Origin: Bacteroidales bacterium
GTDB taxonomy: Bacteria; Bacteroidota; Bacteroidia; Bacteroidales; F082
DNA: 64,000 nt
Assembly: GCA_013141455.1 (NCBI GenBank)
Contig: JABFQW010000029.1
Location: forward strand, 1 to 64,000
Direction of reading: 5' to 3'
Part shown: piece by piece, positions 1-64,000 of the stretch
How positions within the stretch are numbered: the stretch's first letter is position 1
Layout: each line of letters opens with the position of its first letter
Made by a program: the position numbers and the translations under genes
Notes under the pieces: model-generated
Seen by the model: the letters and a program-made list of their open reading frames with translations, nothing else
What the model was told of the DNA's origin: nothing
Database searches by the model: none

Positions 1-885
1 CTCCCTTATTTGCCAAAAAAAATTGTCTGGATTTTTTCGAAACGATATATCGCCGGAAAATCGATTCAGGATGCCATTGATGCCAGCCGTAAATTGAACA
101 AGGAAGGTGCCATGGTTACCATTGACCTGTTAGGTGAATTTATCACTGAACTCAGCCAGGCCGAAAAAAACAGGGAAATCTACCTCGATATCATCGAAAC
201 CATCGAAAAAGGTGGCATTGACGCAAACTATTCGTTGAAACCTACCATGTTCGGATTATTGATCGATAAGGAGGTTGCATATCAGAATATTCGCGAGATT
301 GTTGCCAAAGCGGCGTTCCACGATAATTTCGTGCGAATCGATATGGAAGATTCGCAATGTGTTGATCTGGAAATCGAACTTTTCAGGAAATTGAAAGCCG
401 AATTTCCGAAGAATGTTGGTTTGGTGTTGCAAGCCTATCTGAAACGCACCAAAGACGACATCAGGAATATGTTAAATATTCATAATGAAATCGTTCCGGT
501 AAATTACCGGCTGTGCAAGGGAATTTATGTTGAACCTGAAAAGATAGCCTACAAGAGATATGATGAGATAAACGCGCATTATCTTGAAGATCTTGAATAT
601 ATGATTCAAAATGGCATTTATCCATCCATTGCAACCCATGATAAATCGCTGGTTGAAGGAGCCTTTAAGTTGATCGAAAAGTATAAACTGACCAAAAACA
701 GGTATGAATTCCAGATGCTCTATGGCGTTACACCTCAATTGCGTCAGTCGATCATCGAAAAAGGCCACCGTATCCGCATCTACGTACCATTTGGCGAACA
801 ATGGTTTGCCTACTCAACCCGAAGGCTGAAAGAAAATCCGGCTATGGCTATGGATATTATCAAGGCATTGTTTGTCAGGGGATAA
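1..885 (+). CDS. Proline dehydrogenase (monofunctional, 5' end cut by window edge)
   Basis: FAD-dependent oxidation of proline to pyrroline-5-carboxylate, the first step of proline catabolism. The frame is open from base 1, so the true start lies outside; the TTG at 10 is probably internal because the preceding codons (LPYLPKK) fit the family. Family blocks visible: TIDLLGEF near the first barrel strand, RIDMEDS, LVLQAYLKRT, YRLCKGIY, ATHD, and the C-terminal YVPFGEQWFAYSTRRLKENP, whose Arg-Arg-x-x-Glu-type segment binds the proline carboxylate in this family. About 295 residues are visible, which suits the short single-domain enzyme rather than bifunctional PutA. A strong terminator follows. 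Confidence 0.93.
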   Translation, partial: LPYLPKKIVWIFSKRYIAGKSIQDAIDASRKLNKEGAMVTIDLLGEFITELSQAEKNREIYLDIIETIEKGGIDANYSLKPTMFGLLIDKEVAYQNIREIVAKAAFHDNFVRIDMEDSQCVDLEIELFRKLKAEFPKNVGLVLQAYLKRTKDDIRNMLNIHNEIVPVNYRLCKGIYVEPEKIAYKRYDEINAHYLEDLEYMIQNGIYPSIATHDKSLVEGAFKLIEKYKLTKNRYEFQMLYGVTPQLRQSIIEKGHRIRIYVPFGEQWFAYSTRRLKENPAMAMDIIKALFVRG

Positions 886-904
886 TAAAAAATTTACAGT
901 TAGC

Positions 905-932
905 AAAAATGGCCGGTTAACCGGCCATTTTT
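905..932 (+). terminator. Rho-independent terminator after proline dehydrogenase
   Basis: A perfect inverted repeat (arms ATGGCCGGTT / AACCGGCCAT) flanked by A and T runs lies 20 nt after the stop codon. It is symmetric, so it could also act on the other strand. Confidence 0.85.
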
Positions 933-1004
933 GTTTTTAATAATCAGAAACCATGCAAATAGAGGGCTTGGCGCTATGCCCGTATTTATTTCTATTATTT
1001 GTAT

Positions 1005-1012
1005 TACCTTTG
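1005..1012 (+). promoter_or_regulatory. Bacteroidota -7 element (TACCTTTG)
   Basis: TACCTTTG matches the Bacteroidota TAnnTTTG -7 consensus and lies 37 nt before the ATG of the glycogen-synthase-like gene. No convincing -33 TTG at the usual spacing is visible. Confidence 0.5.
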
Positions 1013-1049
1013 CAAAATATTTTAACATTCAGTTCATAACACGACTATA

Positions 1050-1862
1050 ATGGAAAAAGCACGCGTTCTTTTTGTTCAGCAAACCATCATGCCATACCTG
1101 AAAGAAACTCACATGAGTAAAATAGGCCGCTATTTGCCTCAGGGGATTCAGGAAAGAGGAAAAGAAATCAGGACATTTATGCCACGTTTTGGCAGCATAA
1201 ACGAACGAAGAAACCAACTCCACGAAGTGATTCGTTTATCGGGCATGAACTTGATTATCAACGACACCGACCATCCGCTCATTATTAAAGTAGCCTCCAT
1301 TCAGCAAGCAAGGATGCAGATTTACTTTATTGATAACGAGGATTTTTTTCAGCGGAAATTTACCATAAAAGATAAGGCAGGCAGGTTTTACGAAGACAAT
1401 GATGAAAGGGCAATTTTCTTTTCAAGAGGTGTGCTCGAAACTGTGAAAAAATTAGGTTGGGGTCCCGATATTGTACATTGCCACGGCTGGATGTCGAATT
1501 TAGTTCCGCTTTACGTGAAAAGGGCTTACAAAGATAATCCGCTCTTCAGCGACTCAAAAGTGATTTACTCGTTGTATGACGACGATTTTAAAGATACGTT
1601 CAATGCTGACTATGAGAAAAAACTTAAACTGCCCGGAATCACTGCAAAAGACCTCAAATACTATAAGAGCGCTAATTACGTTAACATCACCAAATCTGCC
1701 ATCGATAATTCAGATGGGATAATCATAGGAAGTGAGAAAATTAATGCAGAAATCATGGAGCATCTTGCCACGTATAAGAAACCGATTCTCGAATACCAGG
1801 GAAAAGATACTTACATCGATGCATACAATGAATTCTACAATAAGATTCTCGGAAAAAAATAA
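1050..1862 (+). CDS. Glycogen/starch synthase catalytic-domain (GT5 N-terminal half) protein
   Basis: 270-residue protein matching only the N-terminal Rossmann half of GT5 glycogen synthases: MEKARVLFVQQ start, PYLKETHMSKIGRYLPQGIQERGKEIRTFMPRFG, then GPDIVHCHGWMSNLVPLY, the usual acceptor/ADP-glucose domain signature. A full GT-B synthase has about 480 residues, and the nucleotide-sugar-binding C-terminal half is absent. The frame is clean and ends naturally at a stop, so this is a short family form rather than visible decay. It precedes a DUF4270 lipoprotein and glmS, an order I associate with Bacteroidota. Whether it is catalytic cannot be told from sequence. Confidence 0.8.
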   Translation: MEKARVLFVQQTIMPYLKETHMSKIGRYLPQGIQERGKEIRTFMPRFGSINERRNQLHEVIRLSGMNLIINDTDHPLIIKVASIQQARMQIYFIDNEDFFQRKFTIKDKAGRFYEDNDERAIFFSRGVLETVKKLGWGPDIVHCHGWMSNLVPLYVKRAYKDNPLFSDSKVIYSLYDDDFKDTFNADYEKKLKLPGITAKDLKYYKSANYVNITKSAIDNSDGIIIGSEKINAEIMEHLATYKKPILEYQGKDTYIDAYNEFYNKILGKK

Positions 1863-1888
1863 TCTCTTAACCGTAAAAATCAATCCCA

Positions 1889-3235
1889 TTGAAAAGCACA
1901 TCAACTTATTACACGAGAATTATTGCATTGTCGTTGATAATATCCGTGTTCATCCTTATTTCGTGCAATAAAAAACCGGCACGTATTGGCGATGGCATCC
2001 AACCCGACCAAAACCTGCTCAGTGTTTCATTCTCCGATGCAACGAATATCGTAGCCTATAGTTCAATTGAAGATTCGATTCGAACCGATGCAACTACCGA
2101 AATGCTTCTCGGGAGTATTGCCGACCCAACTTTTGGCACTTCAGTCGCCGGCTTTTATACACAATTCAGGTTATCGACCAATGGCCATACCTTTGGTGAT
2201 AATCCGGTCGCCGACTCAATGGTGTTGCGACTCGCCTACAAAACTGCCTATGGCGATACACTCACCCAACAAACGGTGCATGTTTATGAATTACTTGAAG
2301 ACCTTTTTGTAGATTCAAGTTATTATTCAAACTCTGTCAAACAAACATCAGCAACTGATCTGGCAAATTTCAGTTTCAAACCTGAGCCAAACACACCTTT
2401 CGCGTATGATGGCGACACTTTACCCATGATCTGCCTGAAGTTGAGCGATATTTCAACCGGACTTATGGATAGGTTGATTCACGCTGACAGCACAGATCTT
2501 GATTCAAATGTTAGCTTCCAAAAATTCTTTAAAGGATTATATATTGTTGCCGACCCGGTGGCCTCAGGCGGGGCAGTCTCCTATTTCTCACTCACAAGTA
2601 CAAACTCTTTTCTTACCTTGTATTATAAAAACGATGAAGAAGACTCGTTGTCCTATACATTTTTTGTAACCTCAAATGACGAGCATTATAATGTATTTAA
2701 CCATAATAATTATCAAAACGCCGATCCTGCATTCATCGGTCAGGTTGTTCAAAAAGACACCCTGTTAGGCACCTCGAAACTTTATATGGAAGGTATGGGA
2801 GGTGTAAAAACACGGATACGTTTTCCAAATCTCGCTGATTATCCTGAATTTGCCGGTAAAAAGGTTGTTATCAACGAGGCCAAGTTATTCCTCACCGGGG
2901 TCGAAACTCCAACGGTTTACAGCGCACCTTCGCAATTGGCGTTGGTTAATGATGATGGTGACGGAACCTATTCAGTGCTGGATGACCAGCTTGAAGGTTC
3001 TTCCTATTTTGGCGGGACATATAAATCATCAGTGAATGAATATCAGTTCCGACTCACGAGGTATATCCAGGATATGCTGTTGAATGGCAAAGGACGGGAT
3101 GATCATGGCCTGTTGTTGTTCATAATCGGAGCATCGGGCAAAGCTGACAGATGGGTTTTTAACGGAACCAATCCATCTGAAGATACCCTGAAACCATTGC
3201 GGTTGCAGGTAGTTTATTCCGTATTGAACGAATAA
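1889..3235 (+). CDS. DUF4270 family lipoprotein
   Basis: 448-residue secreted lipoprotein. The N-terminus has a hydrophobic stretch ending in a lipobox (ILISC, Cys about residue 26), followed by CNKKPARIGDGIQPDQNLL, typical of DUF4270. The body is beta-rich, with family-like motifs such as SIRTDATTEMLLGSIADPTFG near the N-terminus and a C-terminal NEYQFRLTRYIQDMLLNG block. It begins 26 nt after the GT5-like gene and lies 60 nt before glmS, so these may be cotranscribed. Function is unknown; outer-membrane or surface anchoring is inferred from the lipobox. Confidence 0.82.
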   Translation: MKSTSTYYTRIIALSLIISVFILISCNKKPARIGDGIQPDQNLLSVSFSDATNIVAYSSIEDSIRTDATTEMLLGSIADPTFGTSVAGFYTQFRLSTNGHTFGDNPVADSMVLRLAYKTAYGDTLTQQTVHVYELLEDLFVDSSYYSNSVKQTSATDLANFSFKPEPNTPFAYDGDTLPMICLKLSDISTGLMDRLIHADSTDLDSNVSFQKFFKGLYIVADPVASGGAVSYFSLTSTNSFLTLYYKNDEEDSLSYTFFVTSNDEHYNVFNHNNYQNADPAFIGQVVQKDTLLGTSKLYMEGMGGVKTRIRFPNLADYPEFAGKKVVINEAKLFLTGVETPTVYSAPSQLALVNDDGDGTYSVLDDQLEGSSYFGGTYKSSVNEYQFRLTRYIQDMLLNGKGRDDHGLLLFIIGASGKADRWVFNGTNPSEDTLKPLRLQVVYSVLNE

Positions 3236-3295
3236 GGATTATTTTGCTAATTTTACGCCCGAAAAACAAATATACCAATCAATAAAATTTAGACT

Positions 3296-5134
3296 ATGTG
3301 CGGAATTGTAGCATATGTGGGTCCACAGCAAGCCTATCCCATTCTTATCAAAGGATTAAAACGACTCGAATACAGAGGTTACGACAGTGCAGGCATTGCA
3401 TTGCTGAATTCAAAATTAAATATCTTTAAAACAAAAGGCAAAGTATCTGAACTTGAGAAATTGGTGAAAGATGCCGACCTTCGCGGAACCATTGGCATTG
3501 CTCATACACGTTGGGCTACCCATGGCGAACCAAACAACGAAAATGCCCACCCTCATTTTTCCCAATCGAAGAGCATTGCACTGATACACAACGGGATAAT
3601 CGAAAATTATGCCTCTTTACGTAAGGAACTCGAATCACGTGGATATGTCTTTCAATCGAGTACCGATACCGAAGTACTCACCAACCTGATCGAAGACATC
3701 CAGATAAATGAAGGAGTCGATCTGCTTGAAGCAGTCAGAATAGCACTGAATCAGGTGATTGGCGCCTACGCTATTGTGGTGATGTCGCATGACGATAACG
3801 ATACCCTGATCGCAGCACGCAAAGGCAGTCCGCTCGTTATCGGCATTGGAATTGACGAATATTTTGTTGCTTCAGATGCATCACCGATTATTGAATACAC
3901 CAAAAATGTTGTATATCTTGATAACGAAGAAGTTGCACTTATACGGCGCAACAAGGACCTGAAAATAAAGACGATCCGGAATAAGGATAAAACGCCGTAT
4001 ATTCAGGAACTTGAGATGAACCTCGACGCACTTGAAAAAGGTGGTTATGAGCATTTTATGCTTAAAGAGATTCACGAACAACCCCATTCGATTCAGGATA
4101 GCATGCGTGGACGGCTTCATGCTGAACTTGGTGCAATAACCTTGGGTGGTATCCTCGATTATGAACAAAAACTGATCAACGCAAGCAAAATCACGATTGT
4201 TGCCTGTGGAACATCATGGCATGCAGGATTGGTTGGCGAATATCTGTTTGAAGATTTGGCGCGTATTCCGGTTGAAGTAGAGTACGCATCGGAATTCCGT
4301 TACCGCAATCCGATCATCTGCGAAAAGGATATTATCATCGCCATATCGCAGTCGGGCGAAACAGCCGACACTCTCGCGGCCATCGAATTGGCAAAATCGA
4401 AAGGCGCCACCATACTCGGAATCTGTAATGTGGTTGGATCGTCAATCGCACGCGTTACACATGCCGGCATCTACACCCATGCCGGACCTGAAATTGGTGT
4501 TGCATCGACCAAAGCATTTACATCACAGGTTGCTGTGCTCACTTTGATGGCACTGCGTTTGGCACAACTCAAAGGAACCATTCCCAAAACCAGGTTTAAC
4601 CAGTTACTTAACGAACTTGAGTTGATTCCCGAGAAAGTTCAGCAGACACTTAAAGGCAGCAAAAAAGTACTTGAAATTGCTGAAAAATTTAAAGATGTAC
4701 GTAACTTCCTTTACCTTGGCCGGGGCTACAATTTCCCGGTTGCCCTCGAAGGCGCACTGAAGCTGAAAGAAATATCCTATATCCATGCCGAGGGATATCC
4801 TGCCGCAGAGATGAAACATGGCCCTATCGCGTTGATCGACGAACAGATGCCTGTTGTGGTGATTGCCACCAACAAAGGCACCTACGAAAAAGTAATAAGT
4901 AATATACAGGAAGTTAAAGCCAGAAAAGGCGTAGTTATCGCGATTGTAACCGAAGGTGACCTTGCCGTGAAAGGTATGGCCGATTACACCATCGAGATTC
5001 CTGAGACTGAAGAAATGTTTGTGCCCTTACTGGCTACCATTCCCCTGCAAAAACTCTCGTACCATATCGCCGTGATGCGTGGCTGTAATGTTGACCAACC
5101 TCGAAATCTGGCTAAATCCGTAACTGTGGAATAA
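3296..5134 (+). CDS. glmS: Glutamine--fructose-6-phosphate aminotransferase (isomerizing)
   Basis: Makes glucosamine-6-phosphate from fructose-6-phosphate and glutamine, the entry to peptidoglycan and LPS amino-sugars; cytosolic. 612 residues, the normal length. Class-II glutaminase domain first: Met-Cys-Gly-Ile with nucleophile Cys2, then HTRWATHGEP and NGIIENY. Two SIS domains follow: TIVACGTSWHAG, AISQSGETADT and STKAFTSQV in the first, then GRGYNFPVALEGALKLKE and AAEMKHGPIAL in the second; the C-terminus NLAKSVTVE is canonical. No glmS ribozyme-like region is seen in the 60-nt leader. Confidence 0.98.
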   Translation: MCGIVAYVGPQQAYPILIKGLKRLEYRGYDSAGIALLNSKLNIFKTKGKVSELEKLVKDADLRGTIGIAHTRWATHGEPNNENAHPHFSQSKSIALIHNGIIENYASLRKELESRGYVFQSSTDTEVLTNLIEDIQINEGVDLLEAVRIALNQVIGAYAIVVMSHDDNDTLIAARKGSPLVIGIGIDEYFVASDASPIIEYTKNVVYLDNEEVALIRRNKDLKIKTIRNKDKTPYIQELEMNLDALEKGGYEHFMLKEIHEQPHSIQDSMRGRLHAELGAITLGGILDYEQKLINASKITIVACGTSWHAGLVGEYLFEDLARIPVEVEYASEFRYRNPIICEKDIIIAISQSGETADTLAAIELAKSKGATILGICNVVGSSIARVTHAGIYTHAGPEIGVASTKAFTSQVAVLTLMALRLAQLKGTIPKTRFNQLLNELELIPEKVQQTLKGSKKVLEIAEKFKDVRNFLYLGRGYNFPVALEGALKLKEISYIHAEGYPAAEMKHGPIALIDEQMPVVVIATNKGTYEKVISNIQEVKARKGVVIAIVTEGDLAVKGMADYTIEIPETEEMFVPLLATIPLQKLSYHIAVMRGCNVDQPRNLAKSVTVE

Positions 5135-5151
5135 TTTTTACGCGATATATT

Positions 5152-5186
5152 AAAAGGGCTGCAATCCATGGATTGCAGCCCTTTTT
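5152..5186. terminator. Bidirectional terminator between glmS and sodB
   Basis: Near-perfect palindrome (arms AAAGGGCTGCAATCC / GGATTGCAGCCCTTT) with flanking A/T runs between the convergent glmS and superoxide dismutase genes; suited to terminate both. Confidence 0.88.
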
Positions 5187-5205
5187 CATTTTAAATTCCG
5201 GCTTT

Positions 5206-5784
5206 CTAAACATAAAGCCCTTCCGGCGTTTCCCAATTTACAAGTTTCCAGAAATCTTCGATATAAGCAGGGCGAAGGTTACGTTTGTCGATATAATACG
5301 CATGTTCCCAAACATCAATGGTCAACAGTGGTGTCAGCGCGTGTTTTAACGGGTTGCCTGCATTACTTTCTTTCGTTATATGAAGCAATCCCGAACTATC
5401 TTTCGAAAGCCAAACCCATCCGGCGCCAAATAGAGTTGCAGCAGCCGTTGTAAATTGTTCTTTAAATGCATCGAATGATCCAAAATCACGTACAATTGCT
5501 TCCAATAGCTTGCCACCGGCTTGTCCGCCTCCTTTTGGACTTAAACATTTCCAATAGAAGGAGTGATTCCAAACCTGGGCACCATTATTGTATATCCCGC
5601 CATCCGATTTACTGACAATTTCGTCGAGGCTGGCATGCTCAAATTCAGTTCCCACAATAAGTTTATTCAGGTTCGTGAGATAGGCATTGTGGTGTTTTCC
5701 ATAATGATAATCAATGGTCTCCTTCGAGATAAATGGCTCAAGGGCATCGGATGCGTAAGGCAATGCTGGTAATTCGAACGACAT
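5206..5784 (-). CDS. sodB: Superoxide dismutase, iron type
   Basis: Dismutates superoxide in the cytosol. 192 residues, full length. Metal ligands of the Fe/Mn family are present: His27 in YHYGKHH, His in VWNHSFYW, and Asp/His in DVWEHAYYID. The NNGAQVWNH context with Gln two residues before the Asn-His pair is the arrangement of iron-type enzymes; cambialistic use cannot be excluded. Monocistronic: it converges on glmS across a terminator and has its own -33/-7 promoter upstream. Confidence 0.96.
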   Translation of the reverse strand: MSFELPALPYASDALEPFISKETIDYHYGKHHNAYLTNLNKLIVGTEFEHASLDEIVSKSDGGIYNNGAQVWNHSFYWKCLSPKGGGQAGGKLLEAIVRDFGSFDAFKEQFTTAAATLFGAGWVWLSKDSSGLLHITKESNAGNPLKHALTPLLTIDVWEHAYYIDKRNLRPAYIEDFWKLVNWETPEGLYV

Positions 5785-5819
5785 GGCTATAATTTTTTAG
5801 GTTAAATAATTTGTTTGTG

Positions 5820-5851
5820 CAAAATTAATCTATTGATCAGTGAAGTGCAAA
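5820..5851 (-). promoter_or_regulatory. sodB promoter (TTTG-N20-TAATTTTG)
   Basis: On the minus strand a -33 TTTG (5851-5848) and a -7 TAATTTTG (5827-5820), separated by 20 nt, fit the Bacteroidota vegetative consensus. The inferred start is roughly 30 nt before the sodB ATG at 5784. Confidence 0.65.
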
Positions 5852-5900
5852 CAGGAATCAGTAAATAACTCTGATCCTGTAAAAACTGTGCTCCGATGCT

Positions 5901-6620
5901 TCAATTACCGCCGTTTACAACGAGTTTAAAACCAATCCCATGCACGTTCATCAGATCGATACGTGGGTCATTCTTAAAAAACTTGCGCAATTTGGTGATA
6001 TAAACATCCATCGAACGGGCATTGAAATAGCTGTCGTCGAACCAGATTTTATTGAGGGCGACCGACCGGTCGAGCACATGGTTCATGTTTTCGCACAATA
6101 ACCTGAGTAATTCGGCCTCCTTCGAGGTGAGTTTGTTTTCGTCATCCGGGCCAGTGAGTATCTGCCGGTTATAATCGAAACTATACTGACCAATCTGGAA
6201 AACTGTGGCACGTACAGTATCTTCGGCCGATCTGCGGATAATGGCTTTCATACGCATAAGCAGTTCTTCCATACTGAATGGTTTGCTTAGGTAATCATCG
6301 GCGCCGAGTTCAAAACCCTTGATTTTGTCTTCCTGCATCGATTTTGCCGTAAGAAAAAGCAAAGGTACTTTTTTGTCGAGTTTCCGTATCTCTTTCGCCA
6401 GGGCAAATCCATCCATCACAGGCATCATCACATCGAGGATACAGAAGTTGAAATCTTCACGCTTAAATTTCTCCATGGCTTCCTGACCATTCACACACAA
6501 TTCGGTGGGGAATCCCTTGGCTTCAAGATAGGCTTTAAGAATGGTTCCGAGATTTTTATCATCTTCGGCCAGCAGTACTTTCGTTATTTGTTCCATGTTT
6601 TCAGTTTTATTGTTTCCCAT
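5901..6620 (-). CDS. rprY: Response regulator, OmpR/PhoB type (RprY-like)
   Basis: Receiver domain (acidic LLAEDD pocket, phospho-acceptor Asp63 in CILDVMMP, LFLTAKS Thr, Lys in LSKPFSMEE) followed by a winged-helix DNA-binding domain (LTSKEAELLRLLCEN, SYFNARSMDVYITKLRK). It closely resembles RprY of Bacteroides. From the first Met (6620) it overlaps the kinase gene by 14 nt; the Met at codon 9 (6596) is an equally plausible start and would leave a 10-nt gap. Cotranscribed with, and downstream of, its kinase. Confidence 0.93.
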   Translation of the reverse strand: MGNNKTENMEQITKVLLAEDDKNLGTILKAYLEAKGFPTELCVNGQEAMEKFKREDFNFCILDVMMPVMDGFALAKEIRKLDKKVPLLFLTAKSMQEDKIKGFELGADDYLSKPFSMEELLMRMKAIIRRSAEDTVRATVFQIGQYSFDYNRQILTGPDDENKLTSKEAELLRLLCENMNHVLDRSVALNKIWFDDSYFNARSMDVYITKLRKFFKNDPRIDLMNVHGIGFKLVVNGGN

Positions 6621-8037
6621 TTAATGGAAGTCTGATATAAAATATTGATCCTTTTTTTAATTCACTGTCAAGACTGATGGTGCCACCGTGTTGCTCAACA
6701 ATGGCTTTTACATAATTCAGCCCGAGTCCGAATCCCTTCACATTGTGTATATTACCTGTCGGAACACGGTACAATTTCTCAAAGATACGACTTTGGTTCG
6801 AGCTGCTGATTCCAATACCATTGTCCTGAACACTAAACTCGATTGCATTGGGAATATTACGGCTTTTTATATCGATCAGCAAATCGTCTTCGCTATATTT
6901 GATGGCGTTATCGATCAGGTTGAGCACCACGTTGGTCATGTGGACGAGATCGCCCGGTATTATATGATCTCCGGCAAGTAATTCGGTGCTTATTTTCCCG
7001 TTTTTCTTATTCGCCTGTAATGTTTTCGAAGAAACACAATCCAATATAATATCGTGAAGATCAATCTTTTCAAGCTTCAGGTTCAGCTGGCCTTTTTCGA
7101 TTACGGCGGATTGTAGAATCTGCTCGGCCATCGTTCCCAGACGTTTGTTTTCTTCATCGATCATACTGATATAGGTAGAGTAGAGCCCTTCCGATTTCTG
7201 AATATCCTTGTCGCGCAAGGCTTCACAGGCTAACCCGATCGTCGATATTGGTGTTTTAAACTCATGTGTCATATTATTGACAAAATCGTTTTTCATTTCC
7301 GAAAGTTTCTTTTGGCGGATGATGGTAAAAATGGTTGCCGAGAAACTGAGTATGATAATGATAACTAAAAATATCGAAATGGCCAGCAAATCCCATAACT
7401 GACTTACCAAAAATCGCTTCTCGAATGGAAAGTAAATCAAAAGCTGATCGGCATAGCGTAACGTTGAAACGGATGGATAGAGTTCATACGCGAAACTATG
7501 CGTGAGTAACTGGTGAGGGAAGCGTCCGGTTTTTTGCATCACCATGGCATTACGTGTCGGGCTGAAAACCCCAAATTCGAACTGTGTGGTGACACCATGC
7601 TTTTTCAATTCTGATCCGATCATCGAATCGATACGGGCCGGCTCTAATGGAATACCTTCGTTGCTAACATTTTTATAACCGAAAATCATCTCCTGAATCA
7701 TCTCCTGTGCCATGGTCGAACGGCTTACAAAATCCTGGTATTCATCCTGTGTCATAGGGATCTGTAATTCCTTCGACATCGATTGGTTAACCGAATCCCA
7801 GGCCGAAATAAGGTTTGTGCGTGCATTGGCTAATTTCAGGTGCTGCTCATACTGACGTTGCATCTCTTCTTTCTCGAGTGTGAGTACAACATGACTCATC
7901 GACTGGTTCACATCCCGTACAAATGTTGCCTCCTTAACCTTTATCGCATCACCTATCCAATACACCTGTATGCCCATCAAACCCAACAATGCTATGGACA
8001 TCACCACAATAATCGTAATAATCAACCTCCTGTTCAT
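6607..8037 (-). CDS. rprX: Sensor histidine kinase (RprX-like)
   Basis: 476-residue membrane kinase. Transmembrane helix about residues 6-26, an extracytoplasmic sensing region of about 185 residues, second helix about 214-240, then HisKA with phospho-acceptor His258 in MTHEFKTPIST, and the HATPase with N box (NLIDNAIKYSED), G1 box (DNGIGIS) and G2 box (GFGLGLNYV). Partner of the overlapping regulator gene. The sensed signal is not deducible; RprX/RprY in Bacteroides has been linked to envelope and antibiotic-response phenotypes. Confidence 0.93.
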   Translation of the reverse strand: MNRRLIITIIVVMSIALLGLMGIQVYWIGDAIKVKEATFVRDVNQSMSHVVLTLEKEEMQRQYEQHLKLANARTNLISAWDSVNQSMSKELQIPMTQDEYQDFVSRSTMAQEMIQEMIFGYKNVSNEGIPLEPARIDSMIGSELKKHGVTTQFEFGVFSPTRNAMVMQKTGRFPHQLLTHSFAYELYPSVSTLRYADQLLIYFPFEKRFLVSQLWDLLAISIFLVIIIILSFSATIFTIIRQKKLSEMKNDFVNNMTHEFKTPISTIGLACEALRDKDIQKSEGLYSTYISMIDEENKRLGTMAEQILQSAVIEKGQLNLKLEKIDLHDIILDCVSSKTLQANKKNGKISTELLAGDHIIPGDLVHMTNVVLNLIDNAIKYSEDDLLIDIKSRNIPNAIEFSVQDNGIGISSSNQSRIFEKLYRVPTGNIHNVKGFGLGLNYVKAIVEQHGGTISLDSELKKGSIFYIRLPLNGKQ

Positions 8038-8134
8038 GGAGGCAAATTTATCTATTATATATATGGTTTACAGATAATTAACATATCTTAACAACTGTTA
8101 AACTTCCTTAACAGTCGTCACCTCAAATCTGATT

Positions 8135-8274
8135 TACCTTTGCCTCAGTTCTTTTATCTCAATAATGTGGATTTGACCAACGTTTATGTATTTCATTGTG
8201 CGTTAAATAGATTTTCATAAATTTTTGGTTTTTGGTTCAGTGAGGCGGTTTTTGGTTAACCGCCTCTTTTTTTT
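8135..8274 (+). ncRNA. Candidate small RNA or attenuated leader
   Basis: In the 456-nt gap between the rprX start and the MOSC gene, a -7-like TACCTTTG (8135-8142) is followed about 100 nt later by a strong intrinsic terminator (GAGGCGGTT 8242-8250 / AACCGCCTC 8258-8266, then eight T). No ORF of note lies between. This could be a ~120-nt small RNA or a terminated leader of the MOSC gene. The -33 element is weak, so the promoter is uncertain. Nothing else is seen between 8275 and 8493. Confidence 0.35.
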
Positions 8275-8493
8275 GGCTCAACCTGAATTCAGTCACTTCA
8301 ATATCAACACTGTTCATGCCCGGGCAACCACAATTTATTCTCCTGATATTTTCGTAATTTCGCCCGTGATTAATCTCAAAATTCAAATAATTTGATTCAA
8401 GGAAAACTCAGGGCAGATCAGTTCTATAATCCGATTACGAAGGATCAATCGAATTATTCAACCGGTAAATGTCTTTCGGATAAAATATAAATT

Positions 8494-8931
8494 ATGGGAC
8501 AGTTAGCAGGAATTGCATATAAAACAGAGAAATACGGAGCCATGATCAGCCTTGAATCGGCGATGGTGGGCACCGGAACCGGGGTTGCTTCAGATTACCG
8601 CGGAATACCGGGCAAACGGCAGGTAACGGTTCTTTCGAAAGAAGCCTTTGAGGCGGCCTGTAACGAAATTCAGGATTCTCTTCCCTGGACAATAAGGCGC
8701 GCAAACCTGATGATCAGCGGGATCGATCTGGAGAACACTACCGGAAAACATCTCAGGATTGGTGAACTTGTGCTCGAAATAACAGGTCAGACAGAGCCTT
8801 GTTTCCGCATGGATGAACAACGCGATGGATTGAAACTGGCGCTGCAGCCTCAATGGCGGGGTGGTGTAACCTGTAGGGTGACCACAGGTGGCACAATAAC
8901 AGTAGGCGACAAGGTTATGCTCGCTGATTAG
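8494..8931 (+). CDS. MOSC domain protein
   Basis: 145-residue MOSC-fold protein (molybdenum cofactor sulfurase C-terminal-like). Landmarks: SDYRGIPGKRQVTVLS, GIDLENTTGKHLRIGE, and the conserved Cys in TEPCFRMDEQ, the position that carries sulfur or ligates molybdenum in MOSC proteins. It stands alone without the N-terminal beta-barrel of YcbX-type proteins, like the short YiiM/MogA-associated forms. Role inferred as sulfur carrier or moco-linked reductase component; no molybdenum genes adjoin it. Confidence 0.85.
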   Translation: MGQLAGIAYKTEKYGAMISLESAMVGTGTGVASDYRGIPGKRQVTVLSKEAFEAACNEIQDSLPWTIRRANLMISGIDLENTTGKHLRIGELVLEITGQTEPCFRMDEQRDGLKLALQPQWRGGVTCRVTTGGTITVGDKVMLAD

Positions 8932-8984
8932 AAATCAATTCGCTTAGCGAAATTATCCACCTTCACTTCTTTAACAATAACTCT

Positions 8985-9440
8985 ATGCGTTATCTCCTGA
9001 TTTTCATTGTTCTTCTACTTTTTGCCTGCAAGCCCGGCAGGGTACCTGACCAATTGATGCCTGCCCGGATAGCCGGACTGTGGAAATCGGAAGGGAATTT
9101 AGTTTTTTATGAGCAATGGGACATTCTGCCCGATTCATCCCTGTCAGGCAGAGGATTCAGTATAAATGGTACAGATACGCTTGTACTCGAAAACCTCCGG
9201 ATCGCGAAACTCAACGACACCTTATATTATTTTGCCACGGTATATAAACAGAACAAAGGCATCGAAATACCATTTAAACTTGTTCATTCAGCTGGCAATC
9301 GCTGGGTATTCGAAAACGCGAAACACGATTATCCTAACCGGATTATTTACCAGTTGGAAAGCGACACGGTACTATTTGCCAGAACCGAAAATATCAGGGG
9401 AAACAAACCCGTTGAATTTCATTTTAAAAGATTGAAATAA
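8985..9440 (+). CDS. Small lipoprotein, DUF6265-like
   Basis: 151 residues with a signal peptide and lipobox (LLFAC, Cys about 15). The mature part has the pattern IAGLWKSEGNLVFYEQW and a C-terminal WVFENAKHDYPNRIIY, which resembles DUF6265 lipocalin-like small proteins; family assignment is by eye. The stop codon overlaps the ATG of the nitroreductase gene by one base (TAATG), implying translational coupling. Confidence 0.65.
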   Translation: MRYLLIFIVLLLFACKPGRVPDQLMPARIAGLWKSEGNLVFYEQWDILPDSSLSGRGFSINGTDTLVLENLRIAKLNDTLYYFATVYKQNKGIEIPFKLVHSAGNRWVFENAKHDYPNRIIYQLESDTVLFARTENIRGNKPVEFHFKRLK

Positions 9441-10006
9441 TGGAGTTTAATTCGTTAATACAACTTCGGCAAAGCGTTCGTAAATATGCTGACAAACCGG
9501 TTGAACGGGAGAAACTGATTGCCTGTATCGAAGCGGCCCGCTTAGCGCCATCGGCAAGCAACTCACAACCATGGACATTTGTACTTGTCGATGAAAAACA
9601 GTTGCTCGGGAAAGTGGCAAAATTAACTTTTGGGCCGCTGGGTACATTCAATAAATTCGTTCCCGAAGCACCGGCAATCTTAGTGATGGTACTTGAGAAA
9701 CCAAAACTGATAACCGATATCGGTGGCCGGCTCAAAAAGAAAGAATACCCCCTGATCGACATCGGTATAGCAGCCGAACATTTTTGTTTGCAGGCAGCCG
9801 AACTCGAACTCGGAACCTGCATGTTGGGTTGGTTCAACGAACCGAAAATCAAAGAATTACTGCATATTCCAGTCGAAAAAACCATCGGATTGCTGATCAC
9901 GGTTGGTTATGCACCAGACAACTATGCCCAACGAAAGAAAATAAGAAAACCCCTGAACGAGGTGTTGCGGTTAAATGGATATGGTAATGTGAAAATTAGT
10001 GAATGA
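9440..10006 (+). CDS. Nitroreductase family FMN enzyme
   Basis: 188-residue flavoprotein of the NfsA/FrasE-like nitroreductase superfamily. N-terminal LIQLRQSVRKYADKPV with the phosphate-binding Arg pair, LAPSASNSQPWTFVLV, a central CLQAAELELGTCMLGWF that supplies FMN and active-site contacts, and the tail GYAPDNYAQRKKIRKPL. It probably reduces quinone, nitro or enone substrates with NAD(P)H. Coupled to the preceding lipoprotein gene. It is paralogous in fold to the enzyme at 34.6-35.2 kb. Confidence 0.88.
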   Translation: MEFNSLIQLRQSVRKYADKPVEREKLIACIEAARLAPSASNSQPWTFVLVDEKQLLGKVAKLTFGPLGTFNKFVPEAPAILVMVLEKPKLITDIGGRLKKKEYPLIDIGIAAEHFCLQAAELELGTCMLGWFNEPKIKELLHIPVEKTIGLLITVGYAPDNYAQRKKIRKPLNEVLRLNGYGNVKISE

Positions 10007-10020
10007 GACAATTCGGCAAT

Positions 10021-10166
10021 TTGAAACAGCATAAGCCTATCAGGGAAGCCAAAGGTGAGGCAGGAATATTTCAGAACAATTAGAATGCTTCAATCATATA
10101 GTATTGAATTGAAATGAATAAACAATGGAATTGAAACTTGGAAAAGTAGGCTATCTTTGGTGAGAT
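10021..10166 (+). repeat. Direct repeat A, copy 1 (promoter-bearing leader)
   Basis: About 146 bp that recurs imperfectly at 11466-11612. Shared blocks include ATCAGGGA, CAGGAATATTT-CAGAACAATTAG, CAATCATATAG, ACAATGGAATTGA and CTATCTTTGGTGA. Each copy ends in the promoter of the following ORF. Together they bracket the 10186-11211 gene. Confidence 0.85.
10131..10159 (+). promoter_or_regulatory. Promoter in repeat A copy 1
   Basis: TTG (10131-10133), 18-nt spacer, TATCTTTG (10152-10159): a good Bacteroidota promoter, 26 nt before the next ATG. Its duplicate drives the following accessory ORF. Confidence 0.65.
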
Positions 10167-10185
10167 ATATTAGTTACCAGCCATT

Positions 10186-11211
10186 ATGATGAGACAAAGA
10201 ATACATATATTATTAGCAACTTTTGTTTTGACACTTTGTTCCTGTGCGACAATGTTCAACTCAAAAAAAACTTCAGTGACAGTTATAACAAGCGGGCCGA
10301 GCTGTTTGGTTATAGACAAAGACACAATAAAGAATTTATCAGTAATTAATTCGTTCACTTTTGACAGAGACAAAAAACCAATAATTGTTACGGCTTTCAA
10401 TGACAGTGTGACGAAAACAGTAAGCATAAAATCAATAAACTCATTCGCTTATTGGCTTAACCTTTATCCTAACTTGCATTTTTGGACAGGTTTTTACATA
10501 GATACGAAAACGAAAAAGAGATATACTTATCCAAAGACTGTTTACGTCGACCTTGCTACACCTGACAATTCTTATTTAACCTACAAACCGCTTGACAAAC
10601 CTTACGACAAATACTCAAATATTTTAAAAATAACACCTCTGAAAATTGTTGGATTGGATTTTCCATCAATTGAATTAAGTTTTGAGCGAAGAACTGGTAG
10701 TAGTTTCTCAACCCAAGTATTAGCATCTTACTTATTACCCAACGGTCTTATGAACAATGGTAATGACTTTAATCCAAACATAAAGGGATTTAGGCTATCT
10801 ATAGAAGAAAAATACTATTTTAAAAAATCAGCACCGCTTGGACCGTATGTAAGTTTTGAGTTTAATTACCTGAACAATAAGTATAAGGATATTTGGAATT
10901 TTGGTATAAAAAACATTTACTCAGACACTACATACAATTTCACGAACTATACCGACACATTTGGAATCAAAAAACAAACCTATAGTTTCAACCTTAAACT
11001 TGGCTACCAATACATAGTCAAACGACTTTCATTTGATTTTTACGCAGGAATTGGTTTACGATACAAAGACGTCAGGCATTTTGACAGAATTAATCCAAAT
11101 GATGAAATGGAAATGCCAAGACACCCAAACTTTTATTACATAACAAATCATGAAGGCAAATATTGGACAGTAAGCATACCTCTAAACGTCAAAATTGGAT
11201 GGACATTTTGA
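10186..11211 (+). CDS. Lipoprotein with C-terminal beta-barrel-like region, unknown
   Basis: 341 residues. Signal peptide with lipobox (LCSC, Cys about 20) followed by ATMFNSKKTSVTV, a segment recurrent in small Bacteroidota and proteobacterial lipoproteins. Residues about 30-110 look like a PEGA-like beta domain (unusual-value SGPSCLVIDKD); residues about 150-341 contain alternating aromatic strands (IELSFERRTGSS, GPYVSFEFNYL, YSFNLKLGYQYI, FDFYAGIGLRYKD) ending in Phe, as in outer-membrane barrels. Lower GC than the flanking housekeeping genes. It stands alone between two copies of repeat A, suggesting acquired cargo. Function unknown. After its stop only a short GGTATCAGCACCAACC segment and AT-rich sequence are seen up to 11465. 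Confidence 0.75.
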   Translation: MMRQRIHILLATFVLTLCSCATMFNSKKTSVTVITSGPSCLVIDKDTIKNLSVINSFTFDRDKKPIIVTAFNDSVTKTVSIKSINSFAYWLNLYPNLHFWTGFYIDTKTKKRYTYPKTVYVDLATPDNSYLTYKPLDKPYDKYSNILKITPLKIVGLDFPSIELSFERRTGSSFSTQVLASYLLPNGLMNNGNDFNPNIKGFRLSIEEKYYFKKSAPLGPYVSFEFNYLNNKYKDIWNFGIKNIYSDTTYNFTNYTDTFGIKKQTYSFNLKLGYQYIVKRLSFDFYAGIGLRYKDVRHFDRINPNDEMEMPRHPNFYYITNHEGKYWTVSIPLNVKIGWTF

Positions 11212-11465
11212 CGAGAATAACGGCTGGTATCAGCACCAACCCGTTTTGATTCATACTAAAAGAGACACAGCCACAACCCACATTATGGCATTTTTGTTTT
11301 TCTACGACACACATTTCAAACCTCAGAAAACCAAAAGAGCTAAAGTTTTCCCTTCGTTCGCAGCATCTATCTTCTGTATCGGTTTAATGAGTTCACTGCT
11401 GATAAATAAACTATGAATAATAATATTTTAAAAAATATGGTGTTTATCAACTGATTTATAAGATG

Positions 11466-11612
11466 TTGAAGCAGTATGGGCCGATCAGGGATGTCAAAGG
11501 TAAGTCAGGAATATTTTCAGAACAATTAGTCTGCAACAATCATATAGGATTGAATAGAAATGAATATACAATGGAATTGACTCTTAGAAAAATACGCTAT
11601 CTTTGGTGATAT
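11466..11612 (+). repeat. Direct repeat A, copy 2 (promoter-bearing leader)
   Basis: Second copy of the repeat at 10021-10166, including a duplicated promoter: TTG (11577-11579), 18-nt spacer, TATCTTTG (11598-11605), the same spacing as in copy 1. It ends 34 nt before the ATG of the nuclease-like ORF. Confidence 0.85.
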
Positions 11613-11646
11613 TTATTAATTATAGGCAAGCCTGAAAATTACGAAT

Positions 11647-12465
11647 ATGGATAAAAGACAAGAATATATTGACAAGTACAACGAATTAAAAAAGTTAAAA
11701 TCCGGAGAAAAACCTCTTCGAAACGAATTTTTAAAGCATTTTGGAATCAATGAAATTCATTTGACGAAAATTTTCGGTAAGGACCCATATTCAACTTTGC
11801 AAGAAGCCGCAGGAGATTCTTCCAACAAACTACCATTTTTAAGGACAGAACTATCTCAAATCCTTAATCAATATGGGGAACTAACAAGACAATATCAACG
11901 CATCCCTGTCCAAAGTGATTGGTATGCAGCAGACTTTTATCCGAGACCAGATGGGTTAAGAAAAGTTCATAAAATAAGCTTCCTAACGCTTCCCGAATTT
12001 TTTATTACTAATTACAAAGATAAACCTGAATGGAAAGATGTTTTAAAAATACTACATCGGGAAGATCTAACTATTACTGCTTCGCGAAAAAGAAATAAAA
12101 CCTTTGATGAAATTGTTGGGAAAATTAACGCATGGACACCAGATCGTAAAAGAGTTTTAGAAGAAGGCTACAAAATTGAATTGCGAAAATACCTCGAAAA
12201 ATATTTTGATGTGGAAGAAGAGGTGGGCGATACCAACACAGACTTACTGCTGAACAAAAAATTCCCAATTGAAATAAAAAAGGATCCTACCCTTTCTGAA
12301 TACGACAGACTTCTTGGACAAATGATTCGTCACAATAAACAATATGGAAATGCTATTGCAGTCGTGACAAGTTTATCAAGTCAAGACAGATTTATGAAAT
12401 TTCAAAAGCTGTTTGATGAAATCCATACTAAACTCGGCATGACAGCAGAAATAATTAACAAGTGA
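11647..12465 (+). CDS. Putative PD-(D/E)XK nuclease-fold protein
   Basis: 272 residues, no signal peptide, charged and AT-rich. The C-terminal part carries a restriction-endonuclease-like pattern: YKIELRKYLEKYF (helix with Glu), then DTNTDLLLNKKFPIEIKKD, i.e. Asp then E-x-K separated by a strand, the usual order of PD-(D/E)XK active sites, followed by a helix and AIAVVTS strand. The N-terminal half has two segments resembling short helical DNA-binding repeats (LRNEFLKHFG; ELTRQYQRIPVQSDW), reminiscent of homing-endonuclease-associated repeats; this is weak. No methylase or partner adjoins it. Transferred cargo is likely; a defence role is inference. Confidence 0.55.
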   Translation: MDKRQEYIDKYNELKKLKSGEKPLRNEFLKHFGINEIHLTKIFGKDPYSTLQEAAGDSSNKLPFLRTELSQILNQYGELTRQYQRIPVQSDWYAADFYPRPDGLRKVHKISFLTLPEFFITNYKDKPEWKDVLKILHREDLTITASRKRNKTFDEIVGKINAWTPDRKRVLEEGYKIELRKYLEKYFDVEEEVGDTNTDLLLNKKFPIEIKKDPTLSEYDRLLGQMIRHNKQYGNAIAVVTSLSSQDRFMKFQKLFDEIHTKLGMTAEIINK

Positions 12466-12470
12466 AAAGG

Positions 12471-12610
12471 TCAGCCCATAACGGCACATATGCAATAGGA
12501 GTGGTTTCGTTCTCCGCGGACAGTTTTATAGTTACAGAAAGTTCAGGCCCGAATGAATATTTATACTGAAAAGCTCGCCCATCACAAATATGCAAAACGT
12601 TATCTGCGTC
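12471..12610. repeat. Imperfect long inverted repeat after accessory ORF (attC-like?)
   Basis: Starts 6 nt after the stop of the nuclease-like gene. Left arm ATAACG (12478-12483) and CATAT (12487-12491) match right arm ATATG (12588-12592) and CGTTAT (12598-12603), with weaker pairing between. The left boundary GAAAAGGTCAGCCC resembles that after the HEPN-like gene (GAAAAGACCAGCCC, 31140-31153). This resembles hairpin boundaries of gene cassettes; identity as an integron attC is unproven. Confidence 0.4.
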
Positions 12611-12691
12611 TCAAATAGTTAAATTCCCTTAAAATCCAACGCTTTCGAATAACCTCAAATCATGTAGGTTCGCTTACAAGTCAAATAACCT

Positions 12692-12699
12692 TATTTTTG
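12692..12699 (+). promoter_or_regulatory. -7 element before S41 protease (TATTTTTG)
   Basis: TATTTTTG fits TAnnTTTG and lies 21 nt before the ATG at 12721. No clear TTG at -33. Confidence 0.45.
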
Positions 12700-12720
12700 C
12701 CGTTTGTTAGCTGATAATTT

Positions 12721-14313
12721 ATGAAAAGATCAACAATATATCTGCCGTTCCTGCTTGCCCTGATGCTTGCATTCGGAATGTTAATCGGGAGCCGCTTATC
12801 GAAATCCGGAAATGAACAGGGTTTATCTGAAGAGGGTATTGACTCAGGGAAAATCGGGTTGATCCTTCATTTTATCGAACGCGATTATGTTGATACCGTT
12901 AACGCGAATGAGTTGGAGAAAAACGCCATCAACGGCATACTCGAGAAACTTGATCCTCACAGCCAGTACGTTTCAGCCGAAGAATTTAACGAGATGAACG
13001 ACCCCTTGTTAGGCAGTTTCGAAGGCATCGGCGTTTCGTTCCGTATCGAAAAAGATACCATCACCGTGATCAGTCCGGTGAAAGGTGGTCCTTCCGAAAA
13101 ATTAGGCATCATGGCCGGCGACCGTATCGTGTTTATCGACGATACACTCGTGGCCGGTGTGAAAGTAACCAACCGCGATGCCATGCGTAAATTGAAAGGC
13201 CCGAAAGGGACTACCGTTCGTGTGAAAATTCTTCGCCGTGGCGTAAAAGGACTGACCGATTTCGCCATCGTGCGCGATGTTATCCCAACCTATAGTCTCG
13301 ACGCTGCGTATATGGCGAAAGGAAATATTGGCTATATCCGGTTAAATAAATTTTCGGCTACCACGCATGAAGAGTTTGTTGAAGCCGCAAAAAAACTAAG
13401 GAAAGATGGCATGCAAAAACTCATTCTCGATTTGCGCGGAAACACAGGTGGTTACCTGAAAGCAGCAACGGATATTGCCGATGAGTTTCTGGTTGACGGA
13501 AAACTGATTGTTTATACACAAGGAAAAAGCCGGAATAAAACCTTTGCCTTTGCCACCGACAACGGTTTGTTCGAAAACGAAGATATCGCGGTGCTGCTTG
13601 ACGAAGGATCAGCCAGCGCCAGCGAAATTGTAGCAGGGGCATTGCAGGATAACGACCGCGGAACAATCGTTGGAAGACGGTCATTTGGTAAAGGTTTGGT
13701 TCAGGAACAACTCCCCATGCCCGATGGCTCGGCTTTGCGGCTTACCGTTTCGAGATATTACACGCCAACAGGCCGCTGCATCCAGAAGCCATATGACGGC
13801 GATTTCATGAAATATCACAACGAACAATTGGATCGCTACACCGATGGGGAGATGATGCATCCCGACAGTATTCATTTCAACGATTCGCTGAAATACACAA
13901 CGCCAGGCGGCAAAATTGTTTACGGCGGTGGTGGCATCATGCCCGATTTGTATGTTCCCATGGTTGCCGATTCTACTTTATTTTTTTATAACAAATTGGC
14001 AAACAGCGGATTGATATTTCAATATGCTTTTGATTTTACCGATATGCACCGTCCTGAATTACAGAAATATAAAACTGCACAAAGTTTCGATGCCGGTTTT
14101 GAAATGGAGCCCTCCGTTTTCAATACCTTTATGGCTTATGCCGAGAAGAAAGGCATAAAAGCGGGTAAAGGCGATGTCGAAAACAGCCGTGAATCGATTC
14201 GAACACTTTTCAAAGCATTTGTCGCACGGAATATCTATGATGATGAAGGATTCTATCCTATTTACCAGAAAAACGACCCGGTGTTGCTGAAAGCGATTGA
14301 GGTGTTGAGGTAG
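12721..14313 (+). CDS. S41 family C-terminal processing peptidase (CtpA/Prc-like)
   Basis: 530-residue periplasmic serine protease anchored by an N-terminal helix (about residues 6-25). PDZ domain about 98-180 (GSFEGIGVSFRIE, GIMAGDRIVFIDD); protease core about 200-350 with LDLRGNTGGYL, the nucleophile segment DEGSASASEIVAGAL (Ser at about 297-301) and the general-base Lys324 in RSFGKGLVQEQ. A C-terminal extension of about 150 residues follows (YTPTGRCIQKPY, then a helical tail), as in Bacteroidota CtpA homologues. It trims C-termini of envelope proteins. Monocistronic. Confidence 0.94.
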   Translation: MKRSTIYLPFLLALMLAFGMLIGSRLSKSGNEQGLSEEGIDSGKIGLILHFIERDYVDTVNANELEKNAINGILEKLDPHSQYVSAEEFNEMNDPLLGSFEGIGVSFRIEKDTITVISPVKGGPSEKLGIMAGDRIVFIDDTLVAGVKVTNRDAMRKLKGPKGTTVRVKILRRGVKGLTDFAIVRDVIPTYSLDAAYMAKGNIGYIRLNKFSATTHEEFVEAAKKLRKDGMQKLILDLRGNTGGYLKAATDIADEFLVDGKLIVYTQGKSRNKTFAFATDNGLFENEDIAVLLDEGSASASEIVAGALQDNDRGTIVGRRSFGKGLVQEQLPMPDGSALRLTVSRYYTPTGRCIQKPYDGDFMKYHNEQLDRYTDGEMMHPDSIHFNDSLKYTTPGGKIVYGGGGIMPDLYVPMVADSTLFFYNKLANSGLIFQYAFDFTDMHRPELQKYKTAQSFDAGFEMEPSVFNTFMAYAEKKGIKAGKGDVENSRESIRTLFKAFVARNIYDDEGFYPIYQKNDPVLLKAIEVLR

Positions 14314-14401
14314 AGGCTGGTTGCTTGTTACTTGTTGCTGGTTTCTTGTTTCACCAGTCACCAGTCACCAGTTACCAGAAACCAGTCCCCAGCCACTAAT
14401 T
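14314..14401. repeat. Low-complexity inverted repeat (CCAGT/ACTGG words)
   Basis: GGCTGGTTGCTTGTTACTTG-type words run into repeated CACCAGTCACCAGTTACCAG-type words ending CCCCAGCC, forming an imperfect fold-back between the convergent protease and Crp/Fnr genes. It may serve as a terminator; no ORF. Confidence 0.55.
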
Positions 14402-15106
14402 TCAATAAAACTTTGAAATTCTTACCAATTCCTGTGGGTTTAAAATGATGATTTTTTTGCCATCGATGCTGATGATACCATCGTCTTTCAACCCATAAAG
14501 CAAACGGACAACCGTTTCGGTGGCCACACCCAACATATTGGCAAGGTCGTCGCGCGACAAGATTATTTCAACCCGATCAGCGACAGTTTTCTGCTTAAAC
14601 TTGGCAGCTAATAACAGCAACATCAGCGCAAGACGCTCTTTGGCGGTCATACGCGACATCACGGTGATGCTGTTTGTCATCACACCAAACTCATGACTTA
14701 AACTCGATAATAAATTGAGCATCAACTTGTTTGATGCATTGGTAAGTTGCAAAAATACCTCATCGGAAATGAATTGTATTTTCGACACCTCAAGAGCCGC
14801 TGCCGAATCGGGATAAGGTTCATTGCACAAAAGCGCCGAATAACCAAGCAACTCACCGGTCGAACAGAGATACAAAATATGCTCCTTGCCCGATTGATCT
14901 GTCTTGTATTTTTTTACTAAGCCGTCCTTGATGAAAAACACTCCTGCCGGATACGATCCTTCCAAAAAAATGCGCTGCCCTTTGCGATAGGTCTTCTCTT
15001 CCATCTTTTGCTCGAGTTGAAGACGAACATCTTCGGGTATGTTTCTGAAGATAGAATCACTCTTGGAAGTGAATTTATCTATCGGGAAAATATTATTTAC
15101 ATCCAT
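14402..15106 (-). CDS. Crp/Fnr family transcriptional regulator
   Basis: 234 residues. Cyclic-nucleotide-binding-type beta-roll (GQRIFLEGSYPAGVFFIKDGLVKKY, GELLGYSALL), dimer helix, and C-terminal helix-turn-helix (LSRDDLANMLGVATETVVRLLYGLKDDGII). The recognition helix has E-T-x-x-R like FNR (VETISR) and lacks the extra Arg of CRP, which suits TTGAT half-sites. The N-terminal cysteines of oxygen-sensing FNR are absent; two internal cysteines (LYLC, LLCN) are visible, so the signal is unknown. Divergent from the hydrogenase-like operon with a perfect FNR box between. Confidence 0.92.
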   Translation of the reverse strand: MDVNNIFPIDKFTSKSDSIFRNIPEDVRLQLEQKMEEKTYRKGQRIFLEGSYPAGVFFIKDGLVKKYKTDQSGKEHILYLCSTGELLGYSALLCNEPYPDSAAALEVSKIQFISDEVFLQLTNASNKLMLNLLSSLSHEFGVMTNSITVMSRMTAKERLALMLLLLAAKFKQKTVADRVEIILSRDDLANMLGVATETVVRLLYGLKDDGIISIDGKKIIILNPQELVRISKFY

Positions 15107-15178
15107 AGTTATGATTTGTTACTTTTTACTTCCTCTCCCCGGAACTCATTTCGTATGGTCAACGGATATTTTGAAAAA

Positions 15179-15186
15179 CAAATATA
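15179..15186 (-). promoter_or_regulatory. -7 element of the Crp/Fnr gene (TATATTTG)
   Basis: TATATTTG on the minus strand, about 73 nt before the regulator's ATG. The FNR-type box would then be centred roughly 40 nt upstream of the start site, a typical activator position. Confidence 0.45.
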
Positions 15187-15205
15187 GGGATTCAGCATCA
15201 ATTTC

Positions 15206-15219
15206 TTGATAATTATCAA
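15206..15219. promoter_or_regulatory. FNR-type operator TTGATAATTATCAA
   Basis: Perfect TTGAT-N4-ATCAA palindrome in the 200-nt divergent region between the Crp/Fnr gene (start 15106) and the first hydrogenase-like gene (start 15307). It is the exact FNR consensus. A -7-like TTACTTTG (15264-15271, one mismatch) lies between it and the rightward gene. Autoregulation plus control of the operon is inferred. Confidence 0.7.
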
Positions 15220-15306
15220 ATTATTTCATGACTACGCTCAACTAAGCAACGCTATTTTTTCGTTTACTTTGTGACTTAAAAAAAAGTTTAAATTCCCTCG
15301 GTTTAC

Positions 15307-17325
15307 ATGGTTGTCTGGAGCATCTTATTATATTCATCATGGGGCATAACGATCCTCGGTTTGCTTGCCTTACCTTTTATCCCAATACGGTTTAAAGCAA
15401 ATTTCGCAGTCTTTATTTTATTTGCCAATGCCTTGCTAACAAGCGTATTGGTGTTGCCATCCTTAAGCGGTGAAGCCCTGAGTTTTGTTTTTTATGCCGG
15501 TTCGTTCGTAAAAGAAGTGCCGGTAAAAATTGACAGTCTTGCGGCCTGGTTTGTTTTAATCATCAATTTTACTTCAGTCACCGGTATTATTTATGGATCG
15601 GGGTATATGAAACCGTACACCGATTCGAAGGCAAAACTTAGTTTACACTGGATTTTGTATATACTCTTTCACTTATCGATGATCTGGGTTTGCCTGTTGC
15701 AGAATGGCTTTGCATTTTTGATCGCATGGGAAGCCATGTCGCTTACATCGATGTTGTTGGTTATCTTCGACCACAACAACACAAATACAATAAAAGCCGG
15801 CATCAATTATCTCGTTCAGATGCATTTGAGTATTGTTTTTCTGACAATTGGTTTTGTCTGGGTGTATTTCGTTACCGGTTCTTTCGGTTTTGAGGCCATT
15901 CACGAATTTTTTCTCAAACAAACCAATATCTGGTTATTCCTGATTTTCTTTGTCGGATTTGGTTTTAAAGCCGGGTTTGTTCCATTTCACAGCTGGTTGC
16001 CTCATGCCCATCCGGCAGCACCGTCGCATGTTTCGGGTGTTATGTCGGGTGTGATCGTTAAATTAGGTATTTACGGTATTATACGCATGATTTCGTTTTT
16101 ACATGCCGATTTCGTTTTGTTGGGTGAGATTATAATAACTGTCTCAGTTTTAACTGGTTTATATGGAATTATAAACGCGGCTGTTCATCGCGACTTTAAA
16201 AAAATGTTAGCCTATTGTACCATCGAAAACATTGGTATCATTGGCATTGGATTGGGGATTGGATTGATTGGCATGGGTACCAACTCGATCCTATTGTTTT
16301 ATCTCGGATTTGCGGGGGCCTTACTTCATGTATTGAACCATTCCCTGTTTAAATCACTGCTTTTTTATACTGCCGGATCCGTTTATCAGCAAACGCATAC
16401 GCGCGATATGGAAAAACTCGGGGGTCTATTGAAAAAGATGCCTAAAACGGCATTTCTATTCTTGATTGGTGCGATTGCCATCGGAGGCTTACCTCCATTT
16501 AACGGTTTCATTTCAGAATTCGTGATTTACGGTGGCCTGGTTGAGGGAATGAAGTTACAGAGTATCAGTTTGATAAGCTTACTTATTCTTACTTTTGCCG
16601 GCCTGAGCTTGATTGGCGGACTTTCTATATTGACTTTCACCAAAACGTTCGGAACCATCTTTTTGGGCAGTGAGCGCGAACACCATCACCAGGAACCAAA
16701 GGAAGTTTCGATGATCATGCTTTTGCCACAATATCTCATCATCGCCATGATGCTTAGTGTGGCCGTGTTCCCGCAGTGGTATCTCGAAATTACCGGTAAA
16801 ATATCGTATAATCTTATTTCATCATCAAATTTGTTTACCTCAGCTTTTGAACCATCCATCCTGGTGGCTTATTCAGAAACCATGAGCAGTATCAGCCTGT
16901 ATTCATTGATTTTTGTGGGGCTTATCGGATTATTTTGGTTGGTTCGTATGGCTGCAACCAAAGGGAAAAACCGGGTTTATGATGAAACATGGGGATGTGG
17001 ATATCAGGCTCCAAACAGCCGTATGCAATATTCAGGCAAATCGTTTTCAAAACCGTTGGGCAAAATGTTCAATTTTTTATTAATCGAGAAAAAGAATTAT
17101 CCGGAACTGACTGCCGGTGAGATTTTCCCGGAAACGAGGAAATATTCCTCTCATTACGTCGATTTCTTTGAGTATTATTTCATCGATAAGATGAACCAGC
17201 AGATTCTCTATTTCATCAATTACTTTAAGTTTATCCAAAATGGCCGCGTTCAGTCTTATGTCATGTATGGCATTGTTTTTATACTCGCTATTTTCGTCCT
17301 TACAATGTTTAATCTGGTAAAATGA
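15307..17325 (+). CDS. HyfB/NuoL-like antiporter subunit, first copy
   Basis: 672-residue polytopic membrane protein (about 14-16 helices) of the Mrp/NuoL/HyfB ion-translocating family. Retained channel residues: Glu in FLIAWEAMSL (TM5), Lys in GFKAGFVPFHSWLPHAHPAAPSH (TM7), Lys in VIVKLGIYGIIR (TM8) and Lys in LNHSLFKSLLFYTAG (TM12). The C-terminus has the hydrogenase-4-type signature DETWGCGYQ...RMQYSGKSF. First gene of the locus; it overlaps the next by 4 nt (ATGA). The antiporter machinery appears intact although the soluble arm lacks active-site ligands. Confidence 0.93.
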   Translation: MVVWSILLYSSWGITILGLLALPFIPIRFKANFAVFILFANALLTSVLVLPSLSGEALSFVFYAGSFVKEVPVKIDSLAAWFVLIINFTSVTGIIYGSGYMKPYTDSKAKLSLHWILYILFHLSMIWVCLLQNGFAFLIAWEAMSLTSMLLVIFDHNNTNTIKAGINYLVQMHLSIVFLTIGFVWVYFVTGSFGFEAIHEFFLKQTNIWLFLIFFVGFGFKAGFVPFHSWLPHAHPAAPSHVSGVMSGVIVKLGIYGIIRMISFLHADFVLLGEIIITVSVLTGLYGIINAAVHRDFKKMLAYCTIENIGIIGIGLGIGLIGMGTNSILLFYLGFAGALLHVLNHSLFKSLLFYTAGSVYQQTHTRDMEKLGGLLKKMPKTAFLFLIGAIAIGGLPPFNGFISEFVIYGGLVEGMKLQSISLISLLILTFAGLSLIGGLSILTFTKTFGTIFLGSEREHHHQEPKEVSMIMLLPQYLIIAMMLSVAVFPQWYLEITGKISYNLISSSNLFTSAFEPSILVAYSETMSSISLYSLIFVGLIGLFWLVRMAATKGKNRVYDETWGCGYQAPNSRMQYSGKSFSKPLGKMFNFLLIEKKNYPELTAGEIFPETRKYSSHYVDFFEYYFIDKMNQQILYFINYFKFIQNGRVQSYVMYGIVFILAIFVLTMFNLVK

Positions 17326-19346
17326 CCTCAATTACAGCATTTCTGGTGATCGCGCTGGTAGCAGTTATCCTCATTCCTTTTGTTGGGGTGAAGGGAAAAG
17401 CGGCAGTGGTTTATCTGGCTGTAATTCTCAATGCACTGATTTCAGGCAATCTGGCTGTTCAGGCTTTTTTTGGTCAACCCTTCGAATATATGTTTTCGGG
17501 AAGTTTAAGTCTTGGTATGATTCCGGTTCGTCTCGATGTGCTTTCAGCCTGGTTTATACTCATCATCAATTTCATTTTCATCACCGGGGGTTTTTACGGT
17601 TTGTTTTATATGAAAACTTACCAAAGCCAGCTAAAAAACCTGAGCCTGCATGGCATCGCCTTTGTGATGTTATATACTTCGCTCATCAGCCTGTGCGTGA
17701 TACAAAATGGCATGGTATTTCTGATAGCCTGGGAAATCATGGCACTTTCAGCTTTTGTGACAATCATCTTCGAACACAACAAAATTACAACCATCAAAGC
17801 CGGTATCAATTATATTATTCAATCGCATGTAGGTATAGTTTTTTTGATGCTTGGTTTTATGTGGGCTGCATTTAAAACCGGAAGTTACGATTTTCAGGTG
17901 ATAAGTGCCTATACATCAGGTCTGAATGGCGCTGCTCCTGTGATTCTGTTTCTGACATTTTTTGTTGCTTTCGCGATAAAAGCCGGTTTTGTACCTTTTC
18001 ATACCTGGCTTCCGTATGCGCATCCGGAAGCTCCGGCTCATATCTCGGGTATCATGTCGGGGGTTTTGATCAAAATCGGAATCTATGGAATATTGCGTAT
18101 GTTACTGGTTATCAAACCTGATTTTACCATAGTTGGATATATAATATTGGTTATTGCAGTAATTTCGGGCCTGTATGGCGTGATGCTTGCCATTGTGCAA
18201 CATAATCTGAAAAAACTACTTGCCTATCATAGCATCGAAAACATCGGCATTATCGGAATAGGAATAGGTATCGGATGTATTGGTATGGGCAGCAACAATA
18301 TGGTAGTGGCATCGCTGGGTTTTGCCGGTGCATTATTACATACCCTGAATCATGCCCTGTTTAAATCCCTCCTGTTTTTCACCGCCGGAAATGTTTATCA
18401 GGCCACACACACTTTAAATATCGAGCATCTGGGCGGGCTGATTAAGAAAATGCCGCAAACTGCAATTCTATTCCTGATTGCATCTATTGCTATTTCGGGC
18501 ATTCCGCCATTCAACGGATTTATCTCTGAGTTTATCCTCTACAGCGGCATGTATTATTGGCTTCAGGGCGCCACACTGATTACGATGATTGCCTCTGTTT
18601 TTTCGGTATTAGGTCTGGTGTTGATTGGCGGATTGGCCCTGCTTTGTTTCACCAAAGCATTCAGCGTGGTTTTTTTAGGACAGGAACGACATTCGTTTCA
18701 TCATGAAATAAAAGAAGTGCCTCAACTTCAAATTATTCCTTTATATTTCATCGCTTTTTTTATCGTAGTCATCGGGGTTTTTCCGAAGCATTTTATTGAA
18801 TTATTGGTTAAACCCGTTTCACTGCTGACAGGAAATATTGCAGTTGGCCGATTATTCGATAATAATCTTACCGATAGCATGCAACATATTACCTGGGCCG
18901 TGTGGGGGTTCATGCTGCTTATTTTAATCGTCTTTTTGATCAGGAAATATTTCATGCAAAAACGAATAGTTACCTCTGAAGCCACCTGGGGCTGCGCTTA
19001 TGTGGGACCGACTGAACGTATGCAATATACTGCAGGTTCCTTTGTGCGTTCTTATGCCAAGCTTTTGAAGCCGGTAATCATGTCAGTAAAAAGAGAAAAA
19101 GAGATTAAAGGTATTTTCCCGAAAGATGGTTATTATGAGTCGTTCACCTACGATAAACTTGAGAAATGGCTCATCGATAAACCCATCATTGCCATTAAAT
19201 CGTTCATGGGAAGGTTTATGTTTTTGCAAAACGGGAAATTACAGTTTTATATTTTGTATGGAATTCTTTTTGTGGTTTCAATCGTTTGTATTCCAATCAT
19301 ATACGAAACTATTATTCAGCTTATCGGTTATTTTAAACATATATAA
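17322..19346 (+). CDS. HyfB/NuoL-like antiporter subunit, second copy
   Basis: 674 residues, paralogous along its whole length to the preceding subunit (same WEIMALSAF, AIKAGFVPFHTWLPYAHPEAP, LIKIGIYGILR, LNHALFKSLLFFTAG and EATWGCAYV...RMQYTAGSF blocks), so the pair arose by tandem duplication. Its ATG overlaps the previous stop. Channel Glu and Lys residues are kept. Hydrogenase-4 operons usually have HyfB, HyfD and HyfF; here a second full HyfB takes the place of HyfD. Inferred role: an additional proton or sodium translocating module. Confidence 0.93.
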   Translation: MTSITAFLVIALVAVILIPFVGVKGKAAVVYLAVILNALISGNLAVQAFFGQPFEYMFSGSLSLGMIPVRLDVLSAWFILIINFIFITGGFYGLFYMKTYQSQLKNLSLHGIAFVMLYTSLISLCVIQNGMVFLIAWEIMALSAFVTIIFEHNKITTIKAGINYIIQSHVGIVFLMLGFMWAAFKTGSYDFQVISAYTSGLNGAAPVILFLTFFVAFAIKAGFVPFHTWLPYAHPEAPAHISGIMSGVLIKIGIYGILRMLLVIKPDFTIVGYIILVIAVISGLYGVMLAIVQHNLKKLLAYHSIENIGIIGIGIGIGCIGMGSNNMVVASLGFAGALLHTLNHALFKSLLFFTAGNVYQATHTLNIEHLGGLIKKMPQTAILFLIASIAISGIPPFNGFISEFILYSGMYYWLQGATLITMIASVFSVLGLVLIGGLALLCFTKAFSVVFLGQERHSFHHEIKEVPQLQIIPLYFIAFFIVVIGVFPKHFIELLVKPVSLLTGNIAVGRLFDNNLTDSMQHITWAVWGFMLLILIVFLIRKYFMQKRIVTSEATWGCAYVGPTERMQYTAGSFVRSYAKLLKPVIMSVKREKEIKGIFPKDGYYESFTYDKLEKWLIDKPIIAIKSFMGRFMFLQNGKLQFYILYGILFVVSIVCIPIIYETIIQLIGYFKHI

Positions 19347-19349
19347 GTT

Positions 19350-20255
19350 ATGTTAAGTTTTCTATTAATACTCATAGCAGCTTTCTTTTTCACGGGTGTT
19401 ATCATCCGGACGAAAAGCATTGCGTCGGGTCGTAAAGGGCCCGGGATACTGCAACCAATTAAAGATGTAATCAGGCTTTTTAAGAAGGGGGCTGTTTACA
19501 GTACTACAACCAGTTTCATATTTCAGATTGCACCAACGATCTATTTTTCGTCGGTGGTGATGGCGATGATGGTGGTTCCGTTTGGACAAGCGAAAGGCAT
19601 CATAAGTTTTAACGGCGATTTTGTCTTTTTTGCCTATGTGCTGGCCCTGGGTAAGTTTTTCAGCATCATTTCGGCTATGGATACAGGAAGCAGTTTCGAA
19701 GGTATGGGTGCCAGCCGCGAGGCGCTGTATTCGTTGTTTGCCGAACCGGCATTTTTCATCCTGATGGGATCATTTGCGCTACTCACCGGTCACACTTCGT
19801 TTCACCTAATGTTCATGGCTTTGCATCTTGGGTCATACGTTAGTTATGCCATCGCCCTGCTTGCTACTTTTGTGCTGGTGATGATTTTGATGGTTGAAAA
19901 CAGTCGTATGCCGATTGATGATCCTAAAACACACCTCGAACTCACCATGATACATGAGGTGATGATCTTAGATAACAGCGGTTTCGACCTTGGACTTATC
20001 CTGACCACAGGGTATCTGAAATTTGCTTTATATGGCGCGCTCATCGTTAATCTGTTTATCGGGATGGTTCCATATCAGTATGCCATTATGTTGTTTTTTG
20101 CAATTCAGTTCATATTGGCTGTATCGATAGGATTGATCGAATCGTTCATGGCACGTTTCAGGATGAGTCATAATCCGCAGTTTATTTTTACACTCACCTC
20201 GGTTAGTTTACTGATATTCTTTGGCGTATTGCTGGTGTTGGGAAAGTTTGTATAA
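19350..20255 (+). CDS. HyfC/NuoH-like membrane subunit
   Basis: 301 residues, about eight helices. Family signature: GPGILQPIKDVIRLFKK (cytoplasmic loop after TM1), DTGSSFEGMGASRE, and the charged segment NSRMPIDDPKTHLELTMIHE, which in NuoH/HyfC lines the junction between soluble arm and membrane arm. It links the large/small subunits to the antiporter modules. Starts 3 nt after the second HyfB-like gene. Confidence 0.94.
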   Translation: MLSFLLILIAAFFFTGVIIRTKSIASGRKGPGILQPIKDVIRLFKKGAVYSTTTSFIFQIAPTIYFSSVVMAMMVVPFGQAKGIISFNGDFVFFAYVLALGKFFSIISAMDTGSSFEGMGASREALYSLFAEPAFFILMGSFALLTGHTSFHLMFMALHLGSYVSYAIALLATFVLVMILMVENSRMPIDDPKTHLELTMIHEVMILDNSGFDLGLILTTGYLKFALYGALIVNLFIGMVPYQYAIMLFFAIQFILAVSIGLIESFMARFRMSHNPQFIFTLTSVSLLIFFGVLLVLGKFV

Positions 20256-20272
20256 ATTAAAAACCATATACA

Positions 20273-20905
20273 ATGATTGATGTATTATTGATAACATTTC
20301 TGATCACGCTGTTTTATATGGCCATTGCCAACAGGTTGATGACGTATATAAAAGTGTTGTCGTTGCAGGGAGTTTTGCTTTTTGTGGTCGCTTTCCTTCA
20401 GTTGCAGAAAGTTATTCCGATAAACCTTGGTTTAATTCTGTTAGAAACCATTGTCGTGAAAGCGGTTGTGGTGCCGTTGTTTTTGATGTATATTCTTCGC
20501 AGAAACAATATCACCCGCGAGGCCGAACCGTTTCTGTCAAATTTTTATTCGCTGATCATCACCACGCTAATTGTTGTACTTACGATCTTGCTTAGCAATA
20601 CGATACAAGACACCCATCTCGACAAAATTTTCTTCATTGTTGCTATGTCCACCTTGTTTTTTGGCTTATATCTGATTGCCTCAAGGCGCAAAATCATTAC
20701 CCATGTGATGGGTTATCTGGTGATTGAAAACGGGGTTTTCGTATTGTCGTTGGCCATTGGAAACGAAATGCCCATGTTGGTGAATCTTGGTATAATGCTC
20801 GATATTTTTGCCAGTGTACTGATATTGGGTATTTTTCTGAATAAAATTGGTGATGTATTTAAAGATGTTGACGTTGACCAGTTGAGTAATTTAAAAGACG
20901 TGTAA
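20273..20905 (+). CDS. HyfE-like membrane subunit
   Basis: 210 residues, about six helices, matching HyfE (its C-terminal part equals the NuoK module): LSLQGVLLFVVAFLQ early, LETIVVKAVVVPLFLMYILRR with Lys, and GYLVIENGVFVLSLAI with the NuoK-type Glu, then DIFASVLILGIFLNKI. Cotranscribed (17-nt gap). Expected to sit between HyfC and the antiporter subunits. Confidence 0.9.
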   Translation: MIDVLLITFLITLFYMAIANRLMTYIKVLSLQGVLLFVVAFLQLQKVIPINLGLILLETIVVKAVVVPLFLMYILRRNNITREAEPFLSNFYSLIITTLIVVLTILLSNTIQDTHLDKIFFIVAMSTLFFGLYLIASRRKIITHVMGYLVIENGVFVLSLAIGNEMPMLVNLGIMLDIFASVLILGIFLNKIGDVFKDVDVDQLSNLKDV

Positions 20906-20927
20906 TCATAAGTAATCCGTTGAATCT

Positions 20928-22355
20928 ATGACACTGATATATCTGATAGGCGCTATATTAATCGCTGTTGCACTCATTGTTAACAGAAACAAAACAGTCA
21001 ATTATAGTTTGGTGGTTTTGTTCCTTATCCTGCAATGGAGCTTCACTATTTATGCCTGTTTACATTATAAAGAAACCTTTTTAGACTATTTCACTTTCGA
21101 TTCGCTTGGGATTCTGTTACTGATTACGTTGAGTATTATCGCCATCCCGGCCATGATTCACAGCAAGATTTATGTAGAGCTGCATCACGAAAGCGGAGAA
21201 GTGCGTGCCATTTATTTTACCGCGATGGTCGGACTGATCACAGCCATTGGCGCCGGTTACCTTGCCAATCACATTGCCGTAACCTGGATTTTTACCGAAA
21301 TAACAACCCTCAGCGCTTCGGCGCTTATTTATCACCACCGCAATAAACTGGCGCTCGAGGGCACCTGGAAATATGTTTTCATTTGCGCCATCAGCATCAC
21401 TTTTGTATTTATCGGGATATTGTTTCTGAGCCTCTCGTTCGGACAAGCCGAAACAGATGATCTTTCATTTAAAAGTCTGTTCGAAAATGCATCGCGTTTA
21501 AATCCGTTTTGGTTACGATTAGCATTCCTTTTCATTTTTACAGGGTTCACAGCCAAGCTTGGTTTGGTTCCCATGTTTACAGCCGGTATCGATGCCAAGG
21601 ATAAGGCCCCGGCCCCGGCTGGCGCCCTTTTGTCGAGTGTGTTGATGAACCTTGGTTTTGTTGGTGTATTCCGCACCTATATCATTGTAGCCAACACCTC
21701 ATTGCATCACTGGGCAAACTTAGTTATCGCCATTGCGGCATTTCTATCCGTATTTGTGGCAACGGTTTATATGATCAAAGTGAAAAACATCAAACGGATG
21801 TTCGCCTATTCGGGTCTCGAACATATGGGCCTTGTGATGTTGGGCATTGCTGCCGGTGGCATTGGTTATTATGCCGCCATATTGCATGTTGTGTTACATG
21901 CCTTTGTAAAATCGAGCCTTTTCTTTCAGTTTAACCAGTTGTATCGCGTGTTTCAGAGTAAAAGCATGTATTACGTTGGTAATTATTTCAAGTATAATAC
22001 AACAGGAGCCATTGTGCTGCTGCTGGGTTTTATCAGCACAACAGCAATGCCTCCATCCGGCCTGTTCGTGAGCGAGTTTCTGATTTTCCGATCGATGTTC
22101 GAAGCACAGCAACTCGTATTGCTCATCGCGGTGCTTTTTCTGCTCACAATGATCATCTGGGCTTTTGGTAAAAATATTTTCAAAATCCTGTTTATTCCAC
22201 CCGTGGGATTTGACGAAAGCACAGTAGAAAGAATCAGTCCGTGGGAATCGGTAACGCAATTTGTTTTACTGGCCACTGCTGTTTATCTGGGTTTAAACCC
22301 ACCCGCTGAATTCGTGCAGTTAATCAACGACAGTATCACTTTATTACCCAAATGA
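20928..22355 (+). CDS. HyfF-like antiporter subunit
   Basis: 475 residues, NuoN/HyfF family. Visible: TWIFTEITTLSASALIYHH (TM5 Glu), FTAKLGLVPMFTAGIDAKDKAPAPAGALLSS (TM7 Lys, shortened loop), TM8 region SSVLMNLGFVGVFR where the usual Lys is Asn, KRMFAYSGLEHMGLV, and HAFVKSSLFFQ. One of three channel Lys positions is therefore altered; I cannot say whether this is normal for HyfF. The stop overlaps the ATG of the large-subunit gene by 4 nt. Confidence 0.9.
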   Translation: MTLIYLIGAILIAVALIVNRNKTVNYSLVVLFLILQWSFTIYACLHYKETFLDYFTFDSLGILLLITLSIIAIPAMIHSKIYVELHHESGEVRAIYFTAMVGLITAIGAGYLANHIAVTWIFTEITTLSASALIYHHRNKLALEGTWKYVFICAISITFVFIGILFLSLSFGQAETDDLSFKSLFENASRLNPFWLRLAFLFIFTGFTAKLGLVPMFTAGIDAKDKAPAPAGALLSSVLMNLGFVGVFRTYIIVANTSLHHWANLVIAIAAFLSVFVATVYMIKVKNIKRMFAYSGLEHMGLVMLGIAAGGIGYYAAILHVVLHAFVKSSLFFQFNQLYRVFQSKSMYYVGNYFKYNTTGAIVLLLGFISTTAMPPSGLFVSEFLIFRSMFEAQQLVLLIAVLFLLTMIIWAFGKNIFKILFIPPVGFDESTVERISPWESVTQFVLLATAVYLGLNPPAEFVQLINDSITLLPK

Positions 22356-23857
22356 TTATGAACTATATCAGCATAAAAAACCATCAGACAATTCCTGTTT
22401 CAACGATACCGATAACAGGCTACGAATCGTTTTTTGAGTTAAACACGGGTTTTATATTCGATCATCCTGAACGGCATTGTGTGAATTATTTCGGATATGA
22501 TGTTGATAACCAGGTGAAATTGATTTGTTGTGTGGCCGATGACGATACCCACGAAATTTTCGTTTCGGGCTGCATGGTTGATCGGGGAGCGAAACTGAAT
22601 TCATTTACTTTCAAACAGCTTTGTTTCGAAAAATACGAACGTGAAATACACGAAAACTTCGGCATTGATTACATCGATCATCCCTGGTTGAAACCTGTCA
22701 GATTTGCATCAAATCGTTCAGACAAATCACAAATTGTTGCTAATTATCCTTTCTTCGCCATTGAGAGTGAGGAGTTGCACGAAGTCGGCGTTGGTCCCAT
22801 CCATGCCGGTGTTATCGAACCCGGTCATTTCAGGTTTATCTGCAACGGCGAACAAATCCTTCATCTCGAAATTCAATTGGGCTACCAGCACCGTGGCATT
22901 GAGCAGCTTTTTCGTGAAAAGAAAACCATGCTTCAGCGTGCCACATTAGCCGAAAACATTGCCGGTGACACCGTTGTTGGTCACACCACGGCCTTTTCGT
23001 ATTTGTGGGAGAGTTTGTGTGGTTTCGAAGCCTCGCCTGACATTCATTTTTCGCGTTTGATTGCACTCGAACTCGAACGCATTGCCATTCATACCGGCGA
23101 TTTAAGCGCCATTTGCACCGACATCGCCTATCAATTAGGTAGTTCAGTGTTTGGACGTCTGCGCACACCCATCATCAACTTTTTGCAGGAATGGGGTGGT
23201 AACCGGCTTGCAAAGGGACTTATCCGACCCGGGCGAAACCAATTTCCATTTTCACCGGAACTTGCAAAACGGCTTAAAGAAGTCTTCGATGTTTTTGAGC
23301 CTGATTTTGATGAGATGAGCAGGGAGCTTACGAAATTACCCAGCGTATTGTCACGATTCGAGCGCACCGGCGTAGTGTCGATGGAAGATGTTCTGAATAT
23401 TGGCGCTGTTGGCATGGCGGCAAGGATGGGCGGTTCAAACCGCGATATCCGTGTTTCGCATCCTTACGGCCTGTATCCCGGATTGGATCATAAACCCATC
23501 ATCAAACATCATGGTGATGTGTATTCGAGAGTGCAGATCAGGAAACAGGAAGTGAAACAAAGCATGAAATACCTGCGGCAGTTGATGGAAGATGCACCGC
23601 TTCAGATAGCACCTGATACCCGTTTGGAAAATCCAAAACCGGATTCCTTTACACTTTCGTTAGTTGAAGGCTGGCGAGGCGAAATATGTCATTGTGCCAT
23701 TACAGATGCGAAAGGCGAATTGGTGATTTATAAAATTAAAGACCCATCTTTTCATAACTGGCTGGCGCTGGCATTGGCGGTCAGAAACAACGAGATTTCC
23801 GATTTTCCGATTTGTAACAAGAGTTTCAATTTGTCGTATTGCGGGCATGATTTGTAG
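22352..23857 (+). CDS. HyfG/HycE-like large subunit lacking [NiFe] ligands
   Basis: 501 residues: NuoC-like N-terminal domain (about 1-120; FGIDYIDHPWLKPVRF) fused to a NuoD/hydrogenase-large domain (about 145-501; GVGPIHAGVIEPGHF, HLEIQLGYQHRGIEQLF, MGGSNRDIRVSHPYG). In [NiFe] enzymes the first metal motif is E-R-x-C-G-x-C-x-x-x-H; here it reads ENIAGDTVVGH (201-211): both Cys are replaced (Ala204, Thr207), only the His remains. The C-terminal CxxC motif is SFNLSYCGHDL with a single Cys497 and no processable tail. Not a hydrogenase; consistent with Ehr (hydrogenase-related) complexes. Start at 22352 or 22358. No maturation genes nearby. Confidence 0.92.
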   Translation: MIMNYISIKNHQTIPVSTIPITGYESFFELNTGFIFDHPERHCVNYFGYDVDNQVKLICCVADDDTHEIFVSGCMVDRGAKLNSFTFKQLCFEKYEREIHENFGIDYIDHPWLKPVRFASNRSDKSQIVANYPFFAIESEELHEVGVGPIHAGVIEPGHFRFICNGEQILHLEIQLGYQHRGIEQLFREKKTMLQRATLAENIAGDTVVGHTTAFSYLWESLCGFEASPDIHFSRLIALELERIAIHTGDLSAICTDIAYQLGSSVFGRLRTPIINFLQEWGGNRLAKGLIRPGRNQFPFSPELAKRLKEVFDVFEPDFDEMSRELTKLPSVLSRFERTGVVSMEDVLNIGAVGMAARMGGSNRDIRVSHPYGLYPGLDHKPIIKHHGDVYSRVQIRKQEVKQSMKYLRQLMEDAPLQIAPDTRLENPKPDSFTLSLVEGWRGEICHCAITDAKGELVIYKIKDPSFHNWLALALAVRNNEISDFPICNKSFNLSYCGHDL

Positions 23858-24068
23858 TTTTTAAAAGTCGGAAGACCGGAGACGGAAGACCGAAGTCAAT
23901 TAAAGCATTAGAAAATAAATAAACACAAAAGGCTTTATCATTTTGAGAACAATCACTTTCACAGTAGAAAATCAACTTCTGTCTTCCGTCTTCCGACTTC
24001 CGTCTTCCGACTTCCGTCTATGAATCAATCTGTTCATTCTCATCAGAATCAATAACATCACTTAAACT
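23858..24068. repeat. Inverted low-complexity repeat between large- and small-subunit genes
   Basis: GTCGGAAGACCGGAGACGGA-type words (about 23868-23897) are complementary to repeated CTTCCGTCTTCCGACTTCCG-type words (about 23976-24020), giving a long stem with a loop of about 80 nt. Similar words occur at 27204-27250 and 37034-37070. It may terminate or attenuate transcription before the small-subunit gene. Confidence 0.65.
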
Positions 24069-24827
24069 ATGTTCGAAAACATAAAAATACTTTACCATCA
24101 GGGAAAACAGTTCATTCCTAATGTAACAACGGTTGAAGTTCCGGGTATTTTCAGGGGACGGCCAGTGATCAGTATGGTAAAAGTTGACGAATCAACCTTA
24201 CAGGATTTGTGTCCGACCAATGCTATTTCACTTAACCCGGTAAGTATCGACCTGGGCAAATGCACTTTCTGCGGAGAGTGCGCCAGGGTATTTCCTGATA
24301 AAATAAGATTCACCAAAGATTATAAACTTTCGACCAACGAACGCGATCGGTTAATTGTTCGTGAAGGTGAAGATAAGATTGTTGAAGTGAATCCCGAGAC
24401 GGTTAGGAAAGAGATTCATCGTGTTTTTGGCCGTTCATTAAAACTACGGCAGATTTCGGCTGCTGGCGACAACAGTTGCGAATGGGAATTGGGCGCAGCC
24501 AATAATGTTCAGTTCGATATGGGACGCTTCGGGATTGAGTTTGTTGCCTCACCGCGCCATGCCGATGGAATCGTGATTACAGGACCCATTTCGGAGAATA
24601 TGGCTGTTCCATTGCAGATCTGTTATGATGCCGTTCCCGATCCAAAGATCATCGTGCTTGTGGGCACTGACGCGATCAGTGGCGGTATTTTTGCCGGCAG
24701 TCCGGCCTTAGACCGCAGTTTCCTGGAAAAATATCACATCGATTTGTACATTCCGGGCAACCCGGCCCATCCGCTCACGATCATCAACGGACTGCTCGAT
24801 CTGACGAGGAAACTTTCGAAAAAATAG
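24069..24827 (+). CDS. Ferredoxin/HyfI-like small-subunit fusion with degenerate proximal cluster
   Basis: 252 residues. N-terminal ferredoxin part (about 30-80) has CTFCGEC (65, 68, 71) plus Cys48 in LCPTNA, enough for one [4Fe-4S] cluster; the second ferredoxin cluster is missing. The C-terminal NuoB/HycG-like part (about 130-245; RFGIEFVASPRHADGIVITGP, DLYIPGNP) has lost proximal-cluster ligands: CxxC is CEWE (137-140), the GTCACSGG Cys is GTDAISGG (Asp201), and PGCP is PGNP (Asn231). The complex can hold one cluster but has no obvious path to an active site. HyfH and HyfI functions appear fused here. Confidence 0.9.
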   Translation: MFENIKILYHQGKQFIPNVTTVEVPGIFRGRPVISMVKVDESTLQDLCPTNAISLNPVSIDLGKCTFCGECARVFPDKIRFTKDYKLSTNERDRLIVREGEDKIVEVNPETVRKEIHRVFGRSLKLRQISAAGDNSCEWELGAANNVQFDMGRFGIEFVASPRHADGIVITGPISENMAVPLQICYDAVPDPKIIVLVGTDAISGGIFAGSPALDRSFLEKYHIDLYIPGNPAHPLTIINGLLDLTRKLSKK

Positions 24828-25013
24828 CATGATTTCTTTTATTTCGTGTAAAACACTGAATATCACAAAATCTAATCATCTTCTTTGTTAAATTTTCATT
24901 TGTAACTTTCCTTTCATTCAGACATTCCTGAAAATATTTCAATTATTTTTATCCTTCATTGCAACCATTATCATTTTTTGGTGTCAATGTTGTTGTGAAA
25001 TAAAAAAACGGAT

Positions 25014-25571
25014 TTGGTGGAGACGACCGTCATCGACATACACAGCGAGCTTGTAACATTGAGTGCCCGGGGCGACAGCAAGGCGCAGTATCAGTTGTAC
25101 AAATTATACGCGAAAGCCATGCTCAACGTGAGTTACCGTATGATGCGAAATGTGGAAGATGCCGAAGATATGCTTCAGGAAGCCTTCACCGAAGCCTTTA
25201 AAAAACTAAATTATTTCCGTTTTGAAGCGACTTTTGGGAGCTGGCTCAAGAAAATCGTTGTTAATCGTTGTATGAATGAATTGCGTCGCCGTAAAGCTGA
25301 TCTGCAGTTTTTTGATGATATGCAGCGCTTCGAACAACGCACCGAAGAAGAACTTGTGCTACCGGAACTGAGTGTTGATAAGGTGAAACAGGCGATGGAA
25401 AGTTTGCCGGGTGGCAGCAGAATGATTTTTTCGCTCTATGTTCTCGAAGGTTACGACCATAACGAAATATCGGATATATTACAAATTTCGGTTTCTACCT
25501 CAAAATCACAATATATGCGCGCACGTTTGCAGGTAAAACAATTACTAATACAACAAGGCTATGAAAACTGA
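25014..25571 (+). CDS. ECF-type RNA polymerase sigma factor
   Basis: 185 residues. Region 2 (AQYQLYKLYAKAMLNVSYRMM, NVEDAEDMLQEAFTEAFKKL) and region 4 (VKQAMESLPGGSRMIFSLYVLEGYDHNEISDILQISVSTSKSQYMRARLQVKQLL). The start codon is TTG at 25014 or the adjacent GTG at 25017; the next ATG would delete part of region 2. The following gene starts before this one ends (overlap about 11 nt), as in sigma/anti-sigma pairs. Confidence 0.93.
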   Translation: MVETTVIDIHSELVTLSARGDSKAQYQLYKLYAKAMLNVSYRMMRNVEDAEDMLQEAFTEAFKKLNYFRFEATFGSWLKKIVVNRCMNELRRRKADLQFFDDMQRFEQRTEEELVLPELSVDKVKQAMESLPGGSRMIFSLYVLEGYDHNEISDILQISVSTSKSQYMRARLQVKQLLIQQGYEN

Positions 25572-26118
25572 CCATCTGGAACAATTTATTATCGAAAACA
25601 AAGCTGAATTCGATACGCTGGAGCCTTCCGAAAAAATGTGGGAAAGAATTGAATCTGAACAAAATAAAAAGATGAAGTTCAAAATCAGGCCTCTTCTCTA
25701 TAAAATTACTGCCGCCGCTGCCATCTTTATTGCCGGTTATTTTTTGAGTGATCTGATGCATTTCAGGAATGCCCAATCATCTGATGTTGTGACAGAAAGC
25801 ACTGTTTCACCTGAAATACAGGCATTTTTAGAGGCGCGTGCCTATTATACTTCGTTGATCAACCAGAAGGAATCACAGGTTTTTCAGCTTGCAGGAGATA
25901 ATCCGCAATTAAAAACGGATATCAACAACGAATTCAAACACTTAGATAAAATTTACAAGGAACTTGAACAGGATTTGTCGGATCAGGTGGCCAACGAAGA
26001 AGTGATTGAAGCCATGATTCAACATTACCGCATTAAACTGAATATACTCGAAGATATGCTGCAACAACTTAAACCCGATAAAAGCGCCAAAGAAAGTGAG
26101 GTACAATATGTTATTTAA
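25561..26118 (+). CDS. Probable anti-sigma / membrane regulator
   Basis: 185 residues: acidic cytoplasmic N-terminus (MKTDHLEQFIIENKAEFDTLEPSEKMWERIE), one transmembrane helix about residues 46-64, then a periplasmic helical region about 80-180 rich in Glu and Lys. Topology and position directly behind an ECF sigma gene suggest an anti-sigma factor, though no zinc-binding HxxxCxxC motif is present. The gene overlaps the sigma gene and the downstream DUF4097-like gene. Confidence 0.7.
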   Translation: MKTDHLEQFIIENKAEFDTLEPSEKMWERIESEQNKKMKFKIRPLLYKITAAAAIFIAGYFLSDLMHFRNAQSSDVVTESTVSPEIQAFLEARAYYTSLINQKESQVFQLAGDNPQLKTDINNEFKHLDKIYKELEQDLSDQVANEEVIEAMIQHYRIKLNILEDMLQQLKPDKSAKESEVQYVI

Positions 26119-27202
26119 AAAATCAATCGGGATTGGGCTTGTCTGTCTCGGATTCATCATCCCCGCTCAGGCCCAGCTCATCGAAAAAACAAAGAGTTAC
26201 AATAAAACCTTTCCGGTAAGCAAAACAACTGAACTTACGGTAACAAACAAATATGGTAACATCCACCTGATGCAATGGCCTAAGGATTCAGTTAAGTTTG
26301 AAGTACAGGTGAGGGTTGCCGATTTAAAAGATTATCGGGTTGAAAAATTATTCAACGAAATAGATGTGGATTTCAACCATTCGCCTTACTACGTGAATGC
26401 CACGACAACCTTCGCGGGATCGAACAAACTCTGGAGTGAATTATCGGATATGACCAAAAGCGTAATGAATTCGGGTAGTGCCACCACCATCAACTACACC
26501 ATTTATTTACCAGATTATATTCGGGTCAATATCGATAACCGTTTTGGAAATATATACACAACGGATCACAAAAATAATTCAGAGTTTCATCTGTCGAACG
26601 GTACGCTTCAGGCAAACGATCTGCACGGCAAGTGTTCGATCAAAATTGAGTTCGGTAATGTGAATATAAACTATATCGAAGAGGGTCGGATCGAATTAAA
26701 CTATTCAGAAATTGATCTGGCAACCGGGAAAAACATCAACCTGATTGGCCGTTCATCTACGGCCCAACTGGGTGATATTGAACAATTAAACCTCGATTCG
26801 AGACGCGATAAAATCACGGTCAATACTGTGAAATCCATTACCGGCGAAACCTCGTTTTCGCGACTGACAGTTAATCATCTGCAAACGGATTTCATGGTGA
26901 AATCGGAATATGGAACCATTCAATTCATGAAAATGTCGCCCGAAATAAAATATTTACAGCTGAATGCTGCCTATACTGTAACAAACTTGTATGCAAATCC
27001 GTCAATAAACGCTGATGTTGAAGCTACATTTTCCAAAAAAACGAAAATTGTTTATCCACCCGCGATGATAAATATCGAAAGGCAACAAATCAATTTACAG
27101 GAAGATACCAATTTGTTTAAAGGCCGGTTGGGTAATGGAAATGCAGGTGAATTTAAATTTAACCTCACAGGTGGCGAATTGAATATCTATATGAAACCTT
27201 GA
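26096..27202 (+). CDS. Secreted beta-repeat protein (DUF4097/GIN-domain-like)
   Basis: 368 residues with signal peptide (LVCLGFIIPAQAQ). Beta-strand repeats such as LTVTNKYGNIHLMQWPKDSV, VNIDNRFGNIYTTDHKN and CSIKIEFGNVNINYIEEG have the recurrent 'x-N-x-(Y/F)-G-N-I' turn of DUF4097-type beta helices. Overlaps the anti-sigma-like gene by 23 nt. Probably an envelope protein regulated with, or feeding back on, the sigma factor. Confidence 0.8.
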   Translation: MRYNMLFKKSIGIGLVCLGFIIPAQAQLIEKTKSYNKTFPVSKTTELTVTNKYGNIHLMQWPKDSVKFEVQVRVADLKDYRVEKLFNEIDVDFNHSPYYVNATTTFAGSNKLWSELSDMTKSVMNSGSATTINYTIYLPDYIRVNIDNRFGNIYTTDHKNNSEFHLSNGTLQANDLHGKCSIKIEFGNVNINYIEEGRIELNYSEIDLATGKNINLIGRSSTAQLGDIEQLNLDSRRDKITVNTVKSITGETSFSRLTVNHLQTDFMVKSEYGTIQFMKMSPEIKYLQLNAAYTVTNLYANPSINADVEATFSKKTKIVYPPAMINIERQQINLQEDTNLFKGRLGNGNAGEFKFNLTGGELNIYMKP

Positions 27203-27443
27203 AGAGTTGGAAGACCGAAGACGGAAGACGGAAGAAGCCTGCCTCGGCTGAAGGACGAGGGAAGACGCCTGCCTCGGTGGTACGGCAAAGAAAGCACGAA
27301 ATTTAAAAATATATTGTAAAGAATAATTATATGAAAAAGGGAAACTTTACTTCGGTCTTCTAACTTCGGTCACCTGACTAAATAATTAAACCAGAAAATA
27401 AATGTTAAACCCAAAATAGAATCACTTAAAAAAATCAAGTTTT
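27203..27443. repeat. Low-complexity GGAAGACC/GGTCTTCC repeat region
   Basis: GGAAGACCGAAGACGGAAG-type words (about 27210-27232), a GCCTGCCTCGG direct repeat (27238-27248 and 27269-27279), then complementary ACTTCGGTCTTCTAACTTCGG near 27350-27370. It folds back on itself and separates two transcription units of the sigma-factor cluster. Confidence 0.55.
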
Positions 27444-28169
27444 ATGAGGAAATATTATAATTATGCAGTGATGGCGCTTCTTATGCTAAGCTTGCTGATC
27501 ACCGGAGGATGTTACAAAGATTACAACTGTATCGATGGAAATGGTAATGCCATCAACGAAACCAGAACCATGAGCCCGTTTCATGAAGTAGTATGCAATG
27601 GTTCGTACGAAGTAACGGTATTACCCGGAAACGCTCACGAAGTTGTGGTTGATGCCGAATCGAATCTCATTCATTACATCAGAACTTCGGTTGCGGGAGG
27701 ACGATTGTATCTTGACACCGAAAACAATCATTGTATAAACAACAGCATTCCGGTTCTTATTACGGTGTATTCACCCTTTGTTGACGGTCTCGACCTGAAT
27801 GGTTCGGGGTCAATCAGGGCAAGCGGGTTGTATATTGAATATTTAAACCTGAATATCAGCGGATCAGGTAATATTGATGTGAATGCAGATGCACTTCAAT
27901 TAAAGGCAAGGATTTCCGGTTCCGGTTCGATGGATATCAATGGCGTTTGTGGGACCAGTGACCTTAATGTTAGCGGATCAGGCAATATACATGCGTATGG
28001 TATGATGCAGGATGAATGTCTGGCAACGATATCCGGTTCAGGTAATATTTATGCAACGGTGAATCAAATACTTGACGGAAAGATTTCGGGCAGTGGCAAT
28101 ATTTACTACAAAGGAAATCCAATGGTTTATCAGGATATTTCGGGGTCAGGAAGAATAATTAAACAATAA
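27444..28169 (+). CDS. DUF2807 (putative auto-transporter adhesin, head GIN) lipoprotein
   Basis: 241 residues: signal peptide and lipobox (ITGGC, Cys about 23), then the DUF2807 pattern starting TRTMSPFHEVVCNGSYEVTV and at least six repeats of (S)GSG(x)I-type turns (GSGSIRASG, ISGSGNIDVN, ISGSGSMDING, VSGSGNIHAYG, ISGSGNIYAT, ISGSGNIYYKG). This is a right-handed beta-helix. Surface-exposed lipoprotein inferred; fits the preceding DUF4097-like protein. Confidence 0.9.
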   Translation: MRKYYNYAVMALLMLSLLITGGCYKDYNCIDGNGNAINETRTMSPFHEVVCNGSYEVTVLPGNAHEVVVDAESNLIHYIRTSVAGGRLYLDTENNHCINNSIPVLITVYSPFVDGLDLNGSGSIRASGLYIEYLNLNISGSGNIDVNADALQLKARISGSGSMDINGVCGTSDLNVSGSGNIHAYGMMQDECLATISGSGNIYATVNQILDGKISGSGNIYYKGNPMVYQDISGSGRIIKQ

Positions 28170-28172
28170 AAT

Positions 28173-28685
28173 TTGAATTATATGAGATTTAAACTATTGA
28201 TTATCATTTTGTTATTGAGTGGTTCATTGTCGGCTCAGTATCTAAGAAAAGCAGTTGGATTACGAGGTGGCTTATCATCAGGCATCACGTATCAATATTT
28301 CTATCAGGAGGACCGCGATCTGAAAGGATTGATGAGTTTCCGGAACCAGGGTTTGCAGATCACTGGTTTGATAGAACAATACACGCCGCTCGAATTACGT
28401 TTTGGCGATCATTTTTATGCCTATTACGGTTTCGGAGCGCATATCGGATATATTCATGTCCCTTCCGACCAATGGCTTGGGTATAATCAATATCCATACG
28501 AATACCACAATTATGGCGGGCGTTTTGTGATAGGTGGTGATGGCATCGTTGGGGCTGAATACCGCGTTTTTGTTGTCCCGCTTACGTTTGGCATCGATTA
28601 CAAACCTTTTTTTGAACTATTTGGCTATGACATTTTCAGATTGGCCATGGGAGATTTTGCATTAACAATCAAGTATAACTTTTAA
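28173..28685 (+). CDS. Outer-membrane-type hypothetical protein
   Basis: 170 residues with signal peptide (LIIILLLSGSLSAQ). Gly/aromatic-rich alternating strands (AVGLRGGLSSGITYQYFY, FYAYYGFGAHIGYIH, VGAEYRVFVVPLTFGIDYKPFFEL) and a C-terminal IKYNF suggest a small beta-barrel. It follows the DUF2807 gene by 3 nt and precedes another barrel-like gene by 5 nt. No named family recognised. Confidence 0.75.
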   Translation: MNYMRFKLLIIILLLSGSLSAQYLRKAVGLRGGLSSGITYQYFYQEDRDLKGLMSFRNQGLQITGLIEQYTPLELRFGDHFYAYYGFGAHIGYIHVPSDQWLGYNQYPYEYHNYGGRFVIGGDGIVGAEYRVFVVPLTFGIDYKPFFELFGYDIFRLAMGDFALTIKYNF

Positions 28686-28690
28686 AACAA

Positions 28691-29326
28691 ATGAACATGA
28701 AAAAAATTATCGGACTAATAATTGTAATGGGTTTTTTATCAATTACTTACGGACAGGAAGGAACCAGACCTGAGATAAGAACACTTTTTGGAAATGATGG
28801 CGAAACATCGCATGGCGGGTATGGTGCACTCACGTTTTCGTACACTCAGATTGATGGAAGAGATGCGTTTATGACCGGATTCAAAGGTGGCTGGCTGATC
28901 GATCATCAATTTACATTTGGTTTGGCCGGGACAGGATTTATCAACAATATGGAGTTCCAGAATATTATAGAGGGTAACTCGGTCAATCTGGTTGGCGGTT
29001 ATGGTGGTTTCCTTTTCGAACCGATTGTTTGGCCATTTTCGCCGGTTCATTTGGCATTTCCGATCATCGTAGGTGCCGGGGGTATTTCTTATGTTGAATT
29101 TGATAATAACTGGGGTTATCAACAACAGGACCCGACCGTGTATGATGCCAATGCGTTTTTTGTTTTTGAACCAGGCGTTGAGATTGAAATGAATGTGGCG
29201 AGATTTATGCGCATTTCCATTGGTGGTTCATACCGGCTCACGTCTAAACTCGACCTCATGAATACCGATCCATATGCTTTGCAGGGCTTCAGCGCCAACC
29301 TGAGTTTAAAATTTGGAAAGTTTTAG
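28691..29326 (+). CDS. Outer-membrane beta-barrel-like protein
   Basis: 211 residues, signal peptide (IGLIIVMGFLSITYGQ). Strands such as GGYGALTFSYTQIDGRDAFMTG, FTFGLAGTGFI and AHLAFPIIVGAGG-like segments, ending SANLSLKFGKF with terminal Phe as in outer-membrane proteins. Last gene of the sigma-factor envelope cluster; an intrinsic terminator follows. Confidence 0.75.
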   Translation: MNMKKIIGLIIVMGFLSITYGQEGTRPEIRTLFGNDGETSHGGYGALTFSYTQIDGRDAFMTGFKGGWLIDHQFTFGLAGTGFINNMEFQNIIEGNSVNLVGGYGGFLFEPIVWPFSPVHLAFPIIVGAGGISYVEFDNNWGYQQQDPTVYDANAFFVFEPGVEIEMNVARFMRISIGGSYRLTSKLDLMNTDPYALQGFSANLSLKFGKF

Positions 29327-29353
29327 CGCGTTATAACAATGTTTTAAATAAAA

Positions 29354-29379
29354 GCTGCCCTTACGGGTGGCTTTTTTTA
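29354..29379 (+). terminator. Intrinsic terminator of the envelope cluster
   Basis: Stem GCTGCCC/GGGTGGC with TTAC loop followed by seven T, 28 nt after the last stop. Confidence 0.85.
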
Positions 29380-29445
29380 TTGATTCGTGTTGGTTTTATA
29401 AGAAACTCAAATGGTTTTTTAGCCACAATCAAAAAACTTCCGCAC

Positions 29446-29503
29446 TCGGCGTAATCTCCAGACTACGTCGAATAACGATGCCGGTCTCCTGACCGGAGTG
29501 AAA
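29446..29503 (+). repeat. Direct repeat B, copy 1
   Basis: 58 bp repeated at 32219-32276 with six mismatches and no gaps. It contains AATCTCCAGACTAC, an AACGATG core and the hairpin-forming CCGGTCTCCTGACCGG. The two copies bracket the accessory genes at 29.7-32.2 kb. The rest of 29380-29716 holds no gene, only a -7-like TATATTTG at 29648-29655. Confidence 0.85.
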
Positions 29504-29716
29504 TCACCACTGTTTCACGGAACGATTAATCATAAATAAATAGAACAACCATAACCAGGTGTCTCAGTCCAACCCGGTTTTATTCTCCATTCTCCTGCTT
29601 TTTTCATTTCATTCTCAAATAAATACTGACAGCCAGTGGTTTGTTTCTATATTTGTAGGTGAACGTTGTATAAAACGCTATATGTTAACGTTAAGGCTAT
29701 TGACAATCTTTTATTT

Positions 29717-31141
29717 ATGGAAAGAATTAAAATAAATAAAACAGTAAATCCCACACTTGAATATATTGACAACTTTGGGAGACGAAAAAAAATAAATATC
29801 GACTTATCAGATGCAAACATTAAACAAATTGAAATAGATCTTTGGAAACAAGAAAATGAAATGGCATTTGAGATGACGGATAGCTTGGATGGAACTTTTC
29901 ATGAAGTTGCCAGTTACTTGGATAAAATATTTGATAACAATACTATTACTTCTGGAGATCTGTCATTCAGTTTTCTTAGTAGAGCCCTTGGTAATCTTAG
30001 ATTTAATGCAGGGGAAGGAAAAATAAAAGGAAGTTTAAGATCGCTGATAGAAAGCAAGAAGAATAATTATGATGGTAAGTTTTTACGAATGGTTCAACCA
30101 TTCGCCAAAACCCCAAAAATAGGAACTTTTTCTGGAGCTGTTGACCTTGAAACCGATCAAAAAGTTAAATATGGAGTTGGAATAATTAATATTCAAATTA
30201 AAGGCAAACGGCTTGATATATTCCGGGTATCCGTAGAAAAAGAGAAATATTGCTTTATTGATTCAGTCGAGAAAATTGATCTCGATTTATTTGATAAAAT
30301 TTGTAGTACTTTCTTTTATGCGTATTCTTATCTTTTCGGATACAATGTTGGAAAAGAAGCATACATACTTACTTCATTACAACCTGATTTTGAATCCATT
30401 GAGAACGCAATGTTTTATTCTAAATCTCCTTCATCAGAACATGATTTCAAAATATTTGATTCTATGGAGATTAGAAGCTTGGGCATTTCTTCAGAGTTTT
30501 ATCAATTTCCGTCAATCACCTTATCAACTCTTTGCGAAAAATTATTCTCGGACGAAAAATATTTAAAGTTGATAAATTTGATCAATGAAGCAAATTTGAA
30601 TAATTATTATTACTCCAGTTGCGTTCTATTCTCAGTAGCTCTTGAGACTATTTCTGGTCTTATAATCTCCTCTTCAAATCCACAACCCATTGACCCAACC
30701 AGATTTGAAGCAAGTAATATTCTGTCACAACTGCGTCAAACCATTGAAGAGAATGATACACTAAATAGGACGGATAAGAACTTCCTAATTGAGAAGAAAA
30801 TAATGTCTATTAATAAGCCTACTAATGCTGATAAAATCACTTCTCCATTTGAACATTTAAATATTTCTTTACCTGATCCGTTTAAAAAGGCGTTAAAATA
30901 TAGGGATAAGTACCTACATGGAAGCTCGCCGAAAAATACTACTGAAAAAACTGGTGATTACGAAGACTTCGTAAGAAAATTTGAACTGCAATTTGTTGTT
31001 AATGTCTTAACTTTAAAATTTGCCGGATATTCAGGTTACTTAAGAAATGCTAAGGCCATAATAGAACTCTACTCTCAGATAGAAAAAGGAATAAAGAAGA
31101 ATGAAGTAAAACTTAGTACTTCATTATATTATAAGATATGA
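29717..31141 (+). CDS. HEPN-like (ApeA-type?) hypothetical protein
   Basis: 474 residues from the ATG at 29717; an upstream in-frame ATG at 29666 is less likely because it lies only 10 nt after a -7-like TATATTTG (29648-29655). Soluble, AT-rich. The C-terminal third is helical and carries R-x4-H (Arg396...His401 in YRDKYLHGSS), the catalytic signature of HEPN ribonucleases; the layout resembles ApeA-like HEPN proteins, which have a large N-terminal domain. Helices before it (VALETISGLI) also fit HEPN. No adjacent toxin partner (e.g. MNT) is seen. Function inferred as RNA-targeting defence; family assignment tentative. Confidence 0.55.
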   Translation: MERIKINKTVNPTLEYIDNFGRRKKINIDLSDANIKQIEIDLWKQENEMAFEMTDSLDGTFHEVASYLDKIFDNNTITSGDLSFSFLSRALGNLRFNAGEGKIKGSLRSLIESKKNNYDGKFLRMVQPFAKTPKIGTFSGAVDLETDQKVKYGVGIINIQIKGKRLDIFRVSVEKEKYCFIDSVEKIDLDLFDKICSTFFYAYSYLFGYNVGKEAYILTSLQPDFESIENAMFYSKSPSSEHDFKIFDSMEIRSLGISSEFYQFPSITLSTLCEKLFSDEKYLKLINLINEANLNNYYYSSCVLFSVALETISGLIISSSNPQPIDPTRFEASNILSQLRQTIEENDTLNRTDKNFLIEKKIMSINKPTNADKITSPFEHLNISLPDPFKKALKYRDKYLHGSSPKNTTEKTGDYEDFVRKFELQFVVNVLTLKFAGYSGYLRNAKAIIELYSQIEKGIKKNEVKLSTSLYYKI

Positions 31142-31230
31142 AAAGACCAGCCCTACCGCTAACACGGGCTAAGCAAGGTGGGTTTTTCCGCCGTACTATG
31201 TCCCGCCCGGCATAATCTCCCGTAAGCGGT
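31142..31230. repeat. Imperfect hairpin after HEPN-like gene (attC-like?)
   Basis: Begins at the stop codon with GAAAAGACCAGCCC; arms ACCGCT (31155-31160) and AGCGGT (31225-31230), plus CGGG (31165-31168) with CCCG (31219-31222). The right part contains CGGCATAATCTCC, a fragment also found at the start of direct repeat B. Between 31231 and 31361 nothing else is seen. Confidence 0.4.
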
Positions 31231-31361
31231 CATTGTAAAAAAATACCGAAACTCCGATAAATTACATCCCAAGCAAAACTCGCCATCCTATTCGGACCTA
31301 TACACGCAATGACAAATCTTTTAAGGTTCGAAAATATTTTTTGAATAAAGATACATTTTTA

Positions 31362-31391
31362 TTGTTTATCAATAAATATATATTATCTTTG
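31362..31391 (+). promoter_or_regulatory. Promoter of the DUF2975/XRE pair
   Basis: TTG (31362-31364), 19-nt spacer, TATCTTTG (31384-31391): one of the best Bacteroidota promoters in the window, 26 nt before the ATG. The spacer contains TTTATCAATAAA, a possible operator for the downstream XRE regulator. Confidence 0.75.
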
Positions 31392-31417
31392 CGACATAAA
31401 TTTAAATTTTAAAAATT

Positions 31418-31954
31418 ATGGCAAAGAAAAATAACTTCGTATTTATCGTCCTTACTATTGTGGCTTGGGTCATCTTCATTGGCTTGTGCATTGAAGCCGG
31501 AGGCTTGATAGTTAATTTTGTTTTCAGCCTCTACAAACCTGAATTTGTCCAAAACCTATATCAAAAGCTGGACTTAAGTGAAATGTATAATCTTAGCAAA
31601 CGGGCTTTTTTCAGTATGTACTCTTTTATATTGGTCATCTCCATTTTGAAAGCGTACTTATTTTATTTGGTCATCGAGCTATTATGGACATTAGATTTAG
31701 CAAAACCATTCAATAGTCTAGTTGCAAAACAAATAACACAAATTAGTTACTTCACTTTTTCCATTGGACTATTAAGTTACATAGCCAGGCAAACAGCTAA
31801 AAATTTGATCCATCGTGGATACGAAATCGACCATCTAAATCAGTTTTGGGTCGACAGTCAAGCTTATATTTTGATGGCTGCTATAGTCTATATTATTGCG
31901 ACTATTTTCAAAAAGGGACTTGAAATTCAAAACGAAAACGATTTAACAGTATAA
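31418..31954 (+). CDS. DUF2975 family membrane protein
   Basis: 178 residues, four predicted helices (about 8-30, 62-86, 105-125, 145-165). The pattern TLDLAKPFNSLVAKQITQISYFTFSIG matches DUF2975, which is usually encoded directly upstream of a small XRE-type regulator, as here (3-nt gap). Such pairs are common on mobile or accessory DNA. Function unknown, possibly sensing that controls the regulator. Confidence 0.85.
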   Translation: MAKKNNFVFIVLTIVAWVIFIGLCIEAGGLIVNFVFSLYKPEFVQNLYQKLDLSEMYNLSKRAFFSMYSFILVISILKAYLFYLVIELLWTLDLAKPFNSLVAKQITQISYFTFSIGLLSYIARQTAKNLIHRGYEIDHLNQFWVDSQAYILMAAIVYIIATIFKKGLEIQNENDLTV

Positions 31955-31957
31955 GCT

Positions 31958-32173
31958 ATGCCAATCATTGTAAACTTAGATGTGATGATGGCAAAGCGAA
32001 AAATGTCGCTGAATGAGCTATCAGAAAAGGTTGAACTAACACTTTCTAATCTTTCCATCTTAAAAACGGGAAAAGCGAAAGCGATACGCTTTAGCACATT
32101 AGAAGCAATTTGTAAGGCACTAAACTGTCAGCCTTCTGATATTCTTGAATATGTTGAAGAAACTCAAAACTAA
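31958..32173 (+). CDS. Small XRE-family helix-turn-helix regulator (YozG-like)
   Basis: 71 residues, essentially only the HTH: MPIIVNLDVMMAKRKMSLNELSEKVELTLSNLSILKTGKAKAIRFSTLEAICKALNCQPSDILEYV in outline, i.e. the five-helix Cro/C1 fold of YozG-type proteins that partner DUF2975 membrane proteins. Cotranscribed with the preceding gene and likely autoregulatory. Confidence 0.92.
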   Translation: MPIIVNLDVMMAKRKMSLNELSEKVELTLSNLSILKTGKAKAIRFSTLEAICKALNCQPSDILEYVEETQN

Positions 32174-32218
32174 TTTATGAAAACAATATTTGTATCGTCA
32201 GTTTTATTACAGTCCCGA

Positions 32219-32276
32219 TCGGCATAATCTCCAGACTACATCGAACAACGATGTTGGTCTCCTGACCGGGGTGAAA
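32219..32276 (+). repeat. Direct repeat B, copy 2
   Basis: Matches 29446-29503 over 58 bp (six mismatches). Lies just after the DUF2975/XRE pair, closing the accessory block. Confidence 0.85.
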
Positions 32277-32403
32277 ACCCTGGTGAGGTTCTGTTATCCC
32301 TTATTCTTCAGTTCATTTTGTGAATCATAGAAGTTAACAGGCTTCGATTTTTTAAAATCAATCAAAAAACTACCTTTGCCAACTTCATCATCATTGGTAT
32401 CAT

Positions 32404-33348
32404 TTGGATCAGTATAGCATCTTACAACGAATCAAACAAAGCGTCGTTTCCGCCTTTCCCAAAGGAATGAAAACCTCATGGTGGCTCATCAAGATCACCG
32501 TGCCGGTTTCGTTTGGTGTGATGCTGCTCGATTATTTCGGACTTCTTACTTTGATGGCACAATATACAGGCCCCGTTTTCAAATTGTTTGGGTTACCCGG
32601 AATTTCAGCCATTGTACTTGTCACCAGTATTTTCACCAATATTTATTCGGTGGTTGCAGTGCTTTCGATGCTTCAGCTTCCGATGCGTGAAGGCATGATC
32701 CTTGCCACCATGTGTCTGGTTTCGCATGGTTTTTTGATAGAGACAGCCGTGATGAAACGCACCGGCTCATCGGCTATACGCATGCTTTTGTTGCGGTTGA
32801 CAGGTAGTTTTATCATCGGCTGGTCGCTCAATCTGATGATGCCCGGCAGCATTTCGGTGGAGGTACCCACTTTGATTCAACAACAAGGTGATTTTGGTTT
32901 GGTATTTATACATTGGCTACGTTCCATTTCAGTCACGGTGTTGAAAATTCTGGTGTTGGTCAATGTTTTGCTGATTTTTCAACGGATTTTGGATGAATTT
33001 GGCTGGATGGATGCCATTGAAAAACCTTTGGCGCCTTTCATGAAAATCATGGGATTGCCACGAAGCACAACACTTTCGTGGGTGGTGGCCAATTTGATCG
33101 GTTTGGCATACGGTTCGGCCATCATGATTGAAGAATCAGAAAAAGGGAAAATGAGCCGCGAAGATGCCGATTTACTGAATCATCATGTTTCACTCTCACA
33201 TTCACAACTCGAAGATCCGTTGCTTTTTCTCACCCTTGGCTATGCCATTCACTGGCTGATTTGGCCCAGGATTATCCTTGCCATTGCCGCTGTTTGGTTG
33301 CGAAAGGCTGAACTGAGAATGGTGGCCATTTATCGAAATCATCACTAA
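32404..33348 (+). CDS. Nucleoside-recognition (Gate) domain membrane protein
   Basis: 314 residues, about eight helices, with two Gate-type halves (VMLLDYFGLLTLMAQYTGPVFKLFGLPGISAI and ILDEFGWMDAIEKPLAPFMKIMGLP). Resembles SpmA/SpmB-like 'nucleoside recognition' proteins. Starts at TTG (32404); a -7-like TACCTTTG at 32371-32378 lies 25 nt upstream, and the next ATG (codon 22) would remove N-terminal sequence that fits the family. Substrate unknown. Confidence 0.8.
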   Translation: MDQYSILQRIKQSVVSAFPKGMKTSWWLIKITVPVSFGVMLLDYFGLLTLMAQYTGPVFKLFGLPGISAIVLVTSIFTNIYSVVAVLSMLQLPMREGMILATMCLVSHGFLIETAVMKRTGSSAIRMLLLRLTGSFIIGWSLNLMMPGSISVEVPTLIQQQGDFGLVFIHWLRSISVTVLKILVLVNVLLIFQRILDEFGWMDAIEKPLAPFMKIMGLPRSTTLSWVVANLIGLAYGSAIMIEESEKGKMSREDADLLNHHVSLSHSQLEDPLLFLTLGYAIHWLIWPRIILAIAAVWLRKAELRMVAIYRNHH

Positions 33349-33355
33349 ATGAGTG

Positions 33356-33390
33356 TAATGAAAAAGCCTCTCCGTTTTCACGAAAAGGCT
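33356..33390 (-). terminator. Terminator of tRNA-Thr
   Basis: On the minus strand, AGCCT...AGGCT stem (33390-33386 with 33369-33365) followed by five T (33365-33361), starting 8 nt beyond the tRNA 3' end. It may also stop readthrough of the gene ending at 33348. Confidence 0.7.
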
Positions 33391-33397
33391 AATTTGT

Positions 33398-33473
33398 TGG
33401 AGCCTTCCACGAGACTCGAACTCGCGACCTGCTCATTACGAGTGAGCTGCTCTACCAACTGAGCTAAGAAGGC
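33398..33473 (-). tRNA. tRNA-Thr (anticodon CGT)
   Basis: 76 nt including an encoded CCA. Acceptor stem GCCTTCT/GGAAGGC, D arm AGCTCAGTTGGTAGAGC, anticodon stem GCTCA/TGAGC with loop CTCGTAA (anticodon CGT, Thr), and T arm with GTTCGAGTC. The discriminator is T. Confidence 0.97.
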
Positions 33474-33567
33474 GTATTGGCGGCAAAATTAAACTTTTTC
33501 CTGAATAAATTATCAGTAAACATCGTTGTTTCTCTGTTTTCTCAATACAACTCATTAACTTTGTAAC

Positions 33568-34059
33568 ATGAAAAACCCGATTGACAAAACCAGGATTTTA
33601 TTTGTATGTCTGGGAAATATTTGCCGTTCGCCGGCTGCCGAGACCATTTTCAAAGCTGTTGCAACGAAACATAAATTGAATGTAGTAGTCGATTCGGCCG
33701 GAACTTCAGCCTGGCACGAAGGTGAGCTGACCGATCACCGGATGCGCGAAAGTCTTCAAAAATATGGGTACAAGGCAACCAGTCTTTCGCGTCCTTTTCG
33801 CCCCGAAACTGATTTCGATGATTTCGATATGATCATCGCCATGGATGAATTGAATTATATCGATATTCAGCAACTTGCCCGCAACGAAACAGATGAAAAG
33901 AAGCTATTTAAAATGAAGGATTTTTTCATTGGTCAAAAGGCTGATTTCATTCCCGATCCCTATTACAGTGGGCCTTCAGGTTTCGATCTTGTTATCAATC
34001 TGCTCGAAGATGCTTCGCAGGGATTGGTCAATCATCTCAAGGAAAAAAATGCTAATTAA
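33568..34059 (+). CDS. Low-molecular-weight protein tyrosine phosphatase
   Basis: 163 residues. N-terminal P-loop VCLGNICRSPAAE (C-x5-R-S) and C-terminal general acid Asp in IPDPYYSG. Dephosphorylates phosphotyrosine, often in exopolysaccharide control. A -7-like TAACTTTG (33556-33563) ends only 4 nt before the ATG, so the message may be leaderless. Confidence 0.95.
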   Translation: MKNPIDKTRILFVCLGNICRSPAAETIFKAVATKHKLNVVVDSAGTSAWHEGELTDHRMRESLQKYGYKATSLSRPFRPETDFDDFDMIIAMDELNYIDIQQLARNETDEKKLFKMKDFFIGQKADFIPDPYYSGPSGFDLVINLLEDASQGLVNHLKEKNAN

Positions 34060-34086
34060 CCGTTAAACAGTATTTTAACTTTTTTA

Positions 34087-34629
34087 TCATTTCATCATCT
34101 CCAGTTTTTTCAGAATCTTTTTCGATCTGCTTTTTATTCCCGGGCTTCCATAATCCACGATTAATTGGATTTGTTCGCTGAGTTCGGCAGCCAGATCGGT
34201 TTCAACGCAACAAATACGGTAAAGTACCTGCATGGCATTCGCTCTGACGGCAATTTCATGATTCTCCGATTTCATCCAGGCCAGGCATATATCAAATAAC
34301 TGCCCGAGATATTCTTCCGGTATCGGCGCACTTTCAATAATACGAAGGAGGCTTCTTCGCACACTTTCGAATGGAGTTTCGAGCAGCAGTTTGATCAATT
34401 CAGCTTGATATTCAGTGAGAAGTTGTGGTTCAAGTTCCCAGACATTTCCCAAAATATAGGAAGCCCGCATCGCTGATTTTGCGTTTTCGCACGAATTATA
34501 TTTGATGAGTTCGCCCAGTTTCTCAGGTTCACTCATGAACATTTTGGCGACAAATACAGCTTCATTTTTCGAGACCGGTCGTTGAAGCAACGATTCAATG
34601 GATTCTGATTTTGTTGAGATTACAGCCAT
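34087..34629 (-). CDS. HEAT-like helical repeat protein, unknown
   Basis: 180 residues, all-helical, soluble. Successive helix pairs (AMRASYILGNVWELEP, ESVRRSLLRIIESAPI, IAVRANAMQVLYRICCVE, GIKSRSKKILKKLE) look like HEAT/ARM repeats, suggesting a scaffold. Its ATG overlaps the end of the nitroreductase gene by 10 nt, so the two are cotranscribed. No family recognised. Confidence 0.7.
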   Translation of the reverse strand: MAVISTKSESIESLLQRPVSKNEAVFVAKMFMSEPEKLGELIKYNSCENAKSAMRASYILGNVWELEPQLLTEYQAELIKLLLETPFESVRRSLLRIIESAPIPEEYLGQLFDICLAWMKSENHEIAVRANAMQVLYRICCVETDLAAELSEQIQLIVDYGSPGIKSRSKKILKKLEMMK

Positions 34630-35153
34630 TCCACAATTTCTTCAAGTGTTTTGCGTGTTTTCGGACGGGTCACAATTTCGTTTTCAAGCGCATAACCAAT
34701 TGGTGTCAAAGCAAAGACAACTTCATCATCGGTTAATTTTAATATTTCACGAAGTTTCACTTCATCAAAAGCAGCGATCCAGCAGGTTCCCAGTCCTTCG
34801 GCAGTGGCTGCCAGTATCAAATGATCCATGATAATGGTCAGATCCGTTTCTATCGCACAGTAATTATCTGATCTTCTTTTCCATGCTTCACTTTTCCGGC
34901 CTTTCACAATAAGAACAACCGGAGCATCGGCAAACCATTTGGCTGGATAAACGGTTGTTAATGCCTGAAGCTTTGCTTGTGATTGCACAACCACGATTGT
35001 CCATGGCTGCCGGTTGGCCGCCGATGGAGCCATACGGCCAGCTTCGAGGACGCGAAGCAGTTTCTCTTTTTCGACAGGTTTTTGAGAGTCGTATCCCCTG
35101 ATACTATACCGATTGGAAGCGAGCGAAAGAAAATCCATGACTTTTTTATGCAA
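34620..35153 (-). CDS. Nitroreductase family protein
   Basis: 177 residues. FMN-binding blocks: ASNRYSIRGYDSQKPV, GRMAPSAANRQPWTIVVV, and GLGTCWIAAFDEVKLRE. Ends GYALENEIVTRPKTRKTLEEIVEW, typical of short nitroreductases. Likely NAD(P)H-dependent, substrate unknown. Confidence 0.9.
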   Translation of the reverse strand: MHKKVMDFLSLASNRYSIRGYDSQKPVEKEKLLRVLEAGRMAPSAANRQPWTIVVVQSQAKLQALTTVYPAKWFADAPVVLIVKGRKSEAWKRRSDNYCAIETDLTIIMDHLILAATAEGLGTCWIAAFDEVKLREILKLTDDEVVFALTPIGYALENEIVTRPKTRKTLEEIVEWL

Positions 35154-35224
35154 ATTTAGGCCAAGTTCGGATTAGAAAAACAAATTTTCAGATTCAAAAG
35201 AACTGTATTTTTACAGAAAAAACG

Positions 35225-35617
35225 ATGGCAGATATTTTTTCGATAGAACTTAAAGTAAGGGATTACGAAGTTGATATGCAGGGCGTTGTTAACAATGCCA
35301 ACTACCAGCATTACCTCGAACATGCGCGTCACCAGTTTCTTCAGTTTATTGGCCTCGATTTTGCCAAACTCACCAATGAAGGAATCATCTTAGTCGTGAA
35401 ACGTATTGAAATCGATTATCATACTTCGTTAAAGAGTGGCGACAGTTTCATTGTGGATTGCAGCACAGAAAGAATTTCACCTTTGCGTTTTGGGTTTATT
35501 CAGCATATTTACCGGGCAAGTGATCATAAACTCGTTATCAGCGCCAAAGTGATGGGAACAGCCATCAACCGGCAAGGCAGACCATTTTTACCACCGGAAA
35601 TTGATAAGGCGTTTTGA
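35225..35617 (+). CDS. Acyl-CoA thioesterase, 4HBT/YbgC-like
   Basis: 130 residues, single hot-dog fold. Catalytic block YEVDMQGVVNNANYQHYLEHAR (Asp at the 4HBT active position, Asn-Asn-Ala-x-Tyr) is diagnostic. Cytosolic acyl-CoA hydrolase. The last 15 codons are part of a 150-bp segment duplicated at 36876-37026. Confidence 0.93.
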   Translation: MADIFSIELKVRDYEVDMQGVVNNANYQHYLEHARHQFLQFIGLDFAKLTNEGIILVVKRIEIDYHTSLKSGDSFIVDCSTERISPLRFGFIQHIYRASDHKLVISAKVMGTAINRQGRPFLPPEIDKAF

Positions 35618-35721
35618 TGGGTGAATGGCACGCGGATGACGCAGATTGAGCGGATTTACGCAGATAATTAATCCGTGTAAATCCGTTGCATCCGCGTCAT
35701 CCGTGTGCTATCGGGTATTGA
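35572..35721 (+). repeat. Direct repeat C, copy 1 (thioesterase tail plus palindrome)
   Basis: 150 bp repeated at 36876-37026. The first 46 bp encode the end of the thioesterase; the rest (about 35628-35705) is a long imperfect palindrome built of CGCGGATGACGCAGAT / ATCCGTGT-type words. The copies bracket the DinD-like gene. Downstream, 35722-35989 has no gene. Confidence 0.9.
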
Positions 35722-35989
35722 CCGATTCGTTTCTCTGATCCGACTTCCCTCATTGTAGCGCCAAGACAGGCGACTTTCAGGCGAATATCAGGTAGCAGTA
35801 CTTTAAAAAAATGTATTATTCAATAATCACTTGACTTTCAAATAAATTGTAATTTTAGGCTTGATATTTTGATTCGACCAAATTGCAATTTCCGAAAAGT
35901 TGCTAATCTATGATAGAAATCATCATGACTAAATATGTTTTTGTTGAATAAATCATTTTATGTAATTTTCGTAATAAGCTGATAAATAA

Positions 35990-36838
35990 ATGACTAAAGA
36001 AAATTCAATAAGGCTGTTTGAGTCAAAAAAAGTAAGGGTCTTGTGGGATAACGATGCTGAAAAATGGTATTTCTCAGTTATTGATATCATTGAGATATTA
36101 ACCGAAAGCAAAAATTCCAGGCGATATTGGAGCGATTTAAAGATAAAGCTAATTAAAGAGGGAAGCCAACTGTACGAAAAAATCGTACAGTTGAAAATGG
36201 TGGCCAATGATGGAAAAATGAGGGAAACTGATGCTGCCGATACGGAACAGATTCTTCGATTAATTCAATCAATTCCGTCACCAAAAGCAGAACCATTTAA
36301 AATGTGGTTAGCAAAAGTTGGTTACGAACGAATTGAAGAAACAGAAGATCCTGAAATTGCCATTGATAGAGCCATGGCTACATATCTGAAAAAAGGATAT
36401 TCTACAAATTGGATTAATCAAAGATTAAAAAGTATCGAGGTTCGCAAGGAACTTACCGATGAGTGGGATTTAAGAGGCGTTAAAAAAGGACAAGAGTATG
36501 CTATATTAACGGATGAGATTACAAAAGCGTGGGCAGGTTTAACGACAAAAGAATATAAGAATATTAAGGAATTAAAAAAGGAAAATCTTCGGGACAATAT
36601 GACAAATCTGGAGTTAATATTAAATATGCTGGCGGAAACATCAACAACTGAATTGTCAAAAAAAGAAAAGCCTACAACATTTATTGATAATTATAAAGTT
36701 GCACGAAAAGGGGGCGAAGTAGCCGGTAATGCAAGGCGGGATTTGGAAAATAAACTGGGGAATAGTATAATCAGCCCTCTAAATGCAAAGAATTTAGCTC
36801 AAAAAGATGACGAACAACTTGAAAGCAAAAATGAATGA
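35990..36838 (+). CDS. DinD/BRO-N-like DNA-damage-inducible protein
   Basis: 282 residues, AT-rich. N-terminal BRO-like domain (IRLFESKKVRVLWDNDAEKWYFSVIDIIEILTES...RRYWSDLK), then SPKAEPFKMWLAKVGYERIEETEDPEIAIDRA, a hallmark of DinD/phage antirepressor-like proteins, and a C-terminal GGEVAGNARRDLENKLGNSIISPLNAKN tail. No LexA box is obvious. Single cargo gene between two copies of repeat C, probably phage- or mobile-derived. Confidence 0.85.
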   Translation: MTKENSIRLFESKKVRVLWDNDAEKWYFSVIDIIEILTESKNSRRYWSDLKIKLIKEGSQLYEKIVQLKMVANDGKMRETDAADTEQILRLIQSIPSPKAEPFKMWLAKVGYERIEETEDPEIAIDRAMATYLKKGYSTNWINQRLKSIEVRKELTDEWDLRGVKKGQEYAILTDEITKAWAGLTTKEYKNIKELKKENLRDNMTNLELILNMLAETSTTELSKKEKPTTFIDNYKVARKGGEVAGNARRDLENKLGNSIISPLNAKNLAQKDDEQLESKNE

Positions 36839-36875
36839 AAACGAAATATCTAACAAGCGATACTGTTGTTAATCA

Positions 36876-37026
36876 GCAAGGCAGACCATTTTTACCTCCC
36901 GAAATTGATAAGGCGTTTTGAGAGGTTAATGGCACGCGGATGACACAGATTGAGCGGATTTGCACAGATAAATTTATCCGCGAAAATCCGTTGCATCCGT
37001 GTCATCCGTGTTCTATCGGGTATTGA
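36876..37026 (+). repeat. Direct repeat C, copy 2 (duplicated thioesterase tail)
   Basis: Includes a second, promoterless copy of the last 15 thioesterase codons (reads QGRPFLPPEIDKAF then stop, 36876-36921) followed by the same palindrome. A gene fragment, not a functional gene. Confidence 0.9.
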
Positions 37027-37074
37027 TTATTTTGTTTCCCTCTTCCAACTTCCCACTTCCGACTTCCCTCTTCC

Positions 37075-39255
37075 TCACCAGTCCCTTGCTTCATCGGTAT
37101 TCACAATCACGAAATCAAGTTTTTTCTTGGTCAGGTCAACCTTTTTTACCCTGATTTTCACCTGGTCTCCCAAACGGAAAACTTTGCCATAACTCTGACC
37201 AATCACACGGTAATTTTCCTCGTCAAGGTAATAATAATCCCCCGGCATTTCGTTGTAACGCACCATGCCTTCGCATTTGCTTTGTTTCAGTTCAACGAAA
37301 ATTCCCCATTTGCTAACGCCCGATATCTGTCCGTCGAACATCTTACCCACTTTATCGAGAAGGTATTCGGCCTGCTTGTATTTGATCGATTCACGTTCCA
37401 TATTGGCAGCGCGTTGTTCCATATCAGAAGCATGTTTGCAAACAGCCTCATAATCTTCGGAACTCACACTCGGTTTGTTTTCGATAAGATAACGTTCGAG
37501 TAACCGATGAACGATGAGATCGGGATAACGGCGGATGGGCGAGGTGAAATGCGTGTAATAAGGGAATGCAAGTCCGTAATGTCCGATATTTTGTGTGCTG
37601 TATTCGGCTTTTGCCATGGTGCGGATGGCGACTGTCTCGATCAGACTTTTTTCACCTTTTCCTTCAACGGCCACAAACAAATCGTTGTATGATTTAACTA
37701 ATTTGGCGCGTGAACTGATATTCATGCTGTAGCCTAATTTGTTCAGGAATTGCATAAAGGTGTTCAGTTTCTCAGGGTTTGGCTCGTCGTGGATACGGTA
37801 AACAAAGGTGTTGGGTTCTTTTTTACCATGTGGTTTCCCTATTTTCTCAGCCACATGACGATTGGCAAGCAACATAAAATCTTCGATAAGCATATGGCTT
37901 TCTTTTTGCACTTTCACAAAAGTATCAATTGGTTTACCGGTTTCGTCGAGGATAAACTTTACTTCTTCCGAATGAAAGTTGATGGAACCATTCTTCACAC
38001 GTTTTGCGCGTAGTTTTGATGCCAGCGAATGCCAAACCAATACTTCGGTTTTGAAATCACCTTCGTTACCTTCAATAATCTCCTGAATCTCTTCATAGGC
38101 ATATCTCCGGTCGGAATTGATGATGGTTTTGCCAATCCATTCCCCAAATATTTCTGCTTCATCATCCATTTCAAAAACTGCCGAAAAGCAAAGTTTGTCT
38201 TCTTTCGGGCGCAACGAACAAACGTCATTCGACAGCACTTCGGGCAGCATGGGTATCACCCTGTCAACCAAATAGATGGAAGTGCCCCGTTCCTGTGCCT
38301 CTTTATCGAGGGCAGCGTTTTCGCGTACATAATGCGAAACATCGGCAATATGAACGCCCACTTCCCAGTGTCCGTTTTCGAGTTTTTTGAGTGAGATGGC
38401 GTCATCAAAATCCTTGGCGTCAGCCGGATCGATGGTGACGGTGAGGGTTTGCCTGAAATCGCGGCGGCGGGCAATCTCTTCCTTACTGATGGTGCGGTCG
38501 ATACGCGCAGCATCTTTCTCCACCTCTTTCGGAAACTCGAGCGGAAAATTGTATTCCGACAAAATGGACTGCATCTCCACATTGTTGTCGCCCGGTTTCC
38601 CGAGTACTTTAATCACTTCACCAAAGGGATTCTTCGCGTGTTCGGGCCAGTCGGTGATGCGGACAATTACTTTTTCGCCGTCTTTGGCCTTGTTTAATGA
38701 AGCCTTCGGAACAAAGATATCCACCGCCATATTGTTACTATCCGGAACGAGGAAACCAAATTCTTTGGTGATGGAGATCACACCAACATAATCTGTTTTG
38801 TTCCGTTTGAGAACTTCCACAATCTGACCTTCGATCTTGTGGTTCTTCCGTTTCGGAAACAGATACACTTTCACGATATCTTCATGCAAGGCCTGGAAAG
38901 TGTTGTTTGCAGCCACAAAAATATCTTCGCCGCCATTTTCGGGTGTTATGTATGCTTTTCCGGTGTTTTTCATATCCACCTTACCGGTTACATATTCCTT
39001 CTTTTTCGCATATTCGGCAATCATATTCCTGCTGAGCATATAACGATATGGCCTTTCCTCGGTGAGTTTTCCTTCGCCAAGAAGATCGAGTAAAATGGTT
39101 AAAACCAAATCTTTACCGGCCTTGTCGTGGATGCCCAATAATTTGGCTATCTGTTTATAGTTATATGGTTTGAATGGATTTTCGCCGAAAATTCCCAAAA
39201 TTGTGGCCACAAGACCTGCTTTTGTTCCAACCGTTTGTTTTACTTTTTTTGACAT
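37075..39255 (-). CDS. rnr: Ribonuclease R
   Basis: 726-residue 3'-5' exoribonuclease. Cold-shock-type N-terminal domains, RNB catalytic core with TIDPADAKDFDDAIS (metal-binding Asp cluster) and HIADVSHYV, ending with an S1 domain (FDGQISGVSKWGIFVELKQSKCEGMVR). Degrades structured RNA; normal length. Followed on the same strand by nothing, preceded within 3 nt by the ABC ATPase gene (cotranscribed). Confidence 0.96.
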   Translation of the reverse strand: MSKKVKQTVGTKAGLVATILGIFGENPFKPYNYKQIAKLLGIHDKAGKDLVLTILLDLLGEGKLTEERPYRYMLSRNMIAEYAKKKEYVTGKVDMKNTGKAYITPENGGEDIFVAANNTFQALHEDIVKVYLFPKRKNHKIEGQIVEVLKRNKTDYVGVISITKEFGFLVPDSNNMAVDIFVPKASLNKAKDGEKVIVRITDWPEHAKNPFGEVIKVLGKPGDNNVEMQSILSEYNFPLEFPKEVEKDAARIDRTISKEEIARRRDFRQTLTVTIDPADAKDFDDAISLKKLENGHWEVGVHIADVSHYVRENAALDKEAQERGTSIYLVDRVIPMLPEVLSNDVCSLRPKEDKLCFSAVFEMDDEAEIFGEWIGKTIINSDRRYAYEEIQEIIEGNEGDFKTEVLVWHSLASKLRAKRVKNGSINFHSEEVKFILDETGKPIDTFVKVQKESHMLIEDFMLLANRHVAEKIGKPHGKKEPNTFVYRIHDEPNPEKLNTFMQFLNKLGYSMNISSRAKLVKSYNDLFVAVEGKGEKSLIETVAIRTMAKAEYSTQNIGHYGLAFPYYTHFTSPIRRYPDLIVHRLLERYLIENKPSVSSEDYEAVCKHASDMEQRAANMERESIKYKQAEYLLDKVGKMFDGQISGVSKWGIFVELKQSKCEGMVRYNEMPGDYYYLDEENYRVIGQSYGKVFRLGDQVKIRVKKVDLTKKKLDFVIVNTDEARDW

Positions 39256-39258
39256 TTG

Positions 39259-41007
39259 TTACTTGTTTAAGGTAAAATTTTTACCTGGTATTGCTTCAAT
39301 AAGTTTCTGTGTATAAGCCGATTTCGGATGATTATACAATTGATCTGCTTCAGCCAATTCTTCAATTTTTCCATCCTTCATCACCATCACACGGTCCGAC
39401 ATATACCTGACTACGCTCAGATCGTGTGAGATAAAGATATAGGTAAAATGGTATGTTTGTTTCAAATGGTTCAATAAATTCAGTACCTGCGCCTGAACCG
39501 ACACATCGAGCGCCGAAACAGATTCATCGCAAACAAGTAGTTTTGGCTGAACAGCCAAAGCGCGGGCAATGCAGATGCGCTGTCGCTGACCGCCCGAAAA
39601 TTCATGTGGATAGCGCTGAAAATGCGAAGCTTCGAGGCCAACCTGACTGAGTAGCTCGTAAACCTTTTCTTTACGCATTCTGTTGTCAGGCAGTAAACCA
39701 TGCACCTGAAGCGGTTCCATGATAGCGTGGCCGATGGTCATGCCGGGATTTAAGGATGAATAAGGATCCTGAAAAACAATCTGTGCCTCTTTCCGGTAAT
39801 CGCGCAATGATTTTTTATTCAATGTTTGCACGTCGGTATCTTCAAAAAAAACTTTGCCCGAAGTAGGCTCAACCAAACGCAAAATGCTTCTGCCAAGTGT
39901 GGTTTTTCCACAACCTGATTCACCAACCAAACCTAATGTTTCGCCCGGATAAACTTCAAAACTAACATCATCAACTGCCTTCACATGCGATTGTACCTGG
40001 CTGAATAGCCCATGTTTTATCGGAAACCAGGTTTGAAGATTCTTAACCTTCAGGATGGGTGTTTCTTTAAACATGTTTTCATGCCTAGTAATACGATCCT
40101 TATCGTGAAGACCTAATTCCTTCATCATCTGCCCGTTACCATCAGGCCATTTATTTTCCAGAAAATCACCCACGACAGGCAGGCGCGACAGGCGGATCGT
40201 TGAAGAGGGCCGGCAAGCCATCAACCCCTTAGTGTAAGGGTGTTGCGGATTGTTGAGTACGTTGCTTACCATGCCATATTCAACAATGCTGCCATGGTGC
40301 ATCACGGCCGTTTGATCGGCAATATCAGCCACCACACCCAGATCGTGGGTGATAAATATCATTCCCATCCCGGTATTCTTTTGAATCTCTTTCAGAAGCT
40401 GTAAAATCTCTTTTTGCACCGTCACATCCAAGGCTGTGGTTGGCTCATCGGCAATCAATAGCAAGGGACTACACGAAAGTGCCATGGCGATCATAACGCG
40501 TTGCTTTTGTCCGCCCGAAAGCTGGTGCGGATAAGAAAGAAAAATATCATCGGGTCGGGGAAGTTTTACCTGTGAAAACAATTCCATCACGCGAATTTTT
40601 GCAGCTTTTCTTCCAATGTTTTCGTGGGCGAGAATGGCTTCAATGATCTGATTGCCACAACGAAACACAGGATTCAACGAAGTCATCGGTTCCTGAAAAA
40701 TCATGGCAATCTGTTTTCCCCTCACAAAACGCATTTCACGGTCAGTTAACGCTGATATTGGGTTTCCGTTTAATTGGATTGTTTCACTGCTGATAATTGA
40801 ATTGCGATCTGAAAGTAAACGCATCAATGCCAATGAAGTGACCGATTTCCCGCTTCCTGATTCTCCAACAATCCCGAGTGTTTGTCCATTGTAAACATCA
40901 AAACTCACCTCATTCACAGCCTGAAAAAGGCTATGGCCGTTTCGGAAACCGACCGAAAGTTTTTCAACATGAAGTAAAGGTGCCGGAGTGTTAGCCATTT
41001 GCCGCAA
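39259..41007 (-). CDS. Dipeptide/oligopeptide ABC transporter ATPase, two fused domains
   Basis: 582 residues with two ABC cassettes (DppD- and DppF-like, YejF/GsiA arrangement). Domain 1: Walker [12 protein letters not shown], signature LSGGQKQR, Walker [13 protein letters not shown]. Domain 2: [31 protein letters not shown]. Oligopeptide-type C-terminal motif ([12 protein letters not shown]) after the first cassette. No permease or binding-protein genes adjoin it, so its partners must be elsewhere. Confidence 0.95.
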
Positions 41008-41054
41008 TGAAAAAATTGTTGTTCACAAAGGTAGCAAAAGTGATTGAAGAAATA

Positions 41055-41086
41055 TTTGCGCTATCCGTTTGATTATTATAAGTTTG
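41055..41086 (+). promoter_or_regulatory. Promoter of comF-like gene
   Basis: TTTG (41055-41058), 20-nt spacer, TAAGTTTG (41079-41086), 16 nt before the ATG at 41103. Confidence 0.65.
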
Positions 41087-41102
41087 TATTAACAACGAAT
41101 CG

Positions 41103-41807
41103 ATGAAAAAGCAAAAATTACCATTATTCGATAATTTGCTTTCGCTGCTTTATCCACAGGTTTGCGCTGCATGTGGCACCTTGCTCTACAGTCATGAGGA
41201 AACGGTGTGTTTGAGTTGCCGCGTTTTATTACCAAAAACAGGATATGAGAAAGAGGAAAGTAATCCGGTTTCGCGTGTCTTTTGGGGTCGTATCCCGTTC
41301 AATGCAGTGAGCGCATGTTATTTCTTCAGTAAACAGGGTAAAATCCAGCACCTTATTCATGAGTTGAAATACAAAAAGAACACGGATGCCGGTTTGTTTC
41401 TGGGAAAAGAAATTGCAAAAGAACTGATTCAATCACCTCTATATCAAAATATTGATTGTATTGTTCCTGTTCCTTTACATCCAAAGAAAATCAGGATCAG
41501 GGGTTATAATCAAAGTGAGATTATCGGCAAAGGCATGGCCGAGGTGATTCAGAGCAGATTGAATACCAACAACCTTTTGCGGACAGCGGCATCAACATCG
41601 CAAACAAAGAAATCGCGCTTTGCACGCTGGGAGAATGTGAAGGATATTTTTGTGTTGAACCAACCGGAAGAATTTGCCGGTAAACATATTTTGTTGGTTG
41701 ATGATGTAATTACGACAGGTTCAACAATTGAAGCCTGTGGCCGGGCGCTGATGCAATCTCCCGGCATCAAAGTGAGTGTGGCAGCGGCGGCTTGCGCGGT
41801 CTCGTAG
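41103..41807 (+). CDS. comF: ComF-family phosphoribosyltransferase-like protein
   Basis: 234 residues. N-terminal zinc finger (VCAACGTLL...CLSCR), middle DCIVPVPLHPKKIRIRGYNQSE, and C-terminal PRPP-binding loop ILLVDDVITTGSTIEACGRAL. Needed for DNA uptake in competent species, but widespread. Its TAG stop (41805-41807) is the first base triplet of an adjoining REP half-element. Confidence 0.93.
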   Translation: MKKQKLPLFDNLLSLLYPQVCAACGTLLYSHEETVCLSCRVLLPKTGYEKEESNPVSRVFWGRIPFNAVSACYFFSKQGKIQHLIHELKYKKNTDAGLFLGKEIAKELIQSPLYQNIDCIVPVPLHPKKIRIRGYNQSEIIGKGMAEVIQSRLNTNNLLRTAASTSQTKKSRFARWENVKDIFVLNQPEEFAGKHILLVDDVITTGSTIEACGRALMQSPGIKVSVAAAACAVS

Positions 41808-41860
41808 TCAAGGCTTCACTTCGAGTAGTCAAGGCTTCACTCGAAGTGAAGCCTTGACTA
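41805..41860. repeat. REP half-site and REP hairpin upstream of transposase
   Basis: Half-element TAGTCAAGGCTTCACT at 41805-41820, then a full perfect hairpin 41826-41860 (16-bp arms, CGA loop). Confidence 0.93.
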
Positions 41861-41884
41861 ACAACTAACATTAAAATTGATATT

Positions 41885-42514
41885 ATGATTCTTGAGCTCG
41901 ACAATCTCTATCACATCTATAATCAGGGAAATAACCGGCAGAAAATTTTCTTTAAATTGGAGAATTACCATTACTTTTTGAAGAAAATTAGTGAGCATAT
42001 TTTGCCATTTGCAGATATCATTGCCTATTGTTTAATGCCAAATCATTTTCATCTGATGGTATATGTGAAGCAGGTTGAGATTGAAAGACCAATGCGTAGT
42101 CAAGGCTTCACTCAAAGTGAAGCCTTGACTACGCAGCGTTTTAACGACTCCATCGGTGTCATGCTTCGATCCTATACACGTGCAATCAACAAGCAGGAGA
42201 AGATGTCAGGTTCGCTATTCAGAAGTTTAACCAAGGCTGAGTGTTTGACTAAAACATGTGGATGTTCACCATCATTTTATAACACCTCCACTGGTACACA
42301 AATCAGTATCCAAATACCTGAAAGACAATATCCTCAGGTTTGTTTTGAATATATACACAATAATCCGGTGAAAGCAAAATTAGTGAAACGACCTGAAGAC
42401 TGGGATTTCTCGTCCTACAAAGACTATTATAGAGATCGGGATGGAAAACTGATCAATCGTGAAAGGGCAAAGGAATTTGTAGTAGTCAAGGCTTCACTCA
42501 AAGTGAAGCCTTGA
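41885..42514 (+). CDS. REP-associated tyrosine transposase (RAYT, Y1/HUH family)
   Basis: 209 residues. HUH motif HFH (54-56) in CLMPNHFHLMVY; candidate catalytic Tyr97 in MLRSYTRAINKQ; then GSLFRSLTKAE and YIHNNPVKAKLVKRPEDWDFSSYKDY, diagnostic of TnpA-REP. It differs from normal RAYTs in that a perfect 43-bp REP hairpin (42093-42135) is embedded in frame, contributing residues about 70-84 (MRSQGFTQSEALTTQ) between the HUH and Tyr motifs, and its last codons and stop lie inside another REP. May be active or a REP-invaded copy. Confidence 0.93.
   Translation: MILELDNLYHIYNQGNNRQKIFFKLENYHYFLKKISEHILPFADIIAYCLMPNHFHLMVYVKQVEIERPMRSQGFTQSEALTTQRFNDSIGVMLRSYTRAINKQEKMSGSLFRSLTKAECLTKTCGCSPSFYNTSTGTQISIQIPERQYPQVCFEYIHNNPVKAKLVKRPEDWDFSSYKDYYRDRDGKLINRERAKEFVVVKASLKVKP
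42093..42135. repeat. REP hairpin inside the RAYT reading frame
   Basis: Perfect 20-bp arms (TGCGTAGTCAAGGCTTCACT and complement) around a CAA loop; ORF stays open. Confidence 0.93.
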
Positions 42515-42521
42515 CTACTAC
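42479..42521. repeat. REP hairpin downstream of the RAYT gene
   Basis: Perfect 20-bp arms (GTAGTAGTCAAGGCTTCACT and complement) around CAA; overlaps the RAYT stop. A further half-element CTACTTCGAGTGAAGCC-like follows to about 42540. Confidence 0.93.
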
Positions 42522-42549
42522 TACTTCGAGTGAAGCCCTGACAAAATAA

Positions 42550-43497
42550 CTAACCAATTTTCTTGCCGATTTCATTCAACATCAATTCCGTCATGCTGTC
42601 GAGATTGAACTTATCATTTAATCCCCAGTCCTTGCGAGACACAGAATCGTCGATGCTCGCCGGCCATGAATCGGCGATAGCCTGACGGAAATCGGGATTA
42701 TAGGTTATTTTAAATTCAGGAATATGCTTTTTAATTGCTGCTGCCACATCCTTTGGCGTAAAACTCATGCCACCAACATTGTAACTCGATCGTAATGAGA
42801 ATCCTGAACTATCGGCACTCATCAACTTGATTGTAGCGGCAATGGCATCATCCATAAACATCATTGGCAGGGCGGTGTCTTCGCGCAAAAAACATTCATA
42901 ACTTTTATTGCGGATTGCTTCGTAATAAATCTCCACAGCGTAATCGGTTGTGCCACCACCTGCTTCGGTTTTGTAGCTGATCAAACCCGGGTAACGCACG
43001 CTGCGAAAATCGACACCATAGCGTTTTTGATAATATTCGCCCCATCGCTCACCGGCTAATTTACTGATTCCATATACCGTATTTGGTTCCATCACAGTGA
43101 GTTGCGGTGTGTTGAACCGTGGTGTTGTTGGTCCGAAAACAGCGATCGAACTTGGCCAGAACAGTTTCTTTGCATCGGAATCTCTCGCCAGCTCAAGCGT
43201 GTTCATGAGTGCCTTCATGTTTATTTCCCAAGCCTGCATGGGGATTTTTTCGGCATTACCTGATAGCACTGCAGCCAAATTGTAAACCTGCGTTATTTTA
43301 AACCTAACAGCAAAATGCAGCAGATTATTATAATCAAGCACATCGAGCACATGAAACGGGCCACTCTCGATAATATCAGCCTGCGGTTGCTTAATATCCG
43401 TGGCAAATACGTTTTCATTTCCATAAATCTTTCTTAGTGCCAGTGTCAGTTCTGAACCAATCTGCCCTGAACAACCGATAACCAAAATCCTCTCCAT
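42550..43497 (-). CDS. L-threonine 3-dehydrogenase, short-chain epimerase type
   Basis: 315 residues. N-terminal NAD site VIGCSGQIGSEL, then VYNLAAVLSGNAEK, and catalytic WPSSIAVFGPTTP plus YGISKLAGERW (Tyr-x3-Lys), RYPGLISYKTEAGGGTTDYA. This pattern matches the extended-SDR threonine dehydrogenases rather than sugar epimerases. Oxidises threonine to 2-amino-3-ketobutyrate. Confidence 0.88.
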   Translation of the reverse strand: MERILVIGCSGQIGSELTLALRKIYGNENVFATDIKQPQADIIESGPFHVLDVLDYNNLLHFAVRFKITQVYNLAAVLSGNAEKIPMQAWEINMKALMNTLELARDSDAKKLFWPSSIAVFGPTTPRFNTPQLTVMEPNTVYGISKLAGERWGEYYQKRYGVDFRSVRYPGLISYKTEAGGGTTDYAVEIYYEAIRNKSYECFLREDTALPMMFMDDAIAATIKLMSADSSGFSLRSSYNVGGMSFTPKDVAAAIKKHIPEFKITYNPDFRQAIADSWPASIDDSVSRKDWGLNDKFNLDSMTELMLNEIGKKIG

Positions 43498-43589
43498 TTT
43501 TTTGTGTTATTTAATTAACAATTTATTTACAAAATTAACAATTTGAATTGAACTATGGGCTCCGGAAAACAGCTCCGGAAATTTTTTCG

Positions 43590-43597
43590 TTACTTTG
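43590..43597 (+). promoter_or_regulatory. -7-like element before cysS (TTACTTTG)
   Basis: TTACTTTG lies 38 nt before the ATG at 43635 and inside the region between an upstream in-frame ATG (43548) and that start, so it argues against the longer form. Confidence 0.4.
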
Positions 43598-43634
43598 CAG
43601 AAGAAAGTTTAATCAAGAAAAGACTGTTATAGCC

Positions 43635-45119
43635 ATGTCAAACCGATACGATACGAACAAATTGGTCGTTTTCAATACGCTCAGCCGTGTAAAAGAAGTT
43701 TTTGTACCCTTGAATAGTCCGTTTGTCGGGATGTATGTTTGCGGTCCGACGGTATATGGTGATGCCCATTTGGGACATGCCCGTGCAGCCATCACATTCG
43801 ATTTGATATTCAGATATTTAAAACATCTCGACTATAAGGTCAGGTATGTAAGAAACATTACCGATGTTGGTCATCTTGAGAATGATGCCGATGAAGGTGA
43901 AGATAAAATAGGGTTGAAGGCAAGGCTGGAATCGCTTGAACCCATGGAAGTGGTTCAATACTATACTGTTCGTTATCACCGCAATATGGATCAACTGAAT
44001 GTGTTGCGTCCTTCGATTGAACCCCATGCTTCGGGACATATCATCGAGCAGATCGAGATGATAAAAAAGATTTTAGATGCCGGATACGCTTACGAAGTGA
44101 ATGGTTCAATCTATTTCGATGTTGAAAAATACAACCGGAAACATCACTATGGCATACTTTCAGGAAGGAAAATTGAAGACCTGATCAGCAACACACGCGA
44201 GCTTGCCGGACAGGCTGAAAAACGTAACGGATTCGACTTTGCTATTTGGAAACGTGCAGATGAAAGTCATATCATGCGCTGGCCTTCACCCTGGAGCGAT
44301 GGTTTTCCGGGCTGGCATATGGAGTGCTCGGCCATGGGTTGCAAATACCTTGGCGAACAATTTGATATTCATGGCGGTGGGATGGATTTATTGTTTCCAC
44401 ACCACGAATCGGAGATTGCCCAATCGATGGTTGCCAATGGAAAAGCCCCGGTGCGTTATTGGCTGCACAACAATATGATTACACTCAACGGACAAAAAAT
44501 GGGTAAATCATTGGGTAACGCGATGTCTCTTGATGATATTTTTAACGGAAACCATCCCTTGCTCGAAAAAGCTTACAGCCCGATGACCATCCGTTTTTTC
44601 ATCCTCCAGGCACAATACCGCAGCACACTCGATTTCTCGAATGAGGCATTGCAGGCTGCTGATAAAGGGATGAAGAAACTTTTCGCTGCCATGGAAAAAC
44701 TGAAACAATTGAAAACCGATAGCAATGCACCTTCACTTGGCATCCATGAAATTGAAAAAGCCTGCTATGATGCGATGAACGATGATTTTAACAGTCCGAT
44801 GGTTATTGCCGGCCTGTTTGAAGCCGTTCGTGTGATCAACAGTCAAAAGGCGGCCGAAGGCAGTATCCAGCCTGCTGAATTTGATGTATTGAACAATTTG
44901 TTGCAAAATTTTGTAATTGATATTCTTGGTTTAAAATCGGAAGAAGTAGCAGGAGATCATGAATTAGTTGACGGATTGATGCAGACCATTATTCAATTGC
45001 GTCAGGAAGCCCGTGGACGAAAAGATTATGCAACCAGCGACCTGATCCGCATTAAGTTAGGTGAGTTACATATTGACCTGAAAGACGGGAAAGAAGGCAC
45101 GAACTGGCAAAAGAGGTAG
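43635..45119 (+). CDS. cysS: Cysteine--tRNA ligase
   Basis: 494 residues from the ATG at 43635 ([15 protein letters not shown]); the in-frame ATG at 43548 is upstream of a promoter-like element and gives a non-family N-terminus. Class I synthetase: zinc Cys in [19 protein letters not shown] (HIGH = HLGH), [19 protein letters not shown], and KMSKS = KMGKS. Charges tRNA-Cys. Normal length. Confidence 0.96.
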
Positions 45120-45139
45120 GCAGCTTTTTGCAAGCCGTT

Positions 45140-46417
45140 TCATTGCCATAATCCTCTGTCGCGTTCAAACTGCATATTAACCGACGAAGGAAATAGTTTG
45201 AATTTTTGATCTTCTATGATTTCCCACAAATGTTCCGATCCCGGACCCTTGTCTTTGTTGGTCAAAACAATTAACGTACGCTGTTGATTCATGTCACGGA
45301 TAAAGAAAGTCCTGAATCCTTTCCACCAACCATAATGATACACGGTGCTGTCGGCATCGGCACGGGTGCGCCAGCCGAAACCATAATTATCGGCCGTGCG
45401 ACGCCTGTTTTCACTTCCGGGCGTGAACGCCTCTTTGAGTGTTGCTGCCTTTACCAGCACTTCATTGTAAAGCGCCTTATCGAATTGAAAAAGATCGCCA
45501 ACGGTTGAATACATGATTTTGTCGCCCATCACACCATTCAGGTAGTTGTTTGGTACTTCGATAAAACCCTTGCGTCGTGCATCGAAGCCTGGCACACCAC
45601 GATCAATGTTCTCGGGAAGCTGGGCCAAGCCTCTTAAACTATAAATGAATGAATGACGCATACCGGCAGGTTCAAAAACACGGTCATGCATAAAATCTTC
45701 AAAATTGCGTTTACTCACCCGTTCCACAACCGATCCCAACAAGGCAAAGTTCGTATTACAGTAATGAAAACCACCATCAGGTTTAAAATAAGATTCGGGG
45801 CGATGCACAACAAACAGACGTATCATATCTTCATTGAAAAGCGGAACGCTTTGATCGGACCATTTTTCATCAGCCAATACCTCGTAACGCGGCATCCCCG
45901 ACCGGTGATTCAATAAGTTACGAATGGTAACACCTTCGTAAGGCCATTCAGGGATATATTTACGCACATCATCGTCGTAATTTAACTTTCCTTCTTCATG
46001 CAGGATCATGATGGCTGTGGCCGTGAACATCTTCGAAACAGAGGCCAAACCAAACTGACTATCTAATGTTAATAATCCTTTTCGGCGACGGACGTCGGCA
46101 TAACCATATGCTTTCTGGAATATGATTCTTCCTTTTTCGGCAAACAAAACAGTTCCATTGAAACCATTGGTTTTTTGCAACTTACTGAAAATACTATCGA
46201 GCTTCTTCTGTTGCCGTCTGAGTTTTTTTGATTCAAGGTTTTTGTAAATACTATCGGCTGTCATCACCCGGAAACCAAGCTCAGCACTTTGTTGCTTACG
46301 TATGCCACTATCCTGGCAGGCATAACGATTGAAAAGGAATACACCTACTCCGATAAGCAGGAAAAGTGGAAGGAAAAATCTGAGAATTTTTCGAATAGAG
46401 TAACGGCGTCTTGACAC
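45140..46417 (-). CDS. Serine hydrolase, beta-lactamase/PBP-like
   Basis: 425 residues, one N-terminal helix (about 11-27), secreted or anchored. Beta-lactamase-fold motifs: S-x-x-K in LASVSKMFTAT, Y-x-N in HYCNTNFALL, and a final H-x-G in VYHYGWWKG. Extended by about 70 residues at the N-terminus. Class C-like esterase or D-alanyl peptidase; not assignable to a resistance enzyme. Confidence 0.9.
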   Translation of the reverse strand: MSRRRYSIRKILRFFLPLFLLIGVGVFLFNRYACQDSGIRKQQSAELGFRVMTADSIYKNLESKKLRRQQKKLDSIFSKLQKTNGFNGTVLFAEKGRIIFQKAYGYADVRRRKGLLTLDSQFGLASVSKMFTATAIMILHEEGKLNYDDDVRKYIPEWPYEGVTIRNLLNHRSGMPRYEVLADEKWSDQSVPLFNEDMIRLFVVHRPESYFKPDGGFHYCNTNFALLGSVVERVSKRNFEDFMHDRVFEPAGMRHSFIYSLRGLAQLPENIDRGVPGFDARRKGFIEVPNNYLNGVMGDKIMYSTVGDLFQFDKALYNEVLVKAATLKEAFTPGSENRRRTADNYGFGWRTRADADSTVYHYGWWKGFRTFFIRDMNQQRTLIVLTNKDKGPGSEHLWEIIEDQKFKLFPSSVNMQFERDRGLWQ

Positions 46418-46454
46418 GAATAATAATTCCTCTCTTACTAATGGTTGTCAATAA

Positions 46455-46841
46455 TCAGAGATCAGTGATCATCTTTTCCAATTTACAACTCACTTCTTTT
46501 GCAAGTTTGTCGAGTAGTTCATTTCCGATACCGCCCATCATGGCAATAGGATCAATTGCGGCCACCTCGATAACATTGGGAGCCTGTTCAATCACCACCA
46601 CATTGCAAGGCAACACCACGCCTAATTTATCCTCCAGACGTAAGGCCTTCGATGCAAAATGCGGGTTACAGGCACCGAGTATGGTATATGGCTTGAAATC
46701 GTCGTTGATCTTCATCTTCAGTGTTTTTTTCACATCAATGACGGTGAGTACGCCAAAACCGATAAACTTCAGTTCGTTGGTCACCCGTTCTATCACTTCA
46801 TCAAACTGACCCTCAATGGTTTTGCTTATAAAATAGCTCAT
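46455..46841 (-). CDS. DUF302 domain protein
   Basis: 128 residues. The DUF302 pattern (IEGQFDEVIERVTNELKFIGFGVLTVIDVKKTL, YTILGACNPHFASKAL, GVVLPCNVVVIEQ) is clear. Function unknown; two conserved Cys might bind ligand. A -7-like TATTTTTG on the minus strand (46893-46886) is upstream. Confidence 0.9.
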   Translation of the reverse strand: MSYFISKTIEGQFDEVIERVTNELKFIGFGVLTVIDVKKTLKMKINDDFKPYTILGACNPHFASKALRLEDKLGVVLPCNVVVIEQAPNVIEVAAIDPIAMMGGIGNELLDKLAKEVSCKLEKMITDL

Positions 46842-47087
46842 GATAATGTTTGTTATTTGGTAGTATTTTCAGTCATAACCGACGGCAAAAATACGAAAAA
46901 TGAGCTTGATTTTTCTAAATTTTCGAAATATACCGACAAACATCCAAGCCTGGATGATGTATCTTTGACTGAAATACGCTTACACAAAGTCATCTCAAAT
47001 GAAACGGATGTTTATAAAACACAACCTATTCGGACTAAAACACACACCTATTCTCCCATTCAGTCGAAATGATAATGAACAAATTCA

Positions 47088-47990
47088 ATGAAAAAAATTA
47101 CCTTGATGCCAGGCTTGCTTATTACAATTTCAGCCATTGCTGTTTTTCTGCTTTCAAACTGTGTTGGGCCAAAAAATCTTTTTGTAGCCCATGACTTCAC
47201 TGCCGAAAACCTTTTTTCAGTAAACATCGAAGGGCCTGCATTTGACAAAAACGGCCAGTTGTATGTGGTGAACTACCAGCATGACGGAACGATCGGGAAA
47301 GTTGCTGCTGACGGAAGTTGTTCGATGTTTATTGAATTGCCTGAAGGAAGTATCGCAAACTGCATACTTTTCGATAAGCAGGATAATATGTTTTTGCCGG
47401 ATTTTACTGGCCACAATATCCTTCATGTTGATATGAAAACCCGGCAGGTGAGCGTGTTTTGCAATGAACCACGCATGTTTTCACCGAACGATTTATGCAT
47501 GAACCGAAAAGGACAAATCTTTGCGAGTGATCCTGACTGGAAGGCCGAAGTAGGGCAATTGTGGCGCATCGAAACGGATGGAAAACCGGTGCTGCTCGAA
47601 AAAAACATGGGCACTACCAATGGAATCGAATTGAGTCCGGATGAAAAAACCCTCTATGTGAATGAGAGTATTCAACGTAAAGTATGGAAATATGATGTTG
47701 ATCCGAACGGAGACATTTCAGGCAAGAAACTCTTTTATCAGTTTAGCGATTTTGGCCTCGATGGCATGAAATGCGACAAATATGGAAATCTCTATATCAC
47801 CCGCTGGGGAAAAGGAACTATTGTTGTTGTTTCGCCTTCAGGTGAGTTAATCAGGGAAATCTCGCTGAAAGGAAAAAAATGCAGCAATCTGGTTTTTGGA
47901 GGAAAAAATGGTCGGACGATTTTTGTAACGCTTCAGGACAGAAAATGCATGGAGAAACTGGAGAACGATATTCCTGGAAAAAGTTACTAA
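47088..47990 (+). CDS. SMP-30/gluconolactonase-like lipoprotein
   Basis: 300 residues with lipobox (LLSNC). Six-bladed beta-propeller features of the SGL family: EGPAFDKNGQLYVVNY, SPNDLCMNRKGQIFASDPDW, GTTNGIELSPDEKTLYVNES, and GLDGMKCDKYGNLYITRWGKG. Probable periplasmic or surface lactonase with bound divalent metal; substrate unknown. TATCTTTG at 46960-46967 is a possible promoter. Confidence 0.88.
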   Translation: MKKITLMPGLLITISAIAVFLLSNCVGPKNLFVAHDFTAENLFSVNIEGPAFDKNGQLYVVNYQHDGTIGKVAADGSCSMFIELPEGSIANCILFDKQDNMFLPDFTGHNILHVDMKTRQVSVFCNEPRMFSPNDLCMNRKGQIFASDPDWKAEVGQLWRIETDGKPVLLEKNMGTTNGIELSPDEKTLYVNESIQRKVWKYDVDPNGDISGKKLFYQFSDFGLDGMKCDKYGNLYITRWGKGTIVVVSPSGELIREISLKGKKCSNLVFGGKNGRTIFVTLQDRKCMEKLENDIPGKSY

Positions 47991-48026
47991 ATGGAAAAAT
48001 AGCCGGATAAAACTGATGAATTAAAC

Positions 48027-49397
48027 CTAAAACAACTGTGTTAAAATATCAGGCATCACCCTTGTTTTAAGATACTCTTTTCCCTTGGTGTCGGCTTCTT
48101 TTTCGGCAGCTTCACAATTCCGCTGAGTGGCCATTATATCTGTAACATTCCGTTGATACAAGGTTTTTCCAAGCTGGTTTTGAACTGTGACTTCAGCAGT
48201 AAAATTTACTTTGCAAACGCTGTTTACTTCTTCCGTTTTCCTGCAGTCGGTAACAATCGTCAGGACAAAATCGGCCTCTGCCCTGTTTTCGGTAAAATCG
48301 CAGGCATTGGCAATTAAGGTTTCCTTACATACTTCTTTCAACTCATTTATCGTTGGCTTAACGAAACTATTTTCTGTGGTTTCGATATAAAACACCGGAT
48401 TCAAAATAGTGGTTTCAACAGCAACAGTTTTATTTCCGAAATTTCTGAGCAATTTCTTGATTATGAAATCATTGGTCGCATCCTGTAACAAGGTCGCCAC
48501 ATCAATTTTTGCCTCAAAATTCTCCACATTTTTCTTCGATCTGATTTTAGGAATACTAAAAGCAACGATTCCATCTTTGCCGGACCGGGCTTTGTTGTTG
48601 ATCAATCCACCACCACTAAAATCTGCTAGAACCGGAATGCCTTCCACATGACGATCAGTGTGGTCGCTTACAATAAAAGTCAGCGATTCATCATTGATCA
48701 TTTGTCCTCGTTTAACTGCAATTTTGCTTTTGACAGGAACAATTTTCAAAGCGTTAAAACAAGCAAGTATTTCATTGAAAAGCTCATTTCCAAAATATAT
48801 CTCCGTATTTTTATACTTGGTGAGCAATGGTTCGGCTAAATAAGGTTTTATGTCTTCAGTGGCTTTAACAAAGAGCACCAGGGCATTATAATATTCAAAA
48901 TCAGACTTGTATTGCATCGCCATCGAGAATTTCGACAAGGCATTGTCCAACGCCTTTTGAATCCGCTGCTGCTTAAGTGATTGGTAGGTTGATTTCGACA
49001 GGCTGTAATAAGCCCAGTAGGTTGTCTTGTCTTCAAAAGTTCCGATAAGCGTGTAGCCTTCCAGGTTTTCATGAATGCTTGTTTGGGTTCTGGAATCGAA
49101 TGTTTCGTTAAACACATCATTTACAGCGAGCTTGTGCAGGAATGAAGTATTAGAAATAGTTATACTTATTTCACCGGCCAGGTCATTCAGCGCATTTTTT
49201 TTTGCCAGTTGCCGGTAATCGTTTACATCGGACGTAAGAGGGGCCGACCCGATGCCAATATAATCCATTATACTCACCGGGCGACTAATCAGCCAATCGG
49301 GTTTGGGTGGAATATTTTTGGTACTCATACAGGAAAAACCAAACCATCCTGTAAAAGTGAGTATCAAAATCATCGGGAATTTATTCATTCGTAACAA
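48027..49397 (-). CDS. LPP20-like lipoprotein
   Basis: 456 residues. Lipobox GFSC (Cys about 23); then PPKPDWLISRPVSIMDYIGIGSAP and RQLAKKNALNDLAGEISITISN, the LPP20 pattern, followed by about 300 residues of Bacteroidota-specific beta-rich extension (QKALDNALSKFSMAMQYKSDFEYYNALVLF and a C-terminal domain). Downstream partner of the TPR-like lipoprotein gene (19-nt gap), suggesting an outer-membrane assembly. The start could be the second Met (codon 4). Confidence 0.78.
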   Translation of the reverse strand: MLRMNKFPMILILTFTGWFGFSCMSTKNIPPKPDWLISRPVSIMDYIGIGSAPLTSDVNDYRQLAKKNALNDLAGEISITISNTSFLHKLAVNDVFNETFDSRTQTSIHENLEGYTLIGTFEDKTTYWAYYSLSKSTYQSLKQQRIQKALDNALSKFSMAMQYKSDFEYYNALVLFVKATEDIKPYLAEPLLTKYKNTEIYFGNELFNEILACFNALKIVPVKSKIAVKRGQMINDESLTFIVSDHTDRHVEGIPVLADFSGGGLINNKARSGKDGIVAFSIPKIRSKKNVENFEAKIDVATLLQDATNDFIIKKLLRNFGNKTVAVETTILNPVFYIETTENSFVKPTINELKEVCKETLIANACDFTENRAEADFVLTIVTDCRKTEEVNSVCKVNFTAEVTVQNQLGKTLYQRNVTDIMATQRNCEAAEKEADTKGKEYLKTRVMPDILTQLF

Positions 49398-49415
49398 TTA
49401 TAATGGTTCGAATTG

Positions 49416-50822
49416 TTAATTTTCAGGATTATACCTAATGACAGCCCCACTGCTTCTGAGTGCAATCTGATCAATCAAATCGCCCATCAATTGTTCGGCG
49501 GGTATAATCGTTCGTTCGGCTGCAAAAAGACGCTGAAGATTTGAATATTCCTCATAAGAGGTACTTACCATATCCTCTGAAGATTTGATCTTGTCGGATT
49601 TCCAAAAACCCGGATAAACATTTTTAAACTCTCCTTTGTAATCTGCATAATTCATATCATCCGTACCGTTCAGACTTATTTCATCAGAAACAAGCACTTC
49701 GCCGGTTTCGGTGGATATCAACTGAAACGAAAAAACACAATTTGCCGCATTGGATTGGTTATATTCAGTATAATTAATTCTATCGTATTCTATTTTTGTG
49801 GAGGTTACGCCACTCACTTTATCAACAACTTCATAGGTTCGTTTAAGAAATCCTTTTTTGCGGACAGCATTTAACCTGCCGTTCGAAATACCCGCCTGTA
49901 TCACCCTTCCCTTCAATATGGCATTGTTAGTCAACTCTTTAGCCATTGGTTGCTGTTGGATATTAACCGATCCATTGATAAGTTTTTTCTGTTTAAAATG
50001 CATTTCCCTACCGAATGATTCGTCAACAATTTTCAGAAACGGATTCTCCGAATTGATCATACGGCCAATCATGGCGCTTCTGATCCTTGAAGCAAGTTTA
50101 ATATCTTGTTTAAAATCGAATTCCTTTACCAATACCGTGAAAGTCGCTGCTTCGAGTGCATCGTTCCTGTATTGGGCAGATTCCTTGTAGTCCCCCGTTT
50201 CATTCACTATCATGGCAAAAGTGTAATAGGCTTTGCGAAAAGTCTTGTTATCGAAAAGTTTCTTCCCCTGCCGGTAGAGAGGTTCATAATGTGAGGTTTT
50301 AAAAAGATCATTAACATCCTTAAAGTTCGATTCGAGGTCGATAATCTCCCTGAACAGGATTTCACTTTCGGCAAATTTCTCATCACTAAGTAGTTTAACG
50401 CCTTGCCGGTATTTTTCTTCGATACTGATGTTCTTCACCTCGTTGAATTGCTCTTCATACGAAGCTGGAAAATCCAATGAAATTCCACTTACACCAAACT
50501 TATCAAAGTAGTTCCTCGCATTTAAATAATAAAAAACAGCCTCATGCACTTGTCCTGCCGAGTAAGCAGTTGAAAAATCGGAGAGTTTTTTGTCGAGGGC
50601 AATCTGACCGGTTTTTTTTGCACCGATTTTGGCATCTATATTGTTATTATTGGCCGTCAACGATTGCAGGTATAATTCAGCGGCATCTTCAAACAAACCA
50701 GCCTGTTCGTTTTTGAGGGCAAGCTTCTCGAAGCGACGTGAAGCACAACCTGACAGTAGCGTGGCAATCATCAAAACAGCCAGATAACTGGCTAAGCGAG
50801 GATAAAAAAGTCTCATAAACAA
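49416..50822 (-). CDS. TPR-like lipoprotein
   Basis: 468 residues with lipobox (LLSGC, Cys about 26). Residues about 35-230 form helical pairs of TPR type (LALKNEQAGLFEDAAELYLQSL, KYRQGVKLLSDEKFAESEILFREII); the C-terminal half is beta-rich and includes YSSNLQRLF-like repeats. Upstream of the LPP20-like gene, probably one complex. No named family recognised. Confidence 0.75.
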   Translation of the reverse strand: MFMRLFYPRLASYLAVLMIATLLSGCASRRFEKLALKNEQAGLFEDAAELYLQSLTANNNNIDAKIGAKKTGQIALDKKLSDFSTAYSAGQVHEAVFYYLNARNYFDKFGVSGISLDFPASYEEQFNEVKNISIEEKYRQGVKLLSDEKFAESEILFREIIDLESNFKDVNDLFKTSHYEPLYRQGKKLFDNKTFRKAYYTFAMIVNETGDYKESAQYRNDALEAATFTVLVKEFDFKQDIKLASRIRSAMIGRMINSENPFLKIVDESFGREMHFKQKKLINGSVNIQQQPMAKELTNNAILKGRVIQAGISNGRLNAVRKKGFLKRTYEVVDKVSGVTSTKIEYDRINYTEYNQSNAANCVFSFQLISTETGEVLVSDEISLNGTDDMNYADYKGEFKNVYPGFWKSDKIKSSEDMVSTSYEEYSNLQRLFAAERTIIPAEQLMGDLIDQIALRSSGAVIRYNPEN

Positions 50823-51146
50823 TCAATTATAAACAAGTGCGTTGAACAAAAAAACAAAACATTGAATGTTTTGAAGATATTGGAAGTTCAAAATTACGAT
50901 TTAGTTTCAAAACCGGAAAAGTTATTTGGCACGAAACAACGTAACAATACTGACACAATTTTAACAATCATGTATTTGTTTTAATGTGGTACATACCGAT
51001 ATAAATTAACTGATATAGAATTGGTTATAAACATCTTATCAACACAACAACCGATATAATTTCCTGATTTATAAGTATTTTCATTTTTTCGCACCTTTCG
51101 CACCTGAATATTGACTACCTTTGCCGCTCAAAATTTAATACAATTT
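50823..51146. other. Divergent intergenic region
   Basis: No ORF. A minus-strand -7-like TAATTTTG (50896-50889) points to the TPR-like gene; a plus-strand TACCTTTG (51116-51123) points to the helicase gene. The stretch between is AT-rich with ATTATAAA/GATATA-type words and no clear structure. Confidence 0.5.
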
Positions 51147-53165
51147 ATGCCTAATTTTCAAGAACTTGGCCTGAATCCTGACCTACAGAAAGCCGTTGAG
51201 GCACTCGGATTCAAAGAGCCAATGCCGGTTCAAGCAGCCGTTATCCCCATTTTATTAGAAACCCCTACCGACCTTGTCGGTTTGGCACAAACCGGAACCG
51301 GCAAAACGGCTGCCTTCGGATTGCCTGTTCTACAACACATCGATACCGATCTACGCCAAACACAGGCCGTGATTTTGTGCCCCACCCGTGAGTTATGTAT
51401 CCAAATCACAAAAGACCTCACCAGCTTCGCCGTTTTCATGCCCAAGATAAAGATCGTTCCGATCTATGGTGGTGCCAGCATCGAAGTACAGATGAAACAA
51501 TTGTATGATAATCCGCAGATACTCGTGGCCACACCCGGCCGTATGAACGATATGATCCGTCGCGGAAAAACTGATCTATCCCATGTAAAATGGGTGGTAC
51601 TCGACGAAGCTGATGAAATGCTCGATATGGGATTTCAGGAAGAAGTGGACACCATTTTACAGGAGATGCCGAAAGAAAAACACACCCTGTTGTTTTCGGC
51701 AACCATGCCCAGTCAGGTCGAACGTATCCTGACAAAATACATGAAAAAACCCGTAATTAAAACCGTTGGTGACCGCAATGCCGGTACTGCCAACGTGAAA
51801 CATATTTATTATCTGGTACATGCCAAAGATCGTTATGTTGCCCTGAAACGTATTGCCGATTATAATCCGAATATCTATGCCATTGTTTTCTGCCGTACGC
51901 GCCGCGAGACACAGGAGATTGCCGATTCGTTGATCCGCGATGGTTACAATGCCGATGCACTTCATGGCGATTTATCCCAGTCGCAACGCGACCATGTGAT
52001 GAACCGTTTTCGTGTGCGTAACTTACAGATGCTTGTTGCTACCGATGTTGCCGCCCGCGGCCTTGATGTTACTGATCTCACCCATGTGATCAACTATAAC
52101 CTTCCCGATGAATCGGAAACCTATATCCACCGCAGTGGTCGTACGGGTCGTGCCGACAAAAACGGGGTTTGTGTGAGTATCATCAATATGAAAGAAAAGG
52201 GCAAAATCAAGATGATCGAGAAAGCGGTCGGACGTGAATTTGCCAAAGCCAAAATACCTACCGGTGTGCAGGTCTGTGAGAAACAATTGTTCAATCAGAT
52301 AGACCGTATGGAAAAAGTGGTTGTAAACCACGAAGATATTGATTCGTTTCTACCGGTTATCTTCCGTAAATTAGAATATCTCGACCGCGAAGAAGTCATC
52401 AAACGCTTTGTATCGCTTGAGTTCAATAGTTTCCTCGAATACTACCGCGATGCACAGGATCTGAATGTTGATGAATCGCGCAGCCGCGAAGATTTCGGAG
52501 AAAGATCATTCGGGCGTGACCGTAATCGTGGTGACAGACCCGAAAGAACAAGTCGCGGTGGCGAAGGCTATGGCCGCGATCGTGGCGACAGACCCGACAG
52601 AGGTGACCGGCCAGACAGAGCCCCAAGATCAGACAGAGGTGACCGGCCTGAACGCGGACCAAGACGCCCCGAAGGTGACAGACCCGACAGAGGCAGCCGA
52701 AGCAGTGGTTCGTTTCAACGCATGTTTATCAGTATTGGCCGCAAAGATGATATCAACACACCGCCAAATCTGATCGGAATCATCAACGAAGTGACCCGTT
52801 CACGCGATGTAAACATCGGACGAATCGACATCAGCGATGCCTATTCGTTTATCGATATCGACAGCAAATCAGTACCTACTGTGATGGAGTCGTTCGCAAA
52901 CTCAAGGATGAATCCAAGAGGCATTCGGATTGAGGTAGCCGGTGAACGTGAAGCAGAAAGAGATTCGGCAAAACCACGTAACAAAACCAGTTATGCCAGC
53001 TCACCACGCACCGAAAGGAAAGAGAGACCTGCTATCCATCGTTCCGATAAACCTACATCAGATTACAAAGAGCAAACGAATAAATTGATTTCTGACCACA
53101 ACGAGCGTTCATCAAAACCAAGGCCAGGTTACAGAGATCGCCCGGATAAGCGGAACAGACGATAA
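51147..53165 (+). CDS. DEAD-box RNA helicase with RG-rich linker and DbpA-type RBD
   Basis: 672 residues from the ATG at 51147; an upstream in-frame TTG at 51111 is rejected because TACCTTTG (51116-51123) sits there. Motifs: Q motif, AQTGTGKTAA, PTRELC, TPGR, DEAD, SAT, ARGLDV, HRSGRTGR. A low-complexity Arg/Gly/Asp region (about residues 450-520, GDRPDRGDRPDRAPRS repeats) precedes a DbpA/CsdA-type RNA-binding domain (FQRMFISIGRKDDINTP to IRIEVAGERE), then a charged tail. Cold-shock or ribosome-assembly role inferred. Confidence 0.94.
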   Translation: MPNFQELGLNPDLQKAVEALGFKEPMPVQAAVIPILLETPTDLVGLAQTGTGKTAAFGLPVLQHIDTDLRQTQAVILCPTRELCIQITKDLTSFAVFMPKIKIVPIYGGASIEVQMKQLYDNPQILVATPGRMNDMIRRGKTDLSHVKWVVLDEADEMLDMGFQEEVDTILQEMPKEKHTLLFSATMPSQVERILTKYMKKPVIKTVGDRNAGTANVKHIYYLVHAKDRYVALKRIADYNPNIYAIVFCRTRRETQEIADSLIRDGYNADALHGDLSQSQRDHVMNRFRVRNLQMLVATDVAARGLDVTDLTHVINYNLPDESETYIHRSGRTGRADKNGVCVSIINMKEKGKIKMIEKAVGREFAKAKIPTGVQVCEKQLFNQIDRMEKVVVNHEDIDSFLPVIFRKLEYLDREEVIKRFVSLEFNSFLEYYRDAQDLNVDESRSREDFGERSFGRDRNRGDRPERTSRGGEGYGRDRGDRPDRGDRPDRAPRSDRGDRPERGPRRPEGDRPDRGSRSSGSFQRMFISIGRKDDINTPPNLIGIINEVTRSRDVNIGRIDISDAYSFIDIDSKSVPTVMESFANSRMNPRGIRIEVAGEREAERDSAKPRNKTSYASSPRTERKERPAIHRSDKPTSDYKEQTNKLISDHNERSSKPRPGYRDRPDKRNRR

Positions 53166-53248
53166 CAATGATAGTTCTGATGATTGTGGGTTGAGACAAA
53201 TTTTTTGATTTAACCTATGTTATCGCAACTGATTAGAAGTTTTTACTA

Positions 53249-53281
53249 AAAGCCTGATAGTATAATATGTCAGGCTTTTTT
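53249..53281 (+). terminator. Terminator after DEAD-box gene
   Basis: AAAGCCTGA (53249-53257) pairs with TCAGGCTTT (53270-53278), followed by T run. Confidence 0.85.
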
Positions 53282-53340
53282 ACGCATCGGAGTTTGATTT
53301 TCGTTCCCAAACGCACTAACATCGGGCTATCACAAAATGT

Positions 53341-53348
53341 TAACTTTG
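53341..53348 (+). promoter_or_regulatory. -7 element before gldH (TAACTTTG)
   Basis: TAACTTTG lies 31 nt before ATG 53379 and overlaps an upstream in-frame ATG (53337), supporting the shorter protein. Confidence 0.5.
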
Positions 53349-53378
53349 CAATCAAAATTTTTTCAGCCTATTCATCTT

Positions 53379-53837
53379 ATGAAAATAGTCTATTCATTTT
53401 TCGTTTTGCTGTTGCTTTTCGGGTGTCAAAACAATGTCATTTTTGAGCAGACGAAAAGCTTTGACGGCCAACGCTGGAACCGCTTCGATTTTATTGAGAC
53501 GGAGTTTGAAATAACAGACATTGATAAACTTTACGATTTACAATTGAATCTGGTTAACCAAACAACGTATTCATTCGATTATATTTCGTTAAATGTCACA
53601 CTCTACCTTCCGGGAGAAACCATGCGTTCGCGGGATATCGAGATTCGGTTGCAGGACAAAAACCTCGTTTGGTCAGGCGAGGTTCATGACGGATTGGTGA
53701 CAACACATTTTAATTACGCGAAAGGGATGAAGTTCACTACAGCCGGGAAAGTAAGGTTACGCATCGAAAACAAAATGAGCAAACTGAATCTCGAAGGTGT
53801 TGTGAGTCTATGTGTTGCGGTAAATGTTGGGAAATAG
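53379..53837 (+). CDS. gldH: GldH-like gliding-motility lipoprotein
   Basis: 152 residues from the ATG at 53379, which gives a clean signal peptide and lipobox (LLLLFGC); the ATG at 53337 is upstream of the promoter. The mature protein matches GldH (WNRFDFIETEFEITDIDKLYDL, YDFISLNV-like, MKFTTAGKVRLRIENKMSKLNLEGVVSL). GldH belongs to gliding/type IX secretion genomes but is also found in non-gliders. Outer-membrane lipoprotein. Confidence 0.85.
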   Translation: MKIVYSFFVLLLLFGCQNNVIFEQTKSFDGQRWNRFDFIETEFEITDIDKLYDLQLNLVNQTTYSFDYISLNVTLYLPGETMRSRDIEIRLQDKNLVWSGEVHDGLVTTHFNYAKGMKFTTAGKVRLRIENKMSKLNLEGVVSLCVAVNVGK

Positions 53838-53876
53838 GTTTACTGCACGAAAAACGCTATTGAACAAACTCAGTAG

Positions 53877-54035
53877 CTAAAGCACACTCTTCGTTCTGGG
53901 CAATCCAATTTTTTTAAGCATCTCATTTGCTTTTTCAACTTTCTTTGGAAATAGAACTTTATCATTAAAGAAATCTAATGATTTATCTATCAGAACAATA
54001 GGTTTAGTTCTTGTATTTAAATCCTTGATATTCAT
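53877..54035 (-). CDS. Small 52-aa protein downstream of DUF6934 gene
   Basis: 52 residues starting MNIKDLNTRTKPIVLIDKSL and ending KKIGLPRTKSVL, with KKVEKANEMLKKIGLPRTK in the tail. The ATG (54035-54033) lies 11 nt after the stop of the DUF6934 gene on the same strand, so the two are likely cotranscribed. The pairing looks like a small two-gene module; no known domain recognised. Coding nature rests on the clean frame and spacing. Confidence 0.55.
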   Translation of the reverse strand: MNIKDLNTRTKPIVLIDKSLDFFNDKVLFPKKVEKANEMLKKIGLPRTKSVL

Positions 54036-54046
54036 TGTAGTAAATT

Positions 54047-54490
54047 TTAATATTTTCGTTTAACTAAAAAACCTCTGTATTCGATATCCTTCTTGAATTC
54101 ATCCCATTCTTCCTCCAATTCCCCAAATATTTCAAAGTCTCTTTCAGCATCGCTGATAAACCTGGTAATTCCCATTCGATAAAGTCTTGTCCTCGATTCA
54201 GAACTTCCTGTAGCATATACAATTGCATCTGGATATTTTTCAGTAAATGCGTATAAAGTTGCTACTACTGTGGCTAAAACTTTTTCACTATCCCCATTAT
54301 TTGATATGACACCATCATCAATTTCTCCGGTTTCAGCATTTTTATCTCCAAAACCAAGATTAAATAAATCTTTGTAGTTGGTTGGTGTGTATTGAACAAG
54401 TTTTGTTATTTTACCTTTTGGTCCAATGCTCACAAATTCAAATACTTCAAGTTCCTCACCGGATTTAAGTTCGTATTTTTCAAGGTTCAT
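54047..54490 (-). CDS. DUF6934 family protein
   Basis: 147 residues from the Met at 54490 (MNLEKYELKSGEELEVFEF); a Met ten codons earlier (54520) lies upstream of a minus-strand -7 TACTTTTG (54514-54507) and is unlikely. Family features: ISIGPKG-like early strand, NLGFGDKNAETGEIDD, and YATGSSESRTRLYRMGITRF. Function unknown. The upstream region has a palindrome (GGCGGCT...AGCCGCC, about 54553-54580). Confidence 0.85.
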   Translation of the reverse strand: MNLEKYELKSGEELEVFEFVSIGPKGKITKLVQYTPTNYKDLFNLGFGDKNAETGEIDDGVISNNGDSEKVLATVVATLYAFTEKYPDAIVYATGSSESRTRLYRMGITRFISDAERDFEIFGELEEEWDEFKKDIEYRGFLVKRKY

Positions 54491-54506
54491 CCACAAACTT
54501 TTTTTA

Positions 54507-54514
54507 CAAAAGTA
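54507..54514 (-). promoter_or_regulatory. -7 element of DUF6934 gene (TACTTTTG)
   Basis: TACTTTTG (read 54514 to 54507) matches TAnnTTTG and ends 16 nt before the ATG at 54490. Confidence 0.5.
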
Positions 54515-54665
54515 ATACATTTTCGAGTGTTTATTTCTGTTTGGGCGGCTGTGCCATTGAAGAAGCCGCCACGGCGATGCAAAACATCAAAAATAATACT
54601 GTCGTTCTTTTAATAAGTTTGGTAAGGTGGCTTACTATGCATGAAAAATGAAACAAATTGACTAT

Positions 54666-55517
54666 TTAATTCACCAACAATCTTTTTGTAATTGTTTGAT
54701 TATGAATAACTATTTTAATCAAATAAACTCCTGAAGATAAATTCGCCAATTCAATCTTATCCTCTAAAGAAGAAAATCCATTCTTTTCAAACAATACTTG
54801 TCCGAATGTATTACAAATTATGAGGTTGTCTGGTAGCGTACGAAAATAATTTACATAGAAAGTTCCGTTATTCGGATTCGGATAAATTGTCACCTCAGCC
54901 ATATTTGGATTTTCATCCACTCCTGTCATCACATCGCCAGTCACCATCACATCATCGATCTTGGTTTTACCGCTTGCCAATACATCACTTCCGGCAACGG
55001 AGAGGTTCGAGGCCATCACCCAACGCACATAAACTAACGGCTGGTCATTGCATATTTCAGGAAGTGGTTTCGCAATCAAAGCTCCGGTTGTCCAATCGTT
55101 GGCCACTTCATACAATCCGTTTGGGATATCGGTCCAGTCACCGGCTTCGCCGATTTTCACCTGCACCTTAAAATCTTTCGGGCCCGGATCGGTATTGCCT
55201 GATTGCTGCACCGAATTCAGTTTGATGTTTTCGTAACCAGTGGTGTTTAAAAAGATTCGCCAGGCCTTGCTGTTCATTCCATTATTCCATCCGTCAGCCT
55301 GTGCAGCTTTGGTTGTTAAACCGTTTTTCATGCTGATGGCGCCTGTTCCACCGATTGTGCCTAAGGTTGCATCGCCGTTCAGTTCACTGTACGATTCAAC
55401 AAGCGTATCGGTTAAATTGTCGTTTGGGAATGTCCATTTTACAAGGGTCACATTCTCCTGGGTGTAGCCGATAAGGCTGAAAAACAATACGATAATTAAA
55501 GTAAATGTTCTTTTCAT
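54666..55517 (-). CDS. Secreted protein with type IX (T9SS type A) sorting domain
   Basis: 283 residues. Signal peptide (FSLIGYTQE), a beta-sandwich-like middle (WRIFLNTTGYENIKLNSVQQSGN...), and a C-terminal sorting domain (VTIYPNPNNGTFYVNY...SSGVYLIKIVIHNQTITKRLLVN) that directs export and anchoring by the Por/type IX system. Function of the cargo unknown. Confidence 0.92.
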   Translation of the reverse strand: MKRTFTLIIVLFFSLIGYTQENVTLVKWTFPNDNLTDTLVESYSELNGDATLGTIGGTGAISMKNGLTTKAAQADGWNNGMNSKAWRIFLNTTGYENIKLNSVQQSGNTDPGPKDFKVQVKIGEAGDWTDIPNGLYEVANDWTTGALIAKPLPEICNDQPLVYVRWVMASNLSVAGSDVLASGKTKIDDVMVTGDVMTGVDENPNMAEVTIYPNPNNGTFYVNYFRTLPDNLIICNTFGQVLFEKNGFSSLEDKIELANLSSGVYLIKIVIHNQTITKRLLVN

Positions 55518-55559
55518 AGGTGTAGTTTATTAGGGTTAATGATTATTTATAAGGAAATT

Positions 55560-55860
55560 GAACCCCTTCGGGGCTCATTGGTTTGTACTTTATTGTTCCT
55601 CCGGTTGCACCGGAGGTTATTGTAATTGAAGTCCGTTGGACTTCATTCGGATAAATATTATTTTCTTCTAAGCCCTGAAAGGGTTTAATCCCAATAACAG
55701 TGGGCACAGCCCATGGATACGAAAAACTCCCTTCCTCTAAGCTCTGAAAGGGCATAATCTCAATAACCGTGGGTGCAGCCCATGGATTCACAAAACAATC
55801 TTCCTCTAAGCCCTGAAAGGGCTTAATCTCAACGCATGTGGATATAACCCGATTGTAATA
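55560..55860. repeat. Hairpin array with 69-bp tandem repeats
   Basis: Three short palindromes (CCCCTTCGGGG 55563-55573; CCTCCGG...CCGGAGG 55598-55616; GAAGTCC...GGACTTC 55628-55644) precede three units with 69-bp period starting at 55663, 55732 and 55801, each containing AAGC(C/T)CTGAAAGGG and the first two GGG(C/T)(A/G)CAGCCCATGG. Because 69 is a multiple of three, the minus strand shows an ORF, but this is a repeat artefact. Confidence 0.88.
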
Positions 55861-55888
55861 ATATGTAATATCTGAATAATACATCCAC

Positions 55889-57958
55889 CTAAAGTCTATA
55901 CATAAATACCGCTGTCATAAATCGTCCGGGAGATAATTGCCCCTTTCGGTCAACATATTGATTGTCAAGCAAATTCTGTGCTTCGATTGCAAAATAATAA
56001 TGGTTGAAAAACGATTTGGAAATCTTTGCATTCAGTAAAAAGTAGCCATCGACCAGCATGGTGTTTTCCGGATCGAACCATTGTTTATCAACATAATTTC
56101 CATTCATCTGAAAACTGAAATAACGGTTTTCCCACGTCAGACCGGCATAAAAAAGATGGGGAGAAACCTCTGCCATTTCTTTACCATTAAGATTGGCATT
56201 GATATCAACCATCGATGATTTGTACTCTTTGATTATCGAATGGTTGAATGAATAACTCAACTGAAACGAGAGTTGTTTGGTTAGTAAATAATTCGAACTG
56301 ATTTCAAGACCAATTATTTCCACCTTGCCAATATTATCAGCAATCAGGACAGGTTTTAATGTATTTCCTCCCGTATCGACCGAGTCGCCGGTACTGACCG
56401 AATATTGAAAATCATGACCGAAAGCATAATATACCGCGGCGTTCACACGCATCTTTTCTTTTCTCACATGTGCAAAACCAAGTTCATAGTTGGTAAGGTA
56501 CTCAGGTTTCAGGTTCGGATTTGCCAGCCTGAAACCTTTGTTGATCTTACCCGACTGGCTCAGATCCTTGAGTTTAGGTGGTTTAAAACCAACGCCTGCT
56601 GATATATAAACTGCATCAAACTCCGTGATTTTATATTGTAGCGATGCCTTCGGGCTGAAAGCAAGCCAGTTATTCCTGTCAAATTCTTCATGAAAACCTT
56701 CGGTGAATCCGGTGGCTTTGGTTGGATCGATGATGGTTTGCCCACCATCATAAAAACCTGCCGCATCGAAACGGAATCCTACAATGGCTTTCATCCTATT
56801 TTTCAAAAAAGAAGCCTCATCCTGGATAAAAACACCCATGATATCCATTTTTCCCGAAGAAGTAATTTCATCGGGCGAGGTACGATACGTTTCATGGTTA
56901 TGCGATGATCCTGATTTGAATTCGAGTCCGGTTGTCAGTAACTGTTTTTTAAATACCGGCATTGACAGTGTAGAAACCAGTCCATTGTCAGTGCGGTTGC
57001 TGTATGAATTCATTAACCGATATTCAGCGAAATCGTTCATCGATTCCTTTTGGCTGTAATAATCCTCTTTCATCCAAAACAGTGATGTAACAATGTCTGC
57101 CTTACCTACTTTAGCATAATGAGTGAATCTTAAGTTATTCGTGAACACCTTATCAAAACTTCCTTCGGAGGTAAACACCTTTGTTCCGCCACCACGCGTT
57201 TCGTTGTAATTATCCACTACTAGCTCCACACGGTGATTGCGGTTCAGGCGGTATCCTATTTTGGCGCCACCGCCGGCTTCATCCAATGCGGTTCGGACGT
57301 CAGTTTCATCAATATAATCCGGCGCTTCAAAAACATAACCATCACCGTGGCGATAGTTTCCATAGAAACTCCAGTAATAGCCCTTGTCATCTTCTATTTC
57401 GTTGCCTGCCATCGACACTGAACTTCCGATGGTGTTGTACGTTCCGTAAAAGGCTTTCACGCTGCCTTCCAATTTCTTTTCGGGTATTTTTGTAATCATA
57501 TTGATCACACCACCCATGGCATTGTTACCGTAAAGTGCTGAAACCGGACCTTTTACAACTTCAATTTTCTGAAGCTCATCAACAAAGATATTGTGCCAGT
57601 TAACCGACCCTCCAACCAGACTATTCTTCGGGATGCCATCGATAAGCACAAGCACCCGATCACTACCTTCGAGGCCACGCATGGTGACAGCCGCGTTTTT
57701 TGAGAAAATTCCCCAACTCCGGTTCACGTTCACGTTGGCCGTGGTTTTCAGGATATCATCAAGATTACTTAATGGGAATGCAGCAATCTCGTCGGCGCTG
57801 ATGAGGTCGGCCTGCGCAGGAATATCGAGCAACTGCTTTTCGGTGCGGGTCGCGGTGATCACAACCGTATTCAGGTTGACTACATTGGTATCCACTGATT
57901 GTGAAAACAAACTTTCGGCTCCGAGTAACAGAAATACGAAAAGCAATCTGTTTTTCAT
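55889..57958 (-). CDS. TonB-dependent receptor
   Basis: 689 residues with signal peptide. Plug domain: NLNTVVITATRTEKQLLDIPAQ, AVTMRGLEGSDRVLVLIDGIP, KIEVVKGPVSALYGNNAMGGVINMITK. Then a 22-strand barrel ending in FMTAVFMYRL. Outer-membrane uptake of a large or scarce ligand. It starts directly at the stop of the upstream lipoprotein gene (1-nt overlap) in a four-gene operon, so ligand handling by those genes is likely. Confidence 0.95.
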   Translation of the reverse strand: MKNRLLFVFLLLGAESLFSQSVDTNVVNLNTVVITATRTEKQLLDIPAQADLISADEIAAFPLSNLDDILKTTANVNVNRSWGIFSKNAAVTMRGLEGSDRVLVLIDGIPKNSLVGGSVNWHNIFVDELQKIEVVKGPVSALYGNNAMGGVINMITKIPEKKLEGSVKAFYGTYNTIGSSVSMAGNEIEDDKGYYWSFYGNYRHGDGYVFEAPDYIDETDVRTALDEAGGGAKIGYRLNRNHRVELVVDNYNETRGGGTKVFTSEGSFDKVFTNNLRFTHYAKVGKADIVTSLFWMKEDYYSQKESMNDFAEYRLMNSYSNRTDNGLVSTLSMPVFKKQLLTTGLEFKSGSSHNHETYRTSPDEITSSGKMDIMGVFIQDEASFLKNRMKAIVGFRFDAAGFYDGGQTIIDPTKATGFTEGFHEEFDRNNWLAFSPKASLQYKITEFDAVYISAGVGFKPPKLKDLSQSGKINKGFRLANPNLKPEYLTNYELGFAHVRKEKMRVNAAVYYAFGHDFQYSVSTGDSVDTGGNTLKPVLIADNIGKVEIIGLEISSNYLLTKQLSFQLSYSFNHSIIKEYKSSMVDINANLNGKEMAEVSPHLFYAGLTWENRYFSFQMNGNYVDKQWFDPENTMLVDGYFLLNAKISKSFFNHYYFAIEAQNLLDNQYVDRKGQLSPGRFMTAVFMYRL

Positions 57959-58854
57959 CAGTCTTCCATTTTTATATCAAACAACAACTGACCTTCATTT
58001 GTACCCTGAATCTCTTTTACAAGCAACAATCCTTTCCGATCGGTATCGGTTACAAAAGCATAGACAATGCCAGGCGCCAGATTCTTCGCTTTCCTATTGC
58101 CAGCGGCATAAACAAAGGTGTTCGTGACGATCAGACTATCGTTACTGCACTTTTCAAAATCAACAGCGGTCAGATTTGGTTTTGGCTGAAACCGTACTGT
58201 GTTACGGCTTGACCAGTTGACCGGACTAAATTCGCCAAACACCGATGCATCGATATTGGCACCAGGCGAAGCGATGGTATGGGCATCTGTATCAATCAGA
58301 TCGTAGAAATACAACAAATTTATTTTCGGCTGTAGAGCAGTTGCCTCGGCAGGAGAATAGACCTGTCCGGTCTCAAACGAATAAAATCCTCCGGTGACCG
58401 CGTTGTTCTGTGCCCCCAACAAAATTCCATTCAATTGGTGGATTTCACCAAAAATGGAGGCCGAATCTTTTAAAAGCACGATACGCAATGTTTCTGATTT
58501 CCTGCCCTGACGATCACGCACATAAAACTGCCATTCTTCTTTCAGCGCTATTCCTTTGGAAACTGAAAGCGTATAATCGAAAGTATTTTTATAAATACCT
58601 GTATCAAATGACGTTAAAACTGAATCCCTGATTCCGGTAATATTCAAATGGGTGAGTTCCACATCACTTTTTGTAACCGCTTTGATTCTGATTTTGATTT
58701 TCGTACCCAAGAGCAAGGTGGTGTCGCCCGACACATATTCATTTGTTGTGTCGAATTCAATCGAAGGCGCCGGAAAGGTTGGTTCCGGCTTGTTACATGC
58801 ATTCAATGCAAACAGGATAATTAATCCAATCACAATCCATTTCGATATGTGCAT
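57958..58854 (-). CDS. Lipoprotein linked to TonB receptor
   Basis: 298 residues from the Met at 58854, which gives a clean signal peptide and lipobox (FALNAC); an in-frame Met 16 codons earlier (58902) is possible. Beta-rich; an Ig-like start (EYVSGDTTLLLGTKIKIRIKAVTKSD) and a C-terminal FVYAAGNRKAKNLAPGIVYAFVTDTDRKGLLLVKEIQGTNEGQLLFDIKMED in outline. Family not recognised. Probably the receptor's surface or periplasmic partner. Confidence 0.72.
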   Translation of the reverse strand: MHISKWIVIGLIILFALNACNKPEPTFPAPSIEFDTTNEYVSGDTTLLLGTKIKIRIKAVTKSDVELTHLNITGIRDSVLTSFDTGIYKNTFDYTLSVSKGIALKEEWQFYVRDRQGRKSETLRIVLLKDSASIFGEIHQLNGILLGAQNNAVTGGFYSFETGQVYSPAEATALQPKINLLYFYDLIDTDAHTIASPGANIDASVFGEFSPVNWSSRNTVRFQPKPNLTAVDFEKCSNDSLIVTNTFVYAAGNRKAKNLAPGIVYAFVTDTDRKGLLLVKEIQGTNEGQLLFDIKMED

Positions 58855-58904
58855 TTTCGCATATCGTTTTACATAAAGAGAACTGTGCCGGATTTCAGTC
58901 ATGA

Positions 58905-59465
58905 CTATGCAGTGATTTTACGGGTATAGTTAACGATTCCGTGTGCCATCATGCCGCCCATGGCACCAAAAATGAAATGCATGAAAAATGGAAGTACAAA
59001 TCCTTGTTTCAGAAAGGATTCGTAGGGATATCCTGAAACTACATAAATCATAAACCGACTCAACGGTATCATCATATAGGCAAATCCACCAAGGAATCCC
59101 AATAAAATAAAATTTCCCTGAACTCGCTTTACGTTGTTGTAAACGAGATCGATCACAAATCCCATGGCCAAATAAATAAAAGGCAGAAACGGATCTTTAA
59201 AACCAAGAAAAGGCAGAAATATAAATGATGCAGCCGTGAGCGTTGAAATACTGGAACCAAACGGTATTTTAGTAATTTTCCGTCCGATAAGAAGTAATGC
59301 TATCACTTCGAGACCATGATGCCCCGGAATATTCAGCGGAATCCGCAGGTAGGCCCGCAAAAGAATTGCCACTGCACCGGTGAACGTAAGAATCAGAATA
59401 TCAATCAGTACGCGGTTAACCGGTAATGCTTTTGATGTAATCTTTTGTTGCGACATGCCATTCAT
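58905..59465 (-). CDS. Membrane protein resembling ECF transporter S component
   Basis: 186 residues, about five or six helices (VLIDILILTFTGAVAILLRAYL, GLEVIALLLIGRKI, FIYLAMGFVIDLVYN, FILLGFLGGFAYMMI, FFMHFIFGAMGGMMAHGI). Topology and size fit a substrate-binding S component of energy-coupling-factor transporters. No A, A' or T components are present here. Its start lies inside the preceding gene (50-nt overlap). Confidence 0.65.
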   Translation of the reverse strand: MNGMSQQKITSKALPVNRVLIDILILTFTGAVAILLRAYLRIPLNIPGHHGLEVIALLLIGRKITKIPFGSSISTLTAASFIFLPFLGFKDPFLPFIYLAMGFVIDLVYNNVKRVQGNFILLGFLGGFAYMMIPLSRFMIYVVSGYPYESFLKQGFVLPFFMHFIFGAMGGMMAHGIVNYTRKITA

Positions 59466-60168
59466 AGTTTTTATCGTTTTGAATCTTTTCGGCGATGATG
59501 ATGAGTTTGTGGTCTTTCACGATTGGTTTCATCCATTCGCCTACTGTAATGTACTGATCTTCCTGTAGTTTGTTAAAGTCTTTATCGGTAACACCATCGA
59601 CGGCCACCATTTTCAGGATTTCAGCTACGGTGAATGTACCTGATATTTCGCGCAGGTCTTTTCCCTTCACCCATAGACAACGCCCGTCGTTACCGGCTTT
59701 GCGTAAGCCGATGGCTGCCAGCGAACCTATCACACCATCTTCTGTACCCGTGAAACCTTCGAGGTAAACGCCATTATTTCTGGCAAGTAAACGGGCTTCA
59801 GATTGGGTAAGTATTTCGGCTTTGGCGCGACTGCCCCAACGGCAAACTTCGTCACTCACTTCATCGTAATATCTCACAGCCAATCCGGCATCGGAACCCA
59901 GCGCACTTTCTTCCGGAAGAAAAGACCTGCAAATGGCGATTACTTTTTCTAATTCATTGGTATGCAGATCGATGCAGGCCGAACTATTGTGCGAAGTGTA
60001 AGGAATCCGTCTATCGAAAAGTAACTGGTGACGGCTGATACCGTTAACCACCGCCAGACCGTTGGCTTCGAGTAATGCACCAAGCTGTCGGGCTCTGAAA
60101 CCGGTTCCACGGCTTTCGGCATTATCGGTATCATCTATCCCAATGAGAACACGTTTCTTCATTTCCAT
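59416..60168 (-). CDS. TiaS N-domain-like protein (ECF-linked)
   Basis: 250 residues from the Met at 60168; an upstream in-frame Met (60234) lies before a minus-strand -7 TATTTTTG (60187-60180). N-terminal IGIDDTDNAESRGTGFRARQLG matches the phosphate-binding start of tRNA(Ile2) agmatinylcytidine synthase (TiaS), but bacteria lack this tRNA modification and no zinc-ribbon domain follows. First gene of the operon with an S-component-like membrane protein, lipoprotein and TonB receptor, so a cofactor or metallophore-related role is inferred. Confidence 0.65.
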   Translation of the reverse strand: MEMKKRVLIGIDDTDNAESRGTGFRARQLGALLEANGLAVVNGISRHQLLFDRRIPYTSHNSSACIDLHTNELEKVIAICRSFLPEESALGSDAGLAVRYYDEVSDEVCRWGSRAKAEILTQSEARLLARNNGVYLEGFTGTEDGVIGSLAAIGLRKAGNDGRCLWVKGKDLREISGTFTVAEILKMVAVDGVTDKDFNKLQEDQYITVGEWMKPIVKDHKLIIIAEKIQNDKNYEWHVATKDYIKSITG

Positions 60169-60179
60169 GTATCGTGTTG

Positions 60180-60187
60180 CAAAAATA
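60180..60187 (-). promoter_or_regulatory. -7 element of the TiaS-like operon (TATTTTTG)
   Basis: TATTTTTG on the minus strand (60187 to 60180) ends 11 nt before the ATG at 60168. Confidence 0.5.
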
Positions 60188-60300
60188 AGCAACTCGATCC
60201 AATCCGGTCCCGGAAATATGCTTAAAATGCGCAATCACAGTGAGTTTAGAATGGTTCTTTATTAGACTCACTGAAAATCGGGTAAGCGTTTAAGCAGCAG

Positions 60301-61668
60301 TTATTCTTCTTCCTTTGATTTTATCGCATACCAGTCTATTTTCCTCGACAGATACATGACCGTCGCCAATACAATAAACAAACCGATGCTACCCATCAAC
60401 AGGGCAAAGTCTTCCATTTGTATAATCGAATAGATAAACACATACAAAACGACAAGTATCAGGCATATCAGCGCGGTCAATTTTTGACTGTTGAATATGC
60501 CTTTTGCATAAAGCGTTATCATGCCGATGATTGATACGGATGAAATCAAATAACTGAATTTGAATGGAATATGTTCAGACAATGCAATCAGTAAGGTGTA
60601 AAACACGCAAAGAGCCAGGCCCACTATGATATACTGGACCGGATGGATTTTAACGCCATTTAATACCTGCACGAAGAAGAAAATCAGAAATGTTAGTGTA
60701 ATAAACATAACGGCATATTTGGCAGAACGCATGCTTTTCTGGTACTCATCAACAGGAACAATCAGATTTACACCGAATGACGATTCGTTTATTCCCTGCA
60801 CAGCGCCTTTGAAATATTGCGGATAAGAACGGTTCAGATGAATTACTTCCCAGTTTGCCGAAAATCCACCGGCATTTATCACCCTGTTGTCGGGAAGAAA
60901 TGCACCGACAAAACTTGGATTCTTCCATGTTGACTGAATAGTAACCTTCGTAAGCTTCCCCAATGGAACGAAATTCAGACTCGTGCTTCCATTGAAATTC
61001 AGATCGAGTGTAAATGTATGTTTTGTGCCGGCATATTCGGTCAATTTAACCGGGAGCCGGGTGCTTATTCCATTTTGAATGACATCGTTTGATTCAACAC
61101 CCGGATTAAAAAAATATTGCCGGTTGTTCCAGTTTATCGAAATGTTTTCCTGAATACTCCTTAAATCTGATAGTCCCAGAGAAATGAAGGCATCGTCCCA
61201 GAGAATGTCGTTTTGGTCGATATTCCACTCTTCGAAATTAGGCGCCAAAAAACTGCCGGTCAGGCTGACTTTCGAATTATATACTATAACTTCGTAAATT
61301 CCGCGGTATCGTATTTCCGGAGATATAACACCTGTGATATCCAATACTTCCGGTAAAAAATGAGCATATCCTATCGATTCTACTAACTTAAATACGTCAG
61401 GTTTATCACTTTCATATACCCTGGAATTCGTTTTATAGGGAACCGTGAGTACGAGTCCGGTAATGGTTTGTTGTTCGCCCCATTTTGAACTCACTTCCGT
61501 GATCGCTTCTCTTTGCCGTTCTTCGCGTTCCCGGATCAGATTTTCAATCATTGAAACCGGGATTAACAACAAAAGGATGATGATTCCGATGGTGATCAGC
61601 CGCAGCATGACCGACTGTTTAATCCAGGTATTGGCACGTTCAAAAAACGAAAGGTTATTTGTTGTCAT
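60301..61668 (-). CDS. creD: CreD family inner-membrane protein
   Basis: 455 residues. N-terminal helix about 22-41 then ENLIREREERQREAITEVSSKWGEQQTITGLVLTVPYK, the CreD signature; large periplasmic beta domain; six C-terminal helices (about 310-440). Envelope-integrity role known for CreD. Monocistronic. A minus-strand -7-like TATCTTTG (61733-61726) is upstream. Nothing further is seen in 61734-61895. Confidence 0.92.
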   Translation of the reverse strand: MTTNNLSFFERANTWIKQSVMLRLITIGIIILLLLIPVSMIENLIREREERQREAITEVSSKWGEQQTITGLVLTVPYKTNSRVYESDKPDVFKLVESIGYAHFLPEVLDITGVISPEIRYRGIYEVIVYNSKVSLTGSFLAPNFEEWNIDQNDILWDDAFISLGLSDLRSIQENISINWNNRQYFFNPGVESNDVIQNGISTRLPVKLTEYAGTKHTFTLDLNFNGSTSLNFVPLGKLTKVTIQSTWKNPSFVGAFLPDNRVINAGGFSANWEVIHLNRSYPQYFKGAVQGINESSFGVNLIVPVDEYQKSMRSAKYAVMFITLTFLIFFFVQVLNGVKIHPVQYIIVGLALCVFYTLLIALSEHIPFKFSYLISSVSIIGMITLYAKGIFNSQKLTALICLILVVLYVFIYSIIQMEDFALLMGSIGLFIVLATVMYLSRKIDWYAIKSKEEE

Positions 61669-61895
61669 ATCGGATAGTATTTTAGGTTTTCCTTTTCGAT
61701 GAACGCTCTTTTCGGCGCACTATTGCAAAGATAAGCACAATAACAGATTTGTTCATTTTTGGAAAAAGCAGAGACTTCGGCTATGCTTTGGTTCAATCAT
61801 GCCTTCATCACCAGACCAGGTAACTTGACGAGGCTTGGCACTGTGTGACACTTAAAGCCCTTCTTATTAGGTACGGGCGATTCTATCCATAATAA

Positions 61896-63662
61896 TTAAA
61901 AACTAAACTCAAACAATTTACCTTCATCACCTGAGTCATTTAATGTCAAACAAATTTCTTTTTCAGTGAATGTTTTTAACATTTCAGCTGGAATGTCATG
62001 TTCAATTGATGTGAAGATGTATTGAAGATTATTTTCAACGCAATATCTTCTTATAACGGTGATAAAGTTTACTTTTTTTCTATTATCAAGTCCTTCTAGT
62101 GCACCGTCATGATAAACGAAGCGATAAAATGAATTCTTATGATAAGCAACTAAAACAGCTAAATCAAAAGAAATACAAAGCATTTTTTGGTAAGTATTTC
62201 CTTTACCTTCTGCTGTAATATCAACTTCATTTTCCCTTGTTACTTCAACTTTAAACTCAATATTACCTTGTCCATTTTGACGCATAAAAATGATTGCAGG
62301 TGCATTAAATATATATTTGAAAATGTTGTGAAAAATCCTACGAATTTCAGGATATATTTTATTGTCACTTGACGAAATTTGAGACTTAATTTCTTTAACT
62401 ACTGCTTCAAGACTCTCCGAAAGTTTGTTTGTTGTTTCATTGAGTACAGCAATCTTGTCAATGCTTTTCAATTTCTCGTCAAGACGCGATATTTCACCTT
62501 CTACTGTTGTTAAGTCAATCTGATAAGATTTGAATTTTTTAAAAGAATCTTTATCCTTTAGAACAGAAAGAATTTGATTTCTTTTGTTATCATACTTTAG
62601 TAAAGCAACTCTAATATCTTTCAATTGCTTTGTAAGTGTTACAATTTTTTCTTCAAGATATTTATTTCGTTCCTCTGTTATTCGTTTGTTGAATTCTTCA
62701 AGTGATTTGTAATCTTTCACAAGATTGTCGGGGAAAAAAATTTCTGCCTCAGCATAGATCCGTTTTAGCTGGTCTATGTCAAATGATATATTTTGAGAAA
62801 ATGATTGTTTTGTTTTTTCTAAGTCGAATTCCAGATTGTATTCGGCTGAATTCAATTCCGAAATTCGTGATTCAACATCTTCAACAAGTTCTTTGTTTAG
62901 TTTTCTTTCTTGCTGGTAGAAATTGAAATTATCAATTTCCTCTTGTAGATCTTTTTGCTCTATTTTTTTTAATTCAATAGCACCCTTTATTTTATCTTGC
63001 TCTTCAGTATCAACAGAAAATTGATTCTTAATTTTATTTATAAAAGATTTTTGTTCTGAAATCTGATTGTCGGTTTCATATTTTGAGGTCAACAAATTGC
63101 CATTGAAACCTAACAAGTCAAACATGAAGGGTTTCCAATAAATATCTTGTCCTTTTGAGAATTTTGAAAGCTGAAAAACATCATTGTAATCTTTTTGCGA
63201 ACGCAAAAAGTATGTTACAGATTTTCTGTATTGCCACTGGCTAAGAACGTCAAATGCTAAATATTCATTTAATGTGGTTACCGCTTTTTCAAAAGTAATA
63301 TTTGGCATGTCCCAGCTTTCTTCGTTTAAGTGATTAGATGGAACTTTGGTTGTCTTGAATGAAATTTTTGTTGGTGTATCAACTAATCGTTTTATTGTCA
63401 GATACTCTCCGCTATTTAAAAGAATTTCAAGATAGAAAATATAACCAGCAAATTTTTCCTGATACGTTTTGAAGATATGCTCTTCCTTCAATTCTTTTAA
63501 AAGCATGAAGTCAATAACAGCAATCAATGTTGTTTTACCAAGATTGTGTGAATCTTTATTAAGGTCAAGTTTCTTGGTAACCTGTGCTAATACAAGATTA
63601 AGACCATCGTTGAAAACTATGTTCTTAAAATTTTTATTTGCGTATAGTTGACTAAGTTTCAT
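61896..63662 (-). CDS. ABC-3C ATPase subunit (DUF2326 protein)
   Basis: 588 residues. Split ABC/SMC-like ATPase: Walker A region DSHNLGKTTLIAVIDFMLL (about 36-54), long coiled coil about 215-420, and C-terminal DUF2326 with Walker B-like YHDGALEGLDNRKK and FTSIEHDIP. Known as the ATPase of ABC-three-component conflict systems. Overlaps the next upstream gene by 4 nt. AT-rich relative to the neighbourhood. Confidence 0.85.
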   Translation of the reverse strand: MKLSQLYANKNFKNIVFNDGLNLVLAQVTKKLDLNKDSHNLGKTTLIAVIDFMLLKELKEEHIFKTYQEKFAGYIFYLEILLNSGEYLTIKRLVDTPTKISFKTTKVPSNHLNEESWDMPNITFEKAVTTLNEYLAFDVLSQWQYRKSVTYFLRSQKDYNDVFQLSKFSKGQDIYWKPFMFDLLGFNGNLLTSKYETDNQISEQKSFINKIKNQFSVDTEEQDKIKGAIELKKIEQKDLQEEIDNFNFYQQERKLNKELVEDVESRISELNSAEYNLEFDLEKTKQSFSQNISFDIDQLKRIYAEAEIFFPDNLVKDYKSLEEFNKRITEERNKYLEEKIVTLTKQLKDIRVALLKYDNKRNQILSVLKDKDSFKKFKSYQIDLTTVEGEISRLDEKLKSIDKIAVLNETTNKLSESLEAVVKEIKSQISSSDNKIYPEIRRIFHNIFKYIFNAPAIIFMRQNGQGNIEFKVEVTRENEVDITAEGKGNTYQKMLCISFDLAVLVAYHKNSFYRFVYHDGALEGLDNRKKVNFITVIRRYCVENNLQYIFTSIEHDIPAEMLKTFTEKEICLTLNDSGDEGKLFEFSF

Positions 63663-63895
63663 TTTACAAATTCTATTGTATCAATATCTTTTTGATATTC
63701 AATTTTCCCCATGATAAAAAGAAAGCTAAGTGTAGGAATGAAAACATCTTTCGCACTATTTCCTCTAGCTAAAATCACTCTCTCAAGCAATTCATCATAC
63801 TTAACCGCGCCATCTTCTTTTATGATGTTGAGAATCACTCCGCCTAAGTTTAGGAGAGAGAGATTGAGGTCAAGATATTTATGAGGTGCTATCAT
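63659..63895 (-). CDS. ABC-3C middle component (MC6-like)
   Basis: 78 residues, small winged-helix-like protein: MIAPHKYLDLNLSLLNLGGVILNIIKEDGAVKYDELLERVI in outline and FIPTLSFLFIMGKIEYQKDIDTIEF. Matches middle-component proteins (type 6) linking the ATPase to the effector. Its ATG overlaps the stop of the upstream gene (ATGA). Confidence 0.8.
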   Translation of the reverse strand: MIAPHKYLDLNLSLLNLGGVILNIIKEDGAVKYDELLERVILARGNSAKDVFIPTLSFLFIMGKIEYQKDIDTIEFVK

Positions 63896-64000
63896 GCTGT
63901 TTTTCCAATGTCGCAGTTAAAATACATAAAATGCAAAAACACTCTTACGATTTTTCGTATATCATTTAGTTTGTCTTCATTACTTCCAACGGTATAATCA
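63892..64000 (-). CDS. C-terminal end of ABC-3C third component (partial)
   Basis: Only the last 35 codons are present (ends FLHFMYFNCDIGKTA), open to the window edge, with the stop overlapping the ATG of the middle component. By position it should be the third ABC-3C protein, whose N-terminal effector domain lies beyond the window. Confidence 0.65.
   Translation of the reverse strand, partial: DYTVGSNEDKLNDIRKIVRVFLHFMYFNCDIGKTA

Follow-up and report, generated by a model that had tools for sequence, protein, structure and literature searches.

Ehr-like complexes without Ni-Fe and N2 ligands and with an intact ion-pumping half in Bacteroidota

Among complexes with a group-4-like architecture, the closest described system is the Ehr complex of Geobacter sulfurreducens, encoded by the seven-locus cluster GSU0739-0745, which comprises NuoL-like, HyfE-like, EhrL and EhrS subunits and for which the available portions of the sources report no Ni-Fe motifs (PMC6349859, PMC7894505, PMC10284858, PMC4378227). 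In the accessible part of one of these, Ehr complexes are generally suspected of coupling redox chemistry to ion transport (PMC6349859). Other relatives are the hydrogenase-4 (Hyf) and formate hydrogenlyase-1 (Hyc) of Escherichia coli, respiratory complex I and, for the antiporter subunits, the Mrp (Mnh/Pha) systems. For Ehr complexes lacking the ligands of the proximal (N2-like) cluster, no description was found in the literature searched, which did not extend to the founding papers and some of those on complex I evolution.

The window analysed here, i.e., a whole stretch of 64,000 nucleotides from a Bacteroidales genome, carries at positions 15307-24827 seven ORFs, all intact, co-directional on the forward strand and lying where they had been predicted. 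These encode (i) B1, a HyfB/NuoL-like antiporter subunit of 672 aa (15307..17325), (ii) B2, a further HyfB-like subunit of 674 aa and a paralogue of B1 (17322..19346), (iii) C, a HyfC/NuoH-like protein of 301 aa (19350..20255), (iv) E, a HyfE-like protein of 210 aa with a NuoK-like C-terminal part (20273..20905), (v) F, a HyfF/NuoN-like antiporter subunit of 475 aa (20928..22355), (vi) L, a HyfG/HycE/NuoCD-like large subunit of 501 aa without Ni-Fe cysteines (22352..23857), and (vii) S, a ferredoxin domain fused to a NuoB/HycG-like domain, of 252 aa (24069..24827). Searches against Pfam and NCBIfam returned Proton_antipo_M for B1, B2 and F, NADHdh for C, Complex1_49kDa for L, Oxidored_q6 and Fer4 for S and a hydrogenase-4 membrane subunit (HyfE-type) for E, the NCBIfam hydrogenase-4 matches scoring under their curated cut-offs. 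L matched HycE of the E. coli formate hydrogenlyase at 5e-30 and Pyrococcus MbhL at 1e-29, S matched MbhJ at 5e-23, and a PHROGs scan of S gave one weak match only, of unknown function. Together, intact ORFs and family matches bear out the original prediction of a complete group-4-like set, namely two HyfB, HyfC, HyfE, HyfF, HyfG and a ferredoxin/small-subunit fusion.

With Hyf and Hyc, the locus has the subunit types B, C, E, F, G, H and I in common, and the folds are related (best matches 7z0s_E for L, E 1e-27, and 7z0s_G for S, E 1e-10). It differs from both in lacking the Ni-Fe ligands, the N2 ligand set and a C-terminal extension past the fourth Ni-Fe ligand position, as well as in the fusion of the HyfH- and HyfI-like parts in S; from Hyf, it further differs in that none of the seven genes is a counterpart of those named HyfA, HyfD or HyfJ. 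The arms are homologous to those of respiratory complex I (NuoB/C/D/H/I/K/L/M/N), the pump and E-channel residues of which are kept, but the seven genes comprise no NADH module, no N2 set and no complete N6a-like set; as such, given that none of the seven proteins gave a NuoE/F/G-like match and that the N2 ligands are absent, the locus does not qualify as complex I, the genes for which are found elsewhere in the same genome (L029). Like Mrp, it would use NuoL/N-like antiporter subunits without redox chemistry; unlike Mrp, it keeps NuoH-, NuoD-, NuoB- and NuoI-like parts, its nearest relatives are hydrogenase-like, no MrpE/F/G-type match occurs among the seven proteins, and MNHE has no match in the available sequence of this genome. 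By its published description, the Geobacter Ehr shares with the window the seven-gene group-4-like set without Ni-Fe motifs, and NuoH-, NuoL- and HyfE-like membrane subunits are here likewise encoded within one operon.

In L, the four columns that hold the Ni-Fe cysteines of hydrogenases read A204 and T207 (22961..22972, the first CxxC in hydrogenases) and S495 and G498 (23834..23845, the C-terminal CxxC), S495 and G498 being invariant in all 91 L sequences aligned, and the ORF stops three residues past the fourth ligand position. The predicted loss of the Ni-Fe site is thus confirmed at every ligand column, and the cysteines conserved elsewhere in L in the N2-less branch, i.e., C43, C255, C446 and C448, do not make up two CxxC motifs, the signature with four Ni-Fe cysteines by which group 4 [NiFe] hydrogenases are defined. 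In a quick tree of L, the outgroup of which was limited to two hydrogenases and one NuoD, HycE and HyfG paired apart from the other 94 sequences (support 99; L135, L066, L065, L055, L096 and L076 left out), so that, as far as two hydrogenases can tell, L does not fall inside hydrogenases. On the architecture, the missing cysteines and this separation, the Ehr-type label originally proposed is supported.

The small subunit has undergone a comparable loss. At the positions aligned with the N2/proximal cysteines of MbhJ and HycG, S reads D134 (Cys in relatives) and C137 in the former CxxC (24468..24479), D201 at the third (24669..24671) and N231 at the fourth ligand (24759..24761); only C137 is still Cys, in line with the claim that most of the proximal FeS site is gone, and the binding set defined from relatives with all four cysteines is absent. 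That a second S gene of this type supplies these ligands was rejected, a single S match being found in the genome at E up to 1e-30. Two refinements to the original prediction are read from the alignments: the lost N2 cysteines are swapped for conserved acids and an amide, and one complete [4Fe-4S] motif is still present in S, i.e., C48 with C65, C68 and C71 (24210..24281). This isolated N6b-like motif is complete in 50/50 N2-less and 51/51 other S sequences. The distal (N6a-like) set is incomplete in the window, and among the 52 sequences without all four N2 cysteines a single one, L071, has it in full. Together with D/D/N at the N2 ligands, the loss of the distal ferredoxin-cluster ligands sets S apart from Ehr, the Geobacter complex being known here by description.

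Across 105 S sequences, mostly from MAG contigs and with start codons set by rule such that some ORFs are over-extended, the state of the N2 ligands is bimodal: all four cysteines are found in 53 and not in 52, of which 40 read exactly D-C-D-N. In the filtered N2-less set, acids occupy positions 134 and 201 in 49/50 and are accompanied by N231 in 46/50, while position 137 is Cys in 41/50 and otherwise A, V, N, H, G, D or I. For these counts, L135 was dropped as a duplicate of L067; L137 was included among the B sequences and excluded from the group statistics on the other subunits (S, L, C, E and F); S statistics exclude L102 and L113 (length), and L statistics exclude L113 and L116 (length), L055, L065, L066, L076 and L096 (cut) and L063, L070, L078, L079 and L091, where no L was found. 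The acid-x-acid-N pattern recurred in 28/29 additional S loci of the same order, all picked by similarity to the S of L137 and four of them from genomes already used.

Since about half of the sampled relatives keep the N2 cysteines, the window's operon represents a separate N2-less branch in which the replacement is conserved. This branch, and the doubling of HyfB within it, are read from the sequence comparison and are new relative to the original prediction: the second HyfB arose by duplication inside a group from which N2 is missing throughout. The S of L137 belongs to a separate lineage and reads D-C-D-D. A single origin covering L137 was rejected (p-AU 5e-55), one clade without it was not (p 0.453), and by these topology tests the N2 replacement arose at least twice. 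Besides its own genome, no relative of the L137 type closer than 1e-38 turned up in the order sample, and the two nearest in the phylum sample (G014 and G097) both have all four cysteines. Ehr-like complexes without Ni-Fe and N2 ligands and with an intact ion-pumping half are found in many Bacteroidota; an Ehr S is present, with a patchy distribution, in 67 of the 295 genomes of the order. As to history, it is conceivable, if not quite an even bet, that a widespread complex-I-like branch gave up electron transfer, with N2 turned into Asp/Asp/Asn and an acidic swap in a separate lineage, and then gained an extra antiporter subunit.

Nearly all tested pump residues are invariant. B1 retains E142, K221, K252, K349 and E404, and B2 retains E138, K220, K251 and E403, in agreement with the predicted preservation of Glu and Lys in both HyfB-like subunits; the TM5 Glu, the TM7, TM8 and TM11 Lys and the TM12 Glu are found in 43/43 B sequences from loci without the four N2 cysteines (one being that of L137). 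In F, E124, K210, K328 and E383 are intact and conserved in 36/36 sequences, the TM8 position of the window protein being Asn. C keeps D111, E132, E183, D190, E197, E203 and other acidic residues, with ten of eleven tested positions identical in 33/33 sequences and D39 in 30/33. Against a same-genus copy, dN/dS was 0.049 for S, 0.053 for L and 0.020 for a partial F, values indicative of purifying selection on the operon. That the complex is a degenerating remnant without function, as the missing ligands (Ni-Fe, distal and N2) and the patchy occurrence in 67/295 genomes could suggest, is very improbable: many loci have intact operons, a subunit has been gained, and the conserved D/D/N replacement, the invariant pump residues and dN/dS near 0.05 make random decay unlikely. 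Decay of the operon was hence rejected.

The reading tentatively favoured, at a little under even confidence, is an Ehr complex that has lost the electron wire to its former active site and so most likely serves for gated translocation of H+ or cation/H+ rather than as an oxidoreductase. In this reading, the membrane arm, made up of B1, B2 and F with E and C, would move H+, or exchange it for Na+ or K+, down an existing gradient, and the retained polar cavity and the Asp pair would enable the L/S arm to gate or couple this movement in response to protonation or to metal or ligand binding; the single cluster of S would be structural or else a sensor of redox state or O2. The evidence is compatible with the original idea, in which a regulatory arm is attached to an ion pump or antiporter, and the surviving cluster may serve in redox sensing. 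Were the complex instead a normal Ehr oxidoreductase, passing electrons to an unknown acceptor by way of the surviving [4Fe-4S] cluster only and having lost N2 incidentally, this would account for the cluster motif being invariant (50/50) and for the redox-ion coupling generally suspected of Ehr complexes (PMC6349859). Such an oxidoreductase is nonetheless improbable: with the N2 ligands absent and the distal set complete only in L071 (1/52), electrons have no known route to the cavity left, and neutral loss would predict neither conserved acids and an amide nor three Asp in a separate lineage.

The main rival to the translocator reading, though itself unlikely, is a relocated metal centre, i.e., a new site at the L/S interface (D134, D201, N231 and C137 of S; C255, C446 and C448 of L) with redox or metal chemistry kept. 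In a comparison of N2-less and N2-keeping groups which left the B subunits out, C255 (23114..23116) was Cys in 39/42 N2-less sequences and most often Ala in N2-keeping ones, and C446 and C448 (23687..23695) were Cys in 40/42 and 33/42 N2-less sequences, respectively; C255 and C446, typical of the N2-less group, are both missing from L018, a sequence with all four N2 cysteines branching with that group. C255 lies two residues ahead of D257, which in a pairwise alignment matches an Asp of Nqo4 that we take to be the quinone-site Asp139, and C446 four residues past the conserved R442; the Fe-S motif able to feed a new site is kept in 50/50 sequences. The Nqo4 position of the quinone-binding Tyr aligns with G205 of L, a further difference from complex I. 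On the other hand, C446 is also Cys in 7/49 N2-keeping sequences, and both C137 (Cys in 41/50) and C448 vary, with sequences missing one retaining the others, so that there is no fixed four-Cys set.

The polar cavity of L, with H151, D206, H211 and H468 invariant in 42/42 N2-less sequences, counts against a purely passive antiporter and suggests that the arm binds a ligand or carries out chemistry. These residues would suit a non-redox enzyme coupled to the proton motive force (PMF), where a NuoL-like arm drives or gates a reaction in the cavity, e.g., of CO2/HCO3-. A precedent by analogy is DAB2, a carbonic anhydrase described as driven by the PMF and as having a transmembrane subunit that resembles complex I (PMC13144422). 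The neighbourhood of N2-keeping relatives lends itself to this rather improbable alternative and, as regards SulP, also to the translocator reading: SulP transporter genes flank 8/30 evaluable N2-keeping loci, L027 has a SulP-STAS-EIIA fusion between L and S, and PTS EIIA genes lie beside 18/40. Some SulP transporters carry bicarbonate. N2-less loci have EIIA in 0/28 and SulP in 1/17 evaluable cases, and SulP has no match in the available sequence of the window's genome, so that the transport context of the N2-keeping relatives is not carried over; moreover, no carbonic-anhydrase-type match, including any DabA-type family as in DAB/MpsAB, was obtained for the seven proteins (Pfam, E up to 0.001).

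Beyond these genes, among the 30 largest neighbour clusters, with those confined to L126-L128, loci of one family, set aside, any given gene family recurred at three N2-less loci at most. A gene for a CRP/FNR-family regulator lies divergent from the operon (14402..15106, reverse strand); as a homologue recurs in only one other of the loci searched (L130), it is a weak candidate regulator. A nitroreductase gene occurs near L048, L076 and L078, and another lies 5 kb upstream in the window. Complementarity with Mrp was not seen in the 295 genomes of the order, MNHE being found in 14/67 genomes with an Ehr S against 16.4 expected, a null result that counts against the translocator reading.

A long-standing question about complex I is by what means redox chemistry in the vicinity of N2 and the quinone site powers proton pumping far away from it. 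With the hydrogen site and the adjacent cluster ligands lost and the pumping half intact, the N2-less Ehr complexes seem a natural test of pumps without redox chemistry, constituting a conserved set in which pump, E-channel and cavity residues are kept and the ligands of the terminal electron donor are gone. Comparing N2-less with N2-keeping Ehr would test whether coupling calls for electrons, for a change of charge or for conformational gating only. Bacteroidota genes that would automatically be named "hydrogenase-4" or "NADH dehydrogenase" may involve neither hydrogen nor NADH.

The operon at 15307-24827 comprises seven intact open reading frames on the + strand, overlapping or separated by short gaps except for 211 bases before the last gene, and assigned by Pfam and NCBIfam to two HyfB/NuoL-like subunits (B1 and B2), HyfC/NuoH (C), HyfE (E), HyfF/NuoN (F), a HycE/NuoCD-like large subunit (L) and, as the last gene, a small subunit fusing a ferredoxin to a NuoB-like domain (S), i.e., the group-4-like set announced in the original prediction. 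When L is aligned with E. coli HycE, Pyrococcus MbhL and Thermus Nqo4, both Ni-Fe CxxC motifs are substituted (A204/T207 and S495/G498), so the Ni-Fe site is indeed gone; the C-terminus lies three residues beyond the fourth Ni-Fe ligand position, and the AF2 model (pLDDT 85.3) best matches 7z0s_E of the E. coli formate hydrogenlyase in Foldseek (E 1e-27). S495 and G498 are invariant across 91 L rows, while the first Ni-Fe position is Cys in 17/49 rows whose S keeps all four cysteines of the proximal cluster N2 (N2-keeping) vs 1/42 N2-less rows, indicating lone survival of that cysteine in some relatives. Such group 4 hydrogenase relatives without Ni-Fe ligands are called Ehr and said to be of unsettled function in passages of PMC6349859, PMC6728331, PMC10284858, PMC7304191, PMC10432482 and PMC4378227, in line with the original prediction. 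Other excerpts report Ehr proteins more abundant with formate (PMC7894505) or suggest a role in pH homeostasis (PMC6688271); relevant Ehr text is absent from PMC13358369 and PMC9568556. The passages covered, including those of PMC8691401 and the abstract of PMC13144422, hold no mention of cluster loss in the small subunit.

In S, alignment with MbhJ and HycG, also the best Foldseek matches of its AF2 model (pLDDT 88.5), places D134, C137, D201 and N231 (DCDN) at the N2 ligand positions, and most of the proximal FeS site is missing as had been claimed. The S fusion protein contains C48 together with C65, C68 and C71, which by the usual two-cluster ferredoxin rule are taken to bind one [4Fe-4S], presumably the N6b-type cluster of complex I, adjoining N2. 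This set is complete in 50/50 N2-less and 51/51 other rows; the distal-cluster cysteines are complete in only 1/52 rows lacking the N2 set. The exception, S of a Cytophagales MAG (L071, 1950-2717), combines D-D-H-S at the N2 site with both ferredoxin cysteine sets intact and is possibly an intermediate having lost N2 first. An ordinary oxidoreductase is ranked fourth among the readings and is improbable.

The comparison covered 104 further loci, namely 11 from a phylum sample, 13 from close relatives and 80 on named contigs (the best 80 of at least 581); in this sample, the window included, 53 of the 105 S rows keep all four cysteines and 52 do not, 40 of the latter showing exact DCDN. Filtering left 50 N2-less rows, with D at position 134 in 49 (E in the other), D at 201 in 46 (E in 3, H in 1), N at 231 in 46 and C at 137 in 41, the remaining residues at 137 being variable. 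Of 29 further loci of the order, drawn by similarity to S of the MAG locus L137 and including 4 from genomes already used, 28 show acid-x-acid-N and one all four cysteines. The loss of N2 ligands does not look random. A DCDN-type S also lies on a contig labelled Phycisphaerae (L073, 2864-3619), which may reflect mis-binning or transfer. Compared with a copy from the same genus, S has a dN/dS of 0.049, L one of 0.053 and a partial F one of 0.020, at a dS of 0.88-1.73, i.e., near saturation; that the operon would be a remnant is ranked last and is very hard to credit.

A per-column comparison of both groups, covering S, L, C, E and F, gave zero overlap only at S positions 134, 201 and 231. In N2-less L rows, Cys occurs at C255 in 39/42 (N in L018, an N2-keeping locus), at C446 in 40/42 vs 7/49 in the other group, and at C448 in 33/42, while H42 and H468 as well as the cavity positions H151, D206 and H211 are found in 42/42; H42, C43 and H468 are shared with L018. 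From the alignment, this pattern would support either a retained ligand/gating pocket or a new metal site, and a relocated metal centre, ranked second, is a possible though rather unlikely reading.

The positions examined in B, F and C are taken to be pump residues. In rows lacking the N2 set, seven B positions are kept in 43/43, those of L137 included, which upholds the claimed preservation of Glu/Lys in the HyfB-like subunits; in F, E124, K210, K328 and E383 are kept in 36/36, and the TM8 position is Asn in 34/36; in C, ten of eleven positions are kept in 33/33 and D39 in 30/33. A PMF-coupled non-redox enzyme resembling DAB2, described in the abstract of PMC13144422 as a PMF-driven carbonic anhydrase with a complex-I-like transmembrane subunit, is ranked third and seems unlikely. 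In a quick B tree, B1 and B2 are sister groups (96; support 99 for B1 and 91 for B2), with both HyfB copies of L130 in the B1 group, and sit inside a set of 33 rows, all N2-less, which makes it most likely that the second HyfB was gained later than N2 was lost in that lineage; separate duplications seem to occur in L021/L022/L025 and L124.

The history was followed in the phylogeny of L, a subunit that does not itself carry the N2 trait. All N2-less rows except L137 group with L018 (100/100), whose placement inside them is weakly supported (86/32); a clade excluding L018 is not rejected (p-AU 0.453). The quick B tree places L018 with the one-HyfB subgroup (99, SH-aLRT only), which, if right, would mean either independent losses of N2 in the window's and the other subgroup or a different route by which L018 obtained its S. 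L137, a single MAG locus with D-C-D-D at the N2 site and no ferredoxin domain in S, groups with the N2-keeping L026 and L027 (100/100), its S being 58-59% identical to those of their genomes, and a single N2-less clade including it is rejected (p-AU 5e-55); the acidic replacement thus arose at least twice. The L137 operon (536-7752) represents a separate Ehr-like lineage with the S gene first, and a separate ferredoxin gene is possible upstream since the contig ends about 600 bases away. A stretch of under 20 kb on a Rhodoferax MAG contig (L099, 3231-20660) harbours two different Ehr-like clusters, of which the second has a 172-aa S lacking the ferredoxin domain and keeping the N2 cysteines.

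Respective to gene neighbours, an EIIA-type gene accompanies 18/40 evaluable N2-keeping vs 0/28 N2-less loci, lying at the operon 5' end in 17 clustered loci and encoding HTH and PTS EIIA domains in all three genes examined. SulP flanks 8/30 N2-keeping vs 1/17 N2-less loci, and in one N2-keeping operon L and S are separated by a SulP-STAS-PTS EIIA fusion gene (L027, 6939-9140); these neighbours hint at a role of Ehr in ion or anion transport. Among the loci compared, the N2-less branch showed no shared neighbour. S matches occur in 67/295 genomes of the order (E ≤1e-60), at least one with all four cysteines, and in 12/296 phylum-sample genomes (E ≤1e-30), two being N2-less, namely G009 and the window's genome G000; co-occurrence with Mrp in order genomes is at chance level (14 observed vs 16.4 expected). 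Among the named loci, the relatives of G000 (4.39 Mb, 95% complete) belong to Bacteroidota. Complex I genes (L029) and PF00374 [NiFe] hydrogenase matches are likewise present in this genome, which gave no match to SulP or Mrp MNHE.

Within the L-S gap, an array of approximately 7-base TTCCGTC/TTCCGAC repeats in both orientations spans 23860-24045; a 15-mer of it has 9 matches in the window with up to 2 mismatches, 6 of them in the gap (0.03 expected for the window), and 2 exact occurrences across G000. A nitroreductase-family gene lies 5 kb upstream of the operon (9440-10006), and nitroreductases also occur near three N2-less loci (L048, L076 and L078). Downstream (25014-28169), two proteins matching no Pfam family separate an ECF sigma factor from a DUF2807 (head GIN domain) protein.

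What the original prediction observed in this operon is correct and its caution justified; the stronger result is that Ehr has a conserved branch lacking N2, for which the leading, still tentative reading of the operon product is a redox-decoupled, gated ion translocator.
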